From: Siphlonurus alternatus
Lineage: Eukaryota; Arthropoda; Insecta; Ephemeroptera; Siphlonuridae
Reading direction: 5' to 3'
NCBI GenBank assembly: GCA_949825025.1
Contig: OX463787.1
Coordinates: 2,232,001-2,296,000 of the forward strand
Length of the DNA stretch: 64,000 bases
Under the pieces are notes generated by a model. It did no database searches. It was not told the origin of the DNA and saw only the letters and a list, made by a program, of their open reading frames with translations. Shown here in pieces: positions 1 to 64,000 of the stretch. The number at the start of each line of letters is the position of its first letter. Positions within the stretch are counted from its first letter, which is position 1. The position numbers were made by a program, and so were the translations under genes.

Positions 1-2912
<2,912 letters not shown>

Positions 2913-3592
2913 GTCTTTTTGAATCTGAAAATATAGAAGTTATACTGCAAGAATCACAATAATTTTAAAGTAAAATTATTGCAACTAATAAATTTATAAC
3001 CTACTCAGTCCATTTTATATCACCTATAATTTCAGAAATTTATATTGTTTTCATAAAATTCTTGTTAATGTTTTCAAAATCGAAATAACAACCATCATGC
3101 ATACAACAAAATTAAGGCTTTGAAATAAATCTTTATAGGATCTAATTTTAAGTATCAGGCAGGTTAGGGTTGCGGAAAAGTAATTAAAAAATATACATTA
3201 ACCCTTTATAGCATTAACAAGGCATTTTTTATACCAAGGTGGAGGAAGGGGGGGGGGAAACAACCCGCTATATATATCACACATTTGTATTATATATGTT
3301 AAAAAATTAAAGTTTTTCCTGAATATTTTTATTTTTGCGAAAATACATTACTGCACTGCCAGGCTAGCTAGGAATTACAATTTTTTTCAGATTATATATA
3401 TGGATAATTATTTCACACATTCTTTCCACTTGAAAAGATTTACGGGTCACCTCACACCTCCCTCCCGCTTGGTGTAATGCTATAATGTTAAAAACTTAAT
3501 AAATCTATTGTTTTTACGCGTTACAATATAATTTTTATAATAAACTGATACTGTAATTTTAAAATTGACAATGATAAATCAAATACACTCAC

Positions 3593-3657
3593 CAATGTAT
3601 CTCAGCAACTTCACTGAACACACAATTCATGACAAATTTTCCGATCACCTTTTTATA
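3593..3657 (-). promoter_or_regulatory. Candidate promoter and 5' non-coding exon of the phenoloxidase-family gene
   Basis: On the minus strand a TATAAAAA box lies at 3657-3650. About 30 nt downstream begins a short stretch that ends at 3593 in a strong 5' splice site (TTG|GTGAGT). The matching acceptor is TTTCAG just above 2925, 12 nt before the start codon. I infer a short 5' untranslated exon of roughly 3593-3627. No transcript evidence is available. Confidence 0.5.
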
Positions 3658-4088
3658 ACCTTAACACATACGTGACTCCGTGTCTATTGATCTTTAACAC
3701 GGTCTATTTCTTCCATAACTTAACAGTCAATTTATTTGTCATAACACAACTTTATTAACTAGACTGTAAATTTTCCATGCAATAAATACATAACAATACT
3801 TATATAACAATAAGTCAGCTGATTTTGCCGAGTCTATCCTCTATAACTAAATTATATATTAAAAATAATTTTTATATATTATATATATATTTATATTATT
3901 TTTAAGATAAGTTTCTTAATTTTCATGGCGTGGGGAATTTTTTTAACATTGCGATGTGTAAACTTTTACCCTTTTAGGCATAAAATAAAGCATTATATAT
4001 TCCATAATTTTATTATGTATATTATTATTAAATAATAATTTACAATATTTATTTATTGTTACAATAATTTACATTGGTAAACGGAGAA

Positions 4089-4497
4089 AATATCCTTTGA
4101 TAAAATACCCTCAGATATAATACCCAGACAAAATACCCTAGGACAAAATACCCTCAGACAATTTACCCTAGGACAAAATACCCTTGGATAATTTACCCTA
4201 GGACAAAATACCCTTGGACAATTAACCCTAGGACAAAATACCCTTGTACAAAATACCCTAGGACAAAATACCCTCAGACAAAATACCCTTGGATAATTTA
4301 CCCTAGGACAAAATACCCTTGGACAATTAACCCTAGGACAAAATACCCTTGGACAAAATACCCTCAGATAAAATACCCTCAGACAAAATACCCATGGACA
4401 AAATACCCTTGGACGAAATACCCTCGGACAAAATACCCTTAGACGAAATACCCTTAGACGAAACACTCTTGGACAGAATACCCTCAGACAATTTACC
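4089..4497. repeat. 15-bp minisatellite, left arm of a large inverted pair
   Basis: About 27 variants of GGACAAAATACCCTA. The outer-end variants (GATATAATACCCAGAC) recur in inverse order at the outer end of the right arm, 6424-6766, so the two arrays are one inverted duplication. Confidence 0.95.
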
Positions 4498-4968
4498 ATA
4501 TATTATAATATATAACAGCATCTTAGGTATTTCGTAGAATGATAAAAATTATACCTACATCATTCAAACATTTTGCACACATGTATTGTATATACACTGT
4601 ACAGTACAGTATTAATATTATTATTATTAAAGGGACAGGGTACAATAATTTTCATGTTGCATAAAAAGTTTCCTATTGATATAATAAAATTAAAAATATA
4701 ATGTGTCAATTGCCCCAAAATACCAACCAACCAACCAAAATCAAAAATATATGATATTTCGGGTTTCAACAGTACCAATAATTATAATTATAATTTCTAT
4801 AATTTATAATATGTTATTGCGAATTGCCCATGAAAAAGGTAAAATAAATTTCACTGAATCCTGCGCATGATACTTTCACAGCTTATTTTTTTATACGTTT
4901 AGTTGTAGAGTATAATAATTAAATATTTAGCACCTTTTAATTATTTTATTATTTATCATGTTATTTTT

Positions 4969-5382
4969 TTAAGGGTAAGATAACACGAAGAATCGATTGT
5001 TGTAGTCCCATTTGATTAACATGTAAATCTTAGCAACCTCATAATAATTCTGAATTTTTTTTGAGAGACAGTTTTTGGCACCAAAAAAATATGGAAAAAA
5101 TTTCAAAACAATCGGACGATCCAATTTTTTTAAACGAATTTTTTAAATTTTTAGTATAGGGCTTTCCCATGGAGACCTAAACTAAGAAAATAATTTAAAA
5201 AAATTGGATCGTCCGATTGTTTTGAAATTTTTTTAATGTTTTTTTGGTGCCAAGAACTGTCTCTCAAAAAACATTCAGAATCATTATGAGGTTGCTAAGG
5301 TACTGTAAACCTTAGGCTAAGGTTTACATGTTAATCAAATGGGACTACAACAATCGATTGTTCGTGTTATCTTACCCTTAAT
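4969..5382. repeat. Foldback element, family C
   Basis: About 410 bp from TTAAGGGTAAGATAACACGA to its inverse, with long inverted arms around a centre carrying GGGCTTTCCCATGG. Other members lie at 11242-11601 and 37112-37776. Confidence 0.85.
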
Positions 5383-6423
5383 GTAGGTTAATTTGGGTGC
5401 AATAAATTTGAGCCAAACCAGGCAAAAAGGACTTTGGGGGGGGGGGGGGAATAAGTAAATGTAAATGAACAGGGGAGACTAAATAAAACATCGCATAATT
5501 ATTATGGTATAATTATTTTACAATGAATGTATGAATGCATTTTTTTCATTATTTTTTAATAAAGAGCAAAAACAAAACAAAAAGTAAGAATAAAAAATCG
5601 TCACGTCATGAATAGAAGAAAACATTGCTTCCCCACCCAATTTTTTACGTATTATAAACATAATGTTACATTGTAAGGTCGACAAGAGATACATTGCTTT
5701 TTGCAGTAGAATGTTCTATAAACTTACTCATGGAAACCATGCAGCTATAAAATTAAATGTTCATAATGGTTTTAAAATTTATGTTGTCACGGGTAACAAC
5801 CAGCGCAAAGCATGATAGTAAAATACGTATTGCTATTTCAGTTATATTTATTTGTTATTTTATTGTACAGAATCATTATTTACTAGAAAAAATTATATTT
5901 AATTCACATTTTTAATGATGAGAAGAAATTTTATATTTTTGAAGATATAGAATTACATGTACACGTGGTACATAATAAAATTATCTTAAAAAGTATTTAG
6001 TTGTGTTAAAAAGCCTTTATAACTTCTTAATGCATATTAGTGACTTAAAAATATTGAGACACCGGGGAAAAAAATCATATACTTCTTTCTTACCGAACTT
6101 TTAGTTATATAATTTTGACAAAAAGACCAGACTACAGAGCCGGCCCCGTTAGGAAAAAACGAGCATTGATGTGTATAGTATATTAAAAGATATTTGAGTG
6201 AGACGGCTATATATGAACGAACTGAACACGAGTGGGGACATGCATTTTTACCCAAGCGTTTTGGAATTGAGATTCATATATCTATTATATATTATTCAAA
6301 ACGATGATTATTCTTTGAATGAGCTAGTTTATGAATGTATTGCAAATGAAATATTCCAGTATTTTCAAAAATGTGAATTTCTCGCCCTGAATTGAAACTG
6401 AAATTTTTCCCAACCTCAAAGTG

Positions 6424-6766
6424 ATGGGTATTTTATCCGAGGGTATTTTGTCCAAGGGTATTTCGTCTAAGGGTATTTTGTCTGAGGGTATTTTATCCGA
6501 GGGTATTTTGTCCAAGGGTATTTCGTCTAAGGGTATTTTGTCCAAGGGTATTTCGTCCAAGGGTATTTTGTCCAAGGGTATTTTCTCCAAGGGTATTTTG
6601 TCCAAGGGTTAATTGTCTAAGGGTATTTTGTCCAAGGGTTAATTGTCTAAGGGTATTTTGTCCAAAGGTTAATTGTCCGAGGGTATTTTGTCCAAGGGTA
6701 TTTTGTCCTAGGGTATTTTGTCTGGGTATTATATCCGAGGGTATTTTATCAAAGGGTATTTTATCC
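6424..6766. repeat. 15-bp minisatellite, right arm of the inverted pair
   Basis: About 22 variants of AGGGTATTTTGTCCA, the reverse complement of the 4089-4497 array, across a spacer of about 1.9 kb. The outer ends GTCTGGGTATTATATC and GATATAATACCCAGAC correspond. Confidence 0.95.
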
Positions 6767-6913
6767 GTGATTCAATTTACATTTTATTTTCTATTTTCCC
6801 TTTGTTGTAATTTTGATGATAAACATTTTTGAGATAAAAATTTATATCAGTAGGTTTTGACAGTATTAATAATATTAAAGATCATTTGGTACAAAAATAA
6901 TCAGAGATTATAC

Positions 6914-7127
<214 letters not shown>

Positions 7128-7544
7128 TAGCGTCAATATATCAATTTGTGAGGACGGTAGTGTTCCAAAGCGCATTAAAATCTATATATTGATTTTACAT
7201 TTGATTTATAATGCTTCAGCTTGTAAAAGTATTCAAACGATTAATTAATGTTTGCGAACGTAGGAATCATGATGTATTGCATCATGGTAGGAATATAGTA
7301 TGTCATTTTTTTTTTTTTTTACTTAATTTGAGCTACACAGCTACACTATTTTGAAGAAGGCAGAATTATTATAGAGTGTAATTTAAGATGCTTAATTTTA
7401 ATCATTTACTGAAGAGTTCAATATTTTAAAATTATATTAACGATCAATCTAGCAGTCACGAAGTCAATATAGGGAGTTTCATATGTTGTTTACGTTTTAG
7501 GTTTATTTATTTATATACCTAGCTCGATAATCCTCTTCCTACTA

Positions 7545-7762
7545 AAGGCGGATTCAGATGGCGACAACGCGAGCGATTTTAATGTAAAAGCTGTAAAATC
7601 CAATGCGGCGGCGAATTCACCGGTAATCGCGTTAATTATACATATAACGATGCTCTTTTATCTTTTAATCACCAAATATGGCCACCAATGGATGTTATAG
7701 CAAGTGCGCTTTATTCGCGTCGCGTCGCATGATGAAAATCACCATGTGAATCCACCTTTAGA
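7545..7762. repeat. Short inverted-terminal-repeat element, non-coding
   Basis: Imperfect inverted ends AAAGGCGGATTCAGATGG and CCATGTGAATCCACCTTT, with an interior richer in CG than its surroundings (GCGTCGCGTCGC). Consistent with a MITE; a single copy in the window. Confidence 0.6.
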
Positions 7763-8672
7763 ATGAGATTTAGTATAGAAAATACCATAACTATTATAAG
7801 TTAGAGAGAGTATTATAGACAATTTAATTTGATTATTAATTTTATGTGTTAAAAATTTGCTATATCATATTTTATGACAAATATAATACATTGTATTTTT
7901 CAGTTATAAGTTCTGTAGAAAAAGCTTAACTCCACCATCTACAAATTAATTTAACTACATAGAAACTTAAATGGTTATAGCGTATTTGAAATAAGGAATA
8001 CGATTTTTCTTTTCAATTTATGTTCTTTTTACTTTGTTGATCATTATAAATATTACATTTATATTATAAGATACAAAATAATCACATTTGATTGGCATGC
8101 ATATAAATAATTGATACAGTTATAAAATAATATTAAGAAAACAATTAGTAATTGCTATAATATACTCAAGACGATAATATTGAAATGATGTAATATTCAA
8201 AATTTTAATACTTTAAAAGGTAAATTTATTTCAAACTATTGTTTAAATTTGTGATAATCGATGGAGTCAAAAACTTTTTTATTTTAATTGGCATTAATTA
8301 TGAACTAATTTATCTTAATTGAAAGTTAATTTTTATTTCCAATTAAACATAAACTGCTGAACAGTAATTAACTTAATTAACTTAGATTTAATCAATTATG
8401 TTATATAATTAATATTTTTCTAATTTTATAAGACATAAATACTTAGCAAAACACAATGATAACAATAATATTACTTTCATTGTAAATAAAAAATAAACTA
8501 AATAACAAATACAAACAATAAATAATAGGTAGAAATAATTTAAAAAGCTTTAACAAGTTTTAAAAATGCAAATAATAGAAAATATTTTATTTCAGCTCTC
8601 GTAATTAGTCTCATTAATTGCAAATTTAATAATACTAAAATTAAATCGTTTATTTCACATAAATTTTATTGC

Positions 8673-9223
8673 AATGGGGAATTCTCTTACAACTCAAATT
8701 TTAATTTAACTACTATATTATGATAGGGTACATATTAACAATAAGTTTGACTTAAGTTTCAACTTTTTTAACTCAAATTTGGGGACTCTGGAGGGATTAT
8801 TAGAATAGGGACAAAGTATGCAACCCGCGCGCAAACCTGAAAACTGTGACGTAGAAACTCCCTAGTTAACACAAAACAACTGCCTGATATCATAGTTTGA
8901 GGGTCAAGGAGTCATTGGCTATAAATTTTAGTAACACGATCGAAATCAGCAGGTTTTTCTACCCTAGTATCAATAGTTTTGTCTCTAATATCAGTTTACT
9001 TTAAGAGTGATAATCAAAAATATAAATTTATTGCAGGAAAATTTCGCCTGCTAGGCAGTTTCTACGTCACGTTTTGGCGCTAAATTCAAAAGAAGGAAGA
9101 TTTTTAAACAATTCCCTTGTCTCCAATTTTGAAAATTGAAACTTTTTTGTTTTGGGACATTTAATTTCAAGGCATAGAGCATCTGAAAAAAAAATTAAAA
9201 TAAATTTAGGAGAATTCCCCATT
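8673..9223. repeat. Candidate element with 13-bp inverted ends
   Basis: Perfect inverted ends AATGGGGAATTCT and AGAATTCCCCATT lie 550 bp apart, followed by weaker similarity (AAATTTTAATTT). No open frame. Single copy, so element status is an inference. Confidence 0.4.
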
Positions 9224-9899
9224 ATTGGTTAAATATTTTGTTAATGAAATCAATTTTTTGAAATTATTATCAATCAATAATAATAACATACTAACGCATA
9301 ATTAAAAAATAAGAAATCTCACAATTGAGGTACTAATTCATCATAAATAGGTTCTAAAATTAAAACTACATAGTCAATATATCACGTAAAAAATATCTCA
9401 AGAGGAAACCCCTTTAAAAAAATACCAGAGAAGAGTTAGTTATAATTATAAACAAGTCTTCCAGTATCAAAAATAAACTAATACAGCGGAGGGAGAGCTA
9501 AATTTTTAACATTGACAGTATAGGCACTTTATAATACTAATATACAAGACCAGCCCTCCCAAAAATTGATTTCCTAATCATTCACATCAACAAAGGGACC
9601 TCGCAGCAAATAATCCTTGCATTTTGGTGTTTTTTAAAACAAACTCAAATTCTATAAGCCAGGCCCACGTGATGTCACTGAAACACATATTGCATATTTT
9701 ACAGGATCCTGCCGAACCATATTGTTGTTTTGCATCAGCAGTGTGTAAGGAGAAAAAATGTAGAAAAAAATTAATATAATTATTACATTTATATCATTTC
9801 CATATCATCTGCTAGTTTATAAAGAATACAAAAACTACATTTTCGTGTCCTTAAATAATTATACCTAGCAATAAAGTTAATTTTTCTAACTTTTTTTTT

Positions 9900-10271
9900 T
9901 TAAGGTAGAGATAATACAGATCAGCTGGCCCAATGCTAAAAAAATCGCATTCATAAAAATTATGAAAAAATTTAAAGTGTTCTCCTCTACATCCCCTATC
10001 AGTAGGTAAAATATCAGGCATACAAAAACGAGCTAGTTTTCGAGTTATTAATTTTTAAAGTTGACTAATTTAACATGGAAGCTCCATTTCTCCATGTTAA
10101 ATTAGAGAACTTTAAAAATTAATTACTCGAAAACTAGATCGTATTTGTATACCTGATATTTTAGCTACTGATAGGGGATGTAGAGGAGAACATTTTAAAT
10201 TTTTTTCATAATATTTATGAATGGGATTTTTTTAGCATTGGGCCAGCTGATCCGTATTATCTCTACCTTAA
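9900..10271. repeat. Foldback element, family B
   Basis: Runs from TTAAGGTAGAGATAATAC to its inverse, with inner arms shared with 39054-39408. It lies about 140 bp past the stop codon of the ASB gene. Confidence 0.85.
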
Positions 10272-10413
10272 ATCATACGGTATGATAACAGTACAGGAAG
10301 GGAGGGGAGGTAAACAGCTGAGCGTTATCCTGTAAGTAGGCAACCCAACAATCTCGTAACGCTACCGTATTCCTCTTCTCTGTTTTATCAAACAAAATTC
10401 AAATTTTTCCCGC

Positions 10414-13400
10414 TCATCTAATTTCATAAAGCAGGTACTGCTGCAAGGTTGTCGGTACCTGAAGCTCATGTACTTTATCGAGCAGTCCGGTACCGAGTCT
10501 TCTTCTGATGAATAACCTTGCTTGGTGACACAGCGACAGAGGCTGTTTAGCGAGCATCAGAAGCAGCGAGCGTTGTTGTTCGGAGATTTGGGAGGAGCGC
10601 CGGATCATGCAGGAGTCAAATCCCTCCGCTGCCTCCATCAAAGCCACGAACAGACGGGGCTGGTCCACCAGATTGTGGAGGGAGTTGAGTAGACCAAGAG
10701 GGTCTCTGAATTGGGTCTTCATTATCACCTGCGGATACAAATTAGTCTCTGAGTCCACCATCGTTAGAATTTTGCTGATCCATTTGTTTATTTTGTTATG
10801 ATGATATTTAAAGGGGTATGGTAAAACTATTTCTATAGAAATTATACAGAGTTTTACAATGTTTTTTTTTTTAAAACAGTTAAAAGGGCTATTAAAAAAA
10901 TTAGAATAGATTCAATTTGGTACTTACATTTAGTAATTTTCTATATAGTGTAAATAATGTGCTACGCCAACTATTTCAATTTTTTTTTATATATATTATA
11001 CTAATTCTTTCTTATTAAATCTATAGTTTTTTTTAATAATAAATCATTTTATATAAAATTATATGAGAAAATAAAGTCGCTAACAAAGTAAAGTAATGTG
11101 AAACGCTCAAGAGCGCCCCTGAATTGCATCTACCCGCATAACTCTCGTGAATCACAAGTTGCATATTATAGCTTTAAAATAATATAATTTGAGTTAAATT
11201 TATTGTATATAATCATAATGAATATAAATTACATTGTGAACTTAAGGTAGAGATAATACCGATCAGCTGTTCGAAGTACTCCCCTTTGCTTAACATGTAA
11301 ATTTTAGACAATTTTTTTTTAAGGCACATAAAAGCCATGAAAAAAATTTCAAAACAATTTAACGAGCCGATTTTTTTAATTAAATTTTTAGTTTTTCACT
11401 CCATGGGAAAGCCCTATGCTGAAACTTAAAAAAATAATAATAAAAAAATAGGCTCTCGTTAAATTGTTTTGAAATTTTTTCCGTAGGCACTAATATCTGC
11501 CTTTTAAAAAAAAAATCAGAATTTTTGTGAATTTGCCAAGGTTAACATCTTAATCAAAAGAGAGTACGTTGAACAGCTGATCGGTATTATCTCTACCTTA
11601 ACTAATTTTATTAAGGATGAATCTCAGTAGGTTGATATCTCGCAATCGTACCGCCTGAATGCAACAAGACTTACAGGGGACTTAGAACTCACCATCAATA
11701 GGTGGCATACAAATTTTGAAGCGAATCTGTCTTATCAGTTTTGTGAAAACTGAGGTAGAAGTTTAACATTTGCCTTATGGACGAAAACCGGAAATGGAGC
11801 TGTTGTAAGAAAACTGCAAGACTAAATTCACTCAAAGTTTTAGAACATTCTCGATTTTTTAAAATTTATTTCATTCGAATCGTTTGTAAGGAAATATTCT
11901 TTGACTCCAGCAGTAACTGAGATTAATCGTTAATGGTTAAAATATTTTCTACAAATCCTCACCTTGGCTCCGTATCTAAGCAGCAGTCCCAACACGGCGG
12001 GGCACGGCTTGTCATTGCTGGTGAGATACTCCGCTAGAACGGGTCTGAGGGGTGGGCCCCCGTCAGTGTCGATCACCAGGTTGGGGTCGGCCCCCTTCTC
12101 CAGCAGCATGCGCAGGATAGGTAGACGCTGAGGGATGTTGTCCGAACAGGCAACGTGTAGGGGAGAGCCGATAATCGGGGAACTTGCATTCACGTCCGCG
12201 CCTGCACAAATGGACACATTTAATTATTGCAAAAATAATATACCAAAAAAGTTTAAAATGTTCAAAAATGTTTAAAAATTACAATTTTTTTTTTTTTTTT
12301 TTTTGCACTTAACTGTAAATCTGTATGGCAACAAAATTTTCTTGCAAGGCAAAAAAAAAAAATGTATGTAATAAATATAAACATTTTGAATCGTTTAATA
12401 TACTGGCTTAAAATTTTCGTCCCTGCAAATGACTTTTTTACGAAGAATTTAAGCTCAGATCTAGGCATGTGAAATGAGATTCGAGGGGGAATATTTCCTA
12501 GATATGCGCTTAATTATAATCAAAAGTTTTTATATACTCTCGAAAATACCTTCCCTCCTGCAAAAAATATATGTAATATATGGAGAGGTAATACCAAAAT
12601 TATCTCCCACCCTCTATAAAAAAAAAGTAATTGCTGTAAAAGAGCTTGCAGTTTGTATCCTTAGCCTGAGACTTAATATTACATTACACTCCGCATTTGT
12701 GATGTTTACAACGATCGATTTCCTTACCATCTACGAGCAGGATGCGGACTAGCTCCGGGTCTCCCTTGAGGATTGCGAGGTCGAGTGGCGTGGGCTTCCG
12801 GTAGTCCGGCGCGAAGGCGGTGTGCGCGCCCTGTCGGATGAGCAGCGTGACCGTAGCGTGGTTGCCGGACAAAACGGCGTAGTGGAGAACCGTCCGGAAG
12901 TCATGGCGTTCGTCCGTGGCTCCGTTCACGTCAGCGCCGAACGAGATGAGCAGCAGCACCGTCTCCATGCCCTATCAGAGGTCAAACAGAGGTCAAATAA
13001 ATATTAATTTAATTTTTAATTAAAAAATTTTTCAATTTTGACTATATTAAAATTTTTTCTATTTTTAAAATTTTAAAAATTATTTGTTTTTCTTGTGATT
13101 TTGTTTATAAATTGTAAAAAAAAAAATAATAATGAACAAATAAATAAAAATGCTTTAAACCACTCACGTTGGGTAGTCTGGCGGCCTTCATAAGTGGGGT
13201 TAGTCCCGCGCGGTCCCTGGTGTCGGGGTGCGCTCCATAGTTGAGCAGGAGTCTCATGAACTCGATGTCCTGGGGCGGCACCAAGTTGATCTCGGCCCCA
13301 AAGAAGTAGCGCTTGTTGGGGTCCGCACCGTGCTCCAGCAGCAGCCGCGCGCACTCGAAGTGACGGTTGCGGATCGCAAGGCGGAGAGGCTCGTCGCACA

Positions 13401-14863
13401 ACTGAGGGGTTGTTGTTTTTAAATGAGAATTTGATTAACAAGGCTCGTCGCACAGTTGAGGTAATATTTTGTTTTCCATTTTTTGTTTCTTTTCTTTTTC
13501 AATTGTTTTAGAAATTAATTTCCAGCTAAGATTATTTTACATAATCTTAACAACTAATGCATAAAAACATTGCATAATATATATATAATTAAATTTATTT
13601 CAAATCTCAGACATTTAATTTTTTGTATTTTAAAAAATAACAAACTGAATAAAAAACATCGAAAGTGTGAGTCATATAGATAATATTACAAATATACAAA
13701 TTATAGCAATCACAGTGTGCTGATATGAATATATTAATGGAAACTGCTGCTATATAAAACCATTCATAGATTGTTAATTTCGTTGTTCTAAATACAAGAA
13801 AAAAATTAGCTACGGCATTACACGATACCAATTTTTCAAATTTTTTAATGTTTTCTTAAAAGAAAATTTCGAATCTCTTTTTTATATGGAGTTTTATTAT
13901 AAGGAAAAATTGCACCTTGCAGGCTTGTACGTTTTGACTTTTCTTAATGAACGTACCTGCGTCCTGGGGAACTGTTCTCCGTTGTCCTCCCTGAAGTCGA
14001 CCTTGGCGCCCCTACTGAGCAACAGCTGAACTAACTCAGGGTAACCGTGCTCGGCAGAAAGATGCAGCGCGGAGTAACCGCACTCGTCGCGAGCGTTGAT
14101 ATCTCCCCCACGCGTGATGAGCAGGCAGGCGGCCTGGACAAGGACGACGGGGTCATTTGTAGGACAGGTGCGGATCCAGCAAGGGCTGAGCCCCCCCCCC
14201 CCTCTTCCCCCCGAAATTTTGAATTCAACATAGACAATATTAATGGACGACTGTCATAGTCTGTCATGATTTTTACAGAGGGCCACTTGAGTTGCAAATG
14301 TGTATAGTCATTTTTTTAACATTCCAACAAATTCAAAATTAATTGGAAAGACGCTGTGGCGTCATAGCCATATAGTCTTTTCCTATACATGTTATATGTT
14401 AAATATTTGGATGACTATATTGATGCTACAGCGTTTTGCATTATTAAACATGGGACGACCTAAATAGTGCCTAATTTTGCCACCAGAGCAGAGAGAACGT
14501 AATGACATTGTTGGCGCTAGGTAATATAAGTTTCAACTTCATAATTAACGGTCATTTTCCATAAGTTAACATGCATGTAAATCAACAACCGTCCCATGTT
14601 TTTCCTTTCACGAGACAGACATTAAACAACAATATTTTGTTTACTAACAACGAGCAAAAGACTTTTATTAAAATTCACGAACAACTCACCTCGACGTATC
14701 GTTGCCAAACTGCGTAGTGGAGCGGCCTCAGCCCCTGGGTGACGGGGTCGTTGGCCTTGGCGCCGCACGCCAGCAGAATACGCAGCTCGTCCAGAGGCTC
14801 CATGCGGATAATCGAGTCTGCGAGCTCGCGCTGCAGCGGGTTCGTGATACACTCGGTGGGCAT
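10414..14863 (-). CDS. Ankyrin repeat and SOCS box protein (ASB type)
   Basis: Six coding exons: 14690-14863, 13957-14133, 13168-13401, 12728-12971, 11963-12201 and 10414-10728. All junctions are GT-AG and phases (0,0,0,1,0) agree, giving 460 aa. Ankyrin repeats run through most of the chain, with motifs such as GLRPLHYAVWQRYVE, GYSALHLSAEHG, RLLLEHGADPN, RTVLHYAVLSGNHATV and ILRMLLEKGADPN. The C-terminus holds a SOCS box: PLSLCHQARLFIRRRLG (BC box) followed by LQVPTTLQQYLLYE (Cullin-5 box). Known: ASB proteins use this box to join Elongin B/C and Cullin-5 as substrate receptors of an E3 ubiquitin ligase; the ankyrin part binds the substrate, which cannot be named here. An acceptor-like CCTTAG lies six bases before the chosen ATG, so a 5' untranslated exon, or less likely a further coding exon, lies upstream. 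Confidence 0.9.
11242..11601. repeat. Foldback element, family C
   Basis: Inverted ends TTAAGGTAGAGATAATACCG and its inverse; inner arms share AAATTGTTTTGAAATTTTTT with 4969-5382. Located in the last intron of the ASB gene. Confidence 0.85.
14164..14610. repeat. Dispersed repeats inside ASB intron 1
   Basis: 14164-14235 is a half copy of the element at 2119-2292. About 14340-14610 matches another dispersed repeat at about 17266-17410 (TTGCCACCAGAGCA, CATTGTTGGCGCTAG, CATTTTCCATAAGTTAA). Related GACGTCATAGTCATGCAA segments recur near 17518, 33828 and 55581. Confidence 0.6.
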
Positions 14864-15003
14864 CGTGACCTAAGGGAGACACGAGTAATGCATCAGAAGG
14901 GAGTTGTCATTATTATAAATACGATGATTCCCTGATTAATTTTTACTAGTTTAAAATTTGACCTGACGAGTCCATAGCATACAACTCCTCTTAAATTTGT
15001 TTT

Positions 15004-15008
<5 letters not shown>

Positions 15009-15092
<84 letters not shown>
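15009..15092. repeat. (AT)n tract
   Basis: About 42 uninterrupted AT dinucleotides. Confidence 0.97.
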
Positions 15093-15095
<3 letters not shown>

Positions 15096-15103
15096 AATTT
15101 TGT

Positions 15104-15336
15104 TTTTCGGTATATCCCCCCTCGACCGTAATAATGATCTATGTGCCTACCACGATTTGGTTGCAATAATGAGCTGTCTGCTATTCCATGCAGGTGATCA
15201 AAATTATGAGCTGTAAATCAGTATAAAATAAATCTAATTTTTGCACTCACCTGAAATAGCAGATAGCTCATTATTGCAACCAAATGGTGGTAGGCAGATA
15301 ATTCATTATTCAGGACAAGGGACGATATATGCCATG
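15104..15336. repeat. Foldback element next to the (AT)n tract
   Basis: Arms with GCCTACCACGATTTGGTTGC and ATTGCAACCAAATGGTGG, plus CAATAATGAGCT and its inverse, face each other around a centre near 15215. Single copy in the window. Confidence 0.75.
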
Positions 15337-17108
15337 TAGGAGAATAGAAGTTAGGACGTACGTCATTAATTTGGGTCAATATAATACTGAAATCTTTTGT
15401 CATGTCATATTTCATACAATATTTATAATTACTGATAATCTTAATTTAATAAATACCCATCGTTTAATGTTAATGTATGATTTATCATACATAATAAATT
15501 TATCATTTATTAAAATTTATTTATTTAATTTATATTCTCAATGTTTGCTCAAGTTGTATCCAAAGTCATGCTTGTAATTAATTAATTAAAAATCTTAATC
15601 ATATCGTTTTCTCTATATTTCATCCCCTTTTATACTATTTCGATATTCTTGGCAACAGAAATTTATATATAAAATAAAAATATTGTGCAAGATATGGCAA
15701 CGTATCAAAATTACTCAAATTTTATAAAAATACTTTTTATTTATTTTAGTTTTTCATAACAAACCATATAGCAAATATGTATACAGAAATCTTCATTAAT
15801 TCGATCAAAATTCGTTGACATTAATTATTCAAAATTCTTTTAGTAAAATTAAGACGTAAGCGTGATCACGAGCGCAACTCCTCAACTTCTGTTTTGCATG
15901 TGACGCAATTTCAGAGAAGCTGGGAAACCCCAACACAAAACACGTGTGTGTTCGTAATCTAAGAAACACCTTTGAAGACATAAGGTTCATTATTCTATGT
16001 TACACACAATGAAATGTGATCTTTAAAGACTGTCGATGTTTTAGTAAACGTCCTTGTTTCTATTTTAAGGTATCACGTGGGTTATTAAAAGGACGCCAAA
16101 GTAAACGTGTGGCACTGAACTTTGAAACTATACCGAGACCTCGGTATTGAGGTACACGTAAACAGTTTTTTTTTTTTTTTTTTTTTAATTACAATTAGGA
16201 GCTACAGGAGTTTTTAATTTAATGGAATTTTTTTTTTTTTTTTTTTCATTTTGTTCCCAACAGAATGAATTCAACCATGTAAGTCATGGCCTTGCAATAG
16301 TTGCAATCCATCTCAGTATTGACCTGATTGTGACTGAGGGAACCATGGAAATCTAAAACAAGATGGTCGGCATATTATCAATGAGTACAATATGGAGCTA
16401 TAATAAAATAGTTTTCTTAAAATATTGTAATTTTTGTTATAATAATCTACATAATTATATTATATTTTAAGGATTAAATTCAAAAGTTCAAAATGAATAT
16501 ACGCTGCACTTTTCAGCGCTGGTATCTTAATATTTGTCATGATAAAAACTGATTTTATAACTAAATATATAAATGGCTATTATGAACATTTTTATTGGCT
16601 CATAATATTTTTACGCTATAATTTATATTTTATTACTGTTATGATCGATGTTATGATATACCGCGCATAAAAACTCGTACGTTTTATAACAAAATATAAT
16701 TAGCTCAATACCAATTTATCAAATTGTGTTTTATTAATACAATGAAATTCACAATTCACAATATTTACAGCTCCGTACTATTTCCAGCTCTGTTAGTTTA
16801 CATTTGATTCTATTTTAGTGCAGTAAAAGCCTTGTAAATTCAAGTGTTGCTAAACATAGCACATGGACAACATATGCAGTAGGTTTATTTCCGCATTAAA
16901 ATGCAACGTTTTAATACAGCTCGATCGTAAAATGTTGAGTAAAACTTAATGCACCTTTCAACTTATGGTTAATAACACATAATATTGTGGTTATCATGTG
17001 TCGGATACGTTTGTAAATAACAGACGCGAAGAGAAATAACATCAGGAATAAGTCAATGTTAGAAGGATACAGTCAGTCTTTTACTTGCAATGGTTGTAAC
17101 AAACCATT

Positions 17109-17220
17109 CACTACGTTTACATGACGGTGTTTAATGCGTATTCGTTGACGACGCCTCATAAGAATAACATTATCCGTCGTCAACGAATACGCATTAAACA
17201 TCATCATGTAAACGTAGTGA
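17109..17220. repeat. Foldback element, family E
   Basis: About 112 bp between CACTACGTTTACATGA and its inverse, with arms TTTAATGCGTATTCGTTGA. A second copy at 34136-34249 has its asymmetric centre in the opposite orientation. Confidence 0.85.
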
Positions 17221-18498
17221 TTGTTTATAACGTCTGTCGCATGAAGTCTTTTTCATTGTTAAACATTACACGTTGCCTGATTTCGCCACCAGAGCACAGA
17301 ACGCAATGGCATTGTTGGCGCTAGTATAAACACAACAACTTTCGGTCATTTTCCATAAGTTAAAATGTAAATCAACAACTGTCCCATTTTTTTCACTCAT
17401 AGGACAGACATTACCAACAATGGAGGACCTCGAGTTATGTATTACCAGATTTTTTTTTTTTTTTTTTTACATTTTTTAAACCCTCGAACACCCTCAATTT
17501 TGAGAGTAAAAACTCTGTGACGTCATAGTCATGCAAGCATGTTAAATATTTGTATGACTGTTACATTACAGTGTTTTACAGCATAATTTTCAGGCTGTTA
17601 GAGGAAAAAAATTTGAAAAAAGAATGACAATATATATAATATAACTCGAGGTTCTCATATATTTAGTTATAAAAAAAAAAATGTTGATTACCTATTTCAA
17701 CAATTTTACTGAAAGGTATCTTATCTCTTTACGTTTTCCATACCAACAGCTAAATCACTGACTCATTGTTAGATGGGGCACATATACGTCGCAATCAACC
17801 GAGCGTCCACATACATGGCATGGCGAGTTCAAGAAAGAATGACCTGACTTTGCTTCAATAAATAAATTCTTGTGATTCTAAAGTGCCATAAATTAATTAA
17901 AACTACACAAATCATGGTAAGTTAATATTTATTATTGTCACTGTCAATTTAATATATACGCATTATTTGATACATGTTTATGATATTTTAATGAATTGTT
18001 ATTATTTTAATGCATTCAACTATAGAAGAGCTATTTTCTTATTTACAAATATTGAAAGTGACCTTTATTGCACATTACAATTGTCATTAATTAATCTTTG
18101 ATTCTAATTATTTAATGAAATTAATTAAAAATTTTCTGCACTTAATATGACGATCGATCTAATTTATTGTCTTTTTTAATGAAATCATTAAAAATAAAAT
18201 CGTATCCAAAAATAAGAACAAAGCTGATCTATTTGTGTGTTTTTTCATTGTCATATATATGCATATAATTTTGTATAATAACTAACTAATTTTCTTTTCT
18301 ACTCTCTTCGATTTAAAAAATCATTACCACTTAACAGGTTGCATACTTTTAAGGAGTAAAAATAGAAATTGCTTGTTTTTCAAGCAATCTGCATGTTTAC
18401 TATATGGGAGAGTAAATTTTAAGTTGATAGTTAATTAATTTATAAGTAAGTTTGTTTTGCTACTGAATTTTCCTGATGTGAAATATGAATGAGCTTTT

Positions 18499-18814
18499 AA
18501 TGGACCTCAAAATTTTTTATTGCAGAAATGGATAGAGCGTGCAAAGTTATGCTCCCCTGATTTTTTTCAGATTTTTTTGAGCCCGGGAAGTATTTTTAAA
18601 AAATTATTGAAGGTCCTTTTTGTGACGTCACGCGGCGGCAAGTCCTATCTTTTAGTTAAGAAGCGGCGTCTCGTGACGTCACAAAAAGAACTTTCAATAA
18701 TTTTTTAAAAATAGTTCCCCGGCTCTAAAAAATCTGAAAAAAATCAGGGTAGCATAACTTTGCACCCTCTATCCATTTCTGCAATAAAAAATTTTGAGCT
18801 CGATACTCCATTAT
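18499..18814. repeat. Foldback element, family A
   Basis: About 315 bp. Arms run from the TAATGGAGTA-type end through TTGCAGAAATGGATAGAG to CTTTCAATAATTTTTT, and two GTGACGTCAC palindromes flank a short centre. It belongs to the most numerous family in the window. Confidence 0.9.
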
Positions 18815-21800
18815 ATGTCTTAATATTCCACAAAAATGTATCCAACATAGGTTTACATAGTCGTTTCAAAAGGATCTTACAACATCATATCAAAAGCATA
18901 ATTATCTTTATCAGCGTAATGTATGTTATAGTTCCGTTACCTGAAGCCCAATTTCAGCTTTCATCTTTTCAACTACCACGATTGTTATATTAAAATTATT
19001 ATATATGACTTTCTTTAATTTGTGAATAAGTATAACATGTGTAGTTTAAAAATTAAATCTTGGAATTAAATTTACAGTTATTTTAAAGTTCAAATTCTTA
19101 TCTTAAGGTATATAACTCATAAATATTTTTGTATACTTCTGATATACTAAATTATCAAGAGAAAGACGTGGATAATTGTTTTTGTTTATATCCAATAATA
19201 ATGTTCTATGCAGGTGAGACTGAAAATTCCCTATATGCATGTCTATTTCTCGCAATGACGGAATTTTCTCTTCTCCTCGTGGTATTTCTGTTTTCAAGTG
19301 GGCCAGGTGACGATACTTGGCCGAGAATCAAGAATAGCATGGTTACATCATAAAGTTCAAAATCCTATGTTTTATAATGTAAAAAACGTCTTAAGTTGTA
19401 CTTTAATTCAGGTGTAAGACGCAATGACCGGGAAAGTTTGCCAAGTCTGAAGCACGAGATTTTTAAAGCAAAACAAACGACCTCCTACTTCCTCTTTTGA
19501 AAAACGTGTCGCATTAGCACATGTTTTTTATTTAACAGGATATAATATTTTGTGTCAGTCGTTGAAATTGCATGAAGATTTTTATGTAATATTATAAAAT
19601 AAAATCATGAACATTTAAGTTTAGCTTAAGCTATATTTAAAAAACTAACGGGGTGTATAAATATGTAATATTTATGTTTATATTTTCAATTATTTTTAAT
19701 TTATGATTTTTTATGCTTTAAAAGTTTAAATTCATGAGTTTTTCGAATATTTTCATAAAAATAAGCAAAAGAAAAAAGGGGATAATTTAAATAATTTAAA
19801 TTACTTTTTTTTAGTATTCTATTAAATGTTTTTTTAAATAATTGCAATCATTTTATAAATTGATTTTCGATCTAATTCTAGACTTTATTCTTGTAACAAT
19901 TGACCTTGTTACCTTAACAATGGTAACAATTAAGCTGCCAATACAACAATGTCAGGGTCTAACACACGTAACAGTTAAATAAATTATGTCAACTATTATT
20001 ATTATTATAGATTACAATTATAAGTACCATCTTAAAATTATTTGTATAAATATAATTTTCGTTATCAAAAACGAATAGTCATTTTTGCATTGCCAAAGTG
20101 ATTTACCCTCTAATTTTTGTTAGATTTTGGAAAACTTTGGTCTTTTTTATATAAGAAAACTCCCTAATTAAAAAAATGATTATATTCGTGATATATCGTA
20201 AAAATAGAAAATTAGACTTACCTTATTATATGTCACGATTTACTTGAAGTATCCCTTATTATTTTTAAACTGAACCGTTGAGATGTCTGGTCCAAACTGG
20301 CGTATTGCGTACTTCACTTTGATTTATACCCTCGGAATGACGTGCGCGCGCATCTTGTTGTAATAAACGTTGCGTCGCCAGCAAAATTTTGTGTAGGGGA
20401 GACACAATAAACAAATTGACAAACAGGGAAATCTGTTCCGTCTTTGAACTTTGATATTTTCAATTTAACTTTTTGTTAATTTGGAATCGTAAGAATATAA
20501 ATAATTAAGTTTAAAATGAGTTTTCTAATTAGTAGTACCTTTGTCTCTCGATGATATATGGTGCAAGTGTATACTGACAGAATGAGAAATACGCCATCAT
20601 TGGAGAAAATATGTACTATTTTATATAGCTGAAAATTATTATATTAAAGACATTTTTTTTATATAATTTTAATTTTACAACAAAGAAAATTTCCTTCGGC
20701 TCAGAAATAACCAAAAATTTATCAAACTAATTAATGATTACATCATTTTCTCTATTTTTTTCGGCAACTGTACTCCAAAATAAAATTGAAGCTAAAAGTC
20801 TGTAGATCTGTAAGGTCTGCATCTGTAGGTATTGGGTGGGATGGAAGAGTGAAGAAGGGAATGATAATTGCTATAACACACGTGTTACGTGTTCCAACTA
20901 TCATTGAAGGACTGAGGGAACCATGGTAAACTCGGCCATAAACCTTTTATAATTAAAAACCTCTCGTGTATGAGAAAGTTTAAATATCCGGTTATGATTA
21001 TAACTTCTCAAATTCAATATTCAAATTCAGAAACCATGATGATTAGTTTTTGTGATATACATTTAAATTATTTTTTTTAAACTTGGTCTGTGTTTGAATT
21101 GACAAGAATTAGTTTATTTTTAAACTATCTTGATCGACGTATTTTTCAATTTACGCCTTAATTCGAGCGGCTATATAAAACACTCACTAACAAAAGAACG
21201 AAGAGTTACTGACTTTAAAATCGTAACACTGCGTAGTCTGTTGTGTGTAGAGAAACGCAATTTAGTTGGCAAGGGTGTGTAATTATGTGGAGAAATTTTA
21301 TAATTTCCTTTATATAATTAACATTATAAGAATGTAAAAAAAGAAAATAATAGAATATATACCTGTTGGAAGCGTTTTCTTTTATAAATAAAGAACGACA
21401 AAAATTTTTAGTTATAAAATTAATGCATTCATACTTTCGATTCTATAATAAAATAATCCTATATTTCTAAAGAAACACGTGTATTTTAATTCTTAGTAAT
21501 TATACTGTACTATTTTTTATGAAAATAGAATACAGAATTTTTAATTAATTAATATATTAATTTTGTGCTATTAATTCTTCAGTTTTTTTTTTTTTTTTTT
21601 TTTTTTTAGCTCTTAATTCTCTTTTCATATTCTCTATATTTACAATATAAGCTATCGTGGAGTAAAAATAAAATAATGAAACCAACATACCAACATAATA
21701 TAAGCAAATAACAAGACTATATCATATATTTTCTCCCCTCAAATGTTGAATACTGATTTAAAGTGAGGAGGCAATTACATATTCTGATTTAATTATAAAA

Positions 21801-22328
21801 AAAAACAAAAACATCTCTAAGCTTTGATTTGACATACAATTGTCTAGTTTTTATCTGACTGGTTCAATAATTGATAACAATTTATCTGGAATATGTATTA
21901 AACTATTACCTTGCATTGAATACAAAAAGTAAAGTAATTTCTCCATTACTTGCTAATTGTTTTTAAATTTGATGCCTACACAAAATATAAGTTAGAAGCG
22001 TCTGACTTTATTTTTATGCACGGCAACATTAAAACGCAATTCCATCACATGGCCTTCTGGCTCTTGTCTAGGCTATATTGGTGCTCGTTGTTACCAACCA
22101 GAATATACTCAAGTCCACTGAAATACCGTGTGACGTCATTGCATATGAATTTTTAAATTAGGAAATTTATTTTATTATTTCACCCATAAATAAATAATAC
22201 AATGTTAGATCGAGGAGAGCACGCAAAACACCAAGAAGGTGCTAAAACACAAATAAGTGGAAGCTATCATGTAATAAATTATTTATCATTTATATTGTAT
22301 AATCAATCGAAAAGCAATAAATATTATG

Positions 22329-22651
22329 AATGGAGTACCGACCTCAATTTTTTTATTGCAAAAATGGATAGACGGTGCAAAGTTATGCTACTCTGATTTT
22401 TTTCAGATTTTTTAGAGCCCGGCAACTATTTTTAAAAAATTATTGAAAGTCAATTTTATGACGTCACGAGGAGTCTGTCCTTAAGAAAAGGGTAGGTGCT
22501 AAACGCCCGTGACGTCATAAAACTGACTTTCAATAATTTTTTAAAAATAGTTCCCGCTCTCAAAAAAATCTGAAAAAATTCAGAGTAGCATAATTTGGTA
22601 CCCTCCATCCATTTCTGCAATAAAAAAATGTCATGCAAATTGTCCATTATA
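22329..22651. repeat. Foldback element, family A
   Basis: Same arms as 18499-18814. The central palindromes have changed to ATGACGTCAC and GTGACGTCAT. Confidence 0.9.
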
Positions 22652-23956
22652 CTGTATATATAAATAAGTGAACTAGCATTTATAAACACTGCTAGAGTCA
22701 AAACACACAATTATTTAGGCATAATTTTTTCAACTTAGTTATTAAGTATATATGCAGCTTTTATAATCCAAGATTTATGACAAAAATCTTTTTTATTATT
22801 ATTGTAAAACCTAAAATTTATGTAATATATTAATCATGAATAATTTTAAAATATATTTTATTCCATTCTATTGTATATATTTTATTGAAATGAATAAATA
22901 AAAAATATTAAATTTTAATAGTATATAATAATAAGTAATTTAAAAAAAACAATCGTGAAATTTTGAAGTAACGATTGAATTTAATTATCAATTTTTATAT
23001 TCATGTTAAAATTAATACTGAAATTCTCAATTTGAAACCTTGCAAAAATAAATAAGTGGAATTATATACATTCCAAAAATATACATTTTTCTTTGATGTA
23101 ATTAGCAATATTATGTGTGCTTATGTTAAGTATCAGCTGGCTGCAATGAGGAACTTTTATTCAACAAAAAATAATCTAAATCATAATCTTATAACATTTC
23201 GATTTTTTGGAATCATGCATTTTAATTGTAGACGAAATTATGAAAAAATTTAAAAAAAAAAAACGAAGTGATTTTTTTATTTTTATTATATTATTGAAAT
23301 GTTTTAATTCAATCAAGAAAAATATCCCTTCCCTTAGATTATTTTCACCCCTATAAATCTATATTATTTTACAACAGTGCATTAAAAATTTTAACGTAAA
23401 TTTACCACCTCGAGTAATGTTTAACTTTGTCCATTTTTTTACGCCCCTAGCAACCCTATGACGTCACAGCATCTTTCTCTTCGATTTACATTGTAAAAAA
23501 ATCAACAACATATAATTCTACCTATCTCTGTTAAAATGATAATTTAAAAAGATTATGCACAAAAATATGCATCACCTTTAACTTTTAAAAGCCATTAACA
23601 AATTTTGACTCCCTCCAGCTTACCTGCTGAAATAGAGAAGAGAGTAAATGTAAATTAAAATAAATTCTTTGTTTGGCTCTGCGCCAGTGTGGAGTGAGGT
23701 CAGTGACTTTTCGTGTTGAGGGAAATAGATCGTTGTGAGCTGTCCGTCAGAATTGAAAAAAACTTAGAGGGGGGGGGGGAGGAGGGGGGCAAAAATAGTT
23801 CTGATCTGTGTTAGAAAAAATCAACGCTAAGTTCGTTTTGAATTTTTTCATAAATTTATGCATGATGTAGTAAAAAAAAAAGGTTTTAAATCCGTTCATA
23901 AACACTGCTCAAAATACACTTTCTGCTCCAAATCGAACTTATGTGCATGTGCATAA

Positions 23957-24028
23957 GGTCGATTGAGTGCAGAAGGTCGATTGAGTGCAGAATGTCGATT
24001 GAGTGCAGAAGGTCGATTGAGTGCAGAA
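23957..24028. repeat. 18-bp tandem repeat, four copies
   Basis: Four direct copies of GGTCGATTGAGTGCAGAA with one substitution in the third. No associated gene was recognised. Confidence 0.95.
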
Positions 24029-25542
24029 AATCTACACCGAACAGGGTTTAGTGGGCTTACGAACAATCCTCTTTTCCTGTAAACCTCTTGGAGGGAGGGA
24101 GAGGGGGGAGCTCGGGTTAATTTATTGGTATATCTGACTCATTGTCCGAGCTGTGCTGATTTTGACGTCGGTAGGGGTGATAAGAAAAAGACTAATTAAA
24201 AATTTACATGTCATTTCATCAGCTGTGCTCGTTAAAGATGCATCTTCGTAGAGTTGAATTCGTATTTTTAGAATCGTAGTCACATTTATTTCAAATTTGT
24301 GCTTTTATTGATTGTAGTTTACCAACTTTAAATATAATTATATTTATAGTATAATTAAAAAAATAAATTAAAATATGAGAAATATATAACATTGACCTCC
24401 TAATTTACCAAAGAAGCAACTTGTCTTTTTAGAATATAATCAATTTTAAAAATATTCTTGATAAAATATAATATTATAAATAAAATCTTCGTTTTTTTAA
24501 CTGATTAAATGAAAACTAAATAAAAGGTTTGTTCATAAATAAAATTACATAAAATCAGAAATAACGATTATCATTGAAGAACCTTATGCCCCATGTACAG
24601 AAGGTTCATCAATAATAATTTACTAATATTGATTATGTATTTACGAACAGATCTAACTTTTCGCCCGTAAGCTATGCAACTTGCTATGCGTCAAAGTAAA
24701 GCGGGTCTGACCGACCAGAAGATCTTCCTATTTAATCTTGGAATGGACAAAATTTAATGTCACCAAGCTATTATTGCTTTTGAGAAGCAAGAAATGTCCA
24801 ATACATCATTTAAAAACTCTCTCGCTTTCGGCTTCTCCTACAAAAAAGAATTTAGTTGCACCTCTTGTTTTGATCACGTGTTTAGGTCAACAAAAACACA
24901 GCTGAGTTCATCAATGACTATTTAAGTTTTCATCCTGTTTGGATAGTTAAAAAAATCTACTTCGCGTTGGCAAACACGCACTTGGCTCATTGTCAAAAAC
25001 AAGGTCGTATTCACTTCTTACACTTATAGAATAATTGATACTTTTGTTTCAGATTTTATTTGTTGATATTATTAAAATTGTAATTGGTGCGCAGTTAAGT
25101 CTGTATATATTACAATTGCAGAGTGAAAAAAGCAGTACTATATTTACGAATTATTAAATAATTAATAACTAAAGAACTTTTATTATGTACCTAATTATAA
25201 AGATCTTGGGTTAAATATTTTATAAAAATATGTACACAACATGTTAGCTAATTGCAATTGAAAGTATTTATTAGAAATTTTTATATAAAAGTACATGGAT
25301 TGTATTAAATATAATTTTGGTTTCATGCACTGCATAATCATACTACATCAACATATAATATTATAAATTTTACAATGTAACATTTTCTTCTTTTTAATTT
25401 CCAACATACTATAAAAAAAATATAAGAACCCAATAATATAATATATCTCTTGTATGATTTAAGACTTTATAAAATATTTATGAATAAATTTGATTATACA
25501 AGCTTTACAGAGGACAATATTAGCATGCACTGAAATTTACGT

Positions 25543-25548
25543 TTTATT
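25543..25548 (-). terminator. Polyadenylation signal overlapping the stop codon
   Basis: On the minus strand the stop TGA (25550-25548) runs directly into AATAAA, which begins at the A of the stop codon (TGAATAAAAC). If it is used, the 3' untranslated region would be only some 20 nt. Confidence 0.5.
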
Positions 25549-28500
25549 CAGAATGTCTTCATCAAAGCCTCAACATTTTTAGTATCTGTATGATCTTCCC
25601 CAAGATAAAGTTTACTTTTTTCTAATGCTTTTTGTAATATATCTAAAGCCTCTTTGGTCAAACCCATTTTCTTTAAATTTTGTGCCATATTATACATTGA
25701 AAGTAATGTAAGTTGTTGATTTTCACCAAAGAGACGTTTCCTTTTCTCAAATATTTTCTTATCGAGCGCTAGAGATTCGTTAAATTTTCCTAAATTATGT
25801 AAAATTCTAGCCATATTGTACATAGTTGCAAGTGCGTTAGTAGTATTTTCTCCGTTTACACGGCGTTCCTTCTCTAAGAGTTTTGTATAAACATTCAAAG
25901 CCTCAGTTTTATTACCAAGCCTGTCCAGAGTAAGACCTACATAGTACATCGTAATAAGAGTGTCTTTGTGATCCTCACCAAGCATGCTTTGTCTCTTTTT
26001 CAATAATTCATTAAATAGATTCAAAGCCAAATCAAACTTTCCTAATTTATATAACATATTTGCAAATTCATTTATAGTCGCCAATGTTTCTTTATGCTTT
26101 TCTCCTAATACGAGTCGTCGTTTTGTTAATAGTTCAGTATAGAGTTGAATGGAGTCATCAAATTTTCCTTTTTTATTCATTGTGGTTGCAATATCATGCA
26201 GGGTAGATAATGTGTCTTTATGGTCTTCCCCTAACAATATTTTTCTTTTCTGTAAAATTTTCTTGTAAAGTATCAAAGCATCATCATACTTGCGTAGGTT
26301 ATAATATATATTTGCTATATTGTTCGTGGTAAAAATAGTGTCCTTATGGTCTTCTCCAAATATTTTTAGTCTCTTTACTAGTAACGCGTTGTACAATTCT
26401 AGTGCTTCATCAGTTTTTCCTTGCTCAAAAATAGTAGTTGCAATGTCACTTTCAATTGATAGTAAGTCCACATGGTCGTTTCCAAGAAGACGACGCTTTT
26501 TATTTAATAAATCATTGTATAATTGCAAAGCCCAATCATATTTCTCTAGTTCGGACATGGTATTTGCAACGTCATTTATAGTCAAAAGTGTATCTTTATG
26601 ATCTTCCCCAAGCAAATGCCGCCTCTTTTGAAGTAGCTCTTGAAAGTTGTGAAGAGCACTTTCATATTTTTCTTCTGCATACATAGTTTTTGCAAGATCA
26701 TTCATAGCAGAAAGTGTATCTTTATGATCGTCACCAAGAGCACGACGTCTTTTTTGTAATAATTCATTGAAGAGTCTTTCAGCTTTTTCAAACTTGTTTT
26801 GTTTAAATAAAATATGGGCTATTATATTTAAAGTAGCAAGAGTTGTTTTATTTTCCTCTCCAAGCACTCTCCGTCTCGTTCTGAGCAATTCATAATAAAT
26901 TTGAAGTGCTTTATCCGTCAATCCTTTTTTATTCATTGTATTTGCAACGTCGTGTATATTAGAAAGTGTATCTTTATGGTCAGGCCCCAATAAACGACGA
27001 CGCTTTGAAAGCAATTCGTTAAAGAGTTTAAGTGCTTCATCATAATCCCCAATTTTATATAGCATATTGGAAATCTCATTCATGGTAGAAAGTGTATCAT
27101 TATGGTCCTCACCTAAAACCTTACGTCTTTTTTGTAGCACCTCCTTCAACATTTTTAATGCTTCAACATGCTTACCTTGCTTTTCAAGAGTGGAAGCGAT
27201 AAGATGCATATTGATCAATGTCTGGGGATGATCTTTTCCAATAAGAACACGTTTCTTTTCTAGAACCACTCTATAAAGCTGTAGAGCTTCTTCATACTTA
27301 TGTAAATTAAATAACATAAGTGCAACATTATTCATTGCCTGCAAACTATCAAGGTTTTCTTCTCCAAATAAGATACGCTTTTTTTCAAGTAATTCTTTGT
27401 TTATCTGCAGCGCTTCTCTATGTTTTCCTACCTTTTTTAAAGTGAGAGCCATGTCCTGCATTGATTTTAATGTATCATTATGTTTATCTCCCAATACAAT
27501 TCGTCTATTATCAAGCACATCTTTGAATTGCTGCAGTGCTTTACCGTATTTTCCAAGATCAAAAAGTACAGTCCCGATTGAACTTCTTGAGCTGAGCGTT
27601 TCAGCATCTTGTAGTCCTAAAACTTTTTCTCTGCCTAGTGCAACTAGCTTGTAAGCCTCTAAAGATTCATTAAGTTTTCCTTGAGAATATAGTAAATTGG
27701 CGTAACTATGTAATTTGTTGAAGTGTTCACTTGATTGATTCTTTAACTTGGTGAAACGATATTTATGTTGCAAGTCCGTAAAAACACTATCATCACTGTC
27801 GTTATTTGAGTTCTCAGTCTCACAAATGCTTACTAACAAATCACGAGAAGAAATTTTTGATTTCAATTCTGTAATTTCTGCATTGCACTTTTGTTGTCCT
27901 TTATGACAATTCTGTACTTTTTCTTTTACAGTGGCGTAATCAGCGCTGAATTGTGTAACATTATTCTTGCAAACTTCCAAATCAGACTTGATTGAAACTA
28001 ATTTAAAATTCCAAAAAGCTTCATTTTGTGTCAAAGCAGTAATCTTATTTTTCATCTGTATGATTTCATTATCTAGCAACAGTCTACAATTCTCACATTG
28101 GCATGCTGCAGGAATGACTGTCGTTTCATTGTTGTGTACTTCTAGTTGAGAAGCAACTGCAGTTAACGCTGCATCGCAATCGGTTTTGTTTTTCTTCAGA
28201 ATTGTTATTTCTTTTTTCATATCAGTGTATTCATTACTTAACAGGAAACTAGAATTTTCACATTTGCATTCTTCAGGAATCACTGAATACTTGCAGACTT
28301 CTAATTGGGAAGCAATTGCATTTAAAGATGCATCGCAATCGGTTTTGTTTTGCTGCAGAATAGTAATTTCTTTTTTCATATCGATGTATTCATTGCTTAA
28401 TACGAAACTACAGTTTTCACATGAACACGTTTCAAATACAGGATTTGTTCTTAACAAAGCAGTTTCAATTACACAATTTTGTAGTTCTGAGTTAGTAACT

Positions 28501-31500
28501 TCTAAACTTATTTCACAGAAACTTGATTTTTCTTGATAGATTTGAATTTCATGTTTCAATTTGGAATTTTCAGTACTCAGTTCAGCAGTTTTAGCTTCGC
28601 ACAAACATTCTTCAACCTCTTCGAAGGTGTACTCTGTACTTGACAAATCAGTTGAATTTTTGCATTTCAATAATGTTGAGTTTTGTTGCAACTTGTGTAT
28701 TTCACTTTTTAACAATAAATTCTCGTTGTTAAACAAATTACTTTTAGAGTTGCATGCCAAAAGTTCAGCTGCATGGTCTTCTTTTAAGGATATGGTGAGA
28801 TATTGGTTCTTCTGAATTTCATATTTGGCATCATTTAAGTCAATAGAGCAAATACTTGAGCTATCTTGTAGATCAATTATTTGATTATTTAGGTTTGCTA
28901 TCTCTTGTGCAAACAGAGAGGTATCATTTTGACATGAATCAGCTTCATTTTCAGCATCTACTGACGTTGTTGTATTTTTACAGTCCTTCAAAGCTGACTT
29001 AACTGCTGACAAATATGTCTTGCAAAATGTTGAGTTTTGTTGTAAATCTAGAACTTCAGATTCCAACTGTGCGTTGTCATTACTCAATCTCTCATTGTCA
29101 CTCCTCCATGACATTATTTCAGCTTCATGTTGAATTTTCAAAAAATTTGTTTCATTATTGCACTGAGTCAATATCATGGCTTCCATGGTCAGTAGGGCTG
29201 CGTTACAAACGCTTAGATTCTGTTGAAGATCAATATTTGAAGATACCTCTTGTAAAATGGTACTATTCAGTAGATGGACTTCATTTTTGCACAACGCTAT
29301 CTCGTCCTTGAGAGATTGTGTTTCTTCGCGAGTACATCCTGTTGGTACCTCTTTCTTATTATTTAATTGATATTCAAGAATTGCAATTTTAATGTGCAGC
29401 ATTTTGTTGTCTTCCTCCCGTTCTTTAAGGGATATTTTTAAAAGTGTAACTTCACTTGAAAATATCTCTTTATGACTACGTTCGAAATTATTAGCGTGTG
29501 TCAAATTTAGTATTTGTTCTTTCAGACTAATAATTTCAATTGATCTTTCCTGTAAGATTTTTTCTTGATTTTTCACTTGATTTGTTAGGTTTTCAGCCAT
29601 GTTCATCTAGAAAATGAAAGTAATTGTAAGTTTGTGAAATTAAAGAATATACACCTAAATATCCATCAATAAAGTAGGACTCTAAATAAAAAAAAAAAAA
29701 TAGAAGGATTTTTTTAATTGAAAAAGAAATCAATAGAAGTATATTTTTGCGGCTTATTATATTTTCTTACCAAAGAATTCTCTAGCACGTCATTTGGTTT
29801 GGTTGAGGTACTCTGCACCTGCTGCTGTCCATTCCCAGGTAAATTTTGGAAACCTAAAAAAGACGATTTGTTTTTCAAGGATACACCCGTATAAGCTTGG
29901 AGCTCGAGGCGGAGTAATGGGTAGGGATAACGCAGAGAAAGGATGGTGTCCACGGCCTGCTACACGTCCTAGCATTTACTCTGGTGAGATTGAGTGAACC
30001 TTGGAAAACATATTGCCCTCAGAATGTACACATCTACTTTTTATCAATGAAACAAAGTGATGTCCAAGGCCTGAGAAACTACACACAAGTGTATCACTGC
30101 AAAAGGTGGCGAAAACTAAATGAATTTACCCCAGAGAAAAAGCAACGTAAATTTTTCTTGAAATGGTCACCTATCCAAGTACTAACCACTCTCGATGATT
30201 TTTTAAATGCTATAGGTTTTAACATATAACATAAAATTTGTCACATATAATATGCTTTAATAATTATTGTTGCATTTTTAGCGTTAATTTTGTTAAATTA
30301 CTAAAAATGAATAAAAACATTATTTCATTTTCCATCATATTAATTAAAAAAAATGGCAATTGGATTGTACATTGGCACAATTGGCACTCTTGCAAAACTG
30401 CATTTTAATTTTAATAAGTTAAATGTACATTATGACATTTGTAACCACGCTACCTTTTTTTTTTTTTTTTTTCTTGTATCGATAGTCGAAAAATTTATAA
30501 GAAAATCAAGCATTATATTGATGTAACCAAAATTTTAATAATAAGAATGCACAACTTAAAAATATTTTTTATGAAGAGCTAATATTAAACATTACGATGA
30601 ATCAATATAATTTTGTTGAAATAATTATTAATTTTAGCAACATATAAAATTATATTTATTACCTTTTCTCTAATTTAAATGAACTCTGCAATATATGCTT
30701 ATTAATTTGACCGTACCATTTCAGAGTTATTTGTAAATTTTCTATTTAAAATCGTGTGTATTAATTAAGTATTTGTAGAGGGAAAAAAAAAAGAAAAAAA
30801 AATCAGAGTAATAACTTCCTAAATTCCTTGAAGTTAGGCAACTTGCATGCCCAGCACCAAAGCAAGTAGAAGAACGATGACGATGATTATTGTCCTTGCT
30901 GCATACGTCACCACTTATTTTTTTATTTACTTTTTTTTTTTTTTTTTTTTTACAAGGATACACCCCTAAGAACTTATAGCTCGCAGCGGGGTAGTGGGTA
31001 GGGATAAGGTAGGCAAAGGATGGTGCATGGCCACGGCCTGTTTCGCGTTCCAGCATTCGCTGAGGTGAGACTGAGGGAACCGTGGAAAACCTCAGTCAGG
31101 ACGGACACATCTACTTTTTATCAATGGACCAAAATGATGTCCAAAGCCATACACACACAAATGCATTACTGCATGTACCAGGTGGAAAGTGAGACGAATT
31201 TTTACCCCAGGGAGGGAGCAACATAATTTTTACTTGAAACGGTTACCCATCCAAGTACTAACCACGCTCGATGTAGCCTGACTTCGGTGATCTAACGAGA
31301 ACCGGTCAATGCACCGCGCCACACACTTGACCACATGCCGTGTTATATAACACGTCATTTGTTATTATTGGAATCGAAAATATTTCTTAATGAAAGACAG
31401 GGTCTCATTATTTAAACATTAAAACTTTTAACTAGCTATATATCGAATTCCATCCATCATTTGAGATAAAACAAGTCACTATATACATATATTCACCAAA

Positions 31501-34392
31501 TAATACATTGACATAATTCCAGCAAATCATGTAAATATTAAATATTAATAATTATGCACTTTTATGCGTCTGAAATTAATTGCATCTTTATTTTAAAATC
31601 CAAATAAATGTATATTAATTAAAAATTATAAATAAAAAAAAAATAGGGTTCGAGCGAGTTCGTATATTAATTGTGATTATTATAAAATTAATTAATGAAA
31701 CCTTGCATGTGAACTTTAATTATAGAAGTATAAAATTTTATCACCTCTGTTTTATCCGTTATACAGTCAAATTTTTACTACATTTCCTCCAAAAGTAGCC
31801 AGTACTGTAAGGTTTCTTGGCCTTCCTTTTCGTATAACGTATAAGATTCGAGTGTTACAATTTCACACCATGGTCAATAAATACTTCTATACTGATTTAA
31901 GTCTTATAATTCTACAAAATTTCAGAACTTAATTATAAATGCTCATTATTTTTTTACAGCAAACCACTTAAGCAAGAAGCCAAGAAGCAGGCGCCAAATT
32001 TTATAATTCTATACGGATTCAATAAATTTATTACATATCATTTAAATTCATTTTTATTATATATATATATATAATTATATAATAAATTTATTGAATTCTT
32101 TATCTGGTTTAAATTATACATGCAGCTAAATTCAAAACATATCAGCATCAATTGACTCGTTATACTTACAAATATGATATATATGTCTGGTCGAGCGTGG
32201 TGCAGTGTATTGCCTATTGACCGCGCGGTTCTCGCTAGATCACCGAAGTCAAGCAACGCCGAGCGAGTTAGTACTTGGATGGGTGACCGTTTCAAGTAAA
32301 AATTACGTTACTCCCTCCCTGGGGTAAATTCATCTCTCTTTCCACCCAGTGCTGTGATGCACTTGTGTGTAGTTCCCCAGGCTTTGGAAATCGCTTTGGT
32401 CCATTGAGAAAAAGTAGAGGTGTCCGTCCTGACTGAGGTTTTCCACAGTTCCCTCAGTCTTACCTCAGCAAATGCTGGGATGCGTAACAGAGGCCGTGGC
32501 CATCATTCTTTCCCTATACTTTATCCCTGCCACGAGCTGTAATTAAGCTCTTAAAGAGGTCCTTGTAAAGAAAAAAAAAAAATTTAAATAAAAAAAAAAT
32601 AATAATAATAAGTGTGCTCTCTAGTATATAGTGTTAGAAATAGAACGATCTAATTCAAAATTCAAATTCAATTTTTTTATTCGTCAATTTCCACACATTT
32701 ATAATTTATATTTATTTATAGTAGAGTATCGACCTCAATTTTTTTTTATTGCAGAAATGGATAGAGGGTGCAAAGTTATGCTACCCTGATTTTTTTCAGA
32801 TTTTTTAGAGCGCGGAAACTATTTTTAAAGAATTATTGAAAGTTCTTTTTGTGACGTCACGAGACGCCGCTCCTTAATTAAGAAAAAGATAGGACTTGCC
32901 GCTGCGTGACGTCACAAAAAGGACTTTCAATAATTTTTTAAAAATACTTCCCGGGCTCTAAAAAATCTGAAAAAAATCAGGGTAGCATAACTTTTCACCC
33001 TCTCTCCATTTCTGCAATAAAAAAATTAAAGTCGGTACTCCATTGTATATTTAATGCAATTTAATACCATTTTATAATTGTATAAAATTAGTACTATAAT
33101 TAAGCAAATAACCTGTTAATTTTATTTAATAATATGTTCTTTAACATGTGAAAATTTGAAGTTCGTGTCCACATAGTGACAATTTTTTAATATTTTAACA
33201 ACAACTAATTTTGTACAAAATTTTACAGTAATTAAATCCATTTTGTCTAAAATTTATCTAATTGAAACTGACGTTCCCCGTTTAAGAGTTTTTTAAAACT
33301 CTTGTGGGGTGTATTTTTTTTATAACATTCTATCATGTAGTAGTACATGTATTAATTGATTATTGTCATATATATTGTTGGTTTTTTGTCTGAATTAACA
33401 AAAAAATTGACGAAAATACAAGCAGAATAGCCACAAACTTGACACTTAATTCGGAGGTATAATATAAAATTAATTTGAGTGTTAGTTCATACACACCTGT
33501 GGCACCTGAGGTTGTGCTGATCTCATTTGGGGGTTGTTGTTGAGTCACGGGCTCATCCGTGTCGTTCAAACCATCGATGTTGTTCGGTAGATCAAGCGTA
33601 TCTTCCGATCTGTTCAAATCATTCAGAAAGTCCTGTAGATCAAGCGTGTCTTCCCTGTCATCATTTTGTGACAGGTCATTAACCTCCTGCAATCAAATTA
33701 AGCGATGGAATGCCATAATTAATAAAAATTTCATGTTGCATTGTTTATAGAGGGCCTTATAAAAATTAAAACAAATAATTTATTTTTTGATGTTTTTTTT
33801 TAACCTATAAAATCATGTTGCAAAATGCTGTGACGTCATAGTCATGCAAATATTGAAACATGAATGCAAGCATAGGGAAAGACGTTGCATTGACTATGAC
33901 GTCAAAGACGGTCAAAGTATCGTTCTCCTTAATTTTGAGTGTAAAATTGCTAACAAAAATTCCGAAAAATTGGCAATACATATATAACTCAAGCTATACA
34001 AATATGTACGGTATAATTATACTAAAAATATAAAATTAAAGTTTTCAATTGACGCTTTTTGCCATTTTTTTCTCTCTCTTTTTTTTTTTTTTTTTTTTTG
34101 CGAGTTAATTTTTTAGCGTCGCGGGGAATGTTCACTTACTACGTTTACATGATGATGTTTAATGCGTATTCGTTGATGACGAATAATGTTATTCTTATGA
34201 GGCGTCGTCAACGGATCCGTATTAAACACCGTCATGTAAACGTAGTGAATGTTTATTCACTTATCGTACTTATATCTTAAGTAGTATGTAATAAAATAAA
34301 ATTATATTGTCAACAATAAAGTTGTACCTTACCTGTAAACTGCAGGGCCCACATAGGAGCACGACCAGGGCAAGGATGGCGAACCACCGCAT
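25548..34392 (-). CDS. Secreted coiled-coil protein with 17 KLC-like TPRs
   Basis: Four coding exons: 34333-34392, 33497-33686, 29771-29853 and the 4059-nt exon 25548-29606; phases 0,1,0 agree, giving about 1463 aa. Exon 1 is a signal peptide and little else (MRWFAILALVVLLCGPCSLQ). Exon 2 is acidic, with DTLDL repeated. The first ~600 residues of the large exon are predicted coiled coil rich in Asn and Cys, with many N-glycosylation sequons (NNET, NSTF, NDTS) and an internal repeat (EITILQQNKTDCDA / EITILKKNKTDCDA). The last ~715 residues are 17 repeats of 42 residues with the core KRRxLLGEDHKDTL and a helix like YDEALKLFNELL, the kinesin-light-chain/nephrocystin-3 kind of TPR. Relatives of these repeats are normally cytosolic, so the signal peptide and sequons are notable. 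Its function is unknown; a secreted scaffold or effector is only a guess. Confidence 0.85.
29867..30200 (-). mobile_element. 5S-derived SINE copy, diverged
   Basis: Reverse-oriented copy in intron 3 of the TPR gene. The 3' end lies about 15 nt upstream (in the gene's sense) of the exon-3 acceptor at 29853. The 5S-like segment near 30165-30200 is partly preserved (CTATCCAAGTACTAACCA). Confidence 0.75.
30931..31325 (-). mobile_element. 5S-derived SINE copy, near full length
   Basis: Read on the minus strand: a 5S-like head (GGTTCTCGTTAGATCACCGA, then TTAGTACTTGGATGGGTAAC), the family body and an A-run tail at 30931-30950. It lies in an intron of the TPR gene. Confidence 0.85.
32186..32583 (+). 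mobile_element. 5S-derived SINE copy, full length reference
   Basis: The head carries AGATCACCGAAGTCAAGCAA and TAGTACTTGGATGGGTGACC, which match the internal control region of animal 5S rRNA genes. The body follows (CCCTCCCTGGGGTAAATTCA, GGTGTCCGTCCTGACTGAGG, GGCCGTGGCCA), ending in CCTTGTAAAG and an A-run. Transcription by RNA polymerase III from the type 1 internal promoter is inferred from known SINE3 biology. Confidence 0.88.
32719..33042. repeat. Foldback element, family A
   Basis: Arms as in 18499-18814, with two GTGACGTCAC palindromes around the centre. Located in an intron of the secreted TPR gene. Confidence 0.9.
34136..34249. repeat. Foldback element, family E
   Basis: Second copy of the element at 17109-17220, with its asymmetric centre inverted. 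Located between coding exons 1 and 2 of the TPR gene. Confidence 0.85.
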
Positions 34393-35509
34393 TATACCTA
34401 ACAACACAAACAATTTAAAGATAAATTACATTGCTGTTAATTATTTTTTATTTGAGAATTAATTATCAGTACTCAATTTTCTTGTAATTAATTTTCAATC
34501 TCATTTATAATATAATCCAATTTTGAAATAGTTTTATAAGCTGCTTTTATATTTTTAAGAAACTGAATATTATCTCAATTTTATAACACATTTAGCACTC
34601 TCGATGGGTTCTTGCATGTTCATGCAGTTTATTTCAATTTACCGAGCGCAAGCTTCTAAATTTCTAATTTCAAGAGCATATTTTTCTCTGTATATAGAAA
34701 TTTTGTATAGACAAATTTAAATTTTAAATTTTTATACGGAACAAAACAAATTACATTAAAAAATAAAAATAATTAACCTTAATTCTGTTGTTATTCTTTA
34801 AAATAAAACAATATATCTGCTGTATTATAATTATATTACAAAAAAATTATTATTATTTTCATCAATTCTTATTTATTGCAATAATTATTATTATTATTAT
34901 TATAATATTCATTTGTCGATCGCTATAATAATGATTCGATCCGTACATATTTGGGGCAGATTTGATTTATTATTATATATTATAATTATTATATGCAAAA
35001 GTTTGAATAATTCTGTTGCATGCCCATTTTCAATAAAAAAATACGTATGTCAACATGATCATTTAAATAATTTATATTATAAATATTTGTTTATTTTTTT
35101 ATTTAAAACAATTAAGTCTATATAGCTGTCATTTCAATTGAATTCATAAAAAAAAATCGATTTATTAATATCTCTTATTTCATATAATATATTGCTAAGT
35201 TTTGTCCAGAATTTCATATATGTTACATGCAGGCATTTAGAATCTAGTATTAATTACTCATTTTTTTCTTGACTTTATATATATATAAGATCAACCATAT
35301 ATTTCAATGTATTTATAAACTCATGCGCAACAACACGTACGCTTTTTTTTATATATATTAATTAATTCGTAGAGGATAATTAAATAATTCGTTAAATCTA
35401 AGAACAATAGATTAATTATACTGACAAAATTGCAGCCTGTATTCCTTTTTATTTCCTTTTCTATTTTTCCCCAACAAAAAATTACTGACAATTAAAACAG
35501 TATACTCAC

Positions 35510-35570
35510 CATTAAAAGAAGAACATTAAGCAAACACAAGCATCGCCCATGAGACTCTGAATGTAATGTC
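35510..35570 (-). other. Candidate 5' non-coding exon of the secreted TPR gene
   Basis: A strong minus-strand 5' splice site (AATG|GTGAGT) ends at 35510. The acceptor GTTGTTAG lies at 34398, five bases before the signal-peptide ATG. I see no clear TATA box; the upstream limit is a guess. Confidence 0.4.
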
Positions 35571-36118
35571 CAGAAGAGAGGACCTCTAATATTGGAATGA
35601 CCTCATGACCTGCATGGACTGATATAAATCTCAATAACATCACTAAATATTAAATTTATTTTTATCATATATTTTAATGGACCCTGCCACCAATGGTAAA
35701 AAATTCTTCCATTTAATCCGACCCAATTCCATCGTGTTTCCTGGTTCTATAAATTCTCAGAATATGTATGAATAAAATAATAAAATATAAAGGATAACAA
35801 TTTGACATGATATTATCAATTAACTTATTAAAAAAATAAATTTTAAGATTATCAGCTCAAGCATATATGATCTTATGTATTAATTTTAATTATTATATAG
35901 TACGTGTCATAATAATGAAAGTAAATTGTTTACTATACGAATTAATCTGATTTATATTAATTAATAATGTTGAAATAAAATAGTTTTTACAGAGTCGGGA
36001 AAAAAAATCGCAAGACTTATAGCCATTGCAATAATATTCCGTGGAAGTAATATTTAAAAAAGATAAAGTGAAGTGAATTAATTTTATTCCAAATGGAAAA
36101 TTGCATCATGTATAATAA

Positions 36119-36281
36119 TTAAGGGTAAGGTAACGCCAACAATGTTAAAAAAAATCCCTCACACAAAAATTCTGAAAAAAATTTAAAATGTTCTCCTCTA
36201 CAACCCCTATCAGTAGCTAAAATATCAGGTATACAAATTCATAACTCAAAAACTAGATCGAATTACCTTACCTTACCCTTT
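36119..36281. repeat. Foldback element, family B, deleted copy
   Basis: Keeps the left arm (TTAAGGGTAAGGTAACGCCA to AAATATCAGGTATACAAATT) and a short right end; the centre and much of the right arm are missing. Confidence 0.75.
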
Positions 36282-37111
36282 TTCAGAGCAAGAAAGAGAC
36301 TGATTCAGTAATTAATTAGGTGTACTCCTGGCAACTTTGTGCAATGCATGGCAAAAATACGAACAAAAAAATTATTTATTACCATTTTGCTATAAGAGAC
36401 AGTATATATGCGCTCTAAGGAAAAAAATGAAAATGAATTTGGTGTACAAAACATAAGTACATAAAGAATGAAAAAATCACGTATTATTTTGTATTATCAT
36501 TTATTTAAGGACTATCATAGCTACACAAAATTATCACAAATCTTATTAAAAAAAATTAATTTTTGCAAAAACTCAATATTCTTGCATACAATAAAGGGGA
36601 AAAAATTGGAGATTTCTACAATTCTATTTTAAATGCATCAAACCTATATTATACATTATAATATTATTATTTTAAAGTAATTAGTTAAGGTTCAACCAGC
36701 TTTTTTGGGAGTAAAAGTAAAAAAAAAAATATTTTAAAGTACAAAACAGTAAAAAATAATCTATCCAGACGACAAAATAATAAAATTAATCCATACAGAC
36801 AAAATTTGCTCATAACAGAAACAATGCTTCGACTTTTGTTGTATTACGTAAATTCAAAATATTTTTTAAACAATTTTATGACTTGAAAATGTGCTGATTT
36901 TGTTTTAATAATTCTCTTGAAAATTGTTTAGAAACAAGGACAAAAATCATAACTTGTAAATGTTTAAAAAAAAAAACTACGCTGGTTTGACGCTACGATG
37001 GGGGCAGTAGTTTGGCAGTCCATACAAGATAGGTTGAGTTTAATGAAAGTATACACAAATGTCGTTACATGAAACATACACTTCACTTCTGCACGAATTT
37101 TAACCCTTCGG

Positions 37112-37776
37112 AAAAGAGAAAACCGATCAGCTGTTTTTGTTTTTTTTTAGTTCCATTTGATTAACATGTAAACCTTAGCAGACACCCAAAATTTCTGAAA
37201 TATTTTGGAGAGACAGATAAAGCCACAGAAAAAATTTCAAAGCAATTATTCAATACAATTTTTTTTAACTAACTTTTTTAATTTTCAGCATAGGGCTTTC
37301 CCATGGAGAGCCAAACTAAAAACTTAAGGGTAAGATAACGCCACCAATATTAAAAAAAAAAAAAAACTCAAACAAAAATTCTGAAAAAAATTTAAAATGT
37401 TCTCCTCTACACCCCCTATCAGTAGCTGAAATATCAGGTATACAAATACGATCTAGTTTTTGAGTTATGAATTTTTAAAGTTGACTAATTCAACATGGGA
37501 ATTCCATTTCTCCATGTTAAAGTAGTCAACTTTGAAAATTAATTTTTTTTTTTTTTTTTTTTGTGTGAGGGATTTTTTTTTTAACATTGGTGGTGTTATC
37601 TTACCCTTAATTAAAAAAAATTGGCTCGAATTATTGTTTTAAAAATTTTTCTGTGGCTTTTAGGTACTAATATCTGTCTCTCAAAAAAATTTCAGAATTT
37701 TTGTATGTCTGATAAGGTTTACATGTTAATCAAAAGGGGGACTAAAAAACAGCTGATCGGTGTTCTCTCTCCCTTA
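37112..37776. repeat. Foldback element, family C, carrying a nested family B element
   Basis: Outer arms: ACCGATCAGCTGTTTTTG and its inverse, with the ATTAACATGTAAACC and GCTTTCCCATGGAGAGCC segments. The arms are interrupted by the family B copy at 37324-37610. Confidence 0.8.
37324..37610. repeat. Foldback element, family B, nested
   Basis: Runs from TTAAGGGTAAGATAACGCCA to its inverse inside the family C element. It is therefore the younger insertion at this site. Confidence 0.85.
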
Positions 37777-38362
37777 ATATACTAGCCAGAGAAGAAACAT
37801 AATCTCAAAGTAATTCATTTTAACAACGGTCATAAACAGAGCAGGGTAAAGTTCGTGCCGTCCAGAGTTGTACTTTGATAGCAGCAATTAATGAATTATA
37901 GTTACCAAATGTAATGATAAAATTATTTTGAGACATCGTAAATCAATATTTGCAGACTCATTTTGAGTTTTAAATTCCATAGAAGTGCTTGGTACTTTAG
38001 GCAAATAAATATATTTGAAACCGAAAGCTGCAAATGAAATGTATATGCAAATATAAATGAAATATAGTTTCATACCTTTCAAGTTTAATTAATTAATTAC
38101 CTTTCAAGTTAGTTGAATTTTCAATGTCTCAAAATTTTAAGAGTAGTTGCTGCAAGTTTACATTCAAAAAATCCCATATAATGAAGATTGTTTTCTAAAT
38201 TTTAAAATGGATTTAATATATTAATAAGCTCACAGGATACAAATACAAACAAGGAATTATTTAAGTAGATATAAAATAAGTCCTAAAAACATATGACTCT
38301 TAAATTGCACAATTTTGTAAACAACAATGTATAAAATTTTCAAACTTTTTACTTTATATAAA

Positions 38363-38502
38363 GGGGCATTTACAAAGCCTTAAGGCCACAATTAAGGCTC
38401 AATAATTAAAGACCAGAAATTTTGGGTCTAAAAAACACGTCTAAAATCAAGCTTTAAATTATCGAGCCTTAAATGTGGCTTTAAGACTTTGTGAATGCCC
38501 CT
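38363..38502. repeat. Foldback element, family D
   Basis: About 140 bp, nearly identical in its right half to 1358-1499 (AAAACACGTCTAAAATCAAG). Confidence 0.88.
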
Positions 38503-39053
38503 TATAATAACACAGGTATTGTTGAGGAAATAGGAAGTGAAAATACTTTGAATTAGTATCTACTGGGTAGAATATTATGATGTCAAAAATGACCCTCCCT
38601 TTAATTTTTTTGGATCTGTGATTTTACAAAATAAATATAAATGCAAACTGAACATAAATAAATAAAAAAAAAAGTGTAGCTGCATATTTTACAATACACA
38701 AATTTTCATGACATATTTAGGCCACAACACAAATAAACAAATAGAACAACAATACAAGTAAACTACAGCTAAAGGTGGGGGAGGAAATATTTAATTAAAT
38801 TTGTTCCATGTTAAACAAAACATAATGATAATAACATATTTTATGTACACTTCTTAAAATTAATAGTAAAAAAAGTTTGATAAGAATTTTATCAAATCTG
38901 CCTTGTGTGTGTTTTTTAGCAGTTTACCTAGGTTAATTTTGAATTAACATTTGTTCATCCCAACTTTTACTTCATACTACACGAAAAAAAAAATTTGAAG
39001 TAAAAAGAAATGCAGATTTTTTACATTTATATACAAATAATATTAAGTACAAC

Positions 39054-39408
39054 TTAAGGGTAAGGTAACGCCACCAATGTTAAAAAAAATCCCTCTCACA
39101 AAAATTCTGAAAAAAATTTAAAATGTTCTCCTCTATACCCCCTATCAGTACCTAAAATATCAGGTATACAAATACGATCTAGTTTTTGAGTTATAAATTT
39201 TTAAAGTTGACTACTTTAACATGGAGAAATGAAACTCCCATGTTAAATTGGTCAACTTTAAAAATTCATAACTCAAAAACTAGATCGTATTTGTATACCT
39301 GATATTTTAGGTACTGATAGGGGGTGTAGAGGAGAACATTTTAAATTTTTTTCAGAATTTTTGTGAGAGGGATATTTTTTAACATTGGTGGCGTTACCTT
39401 ACCCTTAA
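39054..39408. repeat. Foldback element, family B, best-preserved copy
   Basis: About 355 bp of nearly perfect inverted repeat, from TTAAGGGTAAGGTAACGCCA to its inverse, with only a few unpaired bases at the centre (ACATGGAGAAATGAAACTCC). Confidence 0.92.
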
Positions 39409-40667
39409 GGAAGAATAATTAGAATAGAAGAAATAAGATAATTAAGGAACAAATAAAACAAATGAAAGCGCTTTTTGGGCAAGAGATTTCTGTACCTATT
39501 CAGATATAACTAACAGCTACAATATTTAATTTTGAGTCGTACAAATAATTAAAATTTAATCATTAATATTTTGAAATTTCTAGTACTTTATGAGCATTAG
39601 AATACTGTATTTCAATACAAAACTTTACGAATCTGCTTCAAATGAGAAAAAATTTTGTAAAAGAAACTTCTACTTCAAATGCTGGCATGAGAGTTTGGCC
39701 AAAAAATGGGGCCACTGTAGCCCTGCATCATTGGGAAAAATAAGTTCTGCAGATTTCTTTCATTTTACCTTAACTGGGTTTCTGAATATTTCACTGGAAA
39801 AAAAAATTAATGACTCAAAATTAAGACAACCTACAAATACAATATTTATAACTATACCTGCAATGTACTAATTATTATCATTAATTTATGTTTACAGTAT
39901 AAAACATTGCAGATAAGTTAGTACAATTCTTAATTAAAATTGATTATTAATATTTTTATTACAAATTCTTCTCCCTATATGACACATTCTATATGTCAAA
40001 CATTTTGTTGTTTTTTTCAAAGTTAATACCCAACATAATTTTCTAAATCCATTTCCCAAATATCTTCAGTCTTTAAGAAACCTCAAAATACTTGGAGTTC
40101 AAAATTAAAACTCTTTTTCTATATATTTTTTAACCATTCAAAATTTGTTCACAACATTGGGCCCACTCATTTTAACATACAATATTTAATTTCTTACACT
40201 TTTTTTTTTTTCCCCAACATCTATACATAACATCATACAATTGTGCATGATCAAGTAATTGACCAAAGCCTTTTCTTTTTGTATTTATTATAAAGTATAT
40301 TTTTATAATTAAATTTCTAGGTGATATAATATTTTTTTTTATTTAATCAACTCTAAATATATTGAAATAAATTTCAATTTTCTATATATATTTTTTAAAT
40401 TAAATAATTTAGTATTATTTTAATATAAATGCCAAAATAATATTAATTTAATAATATTGTTTTTATACATGAAATATTAATACTGTATAATATATGGTTA
40501 AAATTTTAAATTAATTAACACCTAATTTTGTGTTAATGTTATAAAGCAATAAAATTGGGCCCATTTTTTAATCTATGAATGTTAAGTTTTGGCCAAACAA
40601 ATATAATGTTGATTGATGATATCTTGAGTACCAGTTGAGTCTGACTTGATTCCATTTTGTCGACAGC

Positions 40668-40751
40668 CATGTTGACGTTTTGTCGATCAGGAATTTGGAG
40701 GTGTGGCAGAACCAGCCAAAATAGCAGCACGTTGCAGCCTGCACGTAGAGA
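40668..40751 (+). other. Possible orphan coding exon
   Basis: A stretch richer in GC than its surroundings, with an ATG and an open frame (MLTFCRSGIWRCGRTSQNSS and eight further codons) that ends at a strong donor (GAG|GTAAGG). The same DNA can also be read on the minus strand after a GTGCAG acceptor. I found no partner exon for either reading, so this is weak. Confidence 0.2.
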
Positions 40752-40958
40752 GGTAAGGAATGAATAAACAATAAATATATTGTTATTCCTGATAGATCTG
40801 CTGGAGCTGAAGTTTCAAGGATAATTAATTTTATGAGTATCCTTCCATAATATTCTTGCATGACAAGCCCCTAAATTGAGTAGGGGTTAATTCATGATGC
40901 TAAACCTAAATTTCTTGACTTGAGATGTATCACAGAAAGAATGTAATAAGTCTTAAGA

Positions 40959-41100
40959 AGGAGCATTCACAAAGCCTTAAGGCCACAATTAAGGCTCAAT
41001 AATTTAAGACCAGAAATTTTGGGTCTAAAAAACACGTCTAAAATCAAGCTTTAAATTATCGAGCCTTAAATGTGGCCTTAAGACTTTGTGAATGCCCCTT
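40959..41100. repeat. Foldback element, family D
   Basis: Third copy, closely matching 38363-38502. Confidence 0.88.
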
Positions 41101-41274
41101 ATAAGGTCAAGTACATTATTATCTCCATTATAAAATTATCTACATTTTCCTGAAAGCAATAAAATTGTAAAACAAACAGCAAACATGCAGAAAACAGTTT
41201 TTATTTTTTAAACATTTTATGCCAGAAAGTTTAGATGCAACTTTAGGCCCTATGTATATAAAGCATAAGGTTTA

Positions 41275-41597
41275 TAATGGAGTATCGACTTCAATTTTTT
41301 TTATTACAGAAATGGATAGAGCGTGCAAAGTTATGCTACCCTGATTTTTTTCAGATTTTTTAGAGCCCGGGAACTATTTTTAAAAAATTAATGGAAGTCC
41401 TTTTTGTGATGTCACGCGGCGGCAAGTCCTATCTTTTTCTTAAGGAGCGGCGTCTCGTGACGTCACGAAAAGGACTTTCAATAATTTTTTAAAAATAGTT
41501 CCCGGGCTCTAAAAAATCTGAAAAAAATCAGGGTAACATAACTTTGCACCCTCTATCCATTTCTGCAATAAAAAAATTTGAGGACAATACTCTATTG
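41275..41597. repeat. Foldback element, family A
   Basis: Arms as in 18499-18814; central palindromes GTGATGTCAC and GTGACGTCAC. It lies about 270 bp beyond the CUEDC2 stop codon. Confidence 0.9.
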
Positions 41598-41864
41598 CAT
41601 CAAAACTTCTAGTTTATACAACGCTTATGTTCTGAGGCGACCACGTTATGCCAAATCTTGTGCAACATTATAAACCAACACTGTATGACAATACTAAAAC
41701 TAGACCTGAGAGTTAAAAGGTCCAGGTGGTCTCAGTTTTTCTTCCTCCCCATTTCAATATTAGAAAATCAAAATTGGCCATGATCTACGGGGAGAGGGAA
41801 CAGCAGAAGTGGCTACAGCAGCCCTACTTGAAGTCTTTACTAGTCACGTACCATTCTCGCTGGC

Positions 41865-44800
41865 TCAGTTAAAGCGAAACTGCCTGGCCGGTTTGATGCT
41901 GACGTAGGTCTTTTTGACGTCCTCCTCGTCGTCCTTCTTGACCTCCGTGAAGCGCTCGCCCTTCAAGCTGACGATCTTGTTGTCACGATACCGAATCAAC
42001 TTCTTGGGCTCCTGTTAATAGATAAAAAATAGCAAAATAAATAAGTAAAATAGCAATTTTTTTTCAACACAAATTCTCAAAATTTTCAGGTGATGGTTAT
42101 AGTACAGGTACGAGTTTATTATCTGAAAATAAGGTTAAAGCTTCTTGGCAGATTGTAAAAAAAACAGCTAATGTTTCAAAATTAACTGGGTGTTTTAACT
42201 TGCCTGAGCTAGCAATAAATGGTCAAATAATTACCTCTCCTCAAGATGTTTGTAATTCATATAACAGTTTTTTTATACAATCGGTTGATGACTTAATACA
42301 TGAAAATTTTACTGAAAATATTGACAATAATTCAGAATTTGTTATACCTAATAATAATAATACCCCTTTTAAATTTGAATTAATTAATTATGATATGATG
42401 TTAAAAAAAATTAAAGCACTGCCAAATAAAAATGCAGCAGGGCCTGATGAAATACCCTACACAGTGGTTAAATTTTGTGATAAGTTGTTGTCAGTACCAC
42501 TTACATATTTAATTAATTGTTCAATTAAAGAAAATAAATTTCCAAAAATATTAAAAAAATCAGTGGTTACACCGTTATTTAAAAATGGTGACACGCATTT
42601 ACTGAAAAATTATAGAGCTATATCAAAAATTTCGGTATTTGGCAAATTATTTGAAGGTATATTGGATGATCAATTAATGACACATAGATTAGAAAACAAT
42701 TTAATATCACCCAATCAACATGGTTTTGTCAAAAATCGTTCAACGGCCACAGCCATTTTTGATTTATTAAACTCAGTTTACACAGCAATTGACAATAAAA
42801 AATACTGTATAGCAATATTTTTTGATTTATCTAAAGCATTTGATTGCCTTGAAAAAGACGTAATTTTATCAAAATTAAAAAATATTGGATCAGATGATAA
42901 CAGTTTAAAATTAATTGACTCTTATTTAACAGATCGTTTTCAATATGTGGAATTAACTTACGAGCAAAATAGTCAGAAATTAGCAGTAAAATCTAATTTG
43001 TTGCCCGTTTTGCATGGAGTGCCACAAGGAGGGAAGTTATCATGTAATCTTTATGGAACAGGAACGAATGACTTGCCAAATTTTATATCTAATGCGAAAA
43101 TTATAAAATACGCGGACGATAAAACCGCTATTGTAACAGCAGACTCCGAGGAAGACCTTATTATGAAAGTAAAAATTACCATAACAGAAATGCAGCGATG
43201 GTGCATTAGCAATAAATTGTTGCTAAATATAGACAAAACTGCATTTATTCAATTCCACTCTCCTAGAAATATACAGAATTGTAGCTACCTATTTCAATTA
43301 AATAATAAATCAATTCAAAGAGTAAGCGATATAAAATTCCTTGGTTTAAGTATTAATGAGAGATTAGATTGGACTTTACATGTTGAAGCTGTGAAAAAAA
43401 AAAAAAAATTCAGCTAATTTTGTATTGTATTCTATAAGGGAAGTTGTATCATATGATTCCTTAATGGCAGTATATTATGCCTATGTTTACTCTCATTTGT
43501 CGTATGGCTTAATATTTTATGGTTCAAGTAATAAATTGTTACAAAAGGTTTTCATTTTACAAAAACGATCTTTGCGAACAATGTTGAAATTTAGAAAAAG
43601 GGACTCCTGTGTTACATATTTTAAAAGTAATAATATTTTAACTGTTCCTTGCATGTATATTGTTCATTGTGCAATGTTTAAGAGGAACCACCCTGAACTA
43701 TACAAGAGTTCTGATATAGTTCATTGCTATAATACAAGAAATAGAAACAATCCAGTGGTTGAAATACGGAACTCAATGTTTGCTGAGGGTAATCCTCATT
43801 TTCAATGTGCTAAGATTTATGATTTTCTTCCGTCGTGTTTAAAAAGCATTGAATCTGATTCTGTTTTTAAATCAAAGCTTAAATTGTTGATGATTGATAA
43901 AGAGTTTTATTCAGTAAAAAGTTTTTTTGCTAATAAGTTACCTGAGAATTGTTTAACCTAAAATCTTCAAATTAATCAACATTAAAATTTAATACATATG
44001 TAAGCTGATAATTTTTTTTGTCTGTTAGTATTATGTTGTGATAGTGTCAATTTATTGTTATTTTTTAGTGTGTTGATTGAAATTTTGACGTGATGTATGT
44101 TGTCTTGTACAACCTTTGCCTTCGAAATAAAATTATTATTATTATTATTATTATTATCCTAGAACACTCTTACTTTTGTTTTTCTTTTTATGCAGCATTG
44201 CAAAAAACTTTTTAGAAATTTCAAGATTATCTGATGAGGTTGAAAATTCACTAAATCTTTGTAGCTAATTCAAGTTAATTCTAGTTACAAGATAACTAAT
44301 TCATAATTAATAATCTTTATTGCTTTTCGATTGATTATACAAAAACTTTTTTCAAAAATAGTTTCGGGGACTAAAAAATAAATACGTAAATAAAAAGTCA
44401 ACAATATTAAACTCAAGACATAACGTCGATCGTTCATATTTATACATAAATAACAACTTGGATCACTATGCACAACAAAGTATATACATACACATCATAG
44501 ACCACAAAACAAAACGTCCACAACTGTTACAGATTGAGACACTTACGGACTTTGGTGCGACTGGTCTGTGCTCCCTGCTCGACTCTGCCTGGTCAATGTA
44601 AGAGTAGCGCGCGATGATCCGCTCCTTCAGCTGTTGGTCATCCACCTTCGGCTTGTTGCGTAGACCACCACTCTGTGAGACAAGACACGTCAGACTTATT
44701 GCACTGTACCTAACAAGAAGGAGCAAGGGGTGCATTCAAAATGGAGTATCAATCTCAATTTTTTTTGTTGCAGAAATGGATAGAGCGTGCCAAGTTTTGC

Positions 44801-45579
44801 TACCCTGATTTTTTTCAGATTTTTTAGAGCCATGGAAGTATTTTTAAAAAAGGACTTTCAATAATTTTTTAAAAATAGTTCCAAGTCTCAAAAAATCTGA
44901 AAAATATCAGGGTAGCATAACTTTGAACACTCTTTCCATTTCTGTAATAAAAAAAATTGAGGTCGATAGTCCATTAAGTTAAAATGAAGTTGTTAATAAC
45001 TTCCTTATTAGTTGCAATAATAAAAAGAAAATTAATTCAATTTCTAGCTGCACCATTACTGTACTTTTAGAATCAATTTCATTCAGTAAAAATCATTTTA
45101 AAGTAAAAGATAATTACTGTATACCATCCTACATTTCTCATATTTTTCACTAAAAAAAAAATCATTACCAAAGAAAACAAAAATCTTATATACGAGTTAG
45201 AGAGGTGAGATAGTAGATATGCCTGGCAAATATAATTTCTTGGCTATGAAAGGAATAGCAAGTTTCTCCCAAATATAAATTTTGTTTTTAAAAAATGGAC
45301 AACCTACATAAAATAATGTTACATCAGAAATGAATAGAAGGTGCCAAATTATGATACTCTGATTTTTTTTCAACTTTTATTTTATTTTTTTTTTTTTAGT
45401 TCAGCAACTATTTTTAAATAATTATTGAAAGTGCGGCCACACCCCCTGGAGGTGTCAATAAGCGTCCAGTCTCTATCTTTTTTACTAAAGATTCAGGGGT
45501 GCCAACTTAACTTCCAGAATATTAAATGCAGAAATTTTTTTCAAAAATAGTTTCGGGACTAAAAAATAAATAAATAGTG

Positions 45580-45630
<51 letters not shown>

Positions 45631-48524
45631 AAATTCATAGTAACACAATAATCAGTGTACAAGATGCTCTGTATTCATTTCTGCAATGATTTTCTTCATG
45701 CAGGTTGTCTAAGAACTGACCTGCACGGAGTGGTGGGGGGTGAGGCTCTGTCCGGCCTCCTGTCTGTGCAGCACCAGCTGGGCGGCCTGACCGACGTCTC
45801 CCCCGGCGATGGCGAGGCAGTGACGAACCTCCAGCGAGCAGGCGGCCGGGAACATCTCCATCAGCAGCTGCAGTTGAGAGTCTATGTACGCCTGCTCCTG
45901 TGAGCAAACAAAGGGTGTCAGTTTATAAGAAATTAGCCGCCCCTTGAAAAAAGACCACACAGCAACTAATTACACAATAATCATTTAAAAAAAGGTTATT
46001 GTGTGTATCAAAATGTACTGATTGTGATACTAGACTAAATTATATACTAACAGAATCAAAGTATTTTTATTTTAGGAATAAAAATATAATCTTTGTTTAA
46101 ATTTAAAATAATTATTTAAATACTCTTGTCACATAGACAAAACTCAATAATAATTAAATGAAAATATTAATTTTTTTGTCTTTGATTTCTTGCGTTTTAT
46201 TTATGTAAAGGGTACACCGGACTTTTCGGAGAAAATTATAGATTTTTGTTCTTTTTGTTTTTTGTAAAACCTACAAGAGTAACTTCTGTGGCTTCTACAC
46301 TTCTCCTTCTCCCCCCCCCTCTTCCCTTTCCTCTTGTGGCAAATATTCACTCTCTGAACTCTCTACACCTCCTGTATCCCCTCCCCTCCCCTCCTGTGTC
46401 GGCAGATAGTCCCCTCCCTCACCTCCTGTGTCAGCAGATAGTCCCTTCCCTCACCTCCTGTGTCGGCAGATAGTCCCTTCCCTCACCTCCTGTGTCAGCA
46501 GATAGTCCCCTCCCTCACCTCCTGTGTCAGCAGATAGTCCCTTCCCCTCACCTCCTGTGTCAGCAGATAGTCCCTTCCCCTCACCTCCTGTGTCAGCAGA
46601 TAGTCCCCTCCCTCACCTCCTGTGTCGGCAGATAGTCCCTTCCCTCACCTCCTGTGTCAGCAGATAGTCCCCTCCCTCACCTCCTGTGTCAGCAGATAGT
46701 CCCTTCCCCTCACCTCCTGTGTCGGCAGGTAGTCTCCGCTGTCTGAGCTGCCGTCGCTCGTCTCCGACAGTTGGTGGACCCTCTTGGGCAGCTCCTTCTC
46801 CCAGCCAAGCTCCGAGGACTGAGAGCTGCCGCTGCTCTCCTGGTGAGTCCTCGCCACGGGCGGCAGAGGGGGCAGTTCGTAGCAAGCCTCGCCCTCTTTG
46901 CTGCCTGTAACGTCATTATTGTCAAGTTATGACAGAAGGTTGTTGTTGTTTAATTATGTATAATTACTGTATAACTTTAATGACATGAAAAAGTGAAGCA
47001 TATTTCAGTTAACTACAGTATAACAGATCTTAGTTTACATCTAGATAGTTCAGTATACTAGACGGCACCAGATATATAAGCCAATGAAAAGGTGGCCAGC
47101 TGTATATCAGCCTTTTCATTGGCTGATATATCTGGCGTCGTCTAGTCTAGTGAACTGTCTATTAGAGGTACTATAAACTAAGATCTGTTACACTGAAAAT
47201 AAAGGTTCATGGTTAACAAATTTGATATTTTTATTTGAAAATGTGAAACCCTCTTCTTTTTTTTTTAACCTTGTGAAATTTTAATGCACTAAAACAATCT
47301 AGTCTACAATGACCAAAATATTAATTGAAAATCAAGTTAGGTTACCAAGTTGTTTGGTTCTGTAATGGATGTTATCCACAAACATAAAAATACGATTCAC
47401 ATTAACAACTAATTACGCTTCTTAAAACATGAAAAGCGTCATAAACATACACACAAGATTTTATGGACAGTAAAATCTCAACTTTAGGAAGTTAATTTAC
47501 GAAGTTCAAAGGTCATAAAATCCAAATTCAAACTTTTTTTTTTATATAAATATAAAAATCTGAAAGCAGGAGGCTAGTACAAAGGACTCACCCCTTTTCT
47601 TGCTCTGACCAAGGTGTGTTGCGAGCTCGAACATCCAGGCAAAAACGGCGGCCGGCTGTATGATGGAGAACTCGGGCAGGTAGGCAGCCATCATCTCACA
47701 GAAGCCGTTGAGGTCGAAAGACTCCTCCGCCGCGGCGACGCTGCAACCGCTGCCGACCTCCGATCCCAGCTCCTCCAGAATGCTGACGACGTAACTCAGG
47801 ACGATTTCGTCCACCTGACTGGGGGGTGAAAGGAAGGTCAGTTAAGTTTATCTGCCTGAATTGCTACAACTGAGTATTGACATTAAAGAAAATAAATCAA
47901 TCCAGCATAAATTGCTCTTCTACTCTGATTTTTTAAAGATTATACAATGTTCGAAAACATAATTTTAAAAATTCATTATTTTTTAACATTACTCGTGTAA
48001 AGATTTTAAAGATTTAAACCTTAGGAATTTTTTTATATAAAAAAAAAACATAACATAATAATACGTAACATGACGCCATATCCCTTTACGGGGTAAGCCA
48101 GCAGCATTATTACCTCGGCCATCTACAATTTGCCCTCCAAAGCACCCAAAAATACCAAAGGTCATGAAATTGGGAAATAATGATAGATTTCAAACACAGT
48201 TGTAAGTTTTGCTACCCAAAGTACTGTACCACAAATTTGTTGTTTTCCATGAAAAAAGGTAAATTAAAAAAAAAATTGTAAATACATATTTACAAGACTT
48301 CACGATGTTTTCAAAGTTCAAGGCACAAAAAACTATCCTTCTGTCTTCCCTGAATGAGCAAAGGCAACATTAATGAGCCTGGTTTACAGTTTAATTTCAT
48401 CTATAATGCAACCTACACAAGATAAGCAGAATAATTACCTTAGCTGAGCGCTTGGAATGTATTTTCGTAAGAATTTAAACAAAGAGTCTTTGATGAGGTC
48501 CTCTTGATCTGCAATGGTGCTCAT
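41865..48524 (-). CDS. CUEDC2: CUE domain-containing protein 2
   Basis: Six coding exons: 48439-48524, 47592-47818, 46714-46904, 45721-45897, 44547-44672 and 41865-42011; phases 2,1,0,0,0 agree, giving 317 aa. The N-terminus ([18 protein letters not shown]) and C-terminus ([15 protein letters not shown], then [16 protein letters not shown]) match the conserved ends of CUEDC2. Exon 4 encodes the CUE domain with the MFP motif ([20 protein letters not shown]) and [13 protein letters not shown]; exon 5 has the conserved [20 protein letters not shown] segment. Known: CUE domains bind ubiquitin; vertebrate CUEDC2 has been linked to signalling and cell-cycle control. The protein is slightly longer than the human one (287 aa), the excess lying in a Ser-rich linker. 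TTGTTGCAG seven bases before the ATG suggests a 5' untranslated exon further upstream. Confidence 0.9.
42071..44157 (+). mobile_element. 5'-truncated non-LTR retrotransposon (jockey-like LINE)
   Basis: Inserted in CUEDC2 intron 5, opposite to the gene. The remaining frame (to 43416) encodes reverse transcriptase: AGPDEIP, the first catalytic motif [15 protein letters not shown] and the YADD box are all intact. After an A-run at 43395-43409 the frame shifts, and the C-terminal part continues at about 43410-43961 ([10 protein letters not shown]). The endonuclease is missing. The element ends in AATAAAATTATT with an (ATT)n tail at 44134-44157. Truncation and frameshift make it non-autonomous. 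Confidence 0.9.
44740..44976. repeat. Foldback element, family A, internally deleted
   Basis: Arms are present but the centre with the GTGACGTCAC pair is missing. It lies in CUEDC2 intron 4, about 70 bp upstream (in the gene's sense) of the exon-5 acceptor. Confidence 0.88.
45330..45535. repeat. Degenerate family A foldback copy
   Basis: The left arm is recognisable (CAGAAATGAATAGAAGGTGC, CAACTATTTTTAAATAATTA). The right arm is decayed. Confidence 0.5.
45581..45631. repeat. (AAAT)n microsatellite
   Basis: About 12 copies of AAAT in CUEDC2 intron 4. Confidence 0.95.
46386..46730. repeat. 32/33-bp minisatellite made of the CUEDC2 exon-3 end and splice donor
   Basis: About 11 tandem units, each with CACCTCCTGTGTC, RGCAGATAGTCCC and a C/T-rich spacer. 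On the minus strand each unit reads as the last coding bases of exon 3 (CTGACACAGGAG) followed by GTGAGG. The unit at 46713-46730 is the real exon end; the other ten lie in the downstream intron. Confidence 0.95.
47015..47195. repeat. Foldback element, family F
   Basis: About 180 bp between CAGTATAACAGATCTTAG and its inverse, with inner arms AGCCAATGAAAAGGTGGCCA and its inverse. A second copy is at 54216-54397. Confidence 0.85.
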
Positions 48525-49132
48525 TTTGATGCTGCAACAAAATGTTAGAAATGTTTGTTAAATTTCAAGAAACTACACGCCCCACCATATGAGGCCTGCT
48601 TACGTAACCATGATAAACATAGCTGGACTGCCGTTACAGGGGTATCAGTGGACGGGGATATGATACCGGTATGAGATGGGAAAAACCAGTCTGGGCGGGT
48701 GTACTGGTCACCATAATACAAAGGAATACTGAGGGGAAGAAACGGGGAACAAAAATACCATAAGAAGTGGAGAAATTGAACTTAATACTAACAAAAATCA
48801 GTTCCGTCTGATGAGCTAGAGTGTGACATATGACACTGCTTGATTATTTTGAGGTATTAGGGTGAAGTAAGCAGCCTGTGCAATATTGCAGATTAACCTG
48901 CTTGTTATCAAGAGTTCATTGAACTAGTTAACTGCCTATGAAACTTTTGACAATATTTAGCAAAATAAATTATAATTTGAAGTAAATCATCTTCGTCTGA
49001 CAGAACATTTATGTATACTATCATGCAATAAGAATGAGCTACCGGTATCTGCTATAGCCGTAGTTAGGCTGTTGATTATTGCACACGATTGTTGAACTAT
49101 TGCTTATATTTTTCAATTTTCTTCTTGCACCC

Positions 49133-49349
49133 CCTTTTTTTTAAGGATACACCCCTAAGAGCTTACAGCTCGCAGCGGGGTAAAATGGGTAGGGATAAGA
49201 AAGGGAAAGGATGGTGGCCACGGCCTGTTATGCGTCCCAGCATTCGCTGAGGTGAGACTGAGGGAACCGTGGAAAACCTCAGTCAGGACGGACACCTTTA
49301 CTTTTTTTCAATGGACCAAAGCGATGTCCAAAGCCTGGGGAAACACACC
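49133..49349 (-). mobile_element. 5'-truncated copy of the 5S-derived SINE
   Basis: Body and 3' end in reverse orientation, with a T-run at 49133-49143; the 5S-like head is absent. The break lies close to that of the truncated copy at 800-986. Confidence 0.85.
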
Positions 49350-50696
49350 ATCACACATTGAGATTGTATAGTCTTTTTTTCAACCAAAGAATGATAAATT
49401 TTGACAGAAAAAGAGACTTGAAATTCCTAATACACAGTATGCATATGCCTAAGTGGTATGCATACTTATTGAGGTAAGATTGAATTGTTTATACTAATTC
49501 TTATGCAAGTCTAACAAAAATAGCTTGATATATTTTAGGGCATGAATAAAAAGGAGACCCCTGCAGAGTTGACATCATGGCCTATATTTCTGAAATACAA
49601 CCTATTGCTGCATTAGAACTTAAACATTATTTACAGAATTATACATAAAACGTATTAAAAACCTCATTATTAAAGCCTAAAAAGCTCAAACATTGAAGTA
49701 TGGTATCCAAGGACACCAAAAATATACATGAAAAAATATACCTTGAGGACTCCATTACAGGACCAGCTGATCGAAATCAAACACTTTAAACTGTATCAGG
49801 CATATATAACTGTAGCTTTCCTGTTTCATAAACTATTTAATAGCTTTCTAAAAATTAAAATAATCCTTAAAATTAAAATCTAAAGATTATTGACTAAGAT
49901 TAGACGTAAGAAACAGAGCATTTCTATCGCTGTCAAACTGAGATTTACATCGGGACATTTTGTATTAATTTTAACCTTTCGGGCTTAAATTTAAAGGAAT
50001 TTTGCTGTATTTCATAAGAAAATATATATGTAGAATACTAAAAATACACCCTAATTTGTGAATTTACTCAAAATTCCTTAAATTTAGTAAATTTCATGCA
50101 TGGAAACTTACCGTGATTTTTTTTTCTCTCACACCAAAATGTTTTTCTATTTTCATGACAAGTAGCGCCATCTAGGCGCTAAATTCAAATGAGAATTTAT
50201 TTCTCAAAAAATCTAAATAAAATAATGCATTGTCTCTCTGTGCAGTGATGTTCTATAACTAATTGAATTTTTATAATAACTCAATTTTCAAAAAAATTAA
50301 TAAAATAAAATGCTAAATCAATTTCCCTTCTTTGTAGAAATGCAGAAAAATAATTGACATGAATTATCCACATATTAAGTTTTATATATATATATACACG
50401 GACACTGAACAGTCGACCTCTCGATCTGTCATCAGTGTCTTATAGCCAGATATTTGACCAAAAATTGCAGAGCTTTGCTGGGTCTGAGCGTACGTAGTGC
50501 TACTATATAGTGGATCACATAGGTATAATACATGCGCTAGACTAGCGGTACTACCGTTATGCATATTTCCAACATCCAGGCCGCGGTATATATGTGTCGA
50601 AAGCATGGCATATATAGAGCCTCCAGCTTATTAAACAGCCTGATGCAGAGACCTCATCATTGTCTTTAATGGCCATGAAAATGAAACAAAAAGAAT

Positions 50697-51022
50697 AATG
50701 GAGTACCGACCTCAATTTTTTTTATCACAGAAATGGATAGAGGGTGCAAAGTTATGCTACTCCAATTTTCTTCAGATTTTTTAGAGCCCCGAAACTATTT
50801 TTTAAAAATTATTGAAAGTGCAGAAAAAGTGCCGCCTTTTGCCGTCTCTCTTAATAAAAGATAGGACCCAAAAGGGACGTGGATTCGAACCCGACCTCGC
50901 CAAAACTATTTAGCAATTATACTTCCCGGTCCCTAAAAAATCTGAAAAAAATCAGAGTAACATAACTTTTCATCCTCTATCCATTTCTGCTATAAAAAAT
51001 TTTGAGGTCGATACTCCATTAA
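50697..51022. repeat. Foldback element, family A, variant with a tRNA-like centre
   Basis: Arms as in the other copies, but the centre holds GGGACGTGGATTCGAACCCG, resembling a tRNA B box, instead of the GTGACGTCAC pair. Confidence 0.85.
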
Positions 51023-51138
51023 GCTGTATAATATTATATAACTCATCCAGTATATTAATGATTCATCTATTAAATCAGGTGCGCTTATAGCTGCAAGTAG
51101 AGCAGATAGCTCATTATTTTGGACAACATAGTTACGAA

Positions 51139-51327
51139 TACAGTAAAAAATCATTAGTAATAAAAGCAATTTGTTGTTGGGTAAAAATAAATTTTGAGTA
51201 AAGAAGATGGTGGTCCCTTCAAAAATAATTGGCATTGCAGAGGTATATAGAACAAACTTGATGTATAGTAAAACTACCTAATTTTCTGGGTCCCTTGACT
51301 TCATCTAATAACTAGTTTTTACTGTAC
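51139..51327. repeat. Foldback element, family G, diverged
   Basis: Ends TACAGTAAAAA and AGTTTTTACTGTA; inside it shares GGTCCC, AAAAATAATT and GGCATTGC with 53549-53711. Confidence 0.65.
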
Positions 51328-53159
51328 TTAGTTATTTTAGTATTAATTTCAAGATTATAAGCAGCAACCAATTAGGGAATATTCAGTTCAATTTTAACCC
51401 GTCTTCAAATTTACATTATTTTGTTAATTAAGCATTAATCTAATTAGCACTAACGTCTAGTTAACCATTAAAAAGCAATGTCAATTCAATTCTCTCACTC
51501 ACTTTAAAACGACAATACCCATCAAAACTTAAATGCAGCATATTGCTGTGTCATCTTCAACCCAAATTAATTTATTATCTGGCAATCAAGGCTCATGGGC
51601 TTTTGAGAAATATTCTACCTATGGACTTCTAGATTAAATTTATTAACATGACATAGTTATTAAATATAATATATATTATAATTAAAAATATGCAAGATAG
51701 AGAGAAAAAAAGGGGCTACATGAAAAATACTTTTATTCAGATCATTATTAAATTCATTTCAATATACAATTATTACATTAATTTTTTTTTTTGTGAAATT
51801 ACATATACTATTATTTATATGCTTATTCTAAATAATAAAAAAAGAAACATGTATAGAAAAGAATAATAATTAACCCGTTAAATTTAAATTTCTAAAAAGT
51901 AAACAGTCTTTCTGCCCAAAAATTATTAAAGAATTTACAAGAACTATTATTAATTTTTTTTTTTATTATTATTATTTCTATAGAACTGTGATCAGTATTT
52001 ACAATGTTAGCTTACTAACGTGAAAAAGACTTGAAAAGTTTAGCCTCTGTACAAAAAGAAAAAAAAAGTTTTTCAAATAACACGGGCAGAAAACTAAAAT
52101 AAATTCATAAGAAGTACAATGAGTAGACGATGACAAAGAATTATTATTTTTTAAGTTCAAACATAACTTACCGTCGTTCCAATAGCAAACCTAGTTGGCT
52201 TACTTCAAAAAAATTAATGTAAAAAGGATGAAGTCTCACAAATTCTGGAGACTCAATTATGACCAGTTAACATGGTAACTAAACTAATCAAAATTTTGAT
52301 CTACATATCCAAGCAGTTGCTTTTGAAAATAAATCAGAATAATATTTTACAAAAGTTGAAAGTCTAGAAAGAGCAGTCAAAATCTGAAGATCAGTTCGAT
52401 AAAATACTGGCCCCAAAATTTCATTATAACAAAAATCTTAGATTTAGTGGCACAATTAACGTTCCAATGCACGATACAAGGATGTTGGTTTTCATGCACG
52501 GAACAATAGTACTCTTTATGAAAAATGTCCTCAGTAAAAGATGGTGATGAATTGTTCGAACATCTCTCCATGTTGGAAATTTTTAGAGGCATAGACAACA
52601 AAAATTATTTCCTTTAGAAAATCAAATTAATTTCTTCAAGACCCACAATCCATCGACAAAATTTTATATAAGAGCCATTCTCTTCTAAACCCATAGAGAG
52701 AATTCAAGTCAGCTGATTTTTCAATGTTCTCTTTTCCCTACCCTTTAAGATTCATCAGCTTGATATATATGATGATTGGTCCAAAAAATGTATGGAAATA
52801 TATAAAATCAAAGTTTTTATAACCATTAACGCAATAAGAATAAATCAAACTTCCACACAGAAATGAGCATTGTAAGACAATATAACTTGAAAACTCTAAC
52901 TGGTAATCAATTTAATATTGATTGATTGGTTGATATTTTGGGGCAATTGACACATTTTGGCCCCCAAATTTAATATTAACCTGGCATTCATTATGTCTAG
53001 CTATTCAGCAAGCTTTAGCACAGGTACACTATGATTTAGGTTGAAAATGACTCTTATATTGAAACATAAAATAATTTTACCCACTCAATGATACAAAATA
53101 AATAATACTCGGGCAAGTATCTAATAGTCAGCTTTAACTGAATCAGTTCGGTTGTGACG

Positions 53160-55620
53160 CTAGGTCGTTTCCTCCGTCCCACCAGGCTCTGTTGCTATCG
53201 GAATCTCAATGTACTCGGTAGCATTGTCGGGAGGATGTTGTTCGTCAGTAGAGTACTCAAGTCCGTTGTTGCCGCTGAAGCCAGCTGGAGACACGAGGGA
53301 GTAGAGTTAGAATTGACGTTGTAAAGTACCATAGATGGCATTGAAAACAGCCTCGACAGAAGCAGAATGACTCAAGTACACGTGTACTTTAGTCAGTAGC
53401 AAAGCTCCGTTAAGTAAACAATGTCACTTTTAGAATCCACCAGGTGCCTGTCTTTATGATACTAATTGTTTATATTTATTCATAGAGGGGACGCCATACC
53501 CCTGGAAGTTAGGTGGGCTAAAATGTACTAGCATATTTACAAAATGCATACAGTAAAAACTCGTTATAAGGTAAAACTCTATTTTGTGTAAATGAGATTT
53601 GTGGTCCCGTTAAAAATAATTAGCATTGCGCAGATAGGTCAATACTCAATATAAGGTAAAATTTATTTCCTGGGTTCGTTGACTTTACGTTATAACAAGT
53701 TTTTACTGTATTTCAATTTCACCTTTTACATTTCTTTACTTAAAATTACTTTAATGTTGAAGGGTCATATGTTACAGGGTATAATTTGCCTCACCGTTTT
53801 GCACTGCCGTTTCCAAGATTCCGTTACCGCGGTCAGAGGTTGAGGGGTCTCCATCGTCACCCCCTCTCCCGTCGTCAGCCTCCGAGCCGCCACCTTCGTC
53901 AACATCCTCCGTCTCCTCGTAGTCCTGCAACATCATCAACAACAAGTTGTATAAAAACAAAAACAAAAAAAAAATAATAAATAAATTACTAAGAATTGAT
54001 GAAGATAGCAACAACAAAAGTTCAAGGGAAAACTTTTCGTTGGCAACCGTTCAGGAAAATTTCTTGCAATTATTTATCATATTCCAAATATTAGATCAAC
54101 ACACTTACAGATGAAATAAGGCCTTGTACTGTAAACAGTTTATGAACAAATTTCACTACTACACATTGTTGAAGTGACATTAGAAAATTTGTTCTGCCCT
54201 TTACTTAGAATGGTGTACAGTATAACAGATCTTACGTTAGTTTACCTGTAGACAGTTTAGTAGACTAGACGGCGCCAGATATATCAGCCAATGAAAAGGT
54301 GGCCAGCTGATATTCCAGCCTTTTCATTGGCTGATGTATCTGGCTCCATCTAGTCTACTGAGCTGTCAAGAGGTTAACTAAGATCTGTTATACTGTAGCC
54401 TCTTTGAAAATAAACTCAAATTAAAATACAGCAAAGAGATTTTTGATAATCATTCTCATCTTAAAACAATCTGGCCAAGTTAAGAAGTATCTAGTTGTTG
54501 CTCACCTTTTCCATTTCGTAGTCCTGGGTCTGATCCAAATCTTCATCATTGCTCGAGATGTCCACCGGTTCCACCTTTATCTCCTGCAAATAGAAACACG
54601 TTAGCGATCAAATTAGCAAATTGTGGTTACTGATTTAAACAACAAACATTGACTCTTTCAACATTAATTATTTAACACTAATAAATAACTATACAATTAT
54701 ATCTATGGGTCTTCAAACCAAAGTAACGAACCAAGTTAAGACAAAACAATCAACTTAAATGAAAAAATGACACAGCAAACTAAAAAGGTTTTAAGTAACC
54801 AGAAAGCTTCTTTTTATGCAAGTAAAATTCTTTGCATAGGCAGGACAAAGACAAAAAGAGTATCAACTTAATACTTAATAATTTAATTAGTGAATCTTAC
54901 GGACTAAATATAACCTCCAGCTAATATCATCATTGAAATTTTTTTAACTATAAAATATTATATGCTAACCTCGAAAGAGACGACCGGCGTGATCTCTATT
55001 CCGGGCGACTGCCTTTCCATCACGGGGAGTCTGGGGGTGACTACCACGACTGGAGTGGGGGGAGGTCTGGTGGCCAGTCTGGTGATCGAGACGGCAGACG
55101 AGTTCGGTAGGCGGGGGGTGTCTGCAGCGGAGGGGGGAGACACCGGCCTGTTGCGAGGACGCTGTGGGAGGGGAGGGGGGCGGTGGATGACGGGGGGTGG
55201 GGGAGGGGAGGCCACTCGCTTCCTCTTCACTCTGTAAACACAATAGAGAACATTCGTCAACATAAGAAATACATGAGCAATGAAGAAAAAGACTGTGATG
55301 AATTTCTATGCAAAGTTCAATGCAGTTAAAACAGGTTTCCTTGAATGTTTGTATTTTCAGGCAATCGACTCATTAATTATTGATCATGTTTGCTCAAACA
55401 GCCCTTATCTCAAGAAATACTAAGGCAGTTAATAATTACTGGTGGGAGTAGAAAGAAACTTGGCTCACCAAAATTTATGTACTGTACCAAAACCGTTTTT
55501 ATATGAATAGAGTACTCGAGTTGTTTACTAACAATATTTTTCAACTCTCTAACTCTCTAAAAATTGAAGGGAAAAAATGCTGTGACGTCACAGTCATGCA
55601 AAAACAAGACTTTAAAGGAA

Positions 55621-55669
<49 letters not shown>

Positions 55670-55688
55670 CAATACATAACACAAGGTC

Positions 55689-55735
<47 letters not shown>

Positions 55736-58330
55736 AAAAAAAAAAAAATCATACAAAATGAAGCTTCGTAATATATGTTCCTCGACAGGAAAATTTTCTC
55801 CAGAAGCCATTATGTTAGAAAATTTGAATATTTCTTAGAAACTATTAAAGCTATTAATTTGAAACCATATCCTACCCCCTTCTATCTCCCCCAACTCCCA
55901 TTTAGGGGTCTTCTGACGAGGAATAAAGAGCTCATTTTCCTCAAAAAAATTTCTTTAATGGAAATAAAATAATTAAAAAATTAAATTCAGAGGTACTTCT
56001 ACAAATATTCACCTTGGTGAGGGTGCTCTCTCCTCCTCCTCTTCCTCCTGCTGGTCTGGCAGGCTCGACGAAGGTCCAGCCAGCCCCTTGATCTGCAGCG
56101 ACTCCGCGGCGGCCAGCAGCGAGGACAACTGTTCGTGTTCGACGTTCACCTCTCCACGGTACATGAAGTCCACGAGGGCACGCAGCTCCCAGTAGCGCAG
56201 GTCGCGCGGCATCAGAATGATGGGGTGCTTGCAGGGGTTCTCACTGAGAAGACGCTCAAGGTAGGTAGAGCAAGAAGACAACACCACCTGGTGGCACAGT
56301 GGAGAGTTAGAAAGATTTGATTGTTTTATATCTGTTAGTGTTCTTTGAGAATATTTACTAGAATTGGTATTTTCAAATTTAGGAATGAAAAACTTCTAAT
56401 AACATTTTATTTAGCTCGTGGAAACTGGAATTCAAAACATTTTCAGCATTTTTCTAACAAAACTTGAATTTTGCTGATTTATTAATTGAAAGTTTCATCA
56501 GAAATATGAAAAAAGAAGCTACCTCCACTTTCCTACTTTTGATTTTTCTTGCTATCACAGATCACCTCATAATTATTAAACTAGTTTAAGTTGTTTCAAT
56601 CAACATTTATAGTTACGCCAACACAAGGAATTAAGAGATTCTTTCCGTCATAGTTAATAGTTTTAACTGTTATTCCAGACTTTGATACAATGTTTGTGTA
56701 GTCATACTTAGAATTATGAATGTTAAAGTAAACAAACTTATAAACGAAGTAGACAGAATGTTTCGATTTTAGATTGTGCTTGGAAATCCATCTTTTTGAA
56801 TACTGTGGAAGCAATTCAACAAGCGTTAATTGAGGATTGTTTTTTTAAGAAGAGTTTTTCTTCCGATATGAAAAACACCTCACCGCTTCTAAAGGCTTGC
56901 TGAATCTCTCCCTTTTATCTGAAATGAAATGACCTGAGACTGACCTTGTGGCACTTGATGCTGCGCCCCTCACAAGCCAATGTGACATCCACAAACTTCT
57001 CTCGGTTCAGCAGGTTCGGGAACATGGTCTGCATGTTCGAGTGGAAAGAGTTCCAGCGCAGACACACTTGCTGCGGCTCAGGCTCCATGTCAACATCTTC
57101 GGGGGGAGGGGGAGGGGGCGGACGAACACGCAGACGCATGTGCGGCTGTTGTGGCTGCTGCTGCTGGGGAGGAAAGATTGAGTTAGTCCACTATCACAAC
57201 TCTAGATTGATGAATTTTTGTATTACAGACTCAAAGGGGTAGGTTCAAGAAATTATTTAAGCCAAGCTTGTGCATGGAAGGGATTAGAGAGTAACAATGG
57301 GTAGCCACCTCCTTCCCTTTCTAATCAACTTATTTTTGTCCCTTACAGTCAGAACGTGGAAAAACGGATTGCAGATTCAGCAATCTTTGCCTGGCTTAAA
57401 TAATTTTTTTGCACCTACCCTTTTAAATAGAGGATACCAAATTATGTTACCCTAATTCTCAAATTTTTAGAGCTCTGGAAATATTTTTAAAAAAATTACT
57501 GAAATTACACAGATAGGAGTCTTTTCTCAATAAAAGAATGGGACCTAAAAGGGGCGTGGGTTCAACCCGGATCTCTGCAAAACATTTTAGCATTTTTGAG
57601 CAAAAATCAATATATTTGGTTGTGATCCATCAGGGTAAAATTTCTTGTTCATTAGCTTCCGCTTCAACAGTAGCAAATACTCTTTACAAAATCATCATCA
57701 GATCACAAACTTTACCACCATGGGAAATAATGAACAGAAAGGTTCTTTGTCTACTAATGACTGGGGATGTTACAAACACGACTAAAACACGTTTTATGTG
57801 ACAGTGAACTTGAGAATGGACAACCTGCATGGACAATTTTAATGTTGAAATGAATAGAGAGTGCAAAATTATGCTACTCAGATTGTTTTCAGATTTTTTA
57901 GAACCAACAATTTATTGCGAGCACAGAAAGAGGTGCCACTTCTTCATAAAAGGATAGTGACTAAAAGGGATGAGGGTTCAAATCTGACCTCGACAAAACA
58001 TTGCATATCTTCATGGCTTCTAAAAAATTCAGAGTAGCATAATTTGATGTCTTCTATTCATTTCTGCAATAAAAAATTCCATGCAGTTTGTTCACAGCAG
58101 CTTGATTCTCACCTGTGCTGGACGTGGCTGGATTGGCTTTGGCAGCAGTCTGGGTGCTTGCTGCTGCTCCACGTACGGGTTCATCACCATGGGGGGTGGT
58201 GTGCCCGGGTCATTCTTCACGAAGCCAGACGTGGAGGGGCGTGGGCCGTTATCTGCCTTGCGAGAGGGGCCCGGCGAGGGGGCCTGGGCGGGCCATGCCG
58301 TCTCGTTGGCACCCACCGCATCTTTGGGAG
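53160..58330 (-). CDS. Constant exons of a BTB transcription factor (435 shared residues)
   Basis: Seven exons: 58113-58330, 56945-57163, 56013-56287, 54970-55231, 54506-54583, 53795-53924 and 53160-53284; phases 1 (in),0,0,2,0,0,1 all agree and a TAG ends the frame. In order they encode a Pro/Gln-rich linker; a BTB domain split over exons 2 and 3 ([56 protein letters not shown]); an acidic run; a basic nuclear signal (VKRKRV); a Pro-rich part; a sumoylation-type site (IKVEP); and an acidic tail. The LRWN start is typical of the arthropod tramtrack group, whose BTBs multimerise. There is no zinc finger after the BTB, unlike most of that group. The first exon has no early ATG of its own, so translation must begin in one of the five upstream cassette exons. 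Confidence 0.88.
53549..53711. repeat. Foldback element, family G
   Basis: Ends TACAGTAAAAACTCGTTATA and its inverse. Located in the last intron of the BTB gene. Confidence 0.8.
54216..54397. repeat. Foldback element, family F
   Basis: Second copy of 47015-47195, in an intron of the BTB gene. Confidence 0.85.
55624..55732. repeat. A-run and (AT)n tract
   Basis: About 40 A residues at 55624-55665 and about 20 AT units at 55692-55732, in an intron of the BTB gene. Confidence 0.95.
57417..58085. repeat. Two degenerate family A copies with tRNA-like centres
   Basis: Partial copies at about 57417-57620 and 57846-58085, sharing ATTATGCTACTC and TTTCTGCAATAAAAAATT. Their centres have GGGGCGTGGGTTCAACCCGG and GATGAGGGTTCAAATCTG, like the variant at 50697-51022. 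Located between the first two constant BTB exons. Confidence 0.65.
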
Positions 58331-59207
58331 CTGCAACAAGAGGAAGAGGGAACGTTAGTTTTGTGTCAACGTATGGTCAGTCCCAGAGAGGAAACGGAAC
58401 ATGAGAGAAAGGTAAAGAAACAAATTAGTCAAAATGGCTGGAGAGACCAATAACGGGTGACTGCGTAATTCAATCAAAATTCAACAGGTGCGATAGAATC
58501 TACTCATTTGCAGCATACTTTAGTATTTAAGAACAGCGCTTCAAATTTGCTGGATTATCCAAGTTCGATCACTGTAAGTGTAAATATCAGTTTAAATGTA
58601 CAATATATAATGTTTTCAATGGACACTTTATTGAACTTTTTATCTTATGACGATAATGTTTATGCTCCTAACTGGTATATAGGTTTGTTTTAGTGTAAAA
58701 TTTGTGTCATTTAAAGCTTTCTATCTGTCGTAATGGTTCCTTTACAGCATATAGGCACCTAACAACAACAATGTTATCAATAATCTTATAAACTTACAGC
58801 AACATCTATCTGTTGTTTCTCATATTTCTAATGTAATGTAACTACAATGGAATATAGCAATAGTAAAAACAAAATAGCAACAATAAAATTCAAAATGTAT
58901 TTTCGATCATTGCATTTAGTTTAGCATATTATCATTTTTAAAAATAAAATGCAATACAAATAAGTAAAATGGATTTTAAAATAACAATAAAAAATTTCTA
59001 AATTCTTCCAGAAACAGAATTCACTATTTAATTTATACAATTAAATATGCATATAACCTTCAAACGAACTTTACAGTTTTTACAGGGGTATTTCATCATT
59101 CTTATACATAATCAATATCACATAATTGGTATTTATCATTAAATTCAATCACTTTATCATTAATTTACAAGATAACGAGCTAAATAATAAAATTAGATAT
59201 TACGTAC

Positions 59208-59448
59208 GTGGTTCCATATGATTGATATGATATTGCGGAGGCGGTGGTACGCTCTGATATGGTAAAGGTGGAACATAATCTAACGTCGTATTATGTTCAG
59301 GATTTCTAATATGAGTAGCTAAATGACTTCTAATATTTGATGTATTATGATACGACATTTGCCTCTGACATACGTTACAAATAACTACATTTTCTGAAAC
59401 TAATGTACAATATTTCCAAACTTTTGAATGTCTTCTTTGAGAACTCAT
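59208..59448 (-). CDS. Alternative first exon 5: BED zinc finger
   Basis: 80 codons plus one base, from ATG at 59448 to the donor CCAC|GTACGT. It encodes KVWKYCTLVSENVVICNVCQ followed by HNTSNIRSHLATH: the aromatic start and C-x2-C...H-x3-H pattern of a BED finger, a DNA-binding domain known from chromatin-boundary proteins and transposases. A Pro/Tyr-rich linker follows. Spliced to 58330 it gives a 515-aa BTB protein. It is the cassette nearest to the constant exons. A YY1/Pho-like AAAATGGCGGC (about 59576-59586) lies upstream. Confidence 0.8.
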
Positions 59449-59628
59449 TATTAATTTGAATATTCCGCGGTATTAAATATAACGTAATAATTTTTTTACA
59501 CTTGAAAACACGGTAAAAGATGCGAATGATAACTTTTTCACTATTGAGAAAAAAAGAAGCCACACTGTGAAAACAAAATGGCGGCTGTAACGGGTGAATA
59601 ATATGAAAATTTATGGCATAAATTTTAC

Positions 59629-59962
59629 CTTGTTTCAAAGTAGTTTTAGAAGGTTTTATTCCTTCTACCGATGTTTGTTTCACCACAATTTCTTCTGGAA
59701 GACATTGATGAAATCTCAAAGTACTTGTACCTTGAGACGAACCTTTAAATGTATATACTTTATAACACTGATTACATGCGACTAATCCTTCGCAATGTAT
59801 TCCTGTTGAAACAAAACGAACTGGACCGAATCGATTCCAAACATCACTTTTAGTACTTTTATTATGTCTCCATGGACCACGATTTATTTCAAGAAACGGT
59901 ATAAATTCTGCTACTCCCTCTACTAATAGATTTCTAACATGCTGTTTACTTGCTAGGTCCAT
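59629..59962 (-). CDS. Alternative first exon 4: BED-type zinc finger
   Basis: 111 codons plus one base, from ATG at 59962 to the donor CAAG|GTAAAA. The central part reads KSDVWNRFGPVRF, then LVACNQCYKVYTFKG and TSTLRFHQC, a BED-like pattern C-x2-C...H-x-C with the WxxF start. It gives a 546-aa protein when joined to 58330. An RFX-type X-box lies about 155 bp upstream at 60116-60129. The open frame continues past the donor for about 80 residues without any motif, so splicing there is preferred. Confidence 0.78.
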
Positions 59963-60115
59963 GATAAATACTAAACTACGCAGCAGTTTAGACGAGGGGA
60001 GTATAGCGGGAAAAAAAAAAAGCAGATAAAATTGTTTCCCCTCTCTTCAAGGCTGAAACCGGCTAAACGAAACCGGATGCACTTGAATCCGGTTTAAAAA
60101 ATCAATACTTGAACC

Positions 60116-60129
60116 GTTGCCATAGCAAC
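60116..60129. promoter_or_regulatory. RFX-type X-box
   Basis: GTTGCCATAGCAAC is a full match to the palindromic X-box consensus (GTNRCC, AT, RGYAAC). It lies about 155 bp upstream of the 59962 start, next to three AACCGG half-sites at 60056-60097. A promoter role is inferred. Confidence 0.45.
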
Positions 60130-60812
60130 AGAACTGCTAAAATAAAATACGTAATAGAAATTTTAACGTGTCGCTCAATGCTTACGAATTTTACCGGTAA
60201 ATTTTTACATTTCGAAGATTAAAATCATTACAAATAATATTGCCATTCTTTTCAATATTAAATTACACTTGATAAACGGTAAATGGAAAAAAAAAAAATA
60301 GAAAATAATTTTACCGGTAACTTACCGGTAAAAATAAATTTGTGAATTTTTAAAACCCTTGGCCGTTAATCATAAATGATATCAAAATAATATTGTGCTG
60401 CTTCCAATGATTTTTATTAAGACCATTTATTTAATATTATTTATTTATTCAGATTGCTGTATGCATACGCCCACTTGCGAAAGACACCAACGCAGACCGG
60501 CAAAAAATCATTCTCGCTTCATCATGGACCGGCGAGCAGCGTTGCAAAATTTAAAATTCACTCCCACTTTCCTGCATGCACATAAAAATTCAGTCTAAAA
60601 TACCATAATTATGCTGTCAAATATATACAGTGAAGCTTAATAAATATTATCAAGAAAACAGCTTTACGGATGAATACAAAATACAACATGAAATTTTAAT
60701 GTGATATTTCATTTTTCGACCTTTTATTACCGGTAAACTAATGCAAAAAGAAACAGAATGAAGGCGTAAAGTTTGTCGACAATAAATGCGACATCACTGT
60801 ATGCATACTTAC

Positions 60813-61062
60813 GCTGATGATTATGAGATCCCGTCAAACCCATCAAACAATTTCCGACTGTCAATGCACGTCCCTTGCATAGAGATCTCCGCTTACATCT
60901 CCAGTATATCTTATTATTTTCACGAGAGTAGCGATCTTTATGATAAACATATCCATTATCGTCAACCAATCGACAAATACCGCGTGAATTTTGTACGAAA
61001 TTGGTACACCCTGGAGTGAGAAAGTCGTATGTCGACGCCGGAGCCGACATTTTGTGTTTCAT
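60813..61062 (-). CDS. Alternative first exon 3: FLYWCH zinc finger
   Basis: Ends at the donor CAGC|GTAAGT in phase 1. It encodes a FLYWCH domain: F near the start (FVQNSRGICRLVDDNGYVYH), then IYWRCKRRSLCKGRALT and GSHNHQ, the F-W-C-C-H-x-H ligand order. FLYWCH domains occur in mod(mdg4) isoforms, where they bind protein or DNA. In-frame starts exist at 61119, 61062 and 61050. I prefer 61062 or 61050 because a CCAAT box (61101-61110) lies inside the longest version, where a promoter would be expected. Joined to 58330 it gives about 514-518 aa. Confidence 0.82.
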
Positions 61063-61100
61063 CGACAACGACGCCCTCGGCGTGGTGACGTGGCACTCTC

Positions 61101-61110
61101 TGATTGGCTG
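61101..61110 (-). promoter_or_regulatory. CCAAT box upstream of the FLYWCH first exon
   Basis: CAGCCAATCA on the minus strand, about 40-60 bp upstream of the preferred ATGs, in a GC-rich island with a CACGTCAC motif just downstream. It supports a separate promoter for this cassette. Confidence 0.45.
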
Positions 61111-61547
61111 GAGGAACATTCGGCCACAAAACTATTGACCCACTAGCCGCGGAGGCCCGCAGAGCGATGCAGTGAATATGCACAGGTCTTCGTGCTGTTT
61201 TTAAAAATTTGGAAGACGAAAGAGAGAAAAAAATATCGTGTTATTTTATCATAATTACTCCAAAATTACAACATAATGTCGAAATCTTAAAATATTATAA
61301 CAAAAACATTGATTTTATAGAAAAAAATATTATTTATCATTTCTCACTTTTGGTACCGGTGCAATCGAAATACCGGAAAAAAATTTAATGTATATTTACA
61401 TCTTTCCCATGGATAATTTTCCTCCATGATCTTTCCAATATTGCAGATTGAGTTTACGGCACAACAATTTTTTAAACTGGCAATGTGCTTGGAAAATCAC
61501 AAATCACAGTCAGTATCATTATTACTGGTAAATAATCTAAACGCAGT

Positions 61548-61812
61548 AGGTTTTAATCTTGGCCCATTTAAATCATTATTATTAGTATTATTATGATAGT
61601 CAGCAGCATTATTTAAAATGGAGCGAACAAATTCTGTGCTTCTCAGCAATGTAAACAAACGGTTACTAGTAATGGCACTATAATATCGCTGCGGCGTCTA
61701 TCCGTTGCTGATGTTGCGTTTCACTGGGTCGGGAAAACTGATAGCGAACATCTTTTCCGAATTTGTTTTGTCGGCCTCGAAGCCTGCATGTTAAAATTCT
61801 ACAAACAGGCAT
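61548..61812 (-). pseudogene. Decayed duplicate of the THAP first exon
   Basis: The segment aligns over its length with the intact THAP exon at 62006-62321 (shared GGCGTCTATCC, CTGGGTCGGGAAAA, TTCCGAATTTGTT, GAACAAATTCTGTG). From its ATG at 61812 it reads MPVCRILTCRLRG, keeping the first two zinc cysteines. A stop follows after about 43 codons (near 61678), the HxFP histidine region has decayed, and there is no clear donor. Confidence 0.8.
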
Positions 61813-62005
61813 GTCGAACTTGGCACGTTTATAAAAAAAAAATAAAATAAACACCGTGTATCATGATTAACAATGTTACCGGTAAATCTACTTGTAATAT
61901 TTTACCGGTAAAAAAAGGAACCAAATTCAAAATATACTGACATAGTAAAACTGAAATTTTAGATACCTGTACAACACTTAACAGGTATTGTGCGAAAGAA
62001 CTCAC

Positions 62006-62321
62006 CGGTAAATAAATTTAAAGACGGTACAGCAGTACGTTTCAATCTTGGTCTATTTATATTATCAAGAAATGCAAGTTTGTCTTTCGTAATATATTTA
62101 TCTTGATAGTCAGCAACATTAAAATGGCGCGAACAAATTCTGTGGTGAACATTGTACACAAACGGTTCACTATATGTAATGGCACTAGCTACGGCGTCTA
62201 TCCATGCTTGATGATGTAATGGTCGTTTTTCTGGGTCGGGAAAATTGTGATGGTAAACAACTATTCCGAATTTGTTATGTCCGTCTCGTAATTTGCACGT
62301 AAAAATGCTACACGCCGGCAT
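62006..62321 (-). CDS. Alternative first exon 2: THAP domain
   Basis: 105 codons plus one base, from ATG at 62321 to the donor ACCG|GTGAGT. It is a complete THAP domain starting at residue 1: MPACSIFTCKLRDG (C-x4-C), HNFP, AW, ICSRHF (C-x2-H) and an AVPSLNLF end that resembles the family AVPTIF box. Known: THAP is a zinc-dependent DNA-binding domain related to P-element transposase. Joined to 58330 it gives 540 aa. A decayed sister exon lies 0.5 kb away. Confidence 0.85.
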
Positions 62322-62626
62322 GGCGAACTTTCCACAACAAAATAACTTTAAATAAGGGCTGTATTCGGTGTGTTGCGATCAGAGATCAGAGGTTTAGAGT
62401 TAGAGATCGGTAGAATTCGTGAGCATTCGGAAACGATGAAAATTACACCAGCAGCATAGAGCTGCAAAAATTAATTAATAAATAATTATTCTCAGTCTGT
62501 AACTGACCAACCCTCAAAACAAGCCTTACCGGTAACATTTAAAGTATGCATAATGTAACATTTTGCTTTTACCGGTAAAAACCTTATTATCAACGCCCAC
62601 ACAGCTGTTGTTCGTTTCAAAAAACA

Positions 62627-62773
62627 ATGTATGACGTAAATAAAAATATACTAACCAAATTTATTTACCGGTAACATGTATGACGTAAATAAAAATATAC
62701 TAACCAAATTTATTTACCGGTAGCATGTATGACGTAAATAAAAATATTCTAACCAAATTTATTTACCGGTATA
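62627..62773. repeat. 49-bp tandem repeat, three copies, each with an ACCGGTA motif
   Basis: Three direct copies of ATGTATGACGTAAATAAAAA, ATACTAACCAAATTTATT and TACCGGTARC; small changes only. Located about 0.3-0.45 kb upstream of the THAP first exon. Confidence 0.95.
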
Positions 62774-62970
62774 AGTCGTGGATTCTATAACATTGGTAAA
62801 TAAATATAAAAAAAAGGAACAAATTTCAATAAAACTGAGACCCTAGCAGCAAATGTGGCAACTAAAACTACCCATGCACCTTGAACACCTGTGTATGAAA
62901 TATTATTTAAAATCAGTACATTTTACGATTTTATTTTACACAAGAAAAAATTGAATTTCTATATTCTTAC

Positions 62971-63172
62971 GTTTCTTCTTTTTGCAGGTCTCGTATCTAA
63001 GTTTGATAGTTTCTTTCGTGTCTGCTGCAATGTGATCACATTTCATGTAATGCTTGAAAAGTGCAGTAGCATTTTTACGATAAGGTGAATTACAAAACAT
63101 ACACAAAACCTTCGAAGGATTTATGTTATCCCCAGTACAATAGTCCCAAACTGCACATTTCGGTTTAACCAT
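62971..63172 (-). CDS. Alternative first exon 1: BED-like zinc finger
   Basis: 67 codons plus one base, from ATG at 63172 to the donor AAAC|GTAAGA. It encodes KCAVWDYCTGD, then VLCMFCNSPYRKN and ALFKHYMKCDHI: an aromatic start, C-x2-C and H-x3-C, a BED-like finger, followed by a lysine-rich end (KKKKR). Joined to 58330 it gives 502 aa. Further cassettes may lie beyond the right edge. Confidence 0.75.
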
Positions 63173-64000
63173 GATTAATCACGTTTAAAAATCAAGACAG
63201 AACTAGCACAACGCTTCCGTATCCATATTGTTGTGCGAAGTTACTAAAGAGGGTTGACGAAAAGAGAATTTCTACTCTTCACGCTGCTGTGAAAAAACTA
63301 GATACGTAAGCTCGAAAAATGAGAAACGAATATTTGATGCTGGGAACATTCGCGCGAAGATAAATTTAGCGGCAAAGTATCAAGTATTAACTCATTTCAC
63401 TGATTTTTTTATTATTATTATTTAGCGAACATACACATCTCTGTCACTATTTAGAACGTTTTTTACCAGAGATCTTACAATGTAAGCTCTTTGGTTTTAC
63501 TGACGTACCATTTATGCATAATTATGCTACGAGTAGCCTAAAAATAACCAAACAAATACCTCCGGTAAATACTTTTATCTTCTGCTTAATCAACATTATT
63601 ACCGGTAAAATAAAATATTAAGATTTAATAAAAAAATTATATTTAATGAAATTAACACAAATAAAGCGTTAATTAGGAGAAATTATAATATTGAACTAGA
63701 CCAACAAGGTGGCCCAAAGTTGATGTTAAATTATTTTAATTTTACCGGTAAAATAAACAAAATATTAATAAAAGTATGTATATAATATTTTTTTTACACG
63801 ATGAATAATTTAGAAATAAGACACCATTTTCATAATAAATGCCGCAACATTTCTATATATTACAACTTTAATTTTTACCGGTAAAATAAGATAAATACAT
63901 AAAATACACTCACTTGAATAATAATATTTCTGGAAACATGATGCCGGTAACTGCAGATGTGAAATTGCATCAATATGAAATTTAAATAAATGTTTCCATA
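63173..64000. other. Sequence upstream of the first cassette exon
   Basis: No coding exon was recognised. It contains three TTACCGGTAA-type palindromes (about 63599, 63742, 63877) and may include the promoter of the 63172 exon or an intron of a longer locus. Confidence 0.5.

What the first reader, a model, noticed from the sequence alone, without database searches (positions are those of the whole stretch)
53160..63172. A BTB locus that swaps N-terminal DNA-binding modules through five alternative first exons
Seen: five exons (63172-62971, 62321-62006, 61062-60813, 59962-59629, 59448-59208) each open with ATG, hold one whole zinc-binding domain (BED-like, THAP, FLYWCH, BED, BED) and stop at a donor in phase 1. 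The one constant acceptor at 58330 needs phase 1 and has no early ATG of its own. Five agreements by chance would be about 1 in 240. Known: lola and mod(mdg4) keep a 5' BTB and vary 3' zinc-finger exons; clustered protocadherins vary first exons. Inference: one BTB and tail is addressed to five kinds of DNA target by promoter choice, the mirror image of lola. I know of no described locus of this layout, and the mixing of three unrelated domain families is itself unusual.
Basis: partly seen in the sequence, partly recalled or inferred. Interest (0 to 1): 0.95.

Follow-up and report, generated by a model that had tools for sequence, protein, structure and literature searches.

The report
Tandem swappable DNA-binding exons before BTB
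In what is probably a mayfly, about twenty different, mostly DNA-binding-type modules lie in a row as alternative starting exons that could each be joined to one shared protein tail, which would let one gene make a whole family of gene-control proteins.

Summary
The five ATG-led, phase-1 exons are real; each reads open into a seven-exon BTB tail. They are only the near end of a longer array. The window's own genome shows it running about 51 kb further: 21 cassettes by my reading, all on one strand. Seven hold a Pfam domain above cut-off (THAP, FLYWCH, BED, Tc5, Myb); three are BED-like below it; ten form one zinc-finger-like family with no Pfam match above cut-off; one is unassigned. In the second half of each frame the strongest donor is phase 1 in 21 of 21, against 36 of 98 other frames. 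Insect orthologues carry different DNA-binding domains N-terminal to the same BTB and shared tail. Cassettes show little acceptor enrichment and CpG-rich upstream flanks; a duplicated cassette keeps an upstream block at 94% identity. First exons with their own promoters fit best, but no junction or start-site data exist here for this animal. Layout resembles clustered protocadherins (recalled); function mirrors lola. Ten literature searches found no description.

The parts
62971..63172 (-). Cassette E1: ATG-led first exon, BED-like CxxC...HxxxC by eye, phase-1 donor
   Evidence: (no Pfam match); duplicate at 65992-65779 outside the window, dN 0.085, dS 0.36
62006..62321 (-). Cassette E2: THAP first exon, phase-1 donor
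   Evidence: four THAP matches elsewhere in the genome are 34-38% identical
61497..61826 (-). Decayed tandem copy of the THAP cassette
   Evidence: alignment score 276, 100 shuffles at most 40; 4 stops inside the match
60813..61062 (-). Cassette E3: FLYWCH first exon, phase-1 donor
   Evidence: similar cassette fused to the orthologous BTB tail in Neocloeon P0003
59629..59962 (-). Cassette E4: divergent BED-like first exon, phase-1 donor
   Evidence: (below cut-off); no homologue at E 1e-3 in the large protein search
59208..59448 (-). Cassette E5: BED first exon, phase-1 donor
   Evidence: similar cassette before BTB in Pediculus P0090
63914..64000 (-). In-window part of a further BED cassette (whole exon 64136-63914), phase-1 donor CAA|GTGAGT
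   Evidence: the only match in the genome to the first 177 aa of Ephemera P0131
58113..58330 (-). Constant exon 1, common acceptor entered in phase 1
   Evidence: acceptor score 12.1
56945..57163 (-). Constant exon 2, linker and start of BTB
56013..56287 (-). Constant exon 3, rest of BTB (PF00651, 1e-23)
54970..55231 (-). Constant exon 4
54506..54583 (-). Constant exon 5
53795..53924 (-). Constant exon 6
53160..53284 (-). Constant exon 7 with stop codon
63222..63362 (-). Block upstream of E1, best-kept stretch between the duplicated E1 units; candidate promoter or 5' UTR
   Evidence: 94.3% against 88.6% in the exon, gaps counted; block limits set after seeing the alignment
60192..63883 (.). 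14 of the window's 16 TACCGGTA palindromes

Best explanation
The locus is a tandem array of alternative first exons. Each holds a start codon and one module, mostly of DNA-binding type, and ends in a phase-1 donor. Each is transcribed from its own promoter and spliced over the intervening cassettes, which lack strong acceptors, to a single acceptor of a constant BTB tail. The tail supplies oligomerisation and partner binding; the chosen first exon supplies the DNA target. Shown: exon structure, phase uniformity, one strand, N-terminal swapping in gene models and cDNA-like contigs of other insects. Inferred: use of every cassette in this animal, separate promoters, DNA binding (above all for the ten-copy family and the unassigned cassette, which have no Pfam match above cut-off), and any rule of choice between cells. 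The array grows by tandem duplication and decays (duplicated E1 unit, ten-copy family, dead THAP copy); several of the domain families are known from transposases, so some cassettes probably began as captured transposase DNA-binding domains.
For: Structure. Strand: 14 of 63 minus-strand frames of 70 aa or more in 58.3-122.4 kb hold a C..C-H-[HC] pattern, 0 of 45 plus-strand frames; tblastn of cassettes finds 24 bins on minus, 0 on plus. Phase: strongest donor in the second half of the frame is phase 1 in 21 of 21 cassettes, 36 of 98 other minus-strand frames; over the last two thirds 20 of 21 and 43 of 100. Cassettes beyond the window were picked by eye from frames before donors were scored. 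Other insects: variable domain N-terminal to the BTB, C-terminal part shared over 406-518 aa in ten of the twelve species sets with two or more isoforms of this gene that I name. Similar cassettes before the orthologous BTB (E-values for a set of about 50 preselected BTB proteins): E3-Neocloeon 9e-25, E5-Pediculus 2e-14, 64136 BED-Ephemera 7e-23, 70025 FLYWCH-Gryllus 3e-16, 111250 Myb-P0042 8e-53. P0042, P0017, P0024, P0026, P0035, P0040, P0067 are uninterrupted frames on contigs of 1.5-3.8 kb, so cDNA-like (inference). First-exon signs: best acceptor within 150 nt upstream is 8 or more in 4 of 19, 3.3 expected; CpG o/e of the 300 nt upstream 1.39 against 0.95, 0 of 5000 random sets; upstream block kept in the duplicate. 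E1 and its copy: dN/dS about 0.24.
Against: No RNA evidence from this animal. Initiator and TATA-like motifs are not enriched upstream of cassettes: 8 of 19 and 6 of 19, random 0.39 and 0.42. Within 300 nt the best acceptor is 8 or more in 8 of 19, 5.9 expected, median 7.8 against 6.7, and a good acceptor-like site (9.3) lies in the kept block upstream of E1 and its copy. E1 and E4 have no homologue at E 1e-3 in the large search. Fourteen of 21 cassettes have no Pfam domain above cut-off. Frames at 85546 and 98615 have no in-frame ATG before their conserved part and may be decayed or multi-exon. Zootermopsis P0020, Ephemera P0131 and four models with both BED and FLYWCH (P0050, P0079, P0098, P0121) hold two modules in one protein. 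Halyomorpha isoforms share only 36 residues at the C-terminus because their tails differ too, Cloeon models 376. Homologues were sought mainly among BTB proteins, so cassette relatives without BTB were hardly tested.
Confidence: 0.8

Rival explanations
1. Cassettes are mutually exclusive internal exons: one distal promoter and a non-coding leader are spliced to a chosen cassette's 5' UTR, then to the tail.
For: Acceptor-like sites of 8 or more lie within 150 nt of 4 of 19 cassettes and within 300 nt of 8 of 19, including a site kept between E1 and its duplicate.
Against: Little enrichment over random positions (4 against 3.3 expected, 8 against 5.9), while constant exons score 7.0-12.1; CpG retention is local to each cassette.
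Confidence: 0.1
2. Cassette RNAs are made as separate short transcripts and trans-spliced to the BTB tail, as in mod(mdg4) and lola.
For: Trans-splicing is the route at these two BTB swap loci (PMC11426971 section 5); separate cassette promoters would suit it.
Against: All cassettes found lie on the same strand upstream of the tail, which cis splicing explains without more.
Confidence: 0.07
3. The cassettes are separate small genes or domesticated transposase fragments with their own 3' ends.
For: Several families are transposase-type; the repeated family frames are about 100-210 aa and could stand alone.
Against: 21 of 21 phase-1 donors; similar cassettes fused to the BTB tail in other insects for five of 21; a genome search with one copy of the repeated family found 6 matches, all in this locus.
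Confidence: 0.02
4. Cassettes are joined in series in one mRNA.
For: Zootermopsis P0020, Ephemera P0131 and four Hymenoptera models hold two modules.
Against: Among the five window cassettes, acceptors open in the right frame exist only for E3 (-0.9) and E4 (1.7, -0.3), against 7.0-12.1 for the constant exons (the other 16 were not tested); the Neocloeon and Cloeon models and most Periplaneta models have one module each.
Confidence: 0.01

Closest known systems
lola and mod(mdg4) (Drosophila BTB loci)
   Same: One TTK-type BTB part combined with many alternative DNA-binding or FLYWCH exons.
   Different: There isoforms differ C-terminally (PMC11426971 section 5); here variable exons are 5' and BTB plus tail are common.
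Clustered protocadherins (recalled)
   Same: Tandem array of variable first exons, each with start codon and a uniform donor, spliced to one set of constant exons.
   Different: Cell-surface cadherin repeats of one family there; unrelated domain families here. Random promoter choice not tested.
Transposon-derived transcription factors (ZBED, THAP, CENPB, FLYWCH, HTH-Psq; PMC10027918, passages seen)
   Same: Same DNA-binding families.
   Different: Counted there as separate genes; here one locus holds many as alternatives.
Sister BTB paralogue (P0054/P0059, P0115/P0120, P0068/P0072)
   Same: Nearest BTB clade.
   Different: Isoforms share the N-terminal 293-302 aa and swap the C-terminus.

Membership tests
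TTK-group BTB transcription factors | TTK motif FxLRWN at the start of the BTB | tested here: inconclusive
   [10 protein letters not shown] in the tail, V in place of the motif's F (by eye; no motif model was run). BTB PF00651 1.3e-23; the CG6765 BTB ranks third among solved structures.
TTK-group BTB transcription factors | Hexamer formation | not testable with these tools
   Needs protein.
lola / mod(mdg4) type swap locus | Common 5' BTB exons, alternative 3' DNA-binding exons | tested here: not met
   Order is reversed.
lola / mod(mdg4) type swap locus | Several alternative DNA-binding modules on one BTB | tested here: met
   By sequence: seven of 21 cassettes with a DNA-binding Pfam domain above cut-off, all with phase-1 donors.
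Protocadherin-like variable-first-exon array (way of working, not family) | Tandem same-strand first exons with one donor phase and one constant acceptor | tested here: met
   by sequence only
Protocadherin-like variable-first-exon array (way of working, not family) | A promoter at each variable exon | tested here: inconclusive
   CpG and duplicate conservation for it; initiator and TATA motifs not enriched.
Protocadherin-like variable-first-exon array (way of working, not family) | Shared short promoter element | tested here: inconclusive
   TTTACCGGTAAA: 10 of 65 genome sites in the 57-kb array, but 3 of the 10 lie in a minisatellite and other TACCGGTA copies lie in introns or coding sequence.
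Protocadherin family | Cadherin domains | tested here: not met
   none among Pfam matches of cassettes and tail
Transposase-derived DNA-binding modules | Module belongs to a transposase-associated domain family | tested here: met
   BED, THAP, FLYWCH, Tc5 HTH in six of 21; not for the ten-copy family, all ten scanned.
Transposase-derived DNA-binding modules | Transposase body or terminal repeats beside the cassette | not tested
   Frames were read by eye only; terminal repeats were not searched.

The most novel reading that the evidence does not exclude
An insect-wide, several-hundred-million-year-old locus (age inferred from its spread) builds a family of transcription factors on one BTB tail by promoter choice among a tandem, fast-turning array of largely transposase-type DNA-binding first exons, about 21 in this mayfly: a protocadherin-style system for DNA targeting, possibly coordinated by a locus-enriched palindrome (TTACCGGTAA).
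Probability: 0.6. Interest if true: 0.95.

Novelty: new variant of a known kind. Interest (0 to 1): 0.9.

Why it matters
The BTB swap loci described vary the 3' end (PMC11426971). A 5' array would put the choice of DNA target under promoter control, so cell identity could be encoded by which first exon is on. It would also show one gene collecting transposase-type DNA-binding domains over insect history, and it gives a directly testable set of transcription factors with one body and about twenty heads. TTK-type BTBs can form hexamers (PMC11426971), so mixed cassettes in one cell could yield combinatorial complexes (inference).

Tried and rejected
Structure prediction of E4 and E1 alone gave mean pLDDT 45 and 71 and was not used. 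A search with E4+E1 found nothing at E 1e-3 among 64 candidates. A first all-against-all clustering of N-termini was spoiled by the shared linker and redone on cut cassettes, 49 of them. The baetid Psq cassette was sought in the own genome: 5 matches, none at this locus. TACCGGTA as a repeat remnant: flanks differ between copies, and a satellite with the motif on C1 matches the array only over 25-46 nt; kept as unexplained. One motif site lies near a BTB gene on C7 that looks Kelch-type by eye; dropped. Serial joining was tested on the five window cassettes only.

Rows dropped: P0131 (45 aa of BTB) from the tree; 199 sequences became 89 distinct. In one search the first exons of the two two-exon cassettes (69133-68916; 115103-114910), whose phase-2 donors fit their own second exons, were not counted; with both, 21 of 23. 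The two cassettes without an ATG before their conserved part were left out of the ATG-based tests (19 of 21). The junction-codon test used six species pairs that I chose because their last differing residue adjoins the shared motif; the other pairs printed there show the same residue (V) at that place, or for Zootermopsis join elsewhere, and would not fit if their first differing residue were used instead, so its 0.184-per-pair chance is not a fair probability.

Full report
OBSERVATION. The five exons are confirmed to the base. Each begins with ATG, is 1 mod 3 long and ends at a GT donor; seven constant exons follow from 58330 to the stop at 53160 and every cassette reads through without a break. 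Pfam supports THAP, FLYWCH and BED in E2, E3, E5; E4 is a sub-threshold BED and E1 has no match. To reduce the freedom of choosing donors, GTs were ranked with a donor weight matrix recalled from memory; the best is phase 1 in 5 of 5, with the named E3 donor ranking second behind another phase-1 site inside the domain.

THE ARRAY IS LARGER. The window is G000:C10:2232001-2296000 of a 455.7-Mb genome. Fetching 60 kb beyond its end shows further cassettes on the minus strand (window coordinates, add 2232000 for C10): BED 64136-63914; E1 duplicate 65992-65779; HTH 69133-68916 plus Tc5 67433-67216 (two exons, start of the second among three candidates); FLYWCH 70025-69740; ten copies of one family (72924-72360, 74851-74272, 82827-82239, 85546-85141, 88030-87565, 90553-90268, 92380-91825, 98615-98312, 102136-101680, 104740-104299); Myb 111250-110911; and a two-exon cassette 115103-114910 plus 113663-113086, FAR1- or FLYWCH-like by eye only, no Pfam match above cut-off when joined. 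With the five of the finding that is 21, by my own reading of frames of 70 aa or more; small or multi-exon cassettes may be missed. Counting Pfam matches above cut-off: E2, E3, E5, BED 64136, Tc5/HTH, FLYWCH 70025, Myb, seven of 21. The ten-copy family has none in any copy; all ten keep a C-x2-C...H-x5-H pattern, and seven of ten have the shared N-terminal part (by eye). A genome search with one copy found 6 matches, all in this locus; four of the ten copies were too divergent to be found, so this is a statement at that sensitivity. Strand was rechecked with one rule for both strands: 14 of 63 minus frames hold a C..C-H-[HC] pattern, 0 of 45 plus frames, and tblastn with the cassettes gives 24 bins of 400 nt on minus and none on plus.

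PHASE. The strongest donor in the second half of the frame is phase 1 in 21 of 21 cassettes and in 36 of 98 other minus-strand frames; from the last two thirds 20 of 21 and 43 of 100; from the last 40% 21 of 21 and 33 of 96. First exons of the two two-exon cassettes are not in these counts.

OTHER INSECTS. A search with the E1 isoform returned 449 proteins, 120 listed. Of the 120 listed, 109 have 50 or more residues before the BTB. Within species, isoforms share a long C-terminal part and differ before it: Neocloeon (FLYWCH, Psq), Periplaneta (six clusters), Cryptotermes (Myb, THAP, Tc5), Zootermopsis, Schistocerca gregaria and nitens, Athalia, Apis, Venturia, Microplitis, with Halictus as one more pair; Halyomorpha (36 residues) and Cloeon (376) share less. 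Of the 40 proteins scanned with Pfam, the DNA-binding matches of this gene's models lie before the BTB; P0116, a paralogue, has them after it, and some models have none. These are mostly automatic models; seven proteins are whole frames on contigs of 1.5-3.8 kb from source lgn, which I take to be assembled transcripts (inference). The BTB tree puts the window with Cloeon, Neocloeon and P0042 (85/98, drawn open; P0042 a long branch) inside the mid-protein group of 55 rows (94/74, not starred), next to paralogues that keep the BTB first and swap the C-terminus. Ephemera P0131 has a closely similar linker and a similar BED, so the animal is probably a mayfly. Some cassettes are old: a Myb cassette is shared by Blattodea, Hemiptera, Thysanoptera, Orthoptera and Hymenoptera at about 1e-36 or better, in a set of 49. 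In the same set E1 resembles Blattella P0014 (4e-5) and E2 Schistocerca P0023 (6e-5) only weakly.

JUNCTION RESIDUE. If the boundary splits a codon after its first base, isoforms may differ there only by that base. Six species pairs that differ there (S/A, P/A, F/V, V/I, V/L, V/L) all fit. These pairs were chosen by me; the others show V in both or join elsewhere and do not discriminate, so this agrees with a conserved phase 1 but is not a fair test.

FIRST EXONS. Within 150 nt upstream of 19 cassette ATGs the best acceptor reaches 8 in 4 (3.3 expected), within 300 nt in 8 (5.9 expected; median 7.8 against 6.7); constant exons score 7.0-12.1. CpG o/e in the 300 nt before the ATG is 1.39 against 0.95 (0 of 5000 random sets); for the 12 cassettes beyond 66,000 it is 1.24 against 0.90 (13 of 5000), for the 7 nearer ones 1.53 against 1.28 (171 of 5000); downstream of donors 0.92. 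The array part inside the window has CpG o/e 1.36, the 10 kb before it 0.66, window 1-45,000 0.92. In the duplicated E1 unit a block 50-190 nt upstream of the ATG, chosen after seeing the alignment, is better kept (94.3%) than the exon (88.6%), while the whole span is 70% with gaps counted; the block holds an acceptor-like site, which leaves the leader model open. E1 and its copy have dN/dS about 0.24; six pairs of the ten-copy family lie at about 0.3-0.6. Initiator and TATA-like words are not enriched.

A SHARED WORD. TACCGGTA occurs 31 times in the array and 2 times in the rest of the 123.5 kb examined; expectation in the array 0.4. TTTACCGGTAAA occurs 65 times in the genome (reversed control 42), 10 of them in this 57-kb array, 3 of these in a minisatellite at 91.2-91.4 kb. 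Of seven TACCGGTA copies in the E1 unit, three are intact in the duplicate, two changed, two in gaps. Some copies lie in coding sequence or introns. Unexplained.

LITERATURE. Searches (open-licence full texts only) showed no description of N-terminal DNA-binding swapping on a BTB. PMC11426971 (sections 5 and 9 whole, passages otherwise) states that TTK BTBs usually lie at the N-terminus, that isoforms differ C-terminally, and that CG6118 and bab2 have mid-protein BTBs. [quoted passage not shown] Other papers were seen as listings. Protocadherin facts are recalled.

VERDICT. The finding stands and understates the case. The working model is promoter choice among about 21 first exons; the splice and start-site proof is missing. 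On rechecking, confidence in first exons with own promoters was lowered from 0.82 to 0.80 and the leader rival raised to 0.10, because the 300-nt acceptor figures lean slightly that way.

Noticed in passing
window 60192-63883 and array to 110.5 kb; G000:C1:12272747: Palindrome TTACCGGTAA is strongly enriched in the cassette array; a separate cluster of 17 TACCGGTA copies, many at about 133-bp spacing, lies on C1.
   Followed up: partly
window 53160-63172: Third codon positions are 15-39% GC in cassettes but 55-76% in constant exons.
   Followed up: no
window 62520-63768 and 65466-66508: Tandem duplication of an upstream-flank-plus-cassette unit of about 1 kb, 88.8% identical over 986 aligned bases, gaps left out.
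   Followed up: yes
window 25548-29606, minus strand: Single open frame of 1352 aa, coiled-coil-like and with repeated TPR-like blocks by eye.
   Followed up: no
window 42041-43961 plus strand; 94719-97413 plus strand outside the window: Reverse-transcriptase-like frames of a LINE type by eye, the second inserted in the array on the opposite strand.
   Followed up: no
G000:C3:48181277, C4:16450627, C4:27394082, C1:54154912: Psq-cassette-like frames of 555-732 aa elsewhere in the genome, possibly transposases.
   Followed up: no
window about 46390-46735: Short tandem repeat seen by eye beside neighbouring open frames; period not measured.
   Followed up: no
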